This document shows positions 1 through 64,000 of a stretch of DNA of 64,000 nt, piece after piece; within the stretch, counting starts at the first letter, position 1, and each line of letters begins with the position of its first letter. The position numbers and the translations under genes were made by a program. Source of the DNA: Bryoerythrophyllum caledonicum (taxonomy: Eukaryota > Streptophyta > Bryopsida > Pottiales > Pottiaceae); the NCBI GenBank assembly GCA_963971425.1, contig OZ020517.1, positions 188,501 to 252,500 on the forward strand, given 5' to 3'. Under the pieces are notes generated by a model, which had not been told where the DNA came from, ran no database searches, and saw only the letters and a program-made list of their open reading frames with translations.

Positions 1-127
1 AAAAATGAAAGTTTACGAAATCACGAAGACCAGATGGCCGCCCTTTCGTGAGGGCATACCCGGTGGCGGTTGGATGCGGTGGTTCCGCAACCGCCACCCG
101 GAACTAACAGTTTGAGCTTCGCAAGCT

Positions 128-2161
128 TTGGAGAGTGCGAGAGCCCGTGCATTATGCCCAGAAAATGTGGCTACACTTTACGATAACCTACAGAAGCTCT
201 ATGAAGAACATCAATACCCACCTGAGCGCATTTGGAACTGTGATGAGTCCGGCGCCCAAGCAGGTATTGCTCTAAACGAATTTCCACTAAAACATTGCAT
301 GTTCTCTACCGCAACAATATTATTCTACTTGCATGGGAGGGGTGTAGAGGCTTACATGAAGTGCATTGTGCAGGAAGAAATGGCGGAGGCATGGTTATAG
401 CCAAAACATGAACAAAACGGGTCCAATCGATTGTACTTAATCAGAGAGAATGGCTCAGCGTGTTAGTATGCGTAAATGCTGCCGGTAAGGCCATTCCATC
501 ATTGTACATCTTTAAAGGAAAAAGATTCAGAGATAATTACATAGTGAATTGTGAACCAGGTTCCACCATGGCAATGCAGCCACGTGCGTGGATGACGACT
601 TACTTGTTTTCAGCATGGATTTCCCATTTCGTGGCGTCAATTAGGAAATTTGATACTATTTCCCCGCAACGGAGACATCTCCTTGTCCTTGATGGGCACA
701 ATTCTCATGTGACTTCAGAGGTCGCCTGTGCTGCCGGCGCAGTCGGGCTTGATTTGCTGAGCCTGCCATCACACACGTCACATAAGTTACAACCACTAGA
801 CGTTGCGGTGTTCAAACCTTTTAAGGGTTTTTTCAGACAATATAGAGACTACTGGGTGTCAAGGTTTATAGATCAGCCCGCTTGCAAAGGTACCTTAGCG
901 CAGTGGGTTTCTTTCTCTCTGCGGAAAGCCTTAACACCGGAGAACATCCGCAGCGGGTTTCTCGCTACAGGCATCTATCCACTAAACAGAACCGCGGTTG
1001 ATGCCGACATGGCTCCAGCAGTCATCTATGCTTGTGGTGAAGAGCGACTAGGTTCAGAGACCACGGGTGCTTGTGAAAGTGCAGGTGCCTCGCAGCAGCA
1101 TACTGGGGACCACATCGACGAGCATGCATGTGACCGCAGCGAGTCAAATACAGCGCACCACGAATCACACGAGGTGCAAGCAGAGGAGCAACAAGAGAAT
1201 TCGCAACAGCAGTCACTCAAAGGCAGTACGGGCTCACAAAACGTACCTGATGAGATGAACATGGAGGCCGAGTTTGGAGAGCAGCCGGACTCCAATACTG
1301 TGCACTTCTTTGTGGACACAGAGGAGCAGAATCCAGGCTCGGATCAGGACATTGCAGGGTTGGACGCAGACGCGGAGTCTCCAGACTCAATCACGCAATT
1401 CCTTCAACTCCCAACCGTGACTGAGAGGGCGTCCACGCGCCGCCGCGATTCCGTTGTCGACTTTGCACGCTCTGTCATATTGTCCTCAAGTGCATGTGAA
1501 GAGGCTGCAGTCAGTGTCAAGAACGCACGAGAGATAGCGGCGGCAGAGAAAGGCAACAAAAAGGAAAGAGGCTAGCGCTCGCAAAGCTGCCATGCGAGAA
1601 GACGTTCTTCGAGAGAGAGAAGCGGGAGCAGCACAAAGGTTGGCTACTCAGGAGGAGGCGTCCAAGCTTCGTGAAGCGCGCGCGGTGGAGAAAGCGGCTG
1701 CAGCCGCGAGGAAGGTGGCGGAGCGTGAGGCCGCGTCGCAGTTGAAGGCGGAGCGCGCTCACCATGCCGCCATTGCCCGAGCAGCTCGCTCCTGTGATCC
1801 TCGTCACAACAATTCTCGCGCAGCAAGGACCCCGGAGATCGGGGAGGGAAGCCAAACCAACACACAAATCGCGCCTCCATGCGACCCGCTCCATCACGCA
1901 AGATTTGGATCACGACCACCACCATACGGAGGCTATGTACCTCCAGTCGATGTCTCCATGCTTAGGCAACACCTCCATTCGCCCTTCTTCCTCCCGCCTC
2001 CACAGAACATGCAATTCTACTCTCAGTTTGACATCCATCCTCAATCTACGGTGCCCTCGGCGCAAATTCCACCACTCTTCCAAGCTCAACGTGGTCGACC
2101 TACATTGCCACGAGCAGCAACATCTGAGGAACGAGGGAGAGGCGACCGCGAAGGAGAGTGA
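128..2161 (+). pseudogene. pogo/Tigger-like (DDE_1) transposase, decayed and 5'-incomplete
   Basis: This is a cut-and-paste DNA transposase remnant of the Tc1/mariner pogo branch. Three acidic motifs of the DDE_1 fold can be read in order: NCDESGAQAG (about 235-265), LLVLDGHNSH (about 680-710) and LPSHTSHKLQPLD (about 760-800). The longest open stretch is 460-1575. The first D motif lies in a different frame (128-400), so at least one frameshift falls between about 300 and 450. The N-terminal CENP-B/psq DNA-binding region is not recognisable, and the window may start inside the element. After the catalytic part comes an acidic Q/E/S-rich tail. Beyond 1575, in another frame (1592-2161), is an Arg/Ala/Glu-rich coiled-coil-like segment that plausibly continued the same protein. 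No terminal repeats were located. Confidence 0.75.
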
Positions 2162-3449
2162 GGAGCCGTTGAGACCCGCCGTGCACCAGAGGCGGAACGG
2201 GTGCGCGGAACGTGAGCAGAGGGAAACCGCGTCTGCAGCAGAGCAGGCGTGGTCCACCACATGGTGGGGAGCAACATTTCGAATCCGGGGGTGCCGAAAT
2301 GCGTTGCCAGCCACACAACTTTGTGGACCCAGAGTAATTGTTTTCAGATCTCACGGTTAATGCTTCACAGTACACTCAAACTTGATATCAGCCTTCATTG
2401 TGTTGGCGGGTTAGAATACTAGGAGGAGGGGATATCAAGATTTTATAGTGTGGTTTTTGCATACCCTATAGGTTGATTACGGGTCCTGTAGTACTTTACT
2501 GTTTGAAAATTTGTATTAATTCATGTGTTTTACAAAAAATTACAAAAAAACTACAAACCTTCCTAAAAACTATCTTCCCACCCCCAAAAATTTACCCACT
2601 ATAAATAGACCAGCTACAAATAGGCAAATTTTCTTATGTTGGTGGTTATGGGTACTTCAACCTTAGCTGAAGTGGTAGCTTGAGAATATGTTATGAGATC
2701 TTCAACTGAACCAAGGCACAAAATTCATGGTGTTGGTACAATTGCAGGGTGCAGCTGTGATGTAGTGGATCCATGTGTCATGCCAAGTTCCAGAGAAAGG
2801 ATTGAAAAGTATGGAACCATTCAAGGTTTGAGACAAAGGTGGGATCCGGTTGCATGTGACCATGTTGAAACCAGGATCAAGTTCCAGGTGAGCAAATTAC
2901 AGTGGAGTGGGCTACAAGACAAGAAAGCTTGAGGTGATTCCTTTTCCCCTGGTACCTGAGGGTTCCAACATGGAACAAAGTCCAAATCTTATGCCAATTT
3001 CCCCCAAGTAAATTAGAACTGATTCCTTGAATCACTACAAGAAATATCACAATAGGTATCTAATATCTTTGTTGTTATAAGAATCTAGACATGAGGCTTC
3101 AACCAACTTTTGTTTGCCTTCTATACACGCATCCTGTCCAGCATTTTTTTTTTGGACCCGTGTCCCTCCTGCTGGCTGCACTGCAGAGGCCAGTTTTTGG
3201 AGGGACGAAGCCAGAGAGGTCAGATTTCTGACAATCTGGCGAAATTTCCCCCCAAAAAAAAGCGTTGATCCTGTCTATCTCTTGCGAAGTAGCACTCTCA
3301 TGTATTCCCACAATTTGCAAAATTTGGATGTGATTCCTCGGTTTACAGCTTTCCAATTGGAAATGAAATTGGAGATGAAAATGTAATTTGAACAAAATCC
3401 TTAGTGTGTGATATGTTATGGTACTCTACAAGCTGACATGATTCATCAA
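2162..3449. other. intergenic, no gene seen
   Basis: AT-rich sequence with short chance ORFs only. The ORF at 2693-2932 has no motif I recognise. A stretch near 3143-3270 contains long homopolymers (T9, A9). It may hold fragments of older transposons. Confidence 0.4.
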
Positions 3450-3617
3450 CCCTTAAACGTCAGTTGGGAGCCATATATATAGGCATGTATATTTCAATCC
3501 ATAACTAGCATCTGTCATTTGGAGGTCATTTCAATATGTGAACCTTATCATGTTGAAATACGACACCATATATGTAGAATATTGTAGCCTCCAGTGATAC
3601 CTAATGATGTTTAAGGG
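3450..3617. mobile_element. short TTAA-flanked MITE (CCCTTAAACG family)
   Basis: The segment starts CCCTTAAACGTCAG and ends GATGTTTAAGGG followed by TTAA. This is the inverted-end signature shared with the larger copies at 4302-4664 and 10441-10801. The left TTAA reads TCAA here, so one target-site copy is mutated. No coding capacity. TTAA targets and CCC ends point to piggyBac-type mobilisation by inference. Confidence 0.55.
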
Positions 3618-3621
3618 TTAA

Positions 3622-4297
3622 TCTCGAACATTCCTCGACTATTTTTTACCAAAATACTTCTAAACTGTCCATTCTAGTGCAAAGAGTGGAAAATACAAAA
3701 CAAAAGTTTTACTTCAATTTAAAACCGTAGGATCTTGAATTAGTCTAATAAAATTAGTTAGACGAATAAGATTTTTATTTTATGAATTAGACTAATAAAA
3801 TCTTATGAACCGACCATATTTTAATTGTTTCAAATGAAGTTTTCATCCCTATGTAAAGAGATTGACACATTTTGCCTTCACTTGAATTTGCATTACATAA
3901 GGTTTAGATGTTATACCATTACGGTATACATGATGTAGATTCCTGAAGCACTTAGTTTTAGGGGTAAACAGAGGCGAAGCATTTCTCAAATGATTGTGTT
4001 AGGGAGGGGGTTCAACAATTCCAGATCACATTTTAGTTTTTGATACACTATAATCCTTACAAATAGAAATGAGTTGGACAATTCCCAGACTTCTAGATAT
4101 CCTACATCACCTAATTATGTATGTTGTTCATGTTTACTTGAATCTTGAAGTTCAGAATAATTATATAATCACAACCAATGCAGGTTCATATTAAATACCT
4201 ATGTTAGAGCAGGTTCATGTTAAATACCTATGTTAGAGTATATGTACCATCATCCATGCCCAATTCAGATGTTTCAATAACTACACTAAACATCGCA
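3622..4297. other. intergenic, no gene seen
   Basis: AT-rich. Includes a small local inverted duplication near 3735-3805 (TAGTCTAATAAAAT / TTAGACTAATAAAATC) and a tandem duplication near 4180-4235 (CAGGTTCATRTTAAATACC). No ORF of note. Confidence 0.4.
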
Positions 4298-4301
4298 TTA
4301 A

Positions 4302-4664
4302 CCCTTAAACGACAATTCATGGCCTGGGCGGGCAGCCCGAAATTGGATCACGGCATCTTCTGTACTTGGACATCAATGAATAGAGCACTTTTTGAACTTG
4401 GGCATCATGAATAAACCAATCAATGATGAGCTTGCAACCTCCTACAAGGTTATCAACCTTATCAACCTACCTACCACAATCCTTTCAAAGCACAAATCAC
4501 TCATACAAATTGTGATTTGAATTGTAAAATTTCACTTTGTGAATGCATCAAAAGAAGATGATTAGAATGATATAAAAAAATAAGTGAAAAGTTGAGTACA
4601 GGAAGAGCTACAGAGAAGATTCTGTAGAAACCAAGCCCCTGGGGCTGGCTCTGACGTTTAAGGG
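4302..4664. mobile_element. TTAA-flanked MITE, 363 bp, copy 1
   Basis: Both flanks are TTAA (4298-4301 and 4665-4668). The ends are CCCTTAAACG and its reverse complement CGTTTAAGGG. The interior is clearly homologous to 10441-10801 over its whole length, for example in the shared stretches around GGGCAGCCCGAAATTGGAT and CAATGATGAGCTTGCAACC. Non-coding and non-autonomous. TTAA duplications with CCC-starting inverted ends are the hallmark of piggyBac elements. Confidence 0.8.
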
Positions 4665-4668
4665 TTAA

Positions 4669-4975
4669 GTGTAGTCACACAAATAGTGTAATCACCCTAC
4701 TACACTATTTGCGAACATGTTCACAATTAGTGTTAGCTGCAGCAAGCTTTTTCATACACTAATAGTGATTTTATTCACTGCGGCAAGCTTTTTCATACAC
4801 TAATTGTGCACAAGTAAAAAAAAAAACCCCCATTTTTACTGCCATTCACATTTAGTGTAATGTTGTGTCATTACACTAATTGTAATTCTAACATTTAGTG
4901 TAAGGGTTCGTATTTAGTGTAGACGACACTAAATGCGATGTTTAGTGTAATTGCCAGTGTGGAGGATATGCTGTT
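4669..4975. repeat. palindrome-rich ACACTAA repeat, MITE-like
   Basis: About 300 bp densely filled with TTTAGTGTA and its complement TACACTAA in both orientations (at least eight occurrences). It includes a tandem repeat of about 45 bp around GCAAGCTTTTTCATACACTAA. The fold-back character suggests a decayed MITE. I could not define clean ends. Confidence 0.45.
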
Positions 4976-6290
4976 ATTTACAATTATTACAGAAGTATTA
5001 TCCCTAGTGCCCGCATCATGGAGTGGTCATGACTGAAGGAAAAGACCCCACTGCCCATGAACCAACTTGTCAAACTGATTTGCTCAATCTCAGCACCCAC
5101 CACACCCACCATCATCAGCCCGCCATTCCATTTGACAACCCTCAGTGAAGCACATAACTTAGATGATGGAATATACAGCTACCTCCCTAAAACCCTCCAG
5201 GACCTGATCCAACATACGGATTCCACACAATTATCAAAGACAAAGATGTATCAAATCATTAAAATCCCCAAAACTGAACAAATACCAGAGACCATGGACG
5301 TTTGTCTCCTACTTGACCATACACTGAAATCTCTCAGACAATCACAATCTCTCTTTAGTAAATTAATTTCTTGGTATTCGTGCCGAAGAAATTAACTACA
5401 CTAAAGATCACATTTAGTGTAATGCTCAATAAATGACTTGTAAATGCGATAAATTTTTACTTTAAGTGAATATTTTACCAACTATGTTTATAATGATCCT
5501 CTTATTTGAATACTATTGAGAGTTGTGCTCTTGGTAAAAATTGGCATCAAGAGTAAAAACTTATTGCATTTACAAGTCATTTACTGAGCAATATACTAAA
5601 TGTGATCTTTAATGTACTTGCCCACCACAGTACACCCATCATCATACATATTCAGTCTTCAACATACAATAGAGTTTTCCTGAAAGTGCTTCCTGAATGG
5701 GCAAGTCAGGAGGAATATGGTGCCAGAGAATATGAGATGTATAAACGGACAAAAAGAGAGCATGAGGAAATTTCATATTGCCTTTTTCTGCACCAATGAA
5801 ATGCTTTGCAATCAATGTTCTTGAGCCCTACCCCATGCAAGCTAAAGCTCCCCCATAGTACCCTAAGTTCTCACAGGGTTGACCAATAGTTCCCCCAAAC
5901 CTTTCCTAAGGCAAGACACCATGTGCATGTGGTCCCGGTTACTAACATAAGACCCTAAGATTCGGTGTACCTATCCAGTGTATTTTGGTGACTTTCAGGA
6001 AAACTCAAATGAGTCTAACTCTTTGCCACAACGTATAAAAAATATGACAAAAGTAAGTTATACAAGTGATTTGTAAAATCTATGAGTTATTATTAACATT
6101 CACCAATTATTTGAATTGATCCAGCTCAGACTTTGTACCCATTTGGAAATTAAATTTGATTTTCACTAATAAACCAAATTGGACTAAATAAAGAAATAAG
6201 CATAACTCTCTTCGCCACCAAACAATTAAAGTAACTCCTATTGGTTTTAAAAAATGGACCAAAATGAAAATGGGTCACGTTAACCCTTAA
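4976..6290. other. intergenic containing one fold-back element
   Basis: No convincing gene. Small ORFs at 5057-5395 and 5602-5799 show no known motif. The only structured item is the inverted repeat listed separately at 5402-5611. Confidence 0.4.
5402..5611. repeat. 210-bp fold-back (MITE-like) element
   Basis: The first ~46 bp (TAAAGATCACATTTAGTGTA onward, to about 5447) are repeated almost perfectly in inverse at 5566-5611. The hairpin has a central loop of about 120 bp. It shares the ACATTTAGTGTAAT core with the repeat at 4669-4975, so both may be one family. Non-coding. Confidence 0.65.
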
Positions 6291-9103
6291 CCCCTAAAAG
6301 CCCAAGTGTACGTGGGGCGTACGTTTTGGATTTTGGGCATGTACCTTTGAGTGGAAAAAATACTCTGATTCTTATGAAAATTTTACACCGCATTGTCTTT
6401 GATGAAATCTATATGGGGAATTTTTCAAATATGATTTTGGACTTTTGGTTCAAAAGTTATTTTCCTTCGAAGGTCAAAATGGGGAGTCTAGACTATAGGG
6501 GTAGCCATGTCAACCAATGCAATTTGAGGAGAAAAATGGGACAGAAAGGGCGAGGAAAGGAGTCCAAACTTCTATGCACGAAATCCAAGTGGAAAAAGCT
6601 TTGAAAATTATTTAAAGAGTTATTAAAATAATTTTAAAAATAACAAACCACCACCATCAAGGCCGGTTTGCACTAGCACTTGCGGTCGACTTGTGTTCCG
6701 CGTTAGGGTAATTTGAGAAAATATTTTCTTATTCAAAAACATTGTAGACTCTTGTCTCATACCAACTCAAGTCACTGTTGCATGCGGTTGCCGCACGCAA
6801 GCCAAGATGAGCCATAAATTTGCGTTAGTAAGTACTGTTCAAGTGGCCGCAAGTACTATTCACTTTTGGATTTTAGTTCATTAATTCTCTGAATGTTTTT
6901 TTACATGTTACCCTACTGACGCAGATTCTTGCAGCACTTGTGGTGAACATGCGTTCTTCTGCCTAGTGTGAACGGGCCTTCAGCTGGCCTGCCAGCGTTC
7001 CGTGCCGAAAGCAAGCCCGCTGAGGATTTTTTTTTTAGTTTTTTAGTTTTTTAGTTTTTTTTCCGTTCACCTGGAAGAGCTGTCAATAGCGGGACAGATT
7101 GGGCACCCAATTTCATGCACTGCCTTTTTCATAATGCTTTATTTATTCCATACTAGAGTATTACCGGTGTCGTCCGGACACAACATTTTTTTGTGTTGAG
7201 CCCCCACCTCCCCGTCCCCTAGCCCTTCTCCTCCAATCCATCGTCCCCCCCGTCCTTGTCCCCCGTCCCCCATCCCCGTCCCCGTCCCCATCCCCGTCCT
7301 TTTATCCAAAACCCTAACTTTTAGCTTTTCATTTTATCTAAAACCCTAATTTTTAGCTTTTCATCCAAAAGCGTTTTTCATCTATATGTTCATCCATTCG
7401 ACACGTTTTTCATCGACGCATTCATCCATTCGACATGTTCTTCATCCTGTATTCTTTTATAGATATAGACTAGAGTGTTACCCGTGTCCTCCGAACACAA
7501 CATTTTTTTGTGTTGAGTCCTCACTTCCCCGTCCCCTAGCCCTTTCCCTCCAATCCATTCTCCCTCGTCCCCGTCCCCGTCCCCGTCCGCGTCCGCGTCC
7601 CCATCCCTGTCCCCGTCCTCGTCCCCGTCCCCATCCTCGTCCCCATCCCCCATCCCCGTCCCCATCCCCGTCCTCGTCCCTGTCCCCGTCCCCGTCCTCG
7701 TCCCTGTCCCCGTCCGCATCACCGTCCCCGTCCCCGTCCCCGTCCTTGTCCCCATCCCCGCCCTGTCCTTTTATCCAAAATCCTAGAGCGTTACCCGTGT
7801 CCTCCGGACACAACATTTTTTTGTGTTCAAAAAAATGTCCCCCCCAATCCATCGTCCCCCCCGTCCTTGTCCCCTTGTCCGCGTCCGCGTCCCCGTCCCC
7901 GTCCCGTCATTTTATCCAAAACCCTAACTTTTAGCTTTTAACGTTTTTCATCGAAACCCTAACTTTTAGCTTTTCATTTGAAAGCGTTTTTCATTTACGC
8001 GTTCATCAATTCGACGGATTTTTCATCCTGTATTCTTTTATAGATATAGACTAGAGTGTTACCCATGTCCTCCGGACACAACATTTTTTTGTGTTGAGTC
8101 CCCACCTCCCCATCCCCTAGCCCTTTCCCTCCCGTCCCCCGTCCCGGTCCCCAACATTTTATTGTGTTGAGTCCCCACCTCCCCGTCCCCTAGCCCTTTC
8201 CCTCCCGTCCCCCGTCCTTGTCCCCTTGTCCCCTTGTCGCCCGTCCCCGTCCCCGTCCCTGTCCCCGTCCCCACCCCTATCCCCGTCCCCGCCCCCGTCT
8301 CCATCCCCATCCCCGCCCCGTCCTTTAATCCAAAACCCTAACTTTTAGCTTTTAGCTTTTCATTTTGTCTAAAACCCTAACTTTTAGCTTTTAGCTTTTC
8401 ATTGTATCCAAAACCCTAACTTTTAGCTCTTCATCCAAAAGTTATGTTTCATCCACGAAGCTCATTTATCATCTACGCGTTCATCCATCGGCGCGCTCAT
8501 TTCTCATCTAAGATTCTTTTATAATAAGAGATAGATAGATAGATAGATATTCATGAAAATTATGGATTTTACTAATTTTAGACGTTTCTTTTTTCTAAAA
8601 TTAGTGGGAAAATATATTGAAAGTTTCCACCATTGGGATTTTCAAATGCAACAACTTGTATGAAACAAACAATTTCATATCACTTATGTAGTAATTGTCA
8701 TCATTTTGTACCCCCTTTCACTAAAGTATATATTTTTACATCTATTACCCCTCGAATTCACCTCAAATTTTGCACACAAATAGCTAACAACATATAAGTC
8801 ATATTGGTAAAAGATTTGATCACATTTCAATGTAAAAACTAGAAGATATGCCTAGTCAAAGTAGGTTGGTCTTGCCGGGCAAGGGGGGAAAATTACTTTT
8901 CTTTGCACTTCAAACGCTATAATCTTCACATCCGTGCAATGGATTGCAACTAAATTTGTATTGTAAGTTCACATACATGTCTATTTTAATATTGTATGGT
9001 TGAAAGTCTAAAATTAGACTTTAATGTTAGATTTTGTTGCCACTTGTTGATGATGACAGTTTTGAAGTGTTTCATGAGCGAAAATGCCTTGGGCTTTTAG
9101 GGG
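6291..9103. mobile_element. TTAA-flanked element, 2.8 kb, with nested minisatellite
   Basis: The left end is TTAA + CCCCTAAAAGCCCAAG (6287-6306). The right end is the exact complement CTTGGGCTTTTAGGGG + TTAA (to 9107). It has the same structure as the CCCTTAAACG MITEs but a different subfamily. No transposase is visible; the longest ORFs belong to the internal CT-rich minisatellite. Subterminal sequence resembles that of the neighbour at 9108-9972 (both share a GGGGAATTTTTT stretch). Confidence 0.65.
7150..8540. repeat. compound minisatellite, GTCCCC-rich with hairpin unit
   Basis: A unit of roughly 300 bp is repeated imperfectly four to five times. Each contains TACCCGTGTCCTCCGGACAC plus AACATTTTTTTGTGTTGAG, then a (CCCCGTCCCC)n tract of varying length. 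Most units are followed by TTATCCAAAACCCTAACTTTTAGC. The tract is strongly strand-biased (C/T on +). Long ORFs here (7386-7934 + and several on -) are by-products of the simple repeat. It ends in (GATA)n near 8530-8550. Confidence 0.7.
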
Positions 9104-9107
9104 TTAA

Positions 9108-9972
9108 AGGACCATTTGTACTTGTAGGGTACAAATCGATTTTGGGCAAGTTCCTAAAAATACATTTTTGAAGATAACTTCTTGAAATTTTCAGTGAGAA
9201 TAGGAATACAGGTTATCTTCGCGGGGAATTTTTTCTGTCTTTGTTTAGACTTACATGGAAAAAGTTATGGTGCTTCTAACATAAAAAACTCAACTCTTTG
9301 GTAGCTAGGGAGGGTACTGTAGAGATGAATAATGCTATTGTAGAGTTGACAATTGCACTTTTTTGAGGCGGGTAGTAGTGAAGGAAAGTTCTTGGCAACC
9401 TTCATTGTTTTTACAAAAAAATGCACAACAATTTAGGATTTTACCTTTCTTGAAAAGTATTTTTTTCTGTTGTTAGAGTACGTCATGATAATTCTTTTCA
9501 TCGTTCGGATTTTAGATCCAACAATTATTCCTTTATTTAAAAATAAAATTGTCTTACTAAGTAAAGGGCCACTTTCTTTACCCCTAGTTGGTGCAGGTCT
9601 ATTTTTCTTATCGTAAACATCTCCATTACTTGTGATTTTTGGTGTGCAATAACCTAAGACAAGGTGAAACATAGATCCATTGAGTTTATGCAATGTGTAG
9701 TGCAAAAATTTGCCATTATCTTGAGTCAAAGCATGCTGAACTTGTCAGGGCAGAGTAGAAAAAAACAATTTTGGCTCTTCAAATGCATTTATCTTTCAAT
9801 CCGTACGGTCAAATGTTACAAAAGTTTTTGGGTGTCTTTTTATAGTAGTAAGCTTGAAGATCCAACGTTTGAAAACAATAATTTTTATTTTAAAAAAGTC
9901 TAATAATATCTTATTTCAAAGTGGCAGTTTTGGGGTGGTTTTGGTGAAGCACAAGGCCCGATCCTTTAGGGA
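9108..9972. mobile_element. TTAA-flanked element, ~0.87 kb
   Basis: Right end GATCCTTTAGGGA + TTAA (to 9976). The left end abuts the TTAA shared with the preceding element and begins AGGACCATTTG, so a few terminal bases appear to be lost. The sequence matches the 5' subterminal pattern of 6291-9103 and the ends of 38001-38946. Non-coding. Confidence 0.5.
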
Positions 9973-9976
9973 TTAA

Positions 9977-10436
9977 AGTCCCATGGAGCTTTGTTTGTGA
10001 CCCATTCTTGGGTGGGAGGACACTTCACAAATAAAAGATTTTAGAGCATTGGAATTGCTATTTCAATCTCTATTTTATTTTAATTAATATAATCCCCAAA
10101 ATTTGTGTTCTGCAATCTAAATTTGGCACAAGGCACCCATCCCACATGACACAAAACAAATGCCTTGCAAGATAGAAATGTCTTATTAGGGCCCTTGTGG
10201 GGGATGACATGTTGGTTGTCTCTAAGGCACTTAGTGTAGGGAAGAATTTAGTGTTGATAAGTGTTTACCCCTCAAAAGGGGAAAGTAGTTCTATTACAGT
10301 ACCCTATGTCCAGTGGCCATAGGCTTAGTGAAGAGAATGAACAAACACTATATTCACGCCAGTCCCTGTCAGGGACCAAAGTTCTTCAACTTCTTCTTCT
10401 CTAACTAGGGTTCCACAAAGAACTGGATGGGGCAAC
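9977..10436. other. intergenic, no gene seen
   Basis: AT-rich sequence with no ORF, repeat or RNA gene that I can support. Confidence 0.4.
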
Positions 10437-10440
10437 TTAA

Positions 10441-10801
10441 CCCTTAAACGCCCAAGCACTCCCCAATGGGCAGCCCGAAATTGGATGTCAACATCTTTTG
10501 GACTTGGGCATCATGAATAGTGCACTTTTTGAACTTGGGCATCATGAATGAACCAATCAATGATGAGCTTGCAACCTCCTACAAGGTTTTGTGCAACCCC
10601 AACCTACCTACCACAATCCTTTCAAAGCACAAATCACTCATACAAATTGCGATTTGAATTGTAAGATTTCACTTTGTAGATGCATGAGAAGAAGGTGACC
10701 AGAATGATATCAAAAAATAAGTGAAAAGTTGATAATAAGAAGAGCTACAGAAAAGATTCGGTAGGAAAAGAGCCCCTCGGGCTCTCTTGGGCGTTTAAGG
10801 G
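10441..10801. mobile_element. TTAA-flanked MITE, 361 bp, copy 2 (upstream of exportin-T)
   Basis: Flanked by TTAA on both sides (10437-10440, 10802-10805). Inverted ends are CCCTTAAACGCCCAAG and CTTGGGCGTTTAAGGG. Closely related to the copy at 4302-4664. It lies about 150-250 bp upstream of the GC-rich region where the exportin-T transcript probably starts, so it may form part of the upstream regulatory DNA. Confidence 0.82.
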
Positions 10802-10805
10802 TTAA

Positions 10806-12717
10806 GCAAATGTAATGAAAATTCACCAAATACAGTACACTGCAAAATCCACACCTAGCGAGAAATTCACCAAAATAGAATAAGATAAATGAAAGAATTG
10901 AGTAAAGTGCATACCGGTAGAAACTACTACACGGCCGAGTCATTCTAGCGCGATCCAGGTCAATCTCTGAACTCTCCTCAGGGGACAGCCTGGGGAACAG
11001 CGCACCGTATTCTCATTCGACGAGAACCATGGGGAACGTCCGTAGGGACCCGCGCCATTCAGGGTTGAAGAAAAGAGAGGCGAGCCCATGTCTTCTTCGT
11101 CTCCGAACTCGCTCGCGCACCGTCGCGGCCCATCGCCATCTCTGTCACATTCCGCCCTGCGCAGCTGCGCCGCCATCTCCTCCCCCTCCCTCCCGCCGCG
11201 CTCTCTCTATCGACCCCTCGCACGCCCCATTTGGCGCCCTGTGGCGCTTTCTCTGCCAATCTCAAGGTTGCCAGTCAGTTACGGCGTAACTCCTCCTCTT
11301 CGCGTCTCTGGCGGCGTCAGGTTCGTGCCAATTCTTCGAGACTCCCTCGGTCGCGCGCGGCTCGGTGCGCCGGTTTGTTTTGTTCCAAGTTGCGGCATCG
11401 GTTCGCGATCCGCATTTTCGTTGTGGTTGTGGTTGTGGTTGTGGTTGTGCTGTTGCTGTCAAATTCGCGGTGGCGTTATCGGTGTGTTCGTCAGATTGAT
11501 TCTCTTGTGGAATGGCCGTGTTTTTTTCGCTCTTTCTCTGTATTTCGCGTTTTTATTTGCTCTTGGATTGTGTGTCTGCAATTGCGTCTTGGCTCTTTGC
11601 GCGTCGTCGTAGTTCAGTTTTGTGACGCGTGAGTGGAATTTGTGGCGTTTGGTTTGCGTTAGGTTAAATCTCTCACTTTATTGAAACTTTTTGTGGATTT
11701 TGGTGGCGCCGAGAGATTATGGATTCGGATCTCAGGGAGGTTTCCTTTTTCGTTCTTATTTACTTAATTTTCTTTGTTTGATTCCGTAGTCGGGTATTTT
11801 AGCGTGTTTTTAGCGTGTTTTTAGCGTTTGTAATTCTGGATAGCGTTTTTTTCGTCATGGTTCTTCTTCTATCAATCGTAGTTTGTAATTTGATGTGGTG
11901 TTGGATTTAGCTGTTTGGCAATCTTGATTGGACCAGAATTAGGGTTTAGGGGGGCGTGGTGGTAGTTTTGGAGCGTGCAATGTGTTTGGCTGTAGTGGAG
12001 CATAGCTGATGGGAAGCTCTGATATGCTGCTGCAGGTCAGCATGTTTACGGGGGAGTTTTCGTGTGATCAGGTGCAAGCAGGTTGGATTTTGGTGTGAAG
12101 GATTGAAAGCTATGGCATTAGTATCTGCCTCTAAGATCCAGTTTGTTGGTGAATCGTGGTTGATGCTCTCCATTTGGAGCGCTTGCACCGAGCCTTAGCA
12201 CGGACTTGTGCTTTTATTTATGGGGGCCGGTTGATGTTTCTCCTGGTGGTTTTGACTCAAACGCTTCCATCTCTTTGAACTCTTTGAAGGTTGTTTCCTG
12301 CGGTGGAGTTTTAGGGTTTAGCGCATCGAGCCGACTTCGAGGTGGCGTGGTGGTCTGGGTAGGGCCGCCGAAAACTAGGGCACAGTGTGAGAGCTTTTCA
12401 GCGAGCTCGTTATATTGAAGACGTGTGCTTCATAGGAACTTCAATTGGAGTGGCAAGTCGGTGGTTGTGCAGCTCTGGGGATCGGTTCCGTTCTTATCAG
12501 TTACAGCCTGGAATTTGGAGTAGTTTTGTGATCTTTTATCAATCGGAGCTGTAGGCACACAATTCTCTCTAGGCATTTGAAGCAGGTTGATAAGAGAGCT
12601 TGGTTCTTCACAGAAAATCGTTCTTTTTCCTCTTTCATCCATTAGTTTTTCCCAATTTCTTTCGGTTTTCAGTGACATTTGTGAGAGACGGTAATCAGGT
12701 AACAGGTCGTATCCAAT
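10806..12717 (+). promoter_or_regulatory. exportin-T promoter and long 5' leader
   Basis: Composition changes sharply near 10,930 from AT-rich to GC/CT-rich with many CpGs, as at the start of a housekeeping gene. No clear TATA box is seen. From about 11,100 to 12,717 the plus strand is a long leader with T-rich and GTTGTG-repeat stretches (11,416-11,450). Several upstream ATGs and short ORFs (11088-11612, 11231-11632, 12206-12418) have no motif. One or more 5'-UTR introns are likely, but I cannot place them safely from sequence alone. Confidence 0.45.
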
Positions 12718-15700
12718 ATGGACGACTTCGAGAAAGCAGTCTTCTTCAGTTTTGACCAATCTGGGGCTGTCAGCGCGCAGTTGAAGGCTCAAGCGGCAGC
12801 GTACTGTGAGCAGGCGAAGCGAGCACCTAATATTTGCCAAGCATGTTTTGAAAAATTTCGACTCTCTCAGTATGCCGAAGTACAATTTTGGTGTCTCAAA
12901 ACACTTGAGGAAGTATTGCAGCAGCGTTACAGGACGTTAGAATCTCAAGAGCGGCTGTTTATTCGGTCGTCGCTGATGATGGCCTTTTGTAATTTCAATC
13001 TGGATGATCCGTCAGTAATCGACCCTGCCATTTCAATGTCTACTCGCCCAATATTCGTTAGAAACAAGCTTGCTCAGCTCATCGTGATCCTTATTTATAT
13101 TGAGTACCCTGCGGAGTGGCCGGGCGCTTTTCTGGACATGCTCAACTCCCTGAGTAAAGGACCCGTGGTTGTTGACATGTTTATTCGCGTGTTGAACGCG
13201 CTGGATGAGGAGGTCATTAGTTTTGATTTCCCAAGAACTGAAGAGGAGTCTGCAGCCGCAATGCGAATCAAAGACTCGATGAGGCAGCAGTGCATAACGC
13301 AAGTTGTGGCAGCATGGTACAGCTTGATTGTCATGTACAAGGGCCAGTCTCCTCAGTTGGCCGCCCAGGTCTTGGAAATGATGCAGAAGTATGTTGCGTG
13401 GATTGACATTGGTCTGGTTGCCAATGACAGATTCGTCCCTTTGCTTTTCGAGTTCCTTGTCTCACCGAACGAGTACCCTCAGCTTCGAGGCGCAGCTGCG
13501 GAGTGCTTGTTAGCAATTGTATCAAAGAGGATGGACGCACCCTCCAAACTGGCTCTCCTGCAGCAGCTGCAGACAGGGAAAGCCTGCAGCACCATAATGG
13601 AAGAGCAGGAGCCAGAGTTTGCTTTTAAACTGACAGCCTTACTGACCGGGATTGCAACTGAGGTCCTGGAATGCAGCAAGAAAATAGAAGTGAATGGGGC
13701 TTCTGAGCAGACTCTGGCCTTAGCTGAACTGGTGACCGCGATGCTCGACGAGGTTCTGCCCCCAGTTTTCTACTTTATGCAGAACGGAGACGAAGACATG
13801 TCCACGACGACGTTCCAGTTCTTAAATACATATGTGACTCGAATGAAGAACTCGAATCCGGTTAATGGAAAACAGGCCATCCACTTAGGTCAAATTTTGT
13901 CCGTAGTCTTCACTCGTATGCGTTATGATCCAACTTATGAGCATTCACTGGATGAACCCGACAAGTCGGGGTTGGAGGAAGAGGAGCGGATGGCCGAGTA
14001 CCGGAAGGAGATTATGGGTTTGTTCAGAAGCGTCAATCGTGTGGCTCCGGAAGTGACAAGAGCGTTTGTGGAAAGTACATTAGCGAGAGTGCTGCAGGAT
14101 TCTAACGCCGGATTTGAAGACGTCGAGGCTGCCATTGCCCTCCTTCACCTGTTGGGTGAGGGCGTGACGGAGGAGTCCATGAAACTTGGCGGAGGATCAC
14201 TTCAGGAAATGGTTGGAGCATTTCTATCGACATCAATTCCCAGTCACTCCCATCGACTTATTGCAACGATATATCTTGAGACGGTCACTAGATACGTGAA
14301 ATTTGTACAGTACCATGCCGATTACACGCCTCGTGTTTTGTCCGCGTTTCTGGATGCGAGGGGGATGCATCATCCCAACCCTCAAGTTAGTAGTCGGGCG
14401 AGTTATCTCTTCATGCGTTTTGTCAAGGTGCTCCGTATTCAGCTGGTCCCATATCTGGATAACATTTTGCAGGTATAGTTTCTTATTCTTTCCTTTGATG
14501 CATGGAAGCTGCAAGTAATGTTACTGAGATCATGTTCTATTCACTAGATGTGTAGAGCTTTCTTTTCCTTGGCGAAGTTCACTGCAGCTGCTTGGGTTCA
14601 ACCGATTAATTTCTTCAAGTATTCATGTTACTATTTGAATCTTATCTGAGTTTTTTTTTTCCTCTTGGCAGAGTTTGGAGGATGTGTTGTCTGCTGTTAC
14701 ATCACCAAAGCCAGTACTTAAGAGGGATACTGACGACAGAAGCTATTCATACGAGGTGAGTTCGCCACCCTATTCCCTTTTCGCTCTTGTTTTGGGATGT
14801 TGACTGTTTAAATGTGATTAGTATCAAGATCATCACAATTCGTCTGGGTTGATGATTACGATCCTCTCCTGTTGTCTTCTATGCTTACCATATCGACGTT
14901 ATCTATGTAGGTTGCAATGGATCTTCTGACTTAATACCTGTGGTATCTGCAGGCTATAGGCTTGTTGATCGGAATGGAAGATCTCTCTGTTGATAAACAA
15001 GCGACATTTCTGTCTGCTCTTTTGGTTCCTCTTTGTGGACAGGTGTGCTATTTCACTGCTAAGCTTCAATTTCAAATCCGATAGTTTGCTCATCTGGTCA
15101 TTTCATGATGATGAAGTTTGTGCTGGAACTAGGTGTTTATTCTGTACTGCTTAATTCATTTATTTGAGAGCAAAGCTGTCGTGACTCTGGGTCTAACTAG
15201 TGAATGGTCAAAATATTGAATGGTGAATTCATTCATCTTTCGTTGGACCTATGTCGAAGGGTCAGCTTTTCCTTTGCTATTCAATAATAAATATGTTTGT
15301 AGTGACCTTTATCTACAGGAGGTTTAAGGTCCTGAAATCATTCACTGTTCAGAAGGCACCTCTTTTGAGTGGAATTTAAGCATCGTAATAACCCTGCGTC
15401 GTTTTATTGTAGGTGGAGGCGATATTGTCCAGTGACGAAGTCAAAGGAGATCCCGTGGGATCTACTCCAATCACGACATCTTTGCAGCAGATTATCATGG
15501 CCATTAGTTACCTGGCCAAGGTACTAAATTTGATTTTGATTCATGCATGCATTTTAGGTGTGGGAAGTTGTATGCCGTTGGCAACTGACATTAGGGCTGA
15601 AGATTGGACGAAGCTCATGTGATTAATGTGGACAGGGATTTGGAGATCATCTTGCAACTAATGGCAGACCAATAATTGGTAACATGTTCAAGCAGGTATA

Positions 15701-18033
15701 TATTTTAGTCGATTGATAAGAAAACGTGGTGTTTTTATGTATTCTATTTTAATTGCATGAAGTGAGGGACGTATGGGTTAATTCAGCTTATCCTCTGTAC
15801 ACTAAGGTTGAATTGTCTACGAACTCTGCATGTACTTGTGGGAAGTTGTCGAAGCTACTATACCTTTTTCCTCTAATTTCGTTTTTTTTAACGACCACAT
15901 AAGTCTAACAATGATCACCTTTCTGTTTGTTTGGTCAGACTCTTGACGTCGCACTTCGTGTCATTCCAGTGTTTCCCAAGAATAAGGTTTTGCGAAGCAA
16001 GGTAATTTGAAGAGCTTTCTGAGATTGATTGACGTGTTGATGGTCGAACTTAAACTCAGGACCTTTATGTTCTGTTTTGTTTCTTTCAGCGTTCATCTAG
16101 GCATCAATCGCAATAGTCTGAGTTGTTATTTGAAACTGTTCTTAAGTAACTCCAAAGAGATTGAATCTATTTCTCCTCTGGTTATGCGAAGCCTTTTTAT
16201 AATGTTGTTACTGGAACGTGGCTTATTGATTTTCCGTATGACCATTGTGCAGGTCATTTCCTTTCTTCATCAGATGGTTGAAACTTTAGGCAGCGCAGTC
16301 TTTCCAGCTCTGCCAACGATCATTCAGCAACTGCTGACGGATTGTGAGGTGAGATTTCTGACAAAAAACACCCTAAACCTAAAAAAGGTTAGAGGAGGTT
16401 TTGAGCATTTGTAAGAAGGGGTTTTAGCGTAATAAACTCAGTTAGAAATTTTGTCTATTTCTATGTGATTTCATTTATGCTGCAGATAACCAGGCGTTTG
16501 AAAAGTAGCATGCTGGTTTCTGAAAGTGGCGTGGCTTTGGCCTTGGCAGCCCAAAGATCTTGTGGAGTTCATACAATTGATTAACCAGCTCATCAACAAG
16601 TTCAAAATCGGAATGATGGACATTCTTCAAGAGATTTTCCCTTCCATTGTAGGCAGAGTCTTTGCCCTTCTTCCCCAGGACGGTTTTCCCGAAGGGCCTG
16701 GAAGTCTCACAGAGGTCAGCATACATGTGCTATCACTTCTTCTCTGCTTTAAGTGCGAGGATCTTAATCGTTGCGTACATCAGCTACTTAAATGGATCCT
16801 TTTTTCATTATTTCAGGAATTACGGGAGCTACTCGATCTGCAGAGGAATTACTTCCTGCTATTACACGCTATGACAACTCAGGAGCTTTCTGCAGTGATG
16901 CTAACTCAGCAGAGCAGTCCGCTGCTTCAGAACATTATTGGCCTTCTGTTGGATGCGGCTTGCAACCATAAAGATGTGCTCGTAAGAAAGGTAAAACCGG
17001 CCTCAGTTGTGCTCCCCCCGTTCTTGGATACGAGTCGTTGGATTGCATTATCCCAGCTTTTCATGAGCACTTTGTTTTTAACTCTGTGCTAGTGGTTCTG
17101 GGTGCTTTTCTGGGGTCCTTGATGCGTCTTCCGTTCTACTTGTCTGATGATCCCATTTGCTTACTGACTGATAATCTCGCAACCATTATGCAGATTTGTG
17201 TTCAGGTCTTTAACAAACTCATTGCTGATTGGTGTGGGGCCAGCCAGGAAGAGGAGAAGGTTCGTTTTAATTTAACCAGATTCAGCCATGTAGCTGCAAT
17301 TGTTTTGCTTCTGATGCGACATATGTTTTATGTATTTGCACATTATTACGATTCTCTGAACCTGCATCATCAAGTCTGACAGCTTGTTCTTCACTTCCAG
17401 GTGCCTGGTTTCCGCCAATTTCTGGTGGAAAGATTTGCGGCAAACTGTTGCATTTACAAAGTTGTGGAGCCTTCGTTCAATTTTCGGGACGCAAACACTG
17501 TAAGTTTCTTTGAACAGATGCTAATATGCTCTGTGCATCAAAGTATTTCTGCTTGCAAGTATTGACCCTTCTTACAAGAACAGGTATTCGTATTTGGCCT
17601 ATTGTTTACTGGTCTTTACTGATCACTTTTCTGAATGCATGCAGGCCTCTCTCTTTGGCGAAATAGTAACAGCTCTCAAACTCATGTATGAGAAGTGCGG
17701 TAATGATTTACTGATGCATTTGGCGACAAAAGTGTTGCCTGCTGTACATTGTCCTCCAAACTTAGCTGAACAATTTTGCCTACATATTCAGGTAATCACT
17801 CGATTTCGAGCTTTGAGGTTGCATTTTCTCGCTATAAATTCGCATTTGTAAGGGGTATATATGTGGACAAATGCCATCAATTTTGCACTGACATTGGTTC
17901 TGACGGCGGCTGATTTATTTTCCAACGTGCGCAGAGATCTGACGTGAAGGAGCTTAAAGCATTATATAAGTCTTTTATAGAGAAACTAAGGCCACAGCAA
18001 CAACAGAATGGTCACGTCACTTGGAGCAGATAG
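12718..18033 (+). CDS. XPOT: exportin-T (tRNA nuclear exporter, PAUSED orthologue), 13 coding exons
   Basis: An importin-beta-family karyopherin that binds mature tRNA with Ran-GTP and carries it from nucleus to cytoplasm. Predicted exons: 12718-14472, 14672-14755, 14953-15042, 15413-15520, 15636-15695, 15939-16001, 16253-16348, 16550-16714, 16817-16990, 17194-17259, 17401-17499, 17645-17791, 17935-18033. All 12 introns are GT-AG and every exon is a multiple of three, so all introns are phase 0. The protein is 1001 aa, close to the plant PAUSED size. The N-terminus (MDDFEKAVFF) and the RNKLAQLIVILIYIEYPAEW block at about residues 115-135 are typical of the exportin N-terminal (Xpo1-like) domain; the rest is alpha-helical HEAT-like repeat sequence. 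The ATG at 12718 opens the conserved reading frame. No lesion seen. This is the only host gene I recognise in the window. Confidence 0.92.
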
Positions 18034-18765
18034 CAGAGAGATGTTTTCGTTTGGCGTGGCTTGCAAAAGAAGACGGTGGTCTGTTGTTCGGCGGCGAATC
18101 AGCTCATAGTTGCGTTCTGAACCTCGGAGGTTTGTCCTTTAACAGCAACGGATCGGATGATCAAAGAGATGGAATTTGCTCACATGGTCTCAATGACAAG
18201 GACTTGGTTCCGTCCGCAAGGAACCCTGAGCACTTGCTTGCAGGAAGCTCGACATTGAATGGAGGTATGGAATGAGTACATTCTAGAGGGTGTGTAATTT
18301 ACGGGTAGCGGATTCGGGACACTTTTTTGTGGACCAGGAGGAGCCTCCTCCCGAAGTTCCTGCATTTTTGTGTACTTTTCGGCACAGTAAGAGCTTAGCT
18401 GTGTGTTGATGACAGGGGCTCTTCTAAGCGTTCTCTCTACTGCTATTTTGCAGAGCCTTGCAATTGTGGAGCAATTGTGGAACATGAGTTTTGTTTGGAT
18501 TATGACCCACTATTGTAGTTTGGCTGATGTGCTGCATGAATACTTGCCCACATAAGTCATAGGTAGTAGCGGAGCTCACAATTGTTTGGCCAGGTCGTGG
18601 ATTTCTCTATGCACCTGTGCTGTTTGTAGTGCAGCTTTGGTAGAGTTTCTGTCAAGTCGCTTTTCAGGTGAACCGTGCCTGCCTCAATACCTATCAGTTC
18701 GGCATTTAGGCTCGTCTTAGCCTTTTTCTCTGAAAGAGAGTGCTTATTAATAAAATCACAAACAC
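18034..18765 (+). other. exportin-T 3' untranslated region (probable)
   Basis: Non-coding sequence after the stop codon. The AATAAA-type signal TTAATAAAATCACAAA at about 18748-18763 is the best polyadenylation candidate. An ORF at 18021-18275 overlaps the stop in another frame and shows no motif. Confidence 0.4.
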
Positions 18766-18848
18766 AAAGGTGTTTTTTTGAGTTCTAAATATATTTGAAT
18801 GTTCTGACTTGTGGATAGAGGCAGACGTTGATTGATTCAAAGGATATA

Positions 18849-19348
18849 GGGGCGGTTTACACTATGGACCACGGAGATTGACCACTGCCCTCTAAAATCT
18901 GTGATTGGCTAAGGAAGTCATCCCGGTCCGAGTTTGCTTTACGCTACCTTGAAGAAAGGAGATAGACCGTGGAGTTTGAGGTTACCTGAGTATGCTATTT
19001 TTTGCTGAGTGGATAATGTTTCTTGGTCCAACCAATTTTTTGTTGGGTTGAGGCAAAGAGGTCAACTTGATGGAAATCAATGGGGCCATTGGGCTAAAAA
19101 TCAGTGATTGGCTGAAATTCTTTTTGTTTATTATTTTAAATATTTTCTTCCCGTATTTTTAATTATACATTAAAAAAATCAGCCCATACTTCTCCCAGTC
19201 CAAATCCACTTTACCCTATGAGAAGTGACCAAGAAACAAAAAATGATTTTTGATTTTTCATGGTCATGGCTCTAGACCAAGAGCCGTGAGCATGAAAATA
19301 AATGATTTCTCTTGGTCAATCCTTGAGGTCCATAGTGTAAACCGCCCC
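18849..19348. mobile_element. 500-bp MITE with perfect 22-bp inverted ends
   Basis: Begins GGGGCGGTTTACACTATG (18849) and ends with the exact reverse complement at 19327-19348 (22 bp each). The interior is non-coding and AT-rich. Flanking bases ATA / TTA would fit a 3-bp T/A-rich duplication of the PIF/Harbinger type, but the match is imperfect. The class is therefore tentative, while the element itself is clear. Confidence 0.75.
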
Positions 19349-20717
19349 TTAGGTTTGTCTCGCAACCAAATTTGCAGTGGAACATGTCTAACACAACTCC
19401 TACTTGAGCTCCTTATATGAATTTTTTATGAAGGTAACCTCTAACTTCTCTTTCTTGCCTAATATTGTATTGTGTTAATTGCATGCAAGGCATGAATAGT
19501 GTTATTGGGGTGTTAAGTCTAGGCAACTCATGAGAAATTCTTGTGGGCAAGTTTGTTACCTAAGCAACCTCTACCCAACCTACCTCCCAACGGCCTTCTT
19601 TAGCATTGTTCCAAAATGTGACATTGTTTCCCCTTTGCCATTTCCCTTCGTTGTTCGCTCTCCACTATTTTTCCCACCTCTCCTTCAATGCTCTTCTTAC
19701 TTCTCTCCTCTCTCCTCTACTCTGGTGTTGCCATGCTATGGCCGCTCCTTCCTCCATCTTGTATTTCTGTGTTGTTTTGGCTACAATGGTTTAGGGTTTG
19801 GGACTATGAAAGAGTCGCATTAAGAAGTTTGGGACTATGAAAGAGTCGCATTAAGAAGTTTGGGACTGTTAAAGAGTGCAACCATGTTTGGTCGTCATAG
19901 GAGGCGGATAATTCCATTTTGCCTAGTTGAAGGGGCAACATGGATTGGAGGTCTTGATAAGCATCCGTCCTCCAATACGGTGACCTTGATTTCACACGGA
20001 TAAGTTGATTTGACTTCTTCTAAGTACATTGGAAGGTCATGTTTGCAATCATGACCACTAATTCATAGAGCCTAGGAGGCTTTGAAGGAACAAAAGGCAT
20101 TTCGAAGAGGCCATTGAACAAAAGGCATTTCGAAGAGGCCATTGAACAAAAGGCATTTCAAAAAGGTTGTTGTTGCTAGATCCACAACTACCGCATCTTT
20201 GCCCAGAAGAGGCAATATGCTCTTGCTCTACCGTTAAGAGCCTTTGTAGACACCGGAGCAACGTGCCTTGTAATAAAAGGAATTTCAAACCTAATTTCAA
20301 AGCACTTCTCTGTTTGAAATTTTTCTTACAATGCATGTACCAAAAGCTTGCGCGGTCTATCTTGGCATCCCTCATTACATGCCATTTTAGCAAGAAATGT
20401 AATAAGGATGCCTTAGCCAAAAGCTACTCTAGCTTTGATTGGGTGTATAATGGTATAATGTAGTTTGTAGAGGACCTTAAGTCTCAATCCAATCTATCTT
20501 TTGACTAATATCCTTGCTTGGCCATGTCATATGCAATGGGAAATAAATAATTATCCATAAGGTTGAGGTGAAATGGAAAAAAAACATATGAAAATCAACA
20601 CATGATTTTTGAACTATCAAAACTTGTAAAAAAACGAAGTTGAGCGGAAATGAGGACGGGAGACGGCAATGACTTGTAATGAACTTAGAGGTTTGGTTGG
20701 AAGACGGCAAAGTTTAC
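19349..20717. other. intergenic with short tandem duplications
   Basis: No supported gene. Contains a 31-bp direct duplication (GTTTGGGACTATGAAAGAGT..., 19796-19860) and three copies of a ~28-bp unit (GAACAAAAGGCATTTCGAAG..., about 20087-20170). Confidence 0.5.
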
Positions 20718-20719
20718 TA

Positions 20720-23345
20720 CAGTTGAACCTCTTTAAATGATACTTATCGGGAGTGGAAAAAAATGTAACACATATCAAGAGTATCACTTATAAAAAATAT
20801 CGTTTATAAAAATAAAAATAAAACTAATAACACTTATCGAATATAACATTTATAAAAATTCAAAAAACAAATCATTACAGTTATCGAATAAAACATTGAT
20901 AAAAAATTCAAAAATAAACTATAACACTTATAAAAAATAACAATCATAAGCTTAAAAAATAATATTGTAACATTTTCAAAAAGCATTTATAACACATCAA
21001 AAAATAAATCTATGACACATATTGAAGGTCACAATTGGAAGACTTCAAACAAAACTTTATGGAAATAAGGGATGAAAGTACAAATAAACTAAAAATTATA
21101 TATTTTGGTCTGGCGAGATTCTTTCATGCGCCACATAAAAACTTTCATCTGAAGCGAGCGAATGTTTTTCACATCTGACAAAACATTTTCCCGTCGTTGC
21201 TCCAAAAATGTCTGCAAGGTCTCAAGAGCACGATCTGCAGCATCTAGTCCAACCTATTGAACTATATCTTCACTATTCACCATATCCTCATCTAAATCAC
21301 ATTGCTAATGATGAGAGGGTAGTGAATCTATGATATCCTTATCAGTAGGTTCATAAAGATTGTTCAAATCAAATTCAAACTCGAAATTGATGAACTTCTG
21401 ACCATCCATGACTTCATCCTCTGTAGTCTCAGATGACAACAATGTCAATTATTCTAACAAAGCTGCAACTTCACTAATTTCATTCAGATGTCGCTTCTTC
21501 TCTTTTGCTCTGAACAAGCCCGGAGAGAACACCTGTGTGAATCTAACAATTTTGAATCGTTTGAGGTGTAACCCCAACACGCCATGCTCTCTTAGCCATA
21601 ACCACTACTTGATAAACATCAATGCTAAAATCTCTTTCAGCCATAATACAGTCTATTTGATGTTGTATCACCAACTTCCGGTAATGAGCCTTAAAAGATG
21701 CAATAATACCTGCATCCATACGTTGAAAACGACTAGTGGTATTTGGTGGCAAGTTTACTAACTTTGTTATCCTCAACCGTGAAGCCACATTTGGCACTTG
21801 ATGACTAGAAGAGTTATCAACAAGTAGAGCTACTTTATCTTTTCTTGCCAAACCCATCCTTCTCTCAAAATCTAATATAAACCGCTCAAAAATATCAGTA
21901 GTCATCCATGCTTTCTTGTTAGCGGCCCACATAATGCCTAAATTCTCTCGATTCTCAATGTGCCTAGAAGTTAAAGCTTGAGGCTTGTGGTACTGGTTTA
22001 TAACTAATGGAGGAAGACAAATACTACCATCAACATTTGCAGTCAAGGCTACCGTGATATGCTCCTTCTGTCTCTTCTTCCGTGACACTCGCTTCATAGC
22101 TAGGTACGGTTGGGCTCGAACCTAAAAAAAAGACCGGTCTCGTCCTTGTTGAAAACATCACTAATGTCATACTCGGCTACAATGGCCTTAATATTCTCCA
22201 TCTGCACCAAAACTGTTGTTGAACTATTTGTTGATGCAACCTCTCCGTAACGAACATAACCCGTGATGTTAAATCTTCTCTTAAATTTCTCTATCCATCC
22301 ACTCAAAAATTGAAGTTCCTTCTCACTAGCATCTTTTGGTATCAACTCATATAGCCTCTTTGTTGTAGCTACCACAAGATCATCTAATAAGATAACACCC
22401 TTCTCCTCCATTATAGTGAACCAATCAAAAGTTGATGCCTCCAATTCTGGACATTGTGCCTTCCTCATACGCTTGGAAGCACCCGGAGTACACACACCCG
22501 TGGGGATAACCGATGCCTTCCGTTTCAATAATCTCCCAATAGTCAATGCAGATACAGAATTGTTGAACTTGTCATTTGCCCACTCAGCCAATGCATTGTG
22601 TGAAATCTTGCGACCTACAGCCAAGACCTCCTCATGATAAGAAATGATTTCTTGTCGCTCTTGCAATGTGAATTCACGGCCCTTGACTGTGGCAACCTTC
22701 GGCCGAGGCGCAAGAGACAAAACCGGTAAATTCATCCTTGATACTTAATTATCCTACTTGCATCACTCTACAATAATAAAATTTTCTCATAAAAAAAAAC
22801 TCTTTTTTATTTTTAAACAAAACTCTCTCTTAGTCACATCCCAAGCCCTCTCCCTCTTCTCCAAACCTCTCTCTTTTAAAATTAAAAAAATAAACCCATT
22901 GTCCCAGCCCTCTTTATGGCCTTGACTACATCGATCCCCTCTACGCCACCCCCCTAAACCCCCTTTAACCGCTCTCTAAACCCACACCTTAAACCCTAAC
23001 GCTCCCCGACCCTCCCTCCCAAACCCCAATTGTACATCTTCCCTCTTGACTCTTCACTGCCCTCTCTCCTTCTCTACCAACTCTTCACCGCCTTCCCTCA
23101 AACTATCAGAGCACCCTCATTCCCTCTCTCACTAACACTTACAAGTTCTTCCCCTCATTAACCCTCTTTCTCCACCAAGTATAGTGTAAGGAGTTATTAA
23201 ATAATCATATTTAATTGTAACAAACAACATCTTAGGTGCAAAACATATGGGATAATTACATGAAGTAGCACCAAATTTTTGGCTCTAATATCAATATATA
23301 TTATAGTGTTTTTTAAAAAATATCACTTATCGAGGTGCATTTAAC
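20720..23345 (-). mobile_element. pogo/Lemi-type DNA transposon (left end clear, right end uncertain)
   Basis: The left end reads TA + CAGTTGAACCTCTTTAAATG, the style of plant Emigrant/Lemi (pogo) termini with a TA target. Subterminal DNA is full of TAACACTTATCGAATA-type repeats (20740-21010). The transposase gene lies inside on the minus strand. The right end is expected near 23,325-23,345, where ACTTATCGAGGTGCATTTAA looks like a degraded version. C/T-rich sequence with several AACCCTAA motifs fills 22,800-23,190. Confidence 0.6.
21543..22735 (-). pseudogene. pogo/Tigger-type transposase (CENP-B HTH + DDE_1), frameshifted
   Basis: Cut-and-paste transposase of the element above. The N-terminal half (22735-22100) shows a CENP-B-like helix-turn-helix region (FTLQERQEIISYHEE, then a Tc5-type second HTH around FDWFTIMEEKGVILLDD and FKRRFNI). 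It ends with the first catalytic motif VFNKDETGLFF. The second half (22097-21543) continues in another frame with KRVSRKKRQKEHITVALTAN, LLVDNSSSHQ (second D) and LPPNTTSRFQRMDAGII (third D). The two halves look separated by loss of one base near 22,100, inside an otherwise typical NRTLAMKRVS motif. The C-terminus stops early after TPQTIQNC. Almost certainly inactive. Confidence 0.85.
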
Positions 23346-23623
23346 AAAGAAGGGAGAGGAGAATGTTATAACACTTAACATATAACAATTAGTAGTGTTA
23401 ACTTTTTGGGAGCAAAATTTTTCATATCCCAAAAAATATCCCAATTTTCAATAGTTGGAAAGGTCGAGATGGCAAAAGACACATGCTCATGCGTGTGTAC
23501 GGGTCCTAGTGGGGATCAACCTATCAGGTGCCGGGCCTGCACCTGACTTGGCCTAAACAAAGAGCTCAATCACGCACATTGGGAGATTCAAGGCCTTCCC
23601 AACGGTTTGCTTCCCAACTTTAC

Positions 23624-23650
23624 ATGATATATATATATATATATATCATG

Positions 23651-23689
<39 letters not shown>

Positions 23690-23712
23690 GTAATATATAT
23701 ATATTTATGAAT
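23624..23712. repeat. (TA)n microsatellite
   Basis: Long alternating TA tract interrupted by two copies of ATCATGTAA/ATAATGTAA. Copy number is likely unstable. Confidence 0.9.
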
Positions 23713-23741
23713 AAATATATACATGTATATTTCTATAAATA

Positions 23742-24555
23742 TAGGGAGGGGCATCGTGCTCTTTGTGTCGGTCTTCTTGTCCAGACTGTTGGTCATGTTT
23801 GTTCAGGCTGTGAGAGGATTCGAGCGAGGGGGGAGAGAGAATGGGAGGGGTGAAGAGGGCAGCCGGTGCTGGCGATGGTCCCGGGAGGGGCCTCGTACTT
23901 GTCGTGTCGGTCTTCTTGTCTTGACTGCTGATCGTGTTTGTTCTAGCTGCGAGAGGATTCGAGCAAGGGGGGGGAGAGAATGGTAGAGGTGGGGGGGCAG
24001 CCAGTGCCGGCGATGGTCTAGGGAGAGGCCTTGTGCTTCTCGTGTCGGTCTTCTTGTCTTGACTGCTCAAGGTGTATGTTCTCCCTGCGAGAGGATTCGG
24101 GCGAGAGGGGGAGAGAATGAGGGGTGGGGGGCAACAAGTGCCAGCGATGGTCCACGGAAGGGCCTCGTGCTCTTCGTGTCGGTCTTCTTGTCGACACTGC
24201 TAGTTGTGTTTGTTCAAGCTGCGAGAGGATTCAGGCGAGGGGGGGAGAGAATGGTTGGGGTGGGCAGGGTAGCTGGTGCCGGCAATGGTCTAGGAAGGGG
24301 CCTCGTGCTCGTCGTGTCGGTCTTCTTGTCTGGACTGCTCGTCATGTTTATAATGCCTGCGAGAGAATTCGTGCGAGGGGGAGAGGAAAACGGTAGGGGT
24401 GGGGGGCAACAAGTGCCGACGATGGTCCAAGCAGGGGCCTGGTGCTTGTCGTGTCGGTCTTCTTGTGTTGATTGTTGGTCCTCTTTATTCTAGCAGTCAA
24501 GACAGAGAGGATTTGGGTGGGGGGGAAGAGAATGGTAGGGATAGGGGGGCAGCCG
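23742..24555. repeat. minisatellite, ~6 units of ~136-144 bp
   Basis: Each unit carries GGGGCCTCGTGCTCTTCGTG, TCGGTCTTCTTGTC..GACTG, GAGAGGATTCGAGCGAGGGG and GCCGGCGATGGTC in the same order. Units start near 23748, 23892, 24028, 24163, 24299 and 24434. ORFs on both strands are repeat by-products. The array stops two bases before the 3' LTR at 24558, so the retroelement inserted at its edge or inside it. Confidence 0.8.
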
Positions 24556-26111
24556 GTTGACGTAGTACGCGTTGGCAAGTATTCACATCTTAACACAAAG
24601 ATACCCTTAAGGTAATCGTTCCCACAGAGAGTCACCGAGAACTACAACGACTAACAACAAACCATGATCTGTACAATGTCAACTATACAATATATACATA
24701 AAAAGAAATGAGAGAAAGGTTTAGATCACAAGGGTGAGCGTTAATTACACCAACCGCCCCACCCAAGTACTTTACATGGCCCGGATCCTTCATGGCCCGG
24801 ATCCTACATGGCCCGGATCGTACACGGCCCGGATCGTACACGGCCCGGGTCCCACATGGACTTTACAACTATGTACATTATATACATCCGGGATACTTGC
24901 GTATCCGGAGAGTGTTTTATCACCATGAACAACGGTTCACGGACTCAAACAAGTTTTAGTAAACTTCACTTTTTCCTCACAGTTTCTCCAATCACTCCTA
25001 CTCACTAACTTGGGATGGTTGTGGTGTCACTGGTTTCCCCCCGTAAGAAGGGATAAGGCTTGGGCCTTAAGGACTAACACTACTCTGGTGGCAAGTATGC
25101 GGTTTACCTACCATTCGAGCTGTGAGACCTTCCTTTACCTCAAAATCAGCTAAAGGAGTATTAACTAGAGGCTAGCATAGCTATTAACTCAAAGGATACC
25201 TGATTCCACTCCTTTTCTTCAGGGAACAAAGTCTTCCTCCTATTACTCCGATGGATCACAGCGCAAAGGGGTTAGTTGGATAGTCTTTCTTCTCTCAAGA
25301 TAATCCGAGCTGTTAGAGTCGTTCTGGACTTACTGCCCTTAGATCAAACCAGTCTACTCCGTCCTCAACACGAAGGGTTGATGGTGTGTAATGCTACTAT
25401 GGATCAACCTATCCGACCAAAGGTTGATGTGTCTGGGATCTAGAGTACATCTTCACAATCGATGACATACTGCCGCCGACCGGTCACACAAGACATATCA
25501 AGACTCCTTTCACACCCGTCACTCCCCCCTCGTCCTCCCCTAACCACTTATAATCTCACCTGTTATTCCCCTCCACCCTGACTAACTCTACTTGAGGGAA
25601 CAAGGAAACAATCACAAGGGATTAGAGTTAGAGTCACGCCCAACTAACCATCTAACCATCTCACCTGTTATTCCCATCCACCACAACTAATCTACCTGAT
25701 GGAACAAGGAAACAATGACTCGACGGTGAGTATGGACTTGAGGAGTGGACTACTTGAGATGGTACTCACAGTCATATAGAATCCGAGCTCTCCAACCATC
25801 GAAGGTTTTCTGAGAGCGTAGGTTTAGAATTGAATTGAAAGCAAGTACACACATCAAGCAGTGAAGAGAGAGGCCACGAGGCTCCTCTCTTATACTGCGA
25901 AGGACTCACACAAGAGTCCAAACTCAAACGATACCTTCTAACTAAAAACGATGACATTATCTACTCTTGGCGGCGGTGCTGCCACTCCACACGATGTGCA
26001 CCGTCAGAGGTCACTTATTACACAAAACCCAAGGCAAAACCAAGTCCAAACCAAAGTCAACCGGGGACCAAATCCCGGACTGAACAGTGACCTACAAATC
26101 CAGATCCTGGC

Positions 26112-28328
26112 CTACTTCCGGGCCAATTCCTCGAGTCTCTTCCACTCCTCCCTCCTCTTCCGCTTCTTGGAACTCCGGCTTGAAGTCGGGGTGGGCGCGG
26201 CTGCTGCAAGTGCCATCAATGGTGCAAAGACATTGGTGGAAGGCGTAGGTTGGCCAGTTGTTGCCCTCAACATGGTTTCCCTGGAAGACAAGGAGGAATC
26301 CGGGCCATCCGGGGTGATTGACACGATAGTCATGCGCGGATGTGGCCCGGATCGTGTTGGAGGGGCCGATGCCTGACTCGGAGTGCCCATGATGATATCC
26401 TGGCCGGATATCTGTCCTGGAGTGTACAAGTAAGAGGAACTCTCACTTGCGGTCTTCCCAATGTGAAGCCCGCTCTGCAAAGGGGCCCCTATTGGCGTAG
26501 TGCGCGGTGAATCACCGAGTGGCAACTGGCGAGGATGCATGGGAAGTGGGGGCTCCATCGCAACCCCCGGGCGTTCCTTCCTACCATTCTGCATCGGTGT
26601 GGTAACCTCCGAAGGGAACGGTCCTGCCGTGACCCTCGAGCTCACGAGCGGAGGGGGCAGATCCGGGCTGTCAAGATCCACCACTTCCTTCTCCTTCCGT
26701 GGGCCGTGATCACCGAGGTGACGCTCCTCCGGGTTGGTCTCCGAACCCGAGTCCCCATCCTTGTCGGAACTGTCGGAGTCCTCCACAAACTTGGGTAGAA
26801 TGTGAGAGAGATTGCTCACCAATAACCGCATGTTGGCATAAGCCGCCTCAACCTTCACGGTTTGCTCCATCACGAAGGCAATCACGCGCTTGCTGGAAAT
26901 GTGGTCATCCCTCTCCAATCGAGCATCGAACATCTTGGCTTTCAGTACCACATCTGCGGGAAAACGTAATGCTTCGTCTACCTGCTGTAATGCTGACGCC
27001 GAGGCATTGGCTTGGAGAAGAGCCGCCTTGCAACTTCTCTCTGCTTCCAACGCTCGACTCCTTACCTTTGTCACGTCGAGCGTGAGACGGTTAACCTTCT
27101 GCTCCATGAGGCAAAGATCGCCCGCTCCTCCGACCTTCTCCTAGATCGCAGCGATCAACCCTTCACGTGGAGTGTTACCCACCAAGCTGCTCGCTTGTCC
27201 CAAGGTCCTATCCGAGTCTTCCAAATATACGCGAATAGCCTCGAGTAGCTCGGAGGCTGGATAAGACTTGCCTCCAAGTTGGGCCGGTCCGGTGGCTTCG
27301 GCGCGGATGGCTGCGCGGGTGCGGGTGGAGGGGGCTCCTCCCTGTCTCTGTTTTTGACGCTTCGGAGGTGGTACAACCTCCTCTCCTGACTGTGACGAGC
27401 TGCTTCCTCCTTCAGACCCCGGTTCGGGTTCCGACTCTGTCCCTTCGAACTTCTTCATCATCAGTTGCGTCCCATACGCCATGTCCTCCTCAGGAGTGGT
27501 CTCCTTGAAATGGTGATATAGGTGGATCAGAAACGGGCAAAGGGGTACACGCTTGATGTTGTGGATGCTCTTGGTCAACCGAATCACCACATCCTTCACA
27601 ATGATGGCCCAATTCACTACCCTTTCGCCAAGGTAGGAACCATACACGGTGTTAGCGAGAGTAACCGTCACTCGGGTGGGTTTCTCGGGGTATAAGATTG
27701 GTACAAGGAATGCAAAGACCCGTCGGGCACGGGGGTCCGTGCAATCTTGTACCGCGTAACCATTCTTGGCGTCGTTGTTACCGAACCTCCCCATGGTCCA
27801 CCGATCTGGACAAGCCCGAATGCTATCTCCGTCGGGTACCGGCAAGGGATCTTGCCGCATCTCCTGTACCGTAGACTTCACCCAAAAACTCCAACAGAAC
27901 TCCATTAGAGAAAGACATCCCATGCAAAGGAGATCCTCTTTGAGCTCGGTGAGCTCAAGGATATCTTTGGGTATGACTGGGATAATGTCCTTCTTCCCTG
28001 ATGGCACCAAGTTGGAGGCCATGTGATTTGGGGGGCTTGATCCTTGCTTGATGTTCTCCTTTAAGCTGGCCCGGATGCTACCACGAATTGGAGTGCACAA
28101 AGCTGGCCCGGAACTCTCTTGAGCTGGAGTGCACAAGGCTGGCCCGGAACTCTCTTGAGCTGGAGTGCACAAAGCTGGCCCGGATCTACCAACACAAGCT
28201 GGAGTGCACAAGGCTGGCTCGGAGCTATCACCACGAGCTGGAGTGCACAAGGCTGGCCCGGAGATACCATTACGAGCTGGAGTGCACAAGGCTGGCTCGG
28301 AGCTATCACCACGAGCTAGAGTGCACAA
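26112..28328 (-). CDS. LTR-encoded two-ORF module (3' LTR copy), function unknown
   Basis: Two ORFs head to tail. The upstream one (~395 aa) starts with 12-13-aa repeats of the type PALCTPARGDSSE. A conserved core follows (MGCLSLMEFCWSFW, then TDPRARRVFAFLVPILYPEK, VNWAIIVKDVVIRL), and it ends in an acidic Ser/Glu-rich and basic segment. The downstream one (~331 aa) opens with a coiled coil (EQKVNRLTLDVTKVRSRALE) and a block around ALRFPADVV...SSKRVIAFVMEQTV. Its tail is Pro/Ser-rich and ends with a basic stretch (SRSSKKRKRREEWK). No known enzyme motif. The module is repeated in the 5' LTR and, diverged, at 47657-49513. It resembles neither gag, pol nor an envelope protein. Confidence 0.6.
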
Positions 28329-28440
28329 GGCTGACTCGGAGATACCACCACGAGCTGGAGTTTACAAGGCTGGCCCGGAACTACCACCATGAGTTGGAGT
28401 GCACAAGGTTGGCCCGGAGATACCACCACAAGCTGGGTCA
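28080..28440. repeat. coding tandem repeat, 36/39-bp units, in 3' LTR
   Basis: About nine to ten units of GAGCTGGAGTGCACAAGGCT + GGCCCGGA/GGCTCGGA + a variable 8-11 bp. Unit lengths of 36 and 39 bp keep the reading frame of the upstream module ORF. The corresponding array in the 5' LTR (about 61690-62240) has clearly more units, so copy number has changed since insertion. Confidence 0.8.
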
Positions 28441-29228
28441 ACCGGTTGAGAGTTTCTTACCTTGGCCGTGTAGTGGTCAGAAGCTGCGCCAACCTCGTCT
28501 GATGATGATCCTTCTCGTGCGTCCGCTGGCTGCTCCTTTGCCCTGATTCTGGCTTCGTTTTGCTCGTGTGTATGCTGGTTCGGAGCCCCTTGTATATGTT
28601 GGCCCGGAGCCTCTTGTGTATGCTGGCCCGAAGCCTCTTCCTTACTGGATCCTGGTGCTCACCCTCTCGCTGGACCGGTGCTCACCCTCTCGCTGGTACT
28701 CACTCGCTAGCTGGCCTGGAGCCTCGTGCTCACCCACTCGCTGGATCTCACTTGCTAGCTGACCCGGAGCCTCGTGCTCACCCACTCGCTGGATCTCCCT
28801 TGCCGGCTGTTGTGATGATCCTCTTTGTCGAGCTGGCCTTTATGCCCGGTGGTCCACACCGTGGGAACCTTCCTGGTCCCTTCCCGTCCCGCTTCTTCTC
28901 ACCTTCCGGGCCAGATTCGGGTGGTGTCCATCTTCCGGGCTAGATTCGGGTTCGTGCGGGTTGGCCCGGGTGATGGCCTTCCTTGCCTTTTGGTCTTCTT
29001 GTGGGATTGGGGCCCGAGGGACTGTTTTTAGACTAGAGTCTAAGTCATAGCTCTAGGTCCCTTCTTGCTACTATTAAGGCTTTCATAAAAACCCCGTATT
29101 CCTCCTATCCTAATCTTACTTAAAGATTAACCCCGGGTGGGGATAACCTTCTACCCTAGCTTATCGTGTCTAATTTTAATACCTATATCTACCTAACTAA
29201 AAAAAAACAAAAAATTTGTGGTACAACA

Positions 29229-29245
29229 TCTGCCCCTTCTCACAT
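29229..29245 (-). promoter_or_regulatory. polypurine tract of the gypsy element
   Basis: On the coding (minus) strand this reads GAGAAGGGGCAGA directly before the TGTTGTACC start of the 3' LTR, the expected site of plus-strand priming. Confidence 0.7.
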
Positions 29246-32200
29246 GGGAGCGTCCTCGCGAGCAGACGAGTCCCTGTCTTCCTCTTCTTCCGTTTCTTCG
29301 TTCTCGCGGTGTAATTTAATCCGCGAACTGTTGGTCTTAGTCTCCAAGAAGTTCCCTTGTAAATCTTTCAGCTGCAAGGATCCATTGGAAAACACCTCAT
29401 GTACTTTAAAGGGTCCCATCCATTGTCGGTGTAATTTACGTGGAAAATCTTGGTGTCGACTGTCGAAGAGCAGAACGAGACTCCCTGCTTCAATGCCCTT
29501 GTTGCTGGTCAGCTTCAGGTCGTACGTCCTCTTCCTCCGAGCTTGGACTTCTACTGTTTGTTGCAGCGCGTCACTCCGGGCTTCTTCTAAGGCTTCTAGG
29601 TCGGCAAACCGAGTCTCCAAGGACGTACTTCGATCGGCGTGGTTGGATGCCAAGACCCTATGGGGTTTGGATGTCCGTCTCGATGTGTTGCAATACCTCT
29701 TGTCCATGGACTAGGAAGTAGGGGCTTCTTCCAGTGGTGGTCTTCCTTGTCGTGTTGTAGGCATACACGGTGGAGAAAAGCTTCATGTCCCAGTCCGTTT
29801 TATGTGCTGCGACGACTTTGTTGAGGATTGTCCCCACTATGAGGTTTGCACGTTCGGTGAGACCATTGGCCTTGGGATTATACGGTGTGGTCTTCCTATG
29901 CTTGATGGCATACCTGGAGGTTAGATCAAGAACTACTTCATTTAGGAAGTGAGTTCCTCTGTCACTGACAATCTCAAGGGGGTGGCCAAACCTCATACAT
30001 ATCTGTTCGAAGAGGAAGGTTGCAGCGGTGTTGGCATCATTCTTCCGGGTTGCTCTGGCCTCTATCCACTTGGTGGCGTAATCCGTCGCTAGGATGATGT
30101 ATTTGTTCCTGTTCCTAGTTACCGGAAAGATGGGCCCGATGAAATCTATCCCCCATTTCTTGAATGGTGCTAACGGAATGATGGGGGTCGAAGGCCAATG
30201 GTTCCGGGTGGCCGGATTGCCGATTCGTTGGCATGGATCGCAGCCCTGGACAAAGTGCTTCACGTCCCGGTGGAGTTGTTGCCACCAGTACCCCGCTGCT
30301 CGGATCCTCTCTACGGTACTCATCACAGCAAAGTGTCCTCTAGCGGGGTCATCGTGTAAGGCACGGATGACGGGCCTTCTCTCCTTAAACTCTAGGCATC
30401 TTCTTAACTTCTCATTGGCTCCATACTTAAAGAGGATTCCTTCAATGAGGGTGTAAGGAGCTACCTTTTGCTGGAACACGACCTTCTCTTCCCTGCTATA
30501 TCCTTCCGGGTATGTGTGATCAAGGAGGTAGGTTCGGATGTCCTTGTACTCGGATTCTTCATCGGGATCCGTTTGGAAGATCGACACCTCTTCCTTGGTC
30601 GGTCCCTCCCCGTCAGCGTGAACCTTCCCCGCCCATTCGGTGCTTGGTCCGGAAGGGTGTGGCTCGGTCGAGCGTTCCTGAAGGATGTCCGGATTCAGAT
30701 CCTCTCTGTTATCTGGGCCAGATCGGAGAGGGTCCGGGCCAGATCTAAGAGGATCCGGGCCAGATTTTGACGTTGAGTCCAGAAACTCGTCGGGGAATTC
30801 TGTTTCGAGGTCGTTGGCGCTCTCCGCCCCTCGTTGTCGTGACAGGTAGTCGGCATTTTGGTTGGCCTTGCCAGGCTTTACTCTCACCTCGTAGTTAAAC
30901 TCTTGAAGCAAAAGTATCCAGCGAGCAATCCTTCCTGAGAGGTCAGGCTTGTTCACAAGGTACTTCAGTGAGTCATGGTCGGTGTGGAAGACAATCTTGT
31001 ACCCAAGAAGGTAATGGCGGAACTTCTTACAGGCGTACACCACTGCCAATGCCTCTCGCTTGGTGGCGGTGTAGTTCCTCTCTGCTGCGCTCATCTGACG
31101 GCTAGTGTAGTAGATGGGCTTCTCTCCGCCACTTGGGCTTTCCTGCCACAAGATTGCTCCTAGGCACCATCCAGATGCATCAAGAGTAACATGAAAATCC
31201 TTATCCCATTGAGGTGGGGACATGATGGGTGCGGACGACACTCGTACCTTGAGTTCTTCGAAGGCCGCTTATCTCTGTTCTGTTCACACGAACTCTTTAT
31301 CTTTCTTGAGTAGTTCCGTGAGGGGTGCGGCCAGCTGGGCGTACTTGTTGATGAAACGCCTGTAGTAGCCTACACATCTTAGGAACCCTCTTATCTCTCG
31401 TACATTGACCGGCGCAAGTAGCTGGAGTATCGCCTTCACCTTGTCAATGTCAACATGCAGCCCGTCCTTGCTGACCACATGTCCAAGAAGTACGCCGGAG
31501 AGCATTGCAAAGAAGCACTTACCCGGGTGTAGTTTCAGGTTTGTTTCTCTGCACCTCTGGAACGTCTTCCGTAAGTACTCCAAATGGTCCGTCTGTGGGC
31601 TGAACACCGCGAAGTCATCAATGAACACTTCTAGGAAATGCTTGAGGAAGTCCTGGAAAATGTCCATCATCACGCGCTGAAAAGTGCCGGGTGCGTTACA
31701 TAGCCCGAAGGGCATTCGATTGAACGCATAGGTGCCCCATTCGGTGGTGAATGTCGTCTTCAGTTGGTCGCTCTGTCTAATGGATACCTGATTGTACCTG
31801 GAGAACCCGTCCATGAAACTAAAGCACTCATTCCCTGCAACGTGATCTAACACCATGTCAATGAAAAGTAGGGGGAAGTAGTCTTTCTTGGTGGCCGCGT
31901 TTAACTTACGGAAGTCCTGGCACACACGGATTTTTACCTTCCCATCTCGTCCTACCTTCTTGGGTACGATCACTATGGGTGACACCCACTCCGAGTTGTT
32001 GACCGGGTAGATGAATCCGGCCTCCAACTGTTTATCCAATTCCTCCTTCACCATAAGTGCATACTTAGGGTTTAGGCGGTATTGTCGTTGTCTAACCGGT
32101 GCCGCACCCTCTACAAGATCGATTCGATGCTCTCCTAGCCGCGCGGGTATACCGGTCAGATCTGAAGTCTCCCAAGCAAACACATCTGCAAACTCTTGCA

Positions 32201-33377
32201 AGAGTTCAGTGTACAACCTCCTATCTCTCTTCGTCAAGTTCTTTCCGAGGTTGAAAGACTTGCCTGGAAGGACTTCGATGGTGTCGTAATCTTCAGGAGA
32301 CACGACGGGTTTGGTGCGATCCGCTCTTTCCAATCCGAGCAAGCACGGATCGCTCCACTGTGGGGGTGTCTGAATGTGATCCCCTTCTTGTATCGGGAGA
32401 GTCCTGTCCTCCAGTTGCTTCCTCAACCACTCTTGAGTAAGAGTCATCGAAGACTCTCCCAAAGAGCAATCTTCCTGTGGCCAGGGTAAAACATCCGGGC
32501 CAGGCTCCTCTTCGTCCACCTCTTCTACCACACCTTGTTGCGGGACCGCTTCCTGGAAGCCGTAGTCCGTTTCGACTTGGTCCCGAAAATTCTCCACAAG
32601 GTACGAAGAGGTGGAGTCATCTCCTTCTTGGTCTAACCAATTGGAGGTGTAGCCTTCATTGTCACTCGTCTCTCCCATGGCCTCTTTGTGCTTCCACGGG
32701 ATGGAGGTAGGTGGGTTGCCGAATGTGAACTCATTCCTTCCCCAATTCACCCGCACATCTGCAAGATATAACCAAGGGCGTCCGAGCAGCAACGGGAAAG
32801 GTTTACCCATTTCGACTTTGAGTACGACATAGTTGAGGGGATAGGTGATGGGGCCTATCTTGGTGGGAATACCTGATAACCGTCCTAGAGGTAAGACGCG
32901 TGATTGGTCGGCCATCCTCAAGACTTGATTAGTAGGGTCAAAGACTATGTACCCTAGGTCATTGGCGGTCTCTTCTATCATGAGGTTAACTCCCGATCCT
33001 CCGTCAACGGGTACATTACGGATTAAGCACCCATCGATCTCCACAGCTATTTCAGGGGCGCCGTAGTCTTCCATTGTAGAAAAGTTCACAGCTACAGTGG
33101 GAAGTGGGATCCTACGCCGCCTAGAGTGAGTACAAGCTTCCTTGACTATCTTCTGGTAATTGGGGTTGTCCCGTAGGAGCTGTCCTATAGTCACGTTGGC
33201 TTGTGATTCCCTAATGTCCTGAAGGATGTCATATTCGTCTACTCTGAGAGTTGGCTCCTTCCCTATGGTGAGACCGGGCGCAAATCTAACTTGACGACCT
33301 GTTCTCGTTTCCTGCCTTCTAGGTTCTACTAGCTGTCTCCTTACCTCCGCACTAATGTCGGGACAGGTGGTACTCAC
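29240..33377 (-). pseudogene. gypsy pol region: protease, reverse transcriptase, RNase H, integrase
   Basis: In order from 33377 downwards: aspartic protease (VDGGSGVNLM), reverse transcriptase (RVCQDFRKLNAATKKDYFPL, MPFGLCNAPGTFQ, FIDDFAVFS), RNase H (VTLDASGWCLGAILWQE, HTDHDSLKYL), and integrase. The integrase has a zinc-binding H/C region (ARGHFAVMSTVERI, CDPCQRIG), a catalytic core (IDFIGPI, IVSDRGTHF, TPYNPKANGLTERAN) and a GPF-type C-terminal domain (WMGPFKVHEVF). No chromodomain follows. The region is nearly full length with a small number of interruptions. Confidence 0.9.
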
Positions 33378-33761
33378 CCCTTTCTCGGCTTCGGCTAAGG
33401 GATCTCCTATAGGGCTCTAGTAAGCTCTGGGACAACTTTCGTTCGGGGTGGTCCGGATAGGATCCGGGCCAGATCTGGGTGGATCCGGGCCAGATCGGTG
33501 AGGATCCGGGCCAGATCGGGGTGGATCCGGGCCAGTCTCTAGATGTTCTTCTCGCACTGTTGGCTCGGCTTCCAACAGTTCGGGATCGGAGGTCCCATGA
33601 TCAGTGTCCAAACTAGATGTACTACTGCTACTACCAACCGACCTTGCTAAAGGTCGGGATGCTCTACTCCTACGTTTGTGACGATGGGTTCGGGTGGAAC
33701 TGCGAGTACTAACCTTCTGCACTACCTCCTCCTTAACGATTGGTGGTTCCACCTCCTCCCG

Positions 33762-35177
33762 TCATTTCGGAGGATTCTCCACTCCTTGGGTATTGCTGTA
33801 GTTCAGGGCCGTCTGGTTCCTGGGAGGGGTCTCCACCTGCTTGTATGTTACCTTTGGTACCGGTGGTTGTGGGCAGTGGGGTGCGTCATGGCCGTACTTT
33901 TGGCAGTTTTGGCAAGGTAGCTCCAACGGTGCCCCTTGTCCTCCTCTCTTCGGCTGGTCACAAACATTGGCAAAATGATATGGAGAACCACAATTGTAAC
34001 ACACCGGCGTACCTGCTGGGACGGAGTATAGGGGATACAACGTTGGGGCCGAGGCGAACGGCACTACACCTTGGTAGGTGGTAGGTGGATAGGTTGGTGG
34101 CTGGAAGGCTTGCTTGTACCCGAGTTGTCGCAAAGGTGGGTTGGTGGCTCGATAGGTTGGGACAACTCCTCGTCCTCTCCCGTATGAGGGAAGTACTTGG
34201 TAGACCGGGGCTTCCTCCTCCAATACCTCTTCCTCTTCCTCGGTCCAAAAGCTCGTCGTTCCATTGGTATTGACAAGGTGAACCCTCCTCGGTCCAAATT
34301 TTGGGCACTCCCGGTTGGCATGTCCGGCCTCTCCGCACTTGGTACACCATACATTGGTTCTCACCGTGGGTATAGACCGCCGAGGTATCGGGTTGGCCGC
34401 TAAATTGACCTTGATTGCCTCCATGGTGTCTCGGAGGCTCTTCAGTACCTCCTTCGATTCTTGGGCTTCCACTTTGACCTCCTTCAGTCGCCGCGTGGTC
34501 CTCTCGTCCGCTCGAGACATATCCTTGTGGTGAGTTGTTTTTGCGGGGATATCACTCGAGGATTCTTCGCTTGAGGACGAGCTGGAGGGGCTATCCTCCG
34601 AACTGGAGGAGTCGCGCTTCGACTTCTTCTTTTTCTTCTTGTTGATGATCGCGTACTTGTCGCGGGTCTTCCTCATCGAGTGAAGAGAGTCCTCATAATC
34701 TTGGGCCGCTTCTATGGCTTCTGCAAGGGTCGTAGGTTTGGCCATCCTTACCGCAAACCCCATGGCCGAGGGAAGGCCTCCGACAAACCACTCCTTCTGC
34801 AATCTCCGGCTTCCCTCCGTGGCACACTTCTTGATGAGGCTCTTCACTCTCTGGCTGTACCTGCGAACCAACTCTTTATCCTTCATGGTGATCTTGTTCA
34901 ACCGACTTAGAGCACGTGATTCTCCTCCCGATTCGCGGAAAGCTTGGATGAAGTGGTCCTTGAGCTCCTCCCAATCCGCCTTCACCTCGTCCGACAACCC
35001 ATGGTACCAATTGAGAGCTTCGCCTTTCAACAACCCCGGAAAGACCCGAAGTCGCGAAGGGTCATCCTCCTGGTTGGCCATGGCAATCGTCTCGAACTCC
35101 TCGAACCATTCATCGACGACCGCATCTCCATTACCTTTGAACGAGCTATATCTCAGACGGGTCGTGGGTCGAGCCAT
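33762..35177 (-). CDS. gypsy gag polyprotein
   Basis: 471-aa open frame starting MARPTTRLRYSSFKGNGD. A retrotransposon gag capsid-like region (WFEEFETIAM...ALNWYHGLS...FIQAFRE) spans about residues 20-170. A Lys/Ser-rich linker and a coiled segment follow. Three CCHC-like knuckles come next (CTKCGEAGHANREC, CYNCGSPYHFANVC, CQNCQKYGHDAPHC). It lies upstream of pol on the same strand, about 0.86 kb from the primer site. Looks whole. Confidence 0.9.
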   Translation of the reverse strand: MARPTTRLRYSSFKGNGDAVVDEWFEEFETIAMANQEDDPSRLRVFPGLLKGEALNWYHGLSDEVKADWEELKDHFIQAFRESGGESRALSRLNKITMKDKELVRRYSQRVKSLIKKCATEGSRRLQKEWFVGGLPSAMGFAVRMAKPTTLAEAIEAAQDYEDSLHSMRKTRDKYAIINKKKKKKSKRDSSSSEDSPSSSSSSEESSSDIPAKTTHHKDMSRADERTTRRLKEVKVEAQESKEVLKSLRDTMEAIKVNLAANPIPRRSIPTVRTNVWCTKCGEAGHANRECPKFGPRRVHLVNTNGTTSFWTEEEEEVLEEEAPVYQVLPSYGRGRGVVPTYRATNPPLRQLGYKQAFQPPTYPPTTYQGVVPFASAPTLYPLYSVPAGTPVCYNCGSPYHFANVCDQPKRGGQGAPLELPCQNCQKYGHDAPHCPQPPVPKVTYKQVETPPRNQTALNYSNTQGVENPPK

Positions 35178-36061
35178 GGTGACGGGTGCTTCGTCTTCTT
35201 GGACCTCCTGGTCTTCAAAATCGAAGGTTGTGGTCTGTCCTTGTGGGTTTATTTCAAAGTTTTCTAGGAAGGGCTCAAAAGACGGAGTTAGAGGTGGCGT
35301 GTCACTCCCTACATAAGTGTGTACTTCCAGGATGTCTACTGGGGGACTTACGACTCTTACTCATCTGCTCGGCCTACGGGTTGGGGTGTTCCTAGGACTA
35401 GGTTCGGCACGGAAGGGCTGGCTTCCTCGTCTCGTACCTCTATTCCTACGTTGGGATCGACGTACTCCTATTTCGCTAGGTTCTTCTTGACTCATGAAGG
35501 TTCATTGTACTGCCTAGGCACTCACTACGTCTATCTTTTGATCTAGGATTACTGGTCACAACTACTAGCTACACTAATGGACTAGTTGTCTTGCTTAGAG
35601 AGTGCTCGAATCTCTGCTTGAATCTGTGCGCGGACACGGCTTCGGCATGGTACAGGTGCGTATTGAATGCGGCACGAACACAACGACGGTACAGCTACTT
35701 TCGCAAGATCTGGGCAGACTTCAGTCACTTGGGGTCGGACAGGCACACCGGATGTTATACCTTCCACCGGCGTTTCCATTCCAAGAATGGAGTTCCTGGC
35801 CTTCGTTGTTCGCCAGTTCTGAGTAAGGTACTTGAGCCGCTCCCCTTAAAGACCCCGCCGCCCGGGCAGCTGGGAGCGAACTTGGAAGCTCTCGTGATGG
35901 ACGGTTGATGCTCCTTCACTATCTCCCTCGTTCTCTCTCTTTGCCTCGTAGCTGCTAAGTATCCAAGGATCACAAAGTTAGTTTCAGAAAAAATATACAA
36001 GAGGACATGCTATTAGTCTTTGAGTTCAGCGAAGTGACTCTCCGGCAGCGGCGCCACTTTG
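35178..36061 (-). other. gypsy 5' leader with tRNA-Asp-type primer binding site
   Basis: Untranslated leader between the 5' LTR and gag. The primer binding site at 36039-36056 (minus strand TGGCGCCGCTGCCGGAGA) differs at two of 18 positions from the plant tRNA-Asp complement TGGCGCCGTTGCCGGGGA. It sits five bases from the LTR. Short ORFs here are not supported. Confidence 0.75.
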
Positions 36062-36339
36062 TGTTGTAGTACGCGTTGGCAAGTATTCACATCTTAACAC
36101 AAAGATACCCTTAAGGTAATCGTTTCCGCAGTGAGTCACCGAGAACTACAACGACTAACAACAAACCATGATCTGTACAATGTCAATTATACAATATATA
36201 CATCAAAAGAAAGGAGAGAAAGGTTTAGATCACAAGGGTGAGCGTTAATTACACCAACCGCCCCACCCAAGTACTTTACATGGCCCGGATTGTATATGGC
36301 CCGGATCCTTCATGGCCCGGATCCTTCATGGCCCGGATC
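36062..36339 (-). repeat. 5' LTR of the gypsy element, inner fragment
   Basis: Matches 24558 onward at high identity up to the 15-bp CATGGCCCGGATCST array. The 22-kb element begins there. The rest of this LTR resumes at 58348. Confidence 0.85.
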
Positions 36340-36404
36340 GGACGAAGCTATTTTGCGTGCCTTGAGCCGTGAGCCATGAGCCGTGAGCCTTCGTTCGCGA
36401 GCCT
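36340..36404 (+). repeat. left terminal inverted repeat of the 22-kb element
   Basis: Matches the complement of 58283-58347. Best-conserved block is AAGCTNTTTTGC followed by TGCCTTGAGCCGTGAGCC. Contains one extra ATGAGCC/GTGAGCC heptamer relative to the other end. Confidence 0.75.
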
Positions 36405-38000
36405 AAAGCAATAAATTTGGACCCTTTTTGGAAAAGAATATCATTAAAGTGAAAGTGAAAGGAAACAAAAAGTTGTACAAAAAGTGAAAGTAAACAAAAA
36501 AAATTTAAAAAATGAAAGTTTTCCATAAAGTAACATTTCAATTGAAAGTCTTAACTATCATCTGAGGATAAGGGCCTATTATCGTGGAATTCCTTGTAAA
36601 GTATGGGTTGTAGTCCAAATAATGAATTGTCACAAAGATGATAGGTACCCTATGACCGTGTAGGGGTTACACTACATATTGTTATAGAAGACATATTGTA
36701 TATAGATTGAACTACATAAGACATAGTCTTACGTAGTATTAAAAACTAGGAAATTGATTACACACTTCATTAGAGCAGACGAAGAAGCCTTGAATTTAAA
36801 CATGCTTTTACTGAAATATGGTCTAGGTTTCTTAGAAGATGTAAAGCTTCGTTGACCCTATGCCTCTTCAGTAAGGGAGGTCCCATATATCATCACGTCA
36901 TGTGCACTAATTCAGCATGAATAGGGAGGTGTATAGGCATGTCGGATCTTTCTTCCTCTCCTTGAATCGTTTCATTGACCAATCAATGAAAGAATCTTTG
37001 TGTTTGGAAGGAACGCTACATGCAGTCCTCTTCTTGAAAAGAATTGTTCCCTCATATTCTCCCTTGGGCTCTACAACAACCACTACATTGTCTTGCCTCT
37101 CCGCATTACTCGCATCGGCCATACATGTCACAAGTGCTTCATCCGTACAACATTCATCATCCTCATCTTCCCTATCAACCTTGTCTAGCAATTGCTCTAT
37201 CAACCTCGTCTAGCAATTGCTCTAGCAACCTCGTCTAGCAATTGCTCTAGACATCTTCGAGGATGACAATCTCATCTCCACAAAAGTTAGCCATTTCTAC
37301 AGAACTAGTACGTATTGTTCCTCCAATACATTGTTGTAAACCAATACACTAGCAATAAAGGGAAGGGGATGCAATCCTTATAGGTAGGGAGTCTTTGAAT
37401 TTGGATAGACGTTCATTTTAGGTCATACCTATGTAGTAAAAATTGTCGGATCCTTACACCACAAGTAAGGAGGGCCAATAAAACCTTACTGATTACACCA
37501 CATAAACATAAAAAAGCCTTGCAGATTAGTTAGATATTAAAAAGGAACACGAATAAGACCAACAACTATCATAGGTAGTTAAAAATAAAGCGTTGGGGGT
37601 GGCAGACACTCCAACATAGAGTGATATTTTTTATCCACATCACGTCCCCCAGGTGCACCTTCCTTGTCGGGTTTTTTTTGACCTGGACAACACCGTGAGC
37701 GGCGGTGCTATTTTCATTAAAAGCAACTGAAGAAGGAAATAACTCAACACTATCTTTCTAAACCGTGAAATCCTAAACCATGTCCACGATTCCAAGGATT
37801 GAACTATCTCGAACACTACCACTAGCTACCTGCTATAATACAATAACATGGAAATATAAGAGGGCAAAGAAAAAAAATTAACCACGTGGAAACTCAATCT
37901 AGGTGAACAAAATAAGCATGTAAAGCGGTCTGATGGGGGCGTTGATAGGCTTAGGCTATTGAGGCCTGTGAGGGAGGAAAAGTGAAGACGCACAGTTTAA
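36405..38000. other. left flank of the giant element, one unexplained ORF
   Basis: Mostly AT-rich non-coding DNA. An ORF on the minus strand at 36907-37203 encodes a 98-aa acidic/basic peptide (DKVDREDEDDECCTDEALVT ... SFIDWSMKRFKERKKD) with no motif I recognise. It overlaps three direct repeats of about 25 bp (CAATTGCTCTAKCAACCTCG, 37170-37250). It could be an exon of an unrecognised gene or chance. Confidence in coding is low. Confidence 0.3.
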
Positions 38001-38946
38001 TCCCTAAGGTACCGTGACAGTTTCGCACCAAAACACTTCAGAATTGTTTAATTCTAATGCAATGATTCAAGAAGGGAAAAAAACCTTTCATTCATAGTTT
38101 TGACCAAAGGATCTCATATACGACTTAATAAGTAACATACTCACAGAATTTCATAAACTTTGAGCACACGAATTGAAAGATTATATTAATGTTTATAGAA
38201 AAAGAACTGGTTCATTTCCTTTCCAGCGTTCACTGGATTAGCAAACTTTGACTTCACTTGGTGTCAAATATTTTCACTACACTGTCAAGGTATAAATCCA
38301 TTACCATCGTGTTGAGCATGATGTTAGTTCCTTCTTCACAAAATTTTAGAGGTAGAGGAAAGGTGTGTAGCATATTCAAAACAACTATGGAAGGAGTGGA
38401 GGTTTGAAAATTGTCAATTTGTGTTCGCATTTTTTGTGAAAAAAATATGTTTTAGATTGATAATTCAAATGGTCAGTAAGAAGATTTCCACCACATTTGT
38501 TGTGCAATACAAAATTGTCTAAAACATGAAGATCTCTAAGTTTTATGTGGAAAAAAAGAAGTTTTTTTGGTACTTTGCTCGACAATGTGTGACAATGTGT
38601 TAAAATGTTTGACTTGGGTTAATATGCTATTTTTCACGAAAGACAATGAAATATTTTTTCATTATGAAGGAAAAAATATGTCTTGCTAGTATTGAAAATC
38701 TCACATTCAATAGAGTGTCCTAGCAAAAGTTTTTCGAGGTGCCCAAAGTGCTTGCTCGGCACATTCGAAATTTGAAACCCTAAAACTTTTTCATGAAATG
38801 TCGGATTTAGGATAAAAGTGATCTCCCACTAACATCTTAGTAATGTCCTACAATAAAACTTTCAAAGTAGAGTGTTGGAAATTGACATCAAAGAAACTTG
38901 ACCAAACTTTCAAAAAGTCTATTTTTGATACTTGGTCCTTTAGGGG
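38001..38946. mobile_element. TTAA-flanked element, 946 bp, nested in the giant element
   Basis: TTAA on both sides (37997-38000, 38947-38950). Ends are TCCCTAAGGTACC and GGTCCTTTAGGGG. Same subfamily as 9108-9972 by its ends and subterminal sequence. Non-coding. Confidence 0.65.
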
Positions 38947-38950
38947 TTAA

Positions 38951-39664
38951 ATTGGACTTGAAATTGTGACATTTTAGGCTATTGTTCTAGATGAACGCTC
39001 CATATATTCTATGGCATATTTTATTTGTGGAGGAATTTAGGAATGATTGGAGATGGATAAAGCTCAACTCAATATGATGAGATTTCAATATGCGTTACAC
39101 TTAAAGTAAGAACGGGTGGTAGTAGATATAAATTGTCATTCCATTTCCTTGCTGAAATTCTGTCATATTATTTGACTTACAATGAATTGCAATTCGTCGT
39201 TTGGCATAATATGTATTTCTTGACACCAATAGAATAGGTCATTATCTCCATTAGCCCTGAATTACTATGTGTTTTTCATGAGTTGTCACGGATTTTATTC
39301 TATAAACATATGTAAGGATAGAGATTTAAAATCGAAGTTGTATCGCCATATTCATTAAATTGAGACATTTGTGTAGTGAAAGGTCTCAATTTAATGAATA
39401 TGGCCATTTGTGTAGGTTGGAGTCCCAACTCTATTTTGACCAGGTTATGTCTTGTATTTACCATATTTAATTTACCAAAGATAGGGCTTTAATTGACAAC
39501 CCTACAACTTGTGCAACTCAACTACAACGACGACGACAACAATCAAGAAGAGCAAAGAACAAGGAAAAGAAGGGGTATTGAATGAGAGTATTTGCAAAGC
39601 AAACAAAAATTCTACATTAGTGGTATAATATTTGGCAAATATCTTGGATTGAAGAAATGTTAGT
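38951..39664. other. 3' flank of the methyltransferase-like gene
   Basis: AT-rich, no gene. A ~28-bp inverted repeat (CCATATTCATTAAATTGAGA and its complement) lies at about 39,345-39,405. Possible 3' UTR and polyadenylation region of the minus-strand gene. Confidence 0.35.
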
Positions 39665-42600
39665 TTAACATGACATGTCCTCAGAGCTTTCGTACGACGT
39701 AGAAATATAATGCAGCTCTACGTCAGCCTCATCGTCTATGAATTGAAGAACACGCCGATCAAAATAACGTTCTCTACTAATTGAACACGGGGATGATGCA
39801 GCTGCCTGCCTAAGGACCTCTTCTGCATGCCATGGAGCCATTATGTAGTCTCGAGTGGGGGAACAAACGTTGGCCATCATTCTGCAAATGCCACAACCAA
39901 AGTAAGGAACATGTGAGAAGGTGCCATTAGAGGCCATATTATTCTACACGTAGGGCTACAAATTCGTACATAGTAAGGTAGAGACTTTCAGAGGATTTCC
40001 AAATTAAAGATGGAAATTGATTGGAAGACAGAAGGTGCTTACGTACTGAATCTATTGCGCTTAGCCACCGGCTGGATTTGGATCTCGTCGGCAAGGCGGG
40101 GGCCAATGGAAGAAGACACAGTAGGCATTGGAATATTAGGCGTTACTGCACGAAGAGGCTTCAACAAGGCCTCAAAGACATCATTGTCTTGCTCGAGAGC
40201 CACAATGTGGCGCCCAATGTCCTTGCATGCGTGAATAGAATTTCCTGACAAAAGTGAAGTGTAGAGAATTGTTATTGTTAAATTGTGGATGCAAATTTAA
40301 TGGATGAAAGTATACCAAAAGTATTACCTGTGGACGCAAACGCATCAAGGACAAGTGAGCCTGGCTTAGTAAGAGCAACAATGAGCATTCGCAGAATGAT
40401 GGTATCCTTCTCGCGGGGACCCCTCCATGGGACGTTCCCATTCATAGATTGTGACTCCATGGAGGTGTAGTTGAAAACAACATCAGAGTCGGAGACATCG
40501 ACGTTTTATGCCGACAAAGTCTCATCTGGAGCAATGGTGAAGTCATTCGGTTGAACTAGCTTGGGCACAAATAACTGAACCCTGAACCGTCGGGACTGTC
40601 AAAAATGAATGATAAAAGTGAAAAGACTGTATAGAAGTTGAGATGAATGTGTAGGAACTAAAAATTGATGAGAATGATGATAGTGTATTATCTTTACTTT
40701 TGGATCCACACTTGAATAAAACGGAAGCTCGTTTATACCCCACCACTCCCGCAACATGTAGAAACCGTACGCATGGGCGTAGCTCAGAATATCGGTTCGG
40801 ACCTTGGGACATTCAGGTGCAAAGGCCAAAATACTACCCTGACGGTGAAGAAATTCATGCCCAAACTCAAAAATAGACTCAACATCCTTTTTGTTGTAGT
40901 TGTTCCACGTAGGAACGACAGCAGGCTCTAAGGAGATTGAAGGTACCGGCATCCCATCAGGGAAGTCTCCAATGATGAGATTGAAGCCACCGTGCGGGCA
41001 AGCCTCCGAACGTTTTGGGATAGTGGTCGAAGCTTGGATCTGCAAGTACGTAGGAATCGAGGGTTAAACCATGCATGCAAACAAAAGAACGACTATTAAA
41101 CACTGGTAGTCTTACCTCCATGCAGAACTTGTTCATGTTGGCAAGAACCGGGTGCACTTGCGGTAGAACATCCATTATCTTTGTGAGGCTTGTGTTTTCA
41201 ATAAGCGTTGAGGACACCAAGTCCATGCCAGGCTGTTCGGTGGATTTTCCAGTGGCCCTCTTCCTCTTCAATCTTTTGAAACCTATGGATAAGGGATTAG
41301 ACAAGTCCATAAGCTGAACATGAGTAGCGGGGGAGATAGAGAGATGTTGCTGAGTCTCGGAGGGTGCCGCAAAGAAGGATGTCTCTTGAACACCATGATC
41401 TTCATCGCCATCGAAGGGCAAATCAGCATGCAGTTGTTGCCGTCTTGGTGCTGCGTCTCTTGCTGCGAGCTGTGCTTCCAAGGCTGCCGCTTTGCGTGAT
41501 GCCGTTGCCTCCGCCGCATTTGCTGCTTGTAGCTTTCGCGCCACCTCTTCTTCGGCCTCCTTCAACTTCCTCGCGACCTCTTCCTCAGTAGCTTTCTTCT
41601 CCTTTGCATCTTCCTCGGCTGCCTTTTTCCGTGCCCCTCTAGTCTTCTTCATGGGTTCTGTCACAACCGTGACCAACTCTATTCCTGCTAGAGCAGGCTG
41701 AATAGAATTCCGTAGTGGAATGTCAAATAGAGGTGGTCTATTCTTTGGACAATCTAAGTACCACCCACATTTCTTCCAATGCTCTCGATCCCAGTCCTTC
41801 ATAATCTTCTCAGTGAACATGCAGCTGTCACTAGTAGGATCCAAGTAGTTTGCGAAGAAAGGGGGGATTCTTGAAACTGCCTTCCTGGGAAGCAACACGT
41901 AATGGAAGTACCTGTATAAAGTTCGATTTACAGCCTCAGACAAAAACTTCTGCTCATCTGGAGTGTTGTTCTTAGAGACACCTTTGGTTGCCAACTCAGT
42001 GTTGAAAGCAATCTCCCAAAGGTGAATGCGCATATGCTCAACCCAGTCAACAACAGTTGGAATGGCCTCTTCATCAATCGGGTGATAGTTGACAGTCTCG
42101 TTCAGTTCGGCCAATGTTCCATGAAGAAGATCGCTTGTTTCAGAAGAGATCTGAAATCACACAGATTGCATAATTTTAATACACATGATAGTATCAAACA
42201 TGTGATAATAGGAAATGGTATCAAAATCAACACACCTGTGCCCACCAAGTAGCCCAAGTTAGCCAAAGGGGGAAGTCGTGGTCATTGAATTTGGTCTCAG
42301 GAAATCTCACAGCTTTTCGAACAGACGGCTTCATGTTCCACCGCTCAAGCCACTTAACCTTCATCGCTGCAGACATCGCGGATGTTGCCAAATAGAACAA
42401 CTTCTCTTGCGACATCTCCCGGTCATCTTCCCGCTTCTCGTAATGGATTTTAACCTGATTGAGAAAATCAGGCGTGTGCTTCGGGTCAGCCGGGGGCAGC
42501 TGCTTCTTCACCTCAGTGACATAGTCCTTCTTCACCTTCTTCACCTTTTCCAACACTTCGTGATGCAAATCCTTCCTGTTCCACTGAGCTATCTTCTCTG

Positions 42601-45600
42601 GATACTTCTCAATAAACATTCTGTTGGCATGCGCTGCTGCTTCACCAATCTCTTGCTGAAATGAGACACAAAAATCATTAGAAGACCATGTGTACGAGAC
42701 TAGAGAGCCTCTAAAAGATCCTCCAAAAGAAGGTACCGCCAACAGTACCACCCTCAAAGAGAGTTAGAGGGAGGAACCACTTGTCACTCTAATAGAGTCA
42801 CCGCTAGCGGCTCCCCTTTTCAGAATAACCAAAGGTACCTCGCAACCTCTAAAAAGGAATGTGCAGCCAGAGGCATTCACTCCACAGGATGCCTTGAGCA
42901 AGCCACTTGCACCTCATAAACGGTGTGATACTAGCAGCACTCCCCCTAGAGGCTGCCCCAAGGAAGCCATCAACACCTCAAGAAGAGGGTGCCGCTAGCG
43001 GCACTCTCTCTATGGGGTGCCTTGAGCAAGCCACTTGCACCTTCAACAGGGTGAGCCACTGGAATCACTCCCACAAGAGACTGCCTCAAGGAAGTCATCA
43101 ACATCCATTTAAGTGAGTGCCGCCAGCGGCACATACTTACTGAATACCTTAAAAAAGCCACTTGCACCTTCAAAAGGGTGAGCTGCTGGTAGAACTCCCT
43201 CTACAAGCTGTCCCAAATAAACCAACAACATCTAAAAAATAGGGTGCTGCCAGCGGCACTCTTTCTATGGGATGCCATGTGCAAGCCACTTGCCCTCCAA
43301 AAGAATGAGCTGCTAGCACTACTCGCAGTAGAGGCTGCCTCCAGAAAGCTATAAGCATTCTGTAAAGAGAGTGCCGTTAGCGGCACTCCCTTCAGGGGGT
43401 GTAGATGACATACAACTAACTCCACAAGGCCATTTCACGAAGAATGATCATACATTTGACTAATAATGATTGTCAAATAAATGAAATGTAGTCCTAAGAG
43501 ATGAATAGTACCTGATATAGTACTCCAACGAGTCCTTTGATAGTAAGCGTGTACCATGTTGGAGTTCTATCCCGTTTTGCAATCGCATCATCAATTTTAG
43601 CCTTTGTCACTAGGTTCTCAAAATAAGAGAGGGGTTGCCCAGCAATTCGTTGAATTCTATAAAGCTTGTGCACTAGATTTGATTTCACGTGGCACCTTTG
43701 GTTCCGCCTGCCAAAGGAGTGGATGGAGTTTTGAGACAAGGTTGACACATTTTACAATTTAATAAATTTGATGAAATCAGAACTTACCAATTGACCTGGT
43801 GGAGTGCAGTCACAAGCGGTCCTGTCGAACCTGTTGGAACATCCAAGATAATCGACTCCACTGCGTAATGCCAATCTATATCATCACCGTGGTCTCTGTT
43901 GATAATCTCCAGACAAGCTTGAGACGATGGTTCCCATCCCAAACATAGAACATCTTACCCGAGTACTTCATCAAGTCTTCATCTTCGAGCAACTGTGCCT
44001 CAAACTCTTCATTCTTCTTCTTCCACAATGGACTCCATCCAAGAATAATCTCCTTGCTTACATCAAGTGTCTTCCCATGATCATTTTGGAGTGCAACATA
44101 GAAAACGCCATGACCCTCCATGTACCCGGTGCTCACAAAGTGAGCCCCTAAAGAGCTGACGTCGTTTGAGAGAGGCGGCCTCACCGCCAATACTTCCTTC
44201 ATTCTACACAGAGGGATATCAATCTTGGACTTCTTTCGTGGCTTCATCGGTAACTTCTCTAGGACAAGACTTGTGTTCACTGATTCCTGCAATACAAGTG
44301 TATCCATCTCTCTCCCCAAATCCTCAGCTGACATTTCCTCCCGAAGATCATCATCGACATTCTCATCTTCAAAATTGTTCTCATTGTCTTCATCGTCATT
44401 GGAATGGACCCCTGCATCTAGAGATTGGTTAAACAAAAAGAATAGAATACAGAACCGCTTTTGATAATAAAGTTGCATTTGCTACCTGAATATTCACGAA
44501 TTGGAGGTTGCTCGTTGCCCACTTGGTCGAATTCGCGTTCCACGCCCTCAGGCTCCATATCTGCAACAAAGCATTTGAGTTAACATCAAAATTAAATGCC
44601 GACAATCTAACAAACAGTCACGAGTTTACATCACTGGTTTCCTGGTTTCACGAGTGACCATCACTGGTTTAACGAATAATCATCAGTGGTTGCATGAATA
44701 AACCAACTTGTTTCGCGAATTAACATTTTTGGTTTCACGAGTGAACCTCACTGGTTCCAATTAACATCATTGGTTTCACGAGAAACATCACTCGTTAATA
44801 AAATTCTCGCACAATAAGTCATCACTGTAGAAGTGCCGAAAGAACAAAAAGTCGCCACAGTTAAAGTACCGAATTCCACTTTGTTTGGTAGGACCCCTCT
44901 GAAGGAGGTGCCGCCAACGGCACTTGCTTCACAGGTGTCCTCGAACCATGCACCTGCCCGACCATCATACCGTTGCTCTTTTCGCTGCCGCCACTCGTAG
45001 CCACAATATTCGACATTCATCCTGGTTTCACAAGTGACGAAGCCACGAATCAGCTCGTATTCACGAACTAGACCGCCCACACTTGTGCCCGCCATTCCGA
45101 GTAGAGACTCAGATTGTTCTCTCTCCTCGTACAGGACTTGCTTTTGTGTGTATACAAACGTGCACTGTTCATTAAAAAAGGATAGGAACAGAAATAGTTG
45201 GTTCTTGGTCCTCTTAACAGCGACAGACCTAACATGACTGTTGCATGCATAAATGTACCACTTCATTGAACCAGACGTACATGTATGCAAACGAATGCAA
45301 ATACATGTATGCATACGAACTGACATGATTGTTGCATGCATACATGTACGTCTGGTTCATTTCGATTGCGTGCAAATTCGACTTCAATGAAGAGGTCCAC
45401 AAAATCTCTAACAAACTCTTTCTGTGAAAATCGTGTACATTTAGTAACAGATTCATGATTCATGCTTCAGTATTCGTGATTCATGATTCGTGATTCATGA
45501 TTTGTGATTCATGATTCATGATTCATGATTCATGATTCATGATTCATGATTCATGCTTCAGTATTCACATTCATGATTTAGTATTCGCAACAGTCATGTC

Positions 45601-48600
45601 AGTTTGTATACACAAACTGAACCAGTCGTACATATATTCGCAATCGAATTTAACCAGACGTACATGTATGCATACATGTACCTCTTCATTGAATGTGACG
45701 TACACAATCGAAACAAGTACCTATGATTCTGAACGTCATGAATTGAACAAGCTGAGCATTGAGTTCGGGCTTCAAAGTTGCAGAGGTTGCAACACCATTT
45801 AAAATGATAGGATTCATTCAGTAGCAACGTGGCCAAGAAAAATCAGCCAAGACTAATACGCGATTTGTTGGCCAAGAGTGACGTCCTCTGCGAGTCGCAA
45901 AAGGAGGCCTCGATCAGTGGATACACTTTACTGATTTGCTGATTTGGTAGGAGATGCCGCCATCGGCAGTTGCTTCACAGGTGTCCTCGAACCATTCACT
46001 TGCCCGGCCAACATACCTAGCTCGCAAATCCACTTCAACTTCTAGTAGTGAACAAATTCCAATTCTGCACCTACTCTGCTACGACTATATTTTCGATATA
46101 TCTACTATTCTACCATCGCTGTAGTACCTAGATTTTTGTCCAACTTCCTATCCACTTCTTATCCAACTTCTTGTGCACTTCCTCTCCAACTTCCTGTCCA
46201 CTTCCTGTCCACTTCCTGTCCACTTCCTGTCCACTTCCTGTCCACTTCATGTCCACTTCCTGTCCACTTCCTGTCCACTTCCTGTCCAACTTCCTGTCCA
46301 CTTCTTATCCAACTTCTTGTACACAAGCTAGATGTTGCAAAATCAATCATCTGATCTTACAACATGATCTTACTACTACTTCACGATAATCTACATTGTG
46401 TACATAGCTCAACTCATTGCAGTATCATGCAGTATAAGAAGTATCATGAATTATCATGAGAATCGAACATAAAGCATGAGCCATGAAGGCTCAATGCTGA
46501 GATCTGATATCCTATCGATGGTTGGAAATTAATATGACCAGCCAACAAATAGTTACAAAAGTTCAAGATGCACAACTTGAACTTCTTGTAGTAAGTTGTA
46601 ACTTGAACTTCAAGCTCACGAGTGCACTTCAACTTCTAGTAGTGAACTTGTAAGCGATTGACTCTTAAACTTTTGTAACCCACGTAACCTAATACATGAT
46701 GTATAGTCCACTCCAAACGTAAAAATGTAAAGTTTGGTTTTCTCACTCAGTTCATGAAATTCGTGTGCACCATGACTATTTGAAGATCAGGTTTCAAACT
46801 CTTGCTAGTATATCACGTCCTCCTAAAATTCAGGCATTCGTTCACGTTGACTCTAAAGGATTTCTTTCCTAAACTTGTAACTGCTGAACTTGTCCAGTTC
46901 TAGGTGTAAAATTTACGTTCTCGTTGATTGTACACCAATTCACATTATCCTTAAAAGATAGCTAGAACATTTTGTTGTACTAAAGTCATGCTAGAACATC
47001 TCGTTAATATATAGTTCTCTTAAGAGTGCTTTTCTAAACGTTCATGACTTCCCATCTCATCGTCCATTCCCATCCTAAGCATGTGAATGCAACTCTACCT
47101 ATCGATGATGTAATACACAACAAAACGTGTTAAAGAAACCATCGCGTGACATTGCACCATACTTGTAGAGGTCTCGATCTCTTGACACAGCACAATCCGT
47201 CGTCACTGTTGAAATGACGATTACAAGCTTGTTTGGTAGGACCCTTGTGGGAAACTGTCCCCACATACTTCCGGAACTTAATACAATCCCGGAAGAAAAT
47301 AAGGAAAAAAAATTAGAAAAATTAGTTAGTTAGTTGACTAAAAGAGCATAAGTAGTTCATGAAATGGAATAAGATTTTAGTGCTGCGCCGGAATCCCTAA
47401 TGAAGATAGTTACGGCACCCTTCCCGGAAGTTGCAAAACCGGAGGGCGGTTACAGCCGGAACCAAAAATGCCATCATGACGCATAACTGTTTTCCGTACG
47501 AGCGCGTCAGATACAAAACGCGACTGGCAGCCCTGTGCACCAATCTTTTAGGGTTTCCAGCAGGCTCATTCTCTTTTCCCTTCTCGCATTCTCTTAGGGT
47601 TTTGAATCCGGTCTTGGTGAAGGACGGAAGAGCCAATTTAGGTTAGCAAGAGGGACTTGGTGAGGACAGTGCGTGCAGGTTCTCTTGACAATATTGCGAG
47701 GCGCAAGTTCACGGAGAGGTGGGCACGGATGGCGGGCAAGAAGGGCAAGGCTCCGGCTACCGAAACACTGGTGCTGCAGAAGGTAACTCCGGAGATTCCG
47801 AAGCCGGTCAAGACCTGTCGGGTTTTAGAGAGCTACCTCGAAATCATGGGTTGTGAAGGTCTTCTAGCGACACCGTGGGCCTACCAGAGCGACACAATGA
47901 TGACGGAGCTCCTGGGAGAGCCACCAAGCCAATACGCACAGAAGATTAGGGCGCATCCGGAGGTCTGGACCACGACGCTCTGGAGAGATACCTACGAGTT
48001 CCGGGCAGGAACAATCAAGGTGGCGGAACGGGACGACGCCATCCTGAAGGGCGAATTCCGCGCGAAGGCTAACCCTAAGGACGGGTATGTCCTCAGCGAT
48101 CTCACCGATCCGGATGCCAGGTTAGTAATGGCATTCGTCAATCCTATTTTCCACCCCGAGAAACCGAAACGGATAGTGGCCAAGCTAGCAACCCTAATCT
48201 TAGGCTCGATGAGAGGGAAGCTGTCTGTCGACTGGGCGGCCATCATCGACGAGCAGATTGACCGGATGGTGAAGAACCTGCCGAAAGCCCGGAAAACCCC
48301 ATCCCCACTCTCCACCTACCTGGCTCACATGTATGCCAAGCAGAAGATGTTGAGTCCGGACGAGCAGGCCGAGTACGACAGCTTGCTCACCATCCAGTCA
48401 TACGGAGGGATGGAAACAGATGAGGAACTGGATGAATCGACGGACTCTGATACGGAGAAGTCGTCATCCCCCCTTATACTTCGAAGACCGAACCGGAAGC
48501 GTAGTCGTTCGGTGCAGAGGACTCCGGAGACCCCGGGAGAATGCCGGCCGTTGTCAACAATCCCGGCGCAGAGCCCACCCATAGCACCACCAACCACAGC

Positions 48601-51600
48601 ACAGCCTGCCGCACCGGAACCGGCCCCAGAAGACGAACGATTCGCGACCGGATCAGAGCCGGGACCGACATTTGTCCGAAGCATCATTGGCGACATTCCC
48701 GTGGATGTCCACGAGCTGTGCAGACATATTGTCTGGAGGACCAGGATCTAGGAGGGGGAGATCCGGGAGAGGCATGCCATGATAATGGCCATCTTAGAGG
48801 CAGTCGGACTGGAGGACACCACTCACCTCATCGCCCAGCTCAGAGAGATGAAGGAGAAGCACGATTCCGTCACAAGACTCGAACAGGAAAACGCCACCAT
48901 AACCAAGGTTAACACCCGGCTCTGGAGTCAGGTCCGGCAGGCGGAAGCCGCACGAGATGCAGCACAGCATGCCCGAGTGGTGGCAGAAACGAAGGTCCGG
49001 GCGGCGTCACAGTCACTGATCGATATTCGCACGGCACTGGATTTTCCGGTGGATACGGTTAACCGGGCATTACTCTACACGGCGAGCTTGGAGAAGAACG
49101 AGAAGCTCAGCAGGGGGCAGGTTATCCGATTCTTGGTAGATCACAGCCGGAAAATGGAGGGCACTTGGTCCAAGATGCAGGAGCTAGCGAGGGAGCTCGT
49201 CGCGGCCACCTCAACAGTACCAGGAGCTCCACCTCCAGTTCCGGCACCTCCTGCTTCAGATGCTGCGGGACCATCCGGAACCCAGGCAGATCCGTCTGGA
49301 AACACTGCCGGCCCGTCCGGATCCCCATCCGGTCCGGCAGCTGTTTCTCCTTCTCAACCTCCGGCCGGCCTTTCACCCAGACCTGCATCTGGAACAACGA
49401 AGTCACTCACCGGACAGTTCAATGACCTCGTGGGAACGCCGGACTTCAGCTCTCCTATGAGTTGGAATGGGGTGGCCTTCCCAAGCACGGAGAGTATGCA
49501 GAAGTGGGAATAGGTGCCAGGGAGTCAGGTAGTACCACCCTTGCCCTTCCGAATTCCCTCCGAGTCTCCCTCTCTGGGGCCACCAGTGACGGATCCTTTA
49601 CCCGGAAGCTCGGCAGCGACACCCATGGTAGTCAGCCCCAGCGGTAGCTTCCGGGACCTTCCGGACATTGAAGACCGGGCTAATGCACCATCCGGCCAGG
49701 CGGTTGCAACAGGGGACCCAGATGCACCATCCGGACGAGGTATGCCGACGCCGACCACCTCACCGGAACCACCAGCAGCCATTCCGGCGCAAACCGAGGC
49801 CGGCGCCTCTCCATCAGAAGTTACCCCTTCACGCCGTAGCAGTCGGAGGCGGAACCAAGTAACCCCGTAGAATAGGATCTTTAGTTCTAAAGGTCTGATA
49901 AGCGATTAACGATGGGGCTCAAGCTTGCACCCGGCTATCATGCGATAAGACTAAAGACAGTTTTCCTTTTAGTTTTTGAATTAGAACCGTAGAAACCGGA
50001 TCTCAGATCCGAAACTTTCGGATCTAGGTTTGAATTCCGGATTTCTAGGGATAATATCCCTTTCACTTTTAGGATAGGATTTCCCGGATTTTTAGCTTCT
50101 TAGTTCCGATTTTAGATCAGCAGTAGCGGGCTCTTAACGCAAGAGTTGTGGCCGGCTAAGGGCCTTTTTTTCTTTTCCTCAGGAATGATATTTGCTGTTA
50201 GTATATTTTCTTGCATTGAAATTATGGTGGCATGTATCATTTTGTGAATGAAGGATAGGGCCCATTGTGGTTGATGATTAGTGGAATAGTTGTGGAAGCT
50301 GAAGTGGTTCACGGATAAGCATCTAGTCTAACCGGTTGGGACTTGCTGTGGGAGAGCGCCCGGAACAGCTAAAGGAGAGGTTAGGTAGAGTCTGACGATC
50401 CTTGGTGACCGGAAGAAGCCTGGAGGGGGAGGGAGGGTACTTTAGGCGGTGGCCTGGTAGCTCCTAGGGCACGGAGATTCCGTGTGAACCCGGATTCTGG
50501 TGGCGACCGGAATTTCCCCTTACGATAGATGGAAAAGCCTGTGGTGTATGTCTAGAAGGAAGTCCAAATGCAGATCTACCCTTCACACCTCACCGAACCA
50601 CTAATTATTTCCCAGAATGTCGTTGTAGTCCGGGTGAGCCTCTGAGTGACCGTATCCGGAAGGCCTTCCGGATAATGTGAGAGAGTGCATCCGGAAACAA
50701 CAAACCAACGACCAATTAGCAGCCTAGGGAGAGTGGGTGCCTAGCCACTTAAAGTCACAAGGCAGTGGGGAATCCGGCCACTTACACAAAATAGGATCAG
50801 TGGTACCCGGCCACTCGTTTAAAAACTCCGGAAGACAAACTCCAACTGACCTTCCGGAAGTTGACAGGACCCGGAAAATAGTAGGAAACTACATTGGACG
50901 TCCGGAAGGATCCGGATAAAAAGGTCAGGCGTAAAATAGGAATACTAACTGGCGTGTGGTAGAGGGATAGCAGGTAGCTTATTTAGCATTCCAAGAAGAA
51001 ACAATAGATCTCTGTGGGAACGAATTTAGAGCGACCATGCCGGGCACATTTAGCTTCAACTAATTGCTATCCGGAGGACTACTTACTCTACAAACTGCAA
51101 CAACCCTTGTGAAGTAGGTGCCGCCAACGGCACTTACTTCAGAGGTGTCGTCCTGGCATTCACAGGGCCAATACATACTTCAACTAAACAGAACGTAACT
51201 GGTTGACATTGACCGTAATCTACATGGTGTCTTTGTGTTATGAACTCCTTGGTGGCAGATGTAAAATTATTGAAATAATTTTGCTCTTTGTGCCATGATT
51301 ATTAGGAACACATATCTGGACTCTACTAGATGAGGTAAATCTTTGCTTTGGTGCTCAGTGAGCACTAGAATAGGATAGCAGCGATTTAATCAACATATTG
51401 ATAGTTATACTGGCCTCGCACAGAGCACAAACTACATCATGATGAGGTTTCGACCTTGAAATGACCTCCAAATGAGTTGTTACGATTCTGATCCTTCAAT
51501 CCAAAGGTGAAGTCTGGCTAAATATTAGTATAGTTTTGGTTTAACTGTTGACAAAAACTGTGCATATATCAACGACTCCCTACCAATAATTATGAAGTGA

Positions 51601-53104
51601 ACCAAAATCTACACAACCCAAGTTAGGGTTTCTCTAAGGAATTTGTCACCACCTGGATTGCTTTCTCAATCGAGGATGAGTTCCCATCTATTTCCACCCT
51701 AAGCATGTTAACGCAATTCTACACAACACGACGTGACAGAGCTCGAAGTGACTATGAAACTAGAACAAACTAAAATTTTTCACTTTTTCACAACTCCAAG
51801 TTTCGGCCTCTTATCACATTAGTTCTCAAAAACACAGTTCCCGATAAACCACACGACCTTAACTTCAAAGACGTGTGCAGATCATAATGCGCTAGTTCAG
51901 ACCTCGTTCAGACCTTTCTAAGATTAAGTTTAGACCTTCGCAGTTATGATGTATGTGGAAACCTTCTTAATCAAAATGAGTAAGTCTTGCAAAACAATGA
52001 ACTTACCTGCCAAGATTTCCCTCGCACGCGATGAGGTTCGCTTCCACTGTAGCTGCGTCTGAATCTCTCCTTCGTCTGCGACAACAACAAGATTTCAGCT
52101 CCGACCCTTAAACCTCCACATCTCTTTCTTGCAAATCAACATCAACAAATTTCAAGTTCAAAACCCTATTCCAAGTTCAAAACCCTATTCCAAGATTGAA
52201 GTTGAAAACCTAATTTCAGAACCCTTTTCATAATATTACCTTCTTTCAGTTCTAAACTGTGACTACATGCAACCTTCCTACTCCACTGTTAAAAACGACC
52301 AGAAACACAACTGCGAGCATCCTCCTACTCCGCTCTCAACCACGACCTCAAACACCAACATGTGCTTTGACCAAACCCTAAATCAACCGCCTAAGTCTTT
52401 AAACTAGAGAATGAAGAATCACACAAGCTAACAATGAAGGAAAGTATTGATCCATCACTTCAACTGTAAACAACACGACTCACACTGTAATAGAGAGTCA
52501 CCAACATTACTCGCAAACTTCTCCAAGCTTGAAAACGACACAAAACTGTAAACTTAAGTTACATCTTCGAAGCTGCAAATGAAAACTACTCAATCTATTG
52601 ATTTCTTTGACTTAACTTCTAAACAATATGAGCAAAAAATTTTAGGGTTATGTCATCAAGTAAAAGGAACAAAAACTTCTTGTTTTAACTTCTAGTTCTC
52701 ACGGTATAATTTAGAGAGTAAATATCTTGTCGCATTTATTGACTTTACATGTACTAACGTCTAGAAGGTTATTAATCATATACATTACCTGATTGTAAAG
52801 GAGGTTGCCTTGAGTATGGGTCTCCAGATGCCGTGTCTACTCCTAGTGCTGTGCTGCGACTCTCGCTTCTACTTGGGGATCCATGTTCCAGTTGTCCTGG
52901 GCCCTGGACAATCGCGGGAATACTTTCGAGGTCTACATTATCCTCTTTACTCATTTTCCCAGTCTGATCAACAAGATCGGAGAACTCTAACACTTTTGTT
53001 GTCTCACCAATCTCTGCAATTCTAGCACTCTGCTTCTTTTCTCTCATCACTTTGTTCCTCAACATGGTCTTCCTATTACTGAAACAAAACTTCTTCTTTG
53101 GCAT
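39665..53104 (-). CDS. ParB-like / DNA methyltransferase-like fusion gene of the giant element (11 exons, probably inactivated)
   Basis: I read 11 GT-AG exons: 53104-52789, 52075-52007, 44560-44486, 44417-43788, 43707-43512, 42655-42236, 42150-41116, 41039-40698, 40595-40328, 40244-40043, 39881-39665; about 1256 codons. The N-terminus is basic (MPKKKFCFSNRKTMLRNK). Residues ~215-360 look like a ParB/sulfiredoxin-type domain (IDIPLCRMKEVLAVRP, then YVWDGNHRLK at ~310-320). An Ala/Glu/Lys coiled coil follows. From ~915 comes a permuted N6-adenine/N4-cytosine methyltransferase pattern: motif-IV-like NLIIGDFPDG, then KPGSLVLDAFASTG + NSIHACKDIGRHIVALEQD (motif I and next strand). Motif IV is atypical (usual form D/N-PPY). 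One base seems missing just after DGNHRLK near 43,930 and an in-frame TAA lies at 40506-40508, so this copy is probably dead. Exon phases agree at every junction except that missing base. Confidence 0.6.
42730..43400. repeat. intronic tandem repeat with GTGCCGCYARCGGCAC palindromes
   Basis: Units of roughly 100-130 bp, each with a near-perfect 16-bp palindrome (42989, 43117, 43244, 43371; degenerate versions near 42732 and 42797) and GCCACTTGCACCTYMAAAAGG-like sequence. It lies inside the intron between exons 5 and 6 of the minus-strand gene. The palindrome recurs elsewhere in the 22-kb element (44908, 45954, 51118, 55946). Confidence 0.75.
44600..47240. repeat. satellite-rich part of the 7.4-kb intron 2
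   Basis: Several simple arrays. TGGTTTCACGAGTGAACATC-type repeats cover 44625-44795. CATACATGTACGTCTG-type inverted pieces lie at 45275-45355 and 45655-45680. A (GATTCAT)n array spans 45470-45555. A 12-bp CTTCCTGTCCAC array spans about 46140-46325. Two copies of the TTTGGTAGGA..GCCGCCAACGGCA unit occur (44885, 45943). ORFs across these arrays are not genes. Confidence 0.7.
47246..51102 (+). mobile_element. solo LTR of a related gypsy family, with 5-bp target duplication
   Basis: Starts TGTGGGAAACTG, ends AAACTGCAACA, flanked by ACCCT on both sides (47241-47245, 51103-51107). It interrupts a copy of the TTTGGTAGGACCCTTGTGAA / GCCGCCAACGGC repeat, so the empty site is readable. Inside is the two-ORF module in the same order and relative position as in the 4.7-kb LTRs. 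There is no gag, pol, primer site or second LTR. A solo LTR of 3.86 kb is the simplest reading. The duplication could also be read as 9 bp (ACCCTTGTG). It lies in intron 2 of the methyltransferase-like gene. Confidence 0.65.
47657..49513 (+). CDS. diverged copy of the LTR two-ORF module
   Basis: The upstream ORF (~364 aa) has the core LTDPDARLVMAFVNPIFHPE and VDWAAIIDEQIDRMVKN. This aligns with TDPRARRVFAFLVPILYPEK and VNWAIIVKDVVIRL of the gypsy LTR ORF, followed by the same acidic, Ser-rich and basic succession. The downstream ORF (~245 aa) opens with a coiled coil and has ALDFPVDTV...SRGQVIRFLVDHSRKME, aligning with ALRFPADVV...SSKRVIAFVMEQTVKVE. Its tail is Pro/Ser/Gly-rich and coding-like composition continues to about 49,870. 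It lacks the PALCTP repeats. Function unknown. Confidence 0.6.
51108..52006. other. remainder of intron 2, no gene seen
   Basis: AT-rich intronic DNA. Begins with the right half of the palindrome unit interrupted by the solo LTR (palindrome at 51118-51133). Nothing else supported. Confidence 0.4.
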
Positions 53105-53727
53105 TCTCTCACTGTTACCAATGACTCATTAGTTTACATCCTAGCCAAACCACTTAACCAATTGAGGCAAACGTATCTACCAGTATACCACATCACTACC
53201 AAAAGATTATTGACTAAGCTGCAATCAAGATTTCCCATACTCATCTTATATTGCCACCACAGTCACCTCCTTAACTGATTAAATGATGAACCCTCGGCGA
53301 GATTTCTATTACTATGCATCCATCACCTTTAACTGAATTAGATAACCACAGTTCCTATTCTAACATATAGCCGTCTTTACAACACTTTATTGGGCTTACG
53401 TCCAAGATGTATCGTATTTACTGTAATCTTCTAAACCGTCCAGCCCGCCAAAAAGGATCCCAATTCTTAATTTTAATCAATATCTGACGTTGTTCCCTAC
53501 TGATCCAAAATAAGAACATAGAGCACGTGGCTCAATTTAATACACGATGGCGCCACTGAGAACCAATTATCAATTCTCGCTCTATTGAATAGGTGCATTT
53601 AACCCCTCCGTTTATTACCACGTAATTACCTTGACCTTCAGGCTCTCGAGTGAAACCTATATAAGCCTCTACATTCTCTTGTTTCTTCCTCTTCAAACTC
53701 TGTTGTGTTGATGGTTTGGTTATCGTC
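53105..53727. promoter_or_regulatory. shared divergent promoter of the two giant-element genes
   Basis: About 620 bp separate the start codons of the methyltransferase-like gene (minus, 53104) and the transposase (plus, 53728). A TATATAA box at 53658-53664 fits the transposase gene, predicting a start near 53,690 and a very short leader. An out-of-frame ATG at 53711 precedes the in-frame ATG at 53728. No clear TATA box was found for the minus direction. Confidence 0.5.
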
Positions 53728-56700
53728 ATGGCTACTATTGAGGATCATCTTGGCCAGAGTGTACTCATCCGAGGAGATGTGCAGGAAGTACCTATCTCGT
53801 TCCATATATCTGAGGATGGATACGCAGTTGTAAAGTCTAGTCGACTAGCTTCACGATTTCAGCTAGCAGAGAGAGGCTTGCACATTGATAAGGATGTTCA
53901 TTATAAGGAGAGTGGAGAGATTTCCCATACTATAGCTCAGATCTCTAGTATGTGTGAGGATTGCGAAGTGTGGTTGTTGAAATCAGGAGAGTACCGAGTG
54001 TATGGGACAAGGATTAGTGAATCTGGTACTCGATCTGTAATGTTGACGCCTAGACAACCGTCAATTGTTGCAGAGGTGACACCGCTCTTGTCTAAGGTGA
54101 AAATTGAACCCACTGAAGATACCATCCTTATTCTCAGTGACAACTCTGACACAAAGTGCTTCCCTAGTACCCTAATTAGCACATTTTCAAAGTCGGAGCC
54201 TAGTCCACACATTCTGATTGCGACTCCTTCTGTTTCTGCAGGCCCTTCTCGAATGAAACCACCCTTTGCATCGTCTAGACTAGCTCCTGCTAGTATAGTG
54301 GAATGCCTCCGAAATCTCAATACCCGTCAAAGAGCTAGGTCGGTATTGAGTAAATTAGATTATACTGCCATGACAATAGAACAAGTGAACGTTCTTCCTG
54401 TGACTTTTGACGGTGACCGGATCTTTGAGCTTCCCTCACTAGGAAACTACACGCGATCGTCTAAGGCTGGTCTTTTGGAGGGGATGGACAAAGCTTATGA
54501 CGGTAATGCCTGGACCCGGACAGTCAGGTCCCACATTAAGTCCGAGTACAATCTCACGTTTAGAATGTCCTCTTGTTTGGGGAATCTCCAGTGCACCAAC
54601 CCCACCTACGACTACCTGAGTCGAATCCATCGCACTTCTCCCAGGAACGAAACTGAATGGGAGGGCACCGCGGACTCTCCCTTTAATCCTGGTTGTGACC
54701 CCCCTCTTAACTCCACTCTCGTCTGTTCGGTCTGTCGGACCCCTCCTACTTGCTTAAGAACGTGTCCCGCTAAAATCAATTATGTCCTCGGCCAGAGTCA
54801 TCAGAGTCGAGCGTGCGTCCATCTGGGATTCCACAGTCATTTGATTAGGACGGGAATTTGCAGGGAATCAGCACACATACTCAAGACTCGCATCGCAGAG
54901 CAGGTTGAGAGGACACCTACTGCAACAAACTCGTCCATTGTCCTCGAGGCGAGCAAGGACTATCTTGGAGAGTTACTTCTCTACCCTGATGGTGTTACAA
55001 AGAAGACGTTGAGTTTTGTTGAACTTGTCCCACTCCTAGACAAATTCAAGCAGATGTCCTCTCCCAGTATCCGGAACGAGGTGACTACTTTTAGGCACCT
55101 CCGCCGTTACGGTAAACAGGATAGCATCACCAAGCTCAGAGGTTCCAGCAACTGGGCCTTTGTACAAGAAAACCGCTTTCCGGGGCAAGGTAAAGAAGAT
55201 GACAAGGTATTCATATTCAAGATGTCAGAATTGGGACCAGCGAGTGGCGTCGACCTGGTGAATCGAATGCAACCTGGAGGTGATTTGGAGGAGTTGTGGA
55301 TGATGTTTGACCACGTCAAACGCCACAAGACATGGACTACGATGGCATGTCATGTGTACGACTCCACGTACTGTCGAGTGATGACAATCTCTGTATGCAA
55401 CATGATGTCCGAAGACGCCAATGCCCAAGTGCTATTCTGGAAGAATCTCAACGCAGTTGCTGCTGGTCACGACGTTGAAAATCCCAATTTCAAGGGATTT
55501 ATGGCTGACAGCGCCCAATCAAACTGGATTGCAGTGCCCATAGTTTATGGAAATGGCGACAAGACGATCCCTATGCCCAACCGGGAACGCACGTGCCTTT
55601 TCCATTGGGTCCAATCTTTGGAAAAACACACATAGGCAAATATCAGGGCAGACCTACGAGATCAACACAAACGGCTCTGCAAACAATATAAGGATTCTAA
55701 GTCGATGGAAGAGGCTGAAACGAAGTACCTTGCAATCCGCTCATGGTGGTTATCATCAGGAGCAGCAACAGAGGAGGGCCTCCCACGTCTTGATTTGTGG
55801 CTGGCGTTCTGGCATTTTCGATACAGACAATGGGGGGGCTTTATGGAACTCGTAAGTCTTCTGCACTTGTTATTCACCTTCATATATTTTTTCAGCCTTA
55901 CTCTTTTCCTATGATCATGAATACCCAATGTACCCTTTTATGAAGGTGCTGCTAACGGCACCACTTTCAAGGTGGTCATTGTAAGAGTGTATGGTGACAA
56001 ACCTGTACCCCACGTCACATAATTATTATTTGGAGCTAACATCTTGTCGTCTTCGCAGAATATGTCCCTATCCGAGTTGGCGGAGATGCCTTCCTGCAAT
56101 CTTGCCGAAACCATCCACAACAAGTGGTTGCAACAATCAGGCAAAAGAGGCAATGATTTGTACGTGGCAACCGTCGATGACATGGTACGTGCCTTCATGC
56201 AAGTTGTTGGGTACTATCAATTTCTAAAGGGTGAGAAGGCCGGGACCGGACCAACGAAGGAAGAACTTCGACTACGTACCGCCCAACGTACAGCAGAGCG
56301 GTCTGGAAATGCAAAAGTTCTCCACGCGGCCCTCGCCAACATGCCTGGCGCTGCCACCTTCTGTACTCGTGAACCTCATCTTGAAGGTGAGGAAGTCTTC
56401 CTTTCTCTAAAACGAAAGGCTGACCTTCCTCCAGGTTCAGAATTTGACTCCCACCGACCTGATAAGATTAGTGTATCACGGCCTCGGGTCAGAATACAAC
56501 AAAGTAATCGCAAAATAGTGGACTTGACCAAGGAAGACTGCCCCCAGGAGTTGGATGCAGTGCCAGAGGTTGAAGACAACGTCCCGTCTAAGACTCCACC
56601 TTCTTCGCCTCGAATTCAGCATGTCAAAGCAGTCCAGGAGATCGTCTACAATGAAAGGCAGTGGCATATTGCTAGACTCCACAGCCGATCTGCAAAAAAA

Positions 56701-57510
56701 TGTTTTGCTCAACAAGCGCAAACGAATAAGAAATGCGTTGCCATGATCATCCAAGATGGTAAGCCCACCGCGGCCCCTACGTACATTGATATCATGGATA
56801 ACTTTAGGAAGGCTAGGGAAGAGATAATGCAATTCTTCTTTTGCAACGACAACATTGAGCGATGTGTGAAGGGCACAAGACGGAGGTGGGTAATGACCAG
56901 GCCACAAGTACCAGACGTGTGGCCTATCAAGATGGGAACGAACCTCACAAAGAAGGAGATTCTAGCCTTGGAGAATGCAGGTTTTTGCCTAGCTAAACAT
57001 GTGGAACTTTCCCCTCGAAAGCTTTTTGTTGACGAAGTCGCCTCCCTGGATCTCAAGGCCTATCCTACTCCTTCCAACCTTGACGAGCACCCTAAGAAGA
57101 GGTATGATAAAAATATCCGCAGGAATGCCAATGCACCTACTACTAAGCAGCTCAACAGTTGCGCTTCTGCATTGTCTGTTGTTGGTAAGATTTGTAGGAT
57201 TCGTATGGTTCCCCCTAACGCATTGGGTTGCATTGTCACCTTCGAGTCCAAATCCATTTCACAAGTATCAAGGTATTTGGTTACCATTGGACAGTTTCCA
57301 AGCTGCGATTGTTCAGCATTTACAGAGATGTCGAAGAAGTCACTTGGAAAACGTGGGGCGTGGACATACTGTAAGCACTTATACTACATCCTCAACATTG
57401 TTTGTGGACTAGATCCGGAGGTAGATGTCTTCATCCACAGTCCTAGTTTTAGCTGGTACGAGATTATGCGGATTCTCCAAGTTCTGCTTCTAAAACATTA
57501 TGGTCCTTAG
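53728..57510 (+). CDS. MULE-type DDE transposase with SWIM zinc finger (one internal stop)
   Basis: Two exons, 53728-55851 and 56059-57510 (GT-AG, phase 0), about 1191 aa. Cys/His-rich region at residues ~283-370 (CLGNLQC, CSVCRTPPTCLRTC, HLGFHSH) is reminiscent of GCM/WRKY-like zinc DNA-binding folds in such transposases. Catalytic core: CHVYDSTYCRVMTISVC (D545), KGFMADSAQSNW (D594) then ERTCLFHW, and CNLAETIHNKWLQQSGKRG (E725). SWIM finger near the C-terminus: C1124-D-C1126 ... C1146-K-H1148. The ATG at 53728 is chosen because the open frame begins upstream without an ATG. A TAG at 55633-55635 interrupts an otherwise continuous conserved frame (KHT / ANIRADLRDQHKRLC), so this copy is probably inactive unless read through. 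The class is clear; subfamily not assigned. Confidence 0.8.
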
Positions 57511-58282
57511 TAACCTCAAGTGTATCAGAACTTTATATTGTACTATTGCTCATTTATGAGAATGCTGTGAGACTACAAGGGCCACAGCCAGTGAGTTTTG
57601 AATAACATACCTCACTACTCTAAACCCTGCATGCACCATTTGATGATAGAAAATACTTCCCCGCTACATTATACCCAATGCCCTCATCTATATCACTTTC
57701 TCTTGTCCATCCACGCCCTAAATCCTCAACCCTAAATACCACCTATACCTACTTCCTATTCTAAATTCTCTTTCTCCCTATTTATCCCTATTCCAAACTC
57801 TCCATCTCTCTACTAATCTCAAAGTCTGTCTCTCCAGCTGTTCCTAAACCTGCTTATCCGTGTCCATAAAGTCTCTTCATCGTAATTTCCCTCATTCTCA
57901 ATCCTCTCCATCCTGAACTTTCCGATTGTTTTATTGTCCTTATCCAGAACTCTCAATAATTCTCCACGACCATAGATTATTCCTCTCCATCCTAAACCCT
58001 AAACTAGACAAGGGCATCTCCTTAATTGTCTCTTTCCAGACCTCTCCCTCACCGTAATCATCCACATCCGGACCTCTCCTTCTCCCTAACGATCCATAAA
58101 CCTAAAACCTTTAGTTCTTTACATGCAAATGTACGGAGTGTTCCATCGTAAATTTTTACAAAAATAACTATAAGCACTGAAACTTTTGCTATTTAATCCA
58201 CGGTAATAGGTCCAAGTTTTATATCAAAATTAGAAATATCTTCATCAAAAATTATTATCCTTTACTTTTTTCTCTAACTTTT
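57511..58282. other. right flank of the giant element, no gene seen
   Basis: C/T-rich with many CCCTAAA and CTCTCC motifs, then AT-rich toward the end. Holds the probable 3' UTR of the transposase gene. No ORF worth listing. Confidence 0.4.
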
Positions 58283-58347
58283 TGGCTCTGGGCTCATGTC
58301 CAAAGGCTCACGGCTCACGGCTCAAGGCATGCAAAAAAGCTTTCCCC
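58283..58347 (-). repeat. right terminal inverted repeat of the 22-kb element
   Basis: Reverse complement reads GGGGAAAGCTTTTTTGCA then TGCCTTGAGCCGTGAGCC, matching 36340-36404. Confidence 0.75.
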
Positions 58348-61300
58348 GGCCCAAATCCTACATGGCCCGGATCCTACATGGCCCGGATCCTACATGGCCT
58401 GGATCGTACACGGCCCGGATCGTACATGGCCTGGATCGTACACGGCCCGGATCGTACATGGCCCGGATCCCACATGGACTTTACAACTATGTACATTATA
58501 TACATCCGGGATACTTGCGTATCCGGAGAGTGTTTTATCACCATGAACAACGGTTCACGGACTCAATCAAGTTTTAGTAAACTTCACTTTTTCCTCACAA
58601 TTTCTCCAATCACTCCTACTCACTAACTTGGGATGGTTGTGGTGTCACTGGTTTCCCCCTGTAAGAGGGGATAAGGCTTGGGCCTTAAGGACTAACACTA
58701 CTCTGGTGGCAAGTATGCGGTTTACCTACCATTCGAGCTGTGAGACCTTCCTTTACCTCAAAATCAGCTAAAGGAGTATTAACTAGAGGCTAGCATAGCT
58801 ATTAACTCAAAGGATACCTGATTCCACTCCTTTTCTTCAGGGAACAAAGTCTTCCTCCTATTACTCCGATGGATCACAGCGCAAAGGGGTTAGTTGGATA
58901 GTCTTTCTTCTCTCAAGATAATCCGAGCTGTTAGAGTCGTTCTGGACTTACTGCCCTTAGGTCAAACCAGTCTACTCCGTCCTCAACACGAAGGGTTGAT
59001 GGTGTGTAATGCTACTATGGATCAACCTATCCGACCAAAGGTTGATGTGTCTGGGATCTAGAGTACATCTTCACAATCGATGACATACTGCCGCCGACCG
59101 GTCACACAAGACATATCAAGACTCCTTTCACACCCGTCACTCCCCCCTCGTCCTCCCCTAACCACTTATAATCTCACCTGTTATTCCCCTCCACCCTGAC
59201 TAACTCTACTTGAGGGAACAAGGAAACAATCACAAGGGATTAGAGTTAGAGTCACGCCCAACTAACCATCTAACCATCTCACCTGTTATTCCCATCCACC
59301 ACAACTAATCTACCTGATGGAACAAGGAAACAATGACTCGACGGTGAGTATGGACTTGAGGAGTGGACTACTTGAGATGGTACTCACAGTCATATAGAAT
59401 CCGAGCTCTCCAACCATCAAAGGTTTTCTGAGAGCGTAGGTTTAGAATTGAATTGAAAGCAAGTACACACATCAAGCAGTGAAGAGAGAGGCCACAAGGC
59501 TCCTCTCTTATACTGCGAAGGACTCACACAAGAGTCCAAACTCAAACGATACCTTCTAACTAAAAACGGTGACATTAACTACTCTTGGCGGCGGTGCTGC
59601 CACTCCACACGACGTGCACCGTCAGAGGTCACTTATTACACAAAACCCAAGGCAAAACCAAGTCCAAACCAAAGTCAACCGGGGACCAAATCCCGGACTG
59701 AACAGTGACCTACAAATCCAGATCCTGGCCTACTTCCGGGCCAATTCCTCGAGTCTCTTCCACTCCTCCCTCCTCTTCCGCTTCTTGGAACTCCGGCTTG
59801 AAGTCGGGGTGGGCGCGGCTGCTGCAAGTGCCATCAATGGTGCAACGACATTGGTGGAAGGCGTGGGTTGGCCAGTTGTTGCCCTCAACATGGTTTCCCT
59901 GGAAGACAAGGAGGAATCCGGGCCATCCGGGGTGATTGACACGGTAGTCATGCCCGGATGTGGCCCGGATCGTGTTGGAGGGGCCGATGTCTGACTCAGG
60001 GTGCCCATGATGATATCCTGGCCGGATATCTGTCCTGGAGTGTACAAGTAAGAGGAACTCTCACTTGCGGTCTTCCCAATGTGAAGCCCGCTCTGCAAAG
60101 GGGCCCCAATTGGTGTAGTGCGCGGTGAATCACCAAGTGGCAACTGGTGAGGATGCACGGGAAGTGGGGGCTCCATCGCAACCCCCGGGCGTTCCTTCCT
60201 ACCATTCTGCATCGGTGTGGTAACCTCCGAAGGGAACGGTCCTGCCGTGACCCTCGAGCTCACGAGCGGAGGGGGCAGATCCGGGCTGTCAAGATCCACC
60301 ACTTCCTTCTCCTTCCGTGGGCCGTGATCACCGAGGTGACGCTCCTCCGGGTTGGTCTCCGAACCCGAGTCCCCATCCTTGTCGGAACTGTCGGAGTCCT
60401 CCACAAACTTGGGTAGAATGTGAGAGAGATTGCTCACCAATAACCGCATGTTGGCATAAGCCGCCTCAACCTTCACGGTTTGCTCCATCACGAAGGCAAT
60501 CACGCGCTTGCTGGAAATGTGGTCATCCCTCTCCAATCGAGCATCGAACATCTTGGCTTTCAGTACCACATCTGCGGGAAAATGTAATGCTTCGTCTACC
60601 TGCTGTAATGCTGACGCCGAGGCATTGGCTTGGAGAAGAGCCGCCTTGCAACTTCTCTCTGCTTCCAACGCTCGACTCCTTACCTTTGTCACGTCGAGCG
60701 TGAGACGGTTAACCTTCTGCTCCATGAGGCAAAGATCGCCCGCTCCTCCGACCTTCTCCTAGATCGCAGCGATCAACCCTTCACGTGGAGGGTTACCCAC
60801 CAAGCTGCTCGCTTGTCCCAAGGTCCTATCCGAGTCTTCCAAATATACGCGAATAGCCTCGAGTAGCTCGGAGGCTGGATAAGACTTGCCTCCAAGTTGG
60901 GCCGGTCCGGTGGCTTCGGCGCGGATGGCTGCGCGGGTGCGGGTGGAGGGGGCTCCTCCCTGTCTCTGTTTTTGACGCTTCGGAGGTGGTACAACCTCCT
61001 CTCCTGACTGTGACGAGCTGCTCCCTCCTTCAGACCCCGGTTCGGGTTCCGACTCTGTCCCTTCGAACTTCTTCATCATCAGTTGCGTCCCATACGCCAT
61101 GTCCTCCTCAGGAGTGGTCTCCTTGAAATGGTGATATAGGTGGATCAGAAACGGGCAAAGGGGTACACGCTTGATGTTGTGGATGCTCTTGGTCAACCGA
61201 ATCACCACATCCTTCACAATGATGGCCCAATTCACTACCCTTTCGCCAAGGTAGGAACCATACACGGTGTTAGCGAGAGTAACCGTCACTCGGGTGGGTT

Positions 61301-62396
61301 TCTCGGGGTATAAGATTGGTACAAGGAATGCAAAGACCCGTCGGGCACGGGGGTCCGTGCAATCTTGTACCGCGTAACCATTCTTGGCATCGTTGTTACC
61401 GAACCTCCCCATGGTCCACCGATCTGGACAAGCCCGAATGCTATCTCCGTCGGGTACCGGCAAGGGATCTTGCCGCATCTCCTGTACCGTAGACTTCACC
61501 CAAAAACTCCAACAGAACTCCATTAGAGAAAGACATCCCATGCAAAGGAGATCCTCTTTGAGCTCGGTGAGCTCAAGGATATCTTTGGGTATGACTGGGA
61601 TAATGTCCTTCTTCCCTGATGGCACCAAGTTCGAGGCCATGTGATTTGGGGGGCTTGATCCTTGCCTGGTGTTCTCCTTTAAGCTGACCCAGATGCTACC
61701 ACGAACTGGAGTGCACAAAGCTGGCTCAGAACTCTCTTGAGCTGGAGTGCACAAGGCTGGCCCTGAACTCTCTTGAGCTGGAGTGCACAAGGCTGGCCCG
61801 GAACTCTCTTGAGCTGGAGTGCGCAAGGCTGGCCCGGAACTCTCTTGAGCTGGAGTGCACAAAGTTGGCCCGGATCTACCAACACGAGCTGGAGTGCACA
61901 AGGCTGGCTCGGAGCTATTTCCAAGAGCTGGAGTGCACAAGGCTGGCTCGGAGCTATCACCACGAGCTGGAGTGCACAAAGTTGGCCCGGAGATACCACC
62001 ACGAGCTGGAGTGCACAAAGCTGGCTCGGAGCTATCACCACGAGCTGGAGTGCACAAGGCTGGCTCGGAGCTATCACCACGAGCTAGAGTGCACAAGGCT
62101 GGCCCGGAGATACCACCACGAGCTGGAGTGCACAAGGCTGGCCCGGAGATACCACCACGAGCTGGAGTGCACAAGGCTGGCCCGGAACTACCACTACGAG
62201 CTGGAGTGCACAAGGCTGGCCCGGAGATACCACCACAAGCTTGGTCAACCGGTTGAGAGTTTCCTACCTTGGCCGTGTAGTGGTCATAAGCTGCGCCAAC
62301 CTCGTTTGGTGATGATCCTCCTCGTGCGTCCGCTGGCTGCTCTTTTGCCCTGCTTCTGGCTTCGTTTTGCTCGTGTGTATGCTGGCCCGGAGCCTC
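58348..62396 (-). repeat. 5' LTR of the gypsy element, outer fragment, truncated
   Basis: Continues the LTR from the 15-bp CATGGCCCGGATCST array onward, matching 24800-28613 almost base for base. The 36/39-bp coding repeats are expanded here. Cut at 62396 by the LTR of another element. Roughly 0.6 kb of this LTR is expected beyond that element. Confidence 0.85.
59730..62213 (-). CDS. LTR-encoded two-ORF module (5' LTR copy)
   Basis: Same module as 26112-28328. The upstream ORF is longer (~484 aa) because it has more PALCTPARGGSSG-type repeats. The downstream ORF (~331 aa) differs from the other copy at only about ten residues. Function unknown; see the 3' LTR copy for domains. Confidence 0.6.
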
Positions 62397-64000
62397 TATT
62401 AAATGGGGATTTCACCTCAAGTTCAAGTAGAAAAACAATGTACTCTATGATCTATCAAACTGCAGTTTCAAGGCAGTAGACAAAAGTCCGGTATAGGATC
62501 TTTATTGAGTCTAGAACCCCAGATTCGATCTAGATTTGCATCTAGATCTGAACGCAGGGTTAGTTGGGGCTTTGTTTCCGTGGTTTCCCTCAGGTTTAAC
62601 CCACTGATCTGAAGCTTCTGCATTTGATTACATCAATTCAGACCCTAACTACAACAACTCCGGACTTGTTTCTTACTTCCAACTACTAAGAATGGGTAGG
62701 GTTTTGCTGGTCGGTCTAGATCTATCTCAGATCTAGTACATTCAAGCCAAATCTGCTATACCCACAACCAAATCCTTCCCTAAATGCTTTCTAGTAACAA
62801 GATTTACTCACAACTTCAAAACACAACACAATTGCACAATAGATAGTAGTAAGGTTTGCTTTACTTCCTCAAAACATCCATACGTCACACTCATACACCC
62901 AATAACTCCAGATTTTCCTGGTATCTCTACTTCCTAACTCTCAAATCATCCTCCTACACTCTAGTGGCAACACCTCTAGAGATCAGCCCTCACAATGAAG
63001 TAAGTCCCAAGGTCCACGGGGGTGACTCTCTACCCCCTCCAAACCCTAATCCTCCACAATGGATGAAGATGTCCGGATGGATGACATCCCTATCCGGACA
63101 GTTCATCCAAAGTCCCGACAGTCCCATCCACTGTCATGTCTGGACAGTTTCACCCACTGTCCGGATTCATCCATAGTCTTACTCTACTAAAAACTACTTT
63201 AGTAACTTAAAAAATTACTACCGGGATCCTAAAACAAGTCCAAAATCCCCAGTTAACATTATCCCCCTTTTGAACAACATCTGCCCTCAGATGTTCAGGT
63301 GCTCGGAGACGAACCTAGCTCTAGACACATAACATCAGTTACTAAAAATTTAAAAGCCCAAGTTACCACGGGGGTTCAAACGAAACATCTCTAGCCACTA
63401 GGAGGGGGAATCTTGCCATGAGGATCGTCATCACTCGGCAAACCGACGTCAAGCTCCGAATGAATCTCTATGCGCTCAAAAAGTCCAGACCCAGATACTG
63501 CCACCTTATCCGCAATGGGGCTGAGGCCTGAAAGTGTATTCGGATGGAGTTCCTTGGGCAGCTGCACGTTTGGGGGTGGTCGAGATGTCTGAACGTGCCC
63601 TAGAAACGCGGTGGGTGGAGCCATGGGATAGTATTGCTGGTACAACGGCGCATATCCTCCCACACTAGAACTCATCCCATAATGCCCTGGAGGTGGATAA
63701 GAAAATGGACCACTATAACCTCCCGCTTGAGCATATTGCTCCAGGGTGTTCTCGTGAAACACGAACGATCCTTTACCGCCTTGAATATTTGGAGGACCCG
63801 AAGAACCTCCTGCTAGACCGTGGATGAGTCCAGAACTGGGACCACTCTGGAAAGGATACGTAGCACTCAAGAACGGAGTGGTCGGGTGCAGAAAGGACGA
63901 AGTAGGAGGGTGAGCAGTCCGGCCCCATGGGAGGTTCATCTTCACAACACTGGGGGCCTTCGATTGTGGAGTCATCTGCTCTCCTGTTTCAGAATCAGAG
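62397..64000 (-). mobile_element. second LTR retroelement, 3' part only
   Basis: An LTR at 62397-63258 has imperfect inverted ends (TATTAAATGGGGATTT on one side, TGTTAACTGGGGATTT read from the other). The coding-strand sequence just before it is AAAAGGGGGATAA, a polypurine tract (63259-63275). The interior runs off the window. Inserted into the 5' LTR of the gypsy element. Superfamily cannot be told from what is visible. Confidence 0.65.
63391..63975 (-). CDS. Pro/Ser/Gly-rich ORF in the second LTR element
   Basis: About 194 aa, low-complexity (PPPGHYGMSSSVGGYAPLY and similar), ending about 130 bp before the polypurine tract. No enzymatic motif. Probably the 3'-most coding segment of the retroelement interior; its beginning may lie outside the window. 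Confidence 0.45.
   Translation of the reverse strand: MTPQSKAPSVVKMNLPWGRTAHPPTSSFLHPTTPFLSATYPFQSGPSSGLIHGLAGGSSGPPNIQGGKGSFVFHENTLEQYAQAGGYSGPFSYPPPGHYGMSSSVGGYAPLYQQYYPMAPPTAFLGHVQTSRPPPNVQLPKELHPNTLSGLSPIADKVAVSGSGLFERIEIHSELDVGLPSDDDPHGKIPPPSG

Follow-up and report, generated by a model that had tools for sequence, protein, structure and literature searches.

The accessible text of PMC12477816 describes an accessory protein with a ParB-like part and an N6A/N4C methyltransferase in the Ectocarpus transposon Sola1-1_Ec32, and, for transposons of green and red algae, refers to Iyer 2011 and Petroll 2025. Self-marking was proposed there for the Ectocarpus protein, and for ParB plus methyltransferase accessory proteins of eukaryotic transposons, binding to the element that encodes them and modification of it have been suggested, with no target named in that text. 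Further fusions of ParB and methyltransferase include the Bacillus cereus ParB-methylase (accessible part of PMC5512222), and charophyte and dinoflagellate retrotransposons carry cytosine methyltransferases (accessible part of PMC5890265).

Here we describe a transposon within a window of 64,000 nucleotides from Bryoerythrophyllum caledonicum, which carries, besides its transposase, a gene for a candidate accessory protein (the cargo gene). Coordinates are collected in Table 1.

A MULE-like element with two genes

Comparison of copies showed that homology ends at 36340 and at approximately 58348. These limits are marked by 36-bp terminal inverted repeats and by target duplications, which were perfect and 10 bp long in C3a, C7a and C9a, the three other copies compared at both ends; the sequence-only reading, which had placed the cargo gene in a transposon, was right in this respect. 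Target duplications of MULEs are approximately 8-11 bp long and those of the Sola1 superfamily 4 bp; assignment to Sola1 was rejected, since the duplication here is 10 bp long. The element has the terminal repeats and target duplication of a MULE and is called only MULE-like, because neither transposase exon matched a MULE transposase or SWIM profile in Pfam (E <= 10).

The two genes of the element, cargo and transposase, are located head-to-head on opposite strands. In the window, the transposase frame contains a TAG at 55633-55635, where ten other copies have Q, H or K. The nested LTR-type element is no part of the mechanism. Its ORFs at 47642-49870 are gag-like by eye. An Rfam scan of the whole window at gathering scores gave no match.

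Table 1. Position of the element, its genes and its palindromes in the window.
Feature	Position	Strand	Remarks
Whole DNA transposon	36340..58347	.	22,008 bp, including the nested 3.9-kb LTR-type element
Left terminal inverted repeat GGACGAAGCTATTTTGCGTGCCTTGAGCCGTGAGCC	36340..36375	+	window sequence shared by four other copies
Right terminal inverted repeat, plus strand ends AGCTTTCCCC	58312..58347	-	window and six other copies
Left target duplication GGCCCGGATC	36330..36339	.	right copy 58348-58357, GGCCCAAATC; 8 of 10 equal
Cargo exon 1	52789..53104	-	ATG at 53104
Cargo exon 2	52007..52075	-	69 nt in the window, 72 nt in eight close copies
Cargo exon 3	44486..44560	-	borders mapped in close copies
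Cargo exon 4	43788..44417	-	ParB/Srx-like motif VWDGNHRL; 1-base frameshift in window copy
Cargo exon 5	43512..43707	-	borders mapped in close copies
Cargo exon 6	42236..42655	-	borders mapped in close copies
Cargo exon 7	41116..42150	-	first part conserved; second part K/E/A-rich
Cargo exon 8	40698..41039	-	motif-IV-like NLIIGDFPDG
Cargo exon 9	40328..40595	-	motif-X-like PWRGPREKD and motif-I-like LVLDAFASTG; in-frame TAA in window
Cargo exon 10, GNSIHACKDIGRHIVALEQD	40047..40244	-	end 40047, or 40043 with alternative donor
Cargo exon 11	39665..39881	-	coding or 3' untranslated
Transposase exon 1	53728..55853	+	right border approximate; 86 homologues, E <= 0.001
Transposase exon 2	56061..57512	+	approximate borders; CxC..CxH, SWIM-like by eye; no Pfam match
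Nested LTR-type element	47246..51102	+	5-bp duplication ACCCT; adjoins a palindrome
Palindrome array, cargo intron 5	42989..43386	.	at 42989, 43117, 43244, 43371; spacing 127-128; weak one at 42861
Palindrome GTGCCGCCAACGGCAC, cargo intron 2	44908..44923	.
Palindrome, cargo intron 2	45954..45969	.	3 mismatches
Palindrome GTGCCGCCAACGGCAC, cargo intron 2	51118..51133	.
Palindrome GTGCTGCTAACGGCAC, transposase intron	55946..55961	.

The cargo gene is real. Its eleven exons run on the minus strand from 53104 to 39665 with AG/GT borders, which map onto eight close copies, though the GT at the aligned exon 8 donor is missing in three of the eight (C10a, C6a and C2a). Exons 4, 5, 8, 9 and 10 were each recovered in nine or ten of ten diverged copies, with approximately 40-67% identity depending on the exon. 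The gene structure proposed from the sequence alone is confirmed in part; the window copy itself is not one open gene, exon 4 being shifted by one base directly after GNHRLK (630 vs 631 nt) and exon 9 interrupted by a TAA in frame. In five of the eight close copies the reading frame stays open through exon 10. At the exon 10/11 border one donor leads to an immediate stop and a donor 4 nt further on would keep exon 11 open; the protein is 1185 aa long or somewhat more. The full-length protein gave no match at E <= 0.001 among 5.8 billion proteins, probably because the exons are predicted apart in that database; an exon 8 profile then gave 18 matches.

Purifying selection on the cargo protein is as strong as on the transposase: dN/dS was 0.19 for the whole cargo gene (seven of nine copies; C4a and the window copy, with broken frames, were left out) and 0.20 for transposase exon 1 (six copies; C4a, C9a and the window were left out). 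By exon, the values were 0.07 in the ParB-like exon 4, 0.09 in exon 5, 0.07 in exon 6, 0.14 and 0.29 in the first and second parts of exon 7, and 0.08 in exons 9-10. The agreement between the two genes argues that the element needs the cargo protein; a passively captured host gene was rejected for the same reason.

The methyltransferase-like and ParB-like parts of the cargo protein

Exons 8-10 encode a predicted beta-class methyltransferase domain of permuted order, in which the motif-IV-like stretch of exon 8 precedes the motif-I-like stretch of exon 9. The sequence-only reading had recognised this arrangement (NLIIGDFPDG before LVLDAFASTG), and the profile comparison agrees with it: PF01555 (N6_N4_Mtase) scored 29.1 bits in the close copy C3a and 27.7 in the diverged C1a, above the cut-off of 26.7, with 19.8, below it, for window exon 9 alone. 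A coincidental methyltransferase-like motif was rejected, since close and diverged copies both exceed the cut-off. The family was listed at E <= 1 for six of seven members, all seven matched DNA methyltransferases in PHROGs (best E 1.1e-8), and DpnA was matched among PDB sequences (E 0.0025). Profile-profile comparison with 11 phage enzymes, run without a shuffled control, gave a probability of 86.7 and an E of 4.4e-6 over 62 C-terminal columns; DFPDG fell opposite DPPYG only when this alignment was forced to full length. From IMG/VR the methyltransferase profile retrieved one generic phage enzyme only.

A tetrad of the DPPY/SPPY type, (D/N/S)PP(Y/F/W), occurred in none of 36 sequences, most of which have D-x-P-D-G or a near variant at motif IV. 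Ordinary 6mA/4mC catalysis is therefore doubtful, and the earlier proposal of active DNA modification by the element is weakened. Lacking DPPY, the domain would more likely serve as a scaffold that binds SAM or DNA, or catalyse an altered reaction, than act as an ordinary 6mA/4mC methylase. P0104 was left out of alignment A5.

The motif YVWDGNHRLK is present in exon 4, and VWDGNHRL, which by eye reads as a GxxR-type box II, is invariant across five aligned members. Pfam, PHROGs and PDB sequence profiles gave no significant match to ParB, and no ParB fold was detected by profile-profile comparison with phage ParB proteins. With an HMM of phage ParB-methylases the best family score was -1.3, and the best of 1385 scored shuffles (2000 made) reached 4.7. 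An ordered-block comparison for ParB, in which five other sequences were also included, did no better than shuffles, and none of 12 pattern matches to the ParB-like profile in IMG/VR was confirmed. The ParB domain proposed earlier is hence unproven, VWDGNHRL being its one putative mark.

Palindromes in the introns of the element

The introns of the element contain a palindrome of consensus GTGCCG-N4-CGGCAC. With up to three mismatches, nine sites were found in the window vs 0.33 expected, a number reached by none of 100 shuffles, and the core had no match in the 42 kb of window flanking the element. Over nine copies we counted 70 sites: intron 5 holds 44 of them, and 23 lie between exons 1 and 4 and 3 in the transposase intron; none was located in the mapped exons (all except exons 2 and 3) or at the element ends.

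The arms GTGCCG..CGGCAC recur in introns of several diverged subfamilies, with changed centres. Subfamily C1a has 11 sites of the form GCCGA-N2-TCGGC (0.008 expected), one in the transposase intron, nine between exons 1 and 4 and one in intron 5; several have the core in common and not the flanks. Locus L032 has three sites, one of them next to the transposase exon border at the position of the C1a intron, L034 has two, and L035 four exact and two near ones. None was found in the 4.8 kb examined of L036, nor in L033, where similarity to C1a ends before the relevant introns. The C864 clade lacks the GTGCCG arms: with one mismatch allowed, the core was matched twice in C864 (shuffle mean 0.35), once in L029 and not in L030 or L031; this clade carries GCCATGGC instead (5, 10, 2 and 5), a motif found post hoc. 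Short subfamily-specific motifs repeated in noncoding regions, a feature of the VANC/VANDAL type, are thus present, for the C864 clade only through the post hoc motif.

Genome-wide, 679 exact sites were found and none in the backward control. By eye, only 4 of 50 listed sites have a listed exon 7 match at a distance of 5 kb or less, and the other 46 were unplaced; the exon 7 list is a lower bound, with 104 of 2107 candidates scored. The one cluster fetched on palindromes alone lay in intron 5 of a cargo gene (L073, 40-56% identity) absent from the exon 7 list, with exons 8-9 undetectable. Tandem periods of 64, 95 and 127-128 bp were observed. Since sites lie within tandem or dispersed repeats, part of their number is due to repeat amplification. 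Figures for palindrome conservation and for CpG (C8a, with a 3.6-kb intron 5, was left out of the CpG sums) are biased, because likeness to the palindrome was itself the criterion for finding sites.

Proposed function and relation to known systems

We propose, with a probability of about one half, that the cargo protein is a self-recognising and probably anti-silencing accessory protein, similar to VANC, which acts via the intron palindromes. Binding to these palindromes, comparable to that of ParB to parS or of VANC to its own motif, would load it onto copies of its own element; silencing of the bound copies would be prevented and the transposase would be made. The comparison with VANC, first drawn from sequence alone, is independently strengthened because the palindromes occur in the introns of the element. 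A more specific form is tentative: a ParB-type protein with a repurposed methyltransferase may load at subfamily-specific palindromes in a parS-like manner, spread and shield the copy, protein and palindrome co-evolving by subfamily.

It seems unlikely that the protein, in the way of mudrB of maize MuDR, serves transposition itself through end assembly, integration or control of copy number, with the palindromes as internal docking sites. The head-to-head arrangement and equal constraint are in favour, and the MuDR second ORF is apparently needed for integration (accessible part of PMC6446971), but the sites are intronic and away from the terminal repeats, the expected place for docking in end synapsis. 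We also doubt that the palindromes work without the accessory protein, either as sites for the transposase or a host factor or as RNA or DNA hairpins with a role in splicing or termination. The sites do lie in transcribed introns and could form hairpins; recurring arms with centres varying by subfamily, and C1a sites sharing core and not flanks, fit a binding site, whichever protein reads it.

Chemical self-marking of the element by an active 6mA/4mC methyltransferase is a little less credible again. In its favour, the domain retains the motif I strand, G-N in the loop following that strand and an acidic residue behind strand 2 (ALE); exons 8-10 are under constraint, and motif IV begins with D in 34 of 35 tabulated sequences (P0097, whose first residue there is missing, was left out). 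Against this, the residue at the fourth tetrad position is D in 28 of the 35, E in four and N, S or Q in one each, never aromatic, and none of the seven aligned members has FxGxG in motif I. That the palindromes are an unrelated amplifying repeat which happens to occupy these introns is improbable: the tandem periods and the many genome-wide sites, 46 of the 50 listed having no listed exon 7 match nearby, would suit such a repeat, but the window flanks are empty, the same introns are occupied in diverged subfamilies and the sole blind cluster fell in a cargo gene.

Self-recognition via the palindromes can now be tested, as a candidate target can be written (GTGCCG-N4-CGGCAC and subfamily variants). 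If it is true, transposons have evolved a dedicated DNA reader against silencing at least twice, in VANC and with a bacterial-type module, and the conserved altered tetrad would represent reuse of a DNA methyltransferase fold beyond ordinary methylation.

Algal ParB plus methyltransferase accessory proteins are already published. No description of the intron palindromes, of the altered tetrad or of a plant MULE with such a protein was found in a literature search with most subscription journals outside it, which is weak evidence of absence. As described in the accessible text of PMC12477816, Sola1-1_Ec32 resembles the present element in size (21.5 kb there, 22.0 kb here), in protein length (1104 aa there) and in combining a ParB-like part with a methyltransferase domain in a protein opposite in strand to the transposase. 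It differs, by description and not by sequence comparison, in belonging to Sola1, as against the 10-bp target duplication here; the tetrad is altered here, and palindrome arrays are unmentioned in that text. Phage ParB-methyltransferase fusions, such as that of Wolbachia phage WOVitA4 (L039), likewise have a ParB/Srx-type motif upstream of a permuted beta-class methyltransferase, but in L039 and most of the phage members compared the tetrad is DPPY and motif I contains GSG, and the phage ParB parts are too distant from the cargo protein for detection. The charophyte and dinoflagellate systems are also transposable elements with DNA methyltransferases, but these are C5 enzymes in retrotransposons (accessible part of PMC5890265). 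VANC of the Arabidopsis VANDAL MULEs differs in its DUF1985/DUF287 domains, which were not among the families matched in our general Pfam scans, and in its short, non-palindromic motifs (YAGTATTAY, AGTTGTCC), and neither a ParB nor a methyltransferase domain is named for it in the accessible parts of PMC5735166 and PMC10398659. According to the same texts, VANC is, like the cargo protein, a second protein encoded by the element, with short motifs that lie in noncoding tandem repeats and differ among related families.

The element and its two genes

The 22.0-kb DNA transposon, whose limits were set within a 437-Mb genome by comparison with eight close copies elsewhere, carries two genes arranged head to head: the transposase gene starts at 53728 on the plus strand and the gene of the accessory protein (cargo gene) starts at 53104 on the minus strand. 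Positions are listed in the table.

Features in and around the transposon, in window positions, with the two palindrome forms
Feature	Position	Description
Mobile element	36340-58347	36-bp inverted repeats at both ends; eight-copy comparison
Nested LTR-type element	47246-51102	3.9 kb; cargo intron 2; duplication ACCCT; gag-like ORFs only (by eye); directly adjoins one palindrome
Gypsy-type LTR retrotransposon	24562-36343	LTR ends 94.6% alike
Extra ORFs in the Gypsy-type element	26112-28361	on the strand that carries its gag and pol
Repeated stretch	24773-28436; 58391-62048	97.6% identity
Tandem satellite	23743-24553	138-bp unit, about six copies
Exportin-like host gene fragments (presumed)	12703-17379	plus strand
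Two ORF groups resembling DDE transposases, presumably pogo/Tigger type	412-1575; 21543-22744	
Palindrome, candidate target		GTGCCGCTAGCGGCAC
Palindrome variant of the diverged copy C1a		GCCGATATCGGC

The host site is apparently an LTR of the Gypsy-type element, since the repeated stretch recurs on the other side of the transposon, which would thus lie inside an LTR common to two copies. A perfect 10-bp target duplication was found in all three other copies seen with both ends (C3a, GCCGTGGAGG; C7a, AGCTAGCGAT; C9a, AGCCTCTCAC); the duplications of the window copy agree at 8 of 10 positions.

A search of the protein collection gave 86 relatives of the transposase at E <= 0.001, all with uninformative names. 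Pfam detected no transposase domain, and both the SWIM-like CxC..CxH and the DDE are readings by eye.

The eleven exons proposed for the cargo gene have AG/GT borders in the window sequence. Exons 1-10 are equal in length in all eight close copies, the sole exception being exon 6 of C4a, where one base is missing; against these copies the window has 69 instead of 72 nt in exon 2 and 630 instead of 631 nt in exon 4. The frame is open for 1185 residues in five of the eight (C3a, C7a, C9a, C10a and C6a); C8a and C2a have one early stop each and C4a is broken. The aligned exon 8 donor lacks GT in C10a, C6a and C2a. The window copy is itself damaged by a frameshift in exon 4, a TAA in exon 9 and a TAG in the transposase, at a position that is Q, H or K in ten other copies. 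For exon 7 alone the genome holds at least 107 matches, the count being a minimum since scoring covered 104 of 2107 candidates.

Among seven copies, dN/dS for the whole cargo gene was 0.19. Taken by segment, the values were 0.50 (N-terminal part), 0.07 (the ParB-like exon, which is among the most constrained), 0.09 (exon 5), 0.07 (exon 6), 0.14 and 0.29 (two portions of exon 7), 0.17 (exon 8) and 0.08 (exons 9-10). The value for transposase exon 1 was 0.20 (six copies); the accessory protein was therefore kept as strictly as the transposase between amplification rounds. The two youngest copy pairs gave 0.52 and 0.65 for the cargo gene.

The two halves of the accessory protein

The sequence-only reading described a ParB-like domain fused to a methyltransferase-like domain. 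The second proved recognisable by Pfam, PHROG and profile-profile matches, but in an altered form. PF01555 scored above the cut-off in one close and one diverged copy, window exon 9 alone falling below it, and PHROG methyltransferases were matched by seven of seven members. The best solved relatives were weak matches (DpnA, E 0.0025; CcrM, E 0.022), and a profile-profile comparison, made without a shuffled control, gave E 4.4e-6 across 62 C-terminal columns. Motif IV comes into register, DFPDG opposite DPPYG, only in an alignment forced to full length.

Besides the window copy, this motif was read in seven close and ten diverged copies and in 18 exon 8 homologues from the protein collection, which makes 36 sequences. 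The catalytic tetrad (D/N/S)PP(Y/F/W) occurs in none of the 36. In the 35 tabulated, the first place is D in 34 and N in one; the third P in 27, K in 7 and A in one; the fourth, which is Y, F or W in known enzymes, D in 28, E in 4 and N, S or Q in one each; the fifth G in 27, N in 7 and D in one. Because the replacement is conserved and does not look like random decay, the altered motif more likely reflects a changed function than a dead relic.

For the ParB-like half, the motif VWDGNHRL is invariant in five members, but no significant profile match supports the fold. The exon 4 part gave no significant ParB match in Pfam, PHROGs or PDB sequences, and neither hhalign nor an HMM detected it with a profile built from eleven ParB and ParB-methylase proteins of phages. 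In an ordered-block test the score was no better than that of shuffles, though the first two blocks lay at the expected places. On sequence grounds, this half is a motif and not a proven fold.

Palindromes in the introns

The intron palindrome has the consensus GTGCCGC(Y)(R)GCGGCAC, with 9 matches in the window at up to 3 mismatches (0.33 expected), all inside the element. When a site is defined as the arms GTGCCG..CGGCAC with no more than one mismatch, nine copies together have 70. Intron 5 accounts for 44 of them, the stretch between exons 1 and 4 for 23 and the transposase intron for 3. None lies in the mapped exons (exons 2 and 3 fall outside the mapping) or in the element ends. Where intron 5 is short (eight copies), the sequence outside its palindromes shows strong CpG depletion, at an observed/expected ratio of 0.18-0.27, and 91 CpGs lie inside palindromes against 68 outside. 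The pattern fits methylation-driven decay outside the palindromes and retention inside them, with figures biased by the site-finding procedure.

Genome-wide, the exact pattern has 679 occurrences, against 0 for a backward control. Among the 50 places listed, four are, by eye, no more than 5 kb from one of the listed exon 7 matches, whose number is a lower bound. As a blind test, the largest cluster among the 50, at C1:29.72 Mb (copy L073), was taken by its palindromes alone. This one cluster tested turned out to lie in intron 5 of a cargo gene with 40-56% identity. Ten sites with exact arms stand between its exons 5 and 6; neither exon 8 nor exon 9 was found in the stretch, and no match to the window element was listed by blastn at E <= 1e-5. 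Its intron is less CpG-depleted outside palindromes (0.72). With up to 2 mismatches allowed in the arms, 24 palindrome-like sites lie at positions 790-3158 of L073, all in one 2.4-kb intron 5.

The motif varies among diverged copies. In C1a, GCCGA-N2-TCGGC occurs 11 times against an expectation of 0.008: nine of these sites lie between exons 1 and 4, and the transposase intron and intron 5 hold one each. Several have unrelated flanks. There are three sites in L032, one of them adjoining the transposase exon border at the place of the C1a intron, and two in L034. The four exact and two near sites of L035 belong to a tandem array with a 64-bp period that lies between exons 1 and 4. No palindrome was found in the 4.8 kb of L036 examined. 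In L033, a close relative of C1a, the expected C1a motif was not found, which decides nothing because the similarity to C1a ends before the relevant introns.

On the negative side, the clade of C864, L029, L030 and L031 lacks GTGCCG palindromes (core matches at up to one mismatch: 2, 1, 0 and 0) and has GCCATGGC instead, in 5, 10, 2 and 5 copies, respectively. This octamer, picked post hoc, ranks first among the 256 palindromic octamers in each. It clusters upstream of exon 4 in L029, L030 and L031 (first 510 bp) and in C864 intron 2.

Comparison with known systems

Being palindromic, the sites are well suited to a protein that reads DNA as a dimer, as a ParB-like protein would. The accessory protein may recognise its own element, presumably by binding, and could thereby oppose its silencing, a reading adopted because the pattern is that of VANC, the anti-silencing protein of Arabidopsis VANDAL elements. 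The comparison with VANC made at the outset held: VANDALs likewise combine an element-encoded second protein under selection with short motifs in noncoding repeats that differ by subfamily (PMC5735166, PMC10398659). Fusions of ParB folds to N6_N4 methyltransferases are frequent in phages (PMC12704722), and nicking activity is described for a ParB-methylase (PMC5512222). An accessory protein with a ParB-like part and an N6A/N4C methyltransferase domain is described for the Ectocarpus transposon Sola1-1_Ec32 (PMC12477816), so the kind of system is already known. As far as our literature searches go, three things are new: the type of element, a catalytic tetrad whose loss is conserved, and the concrete candidate target.
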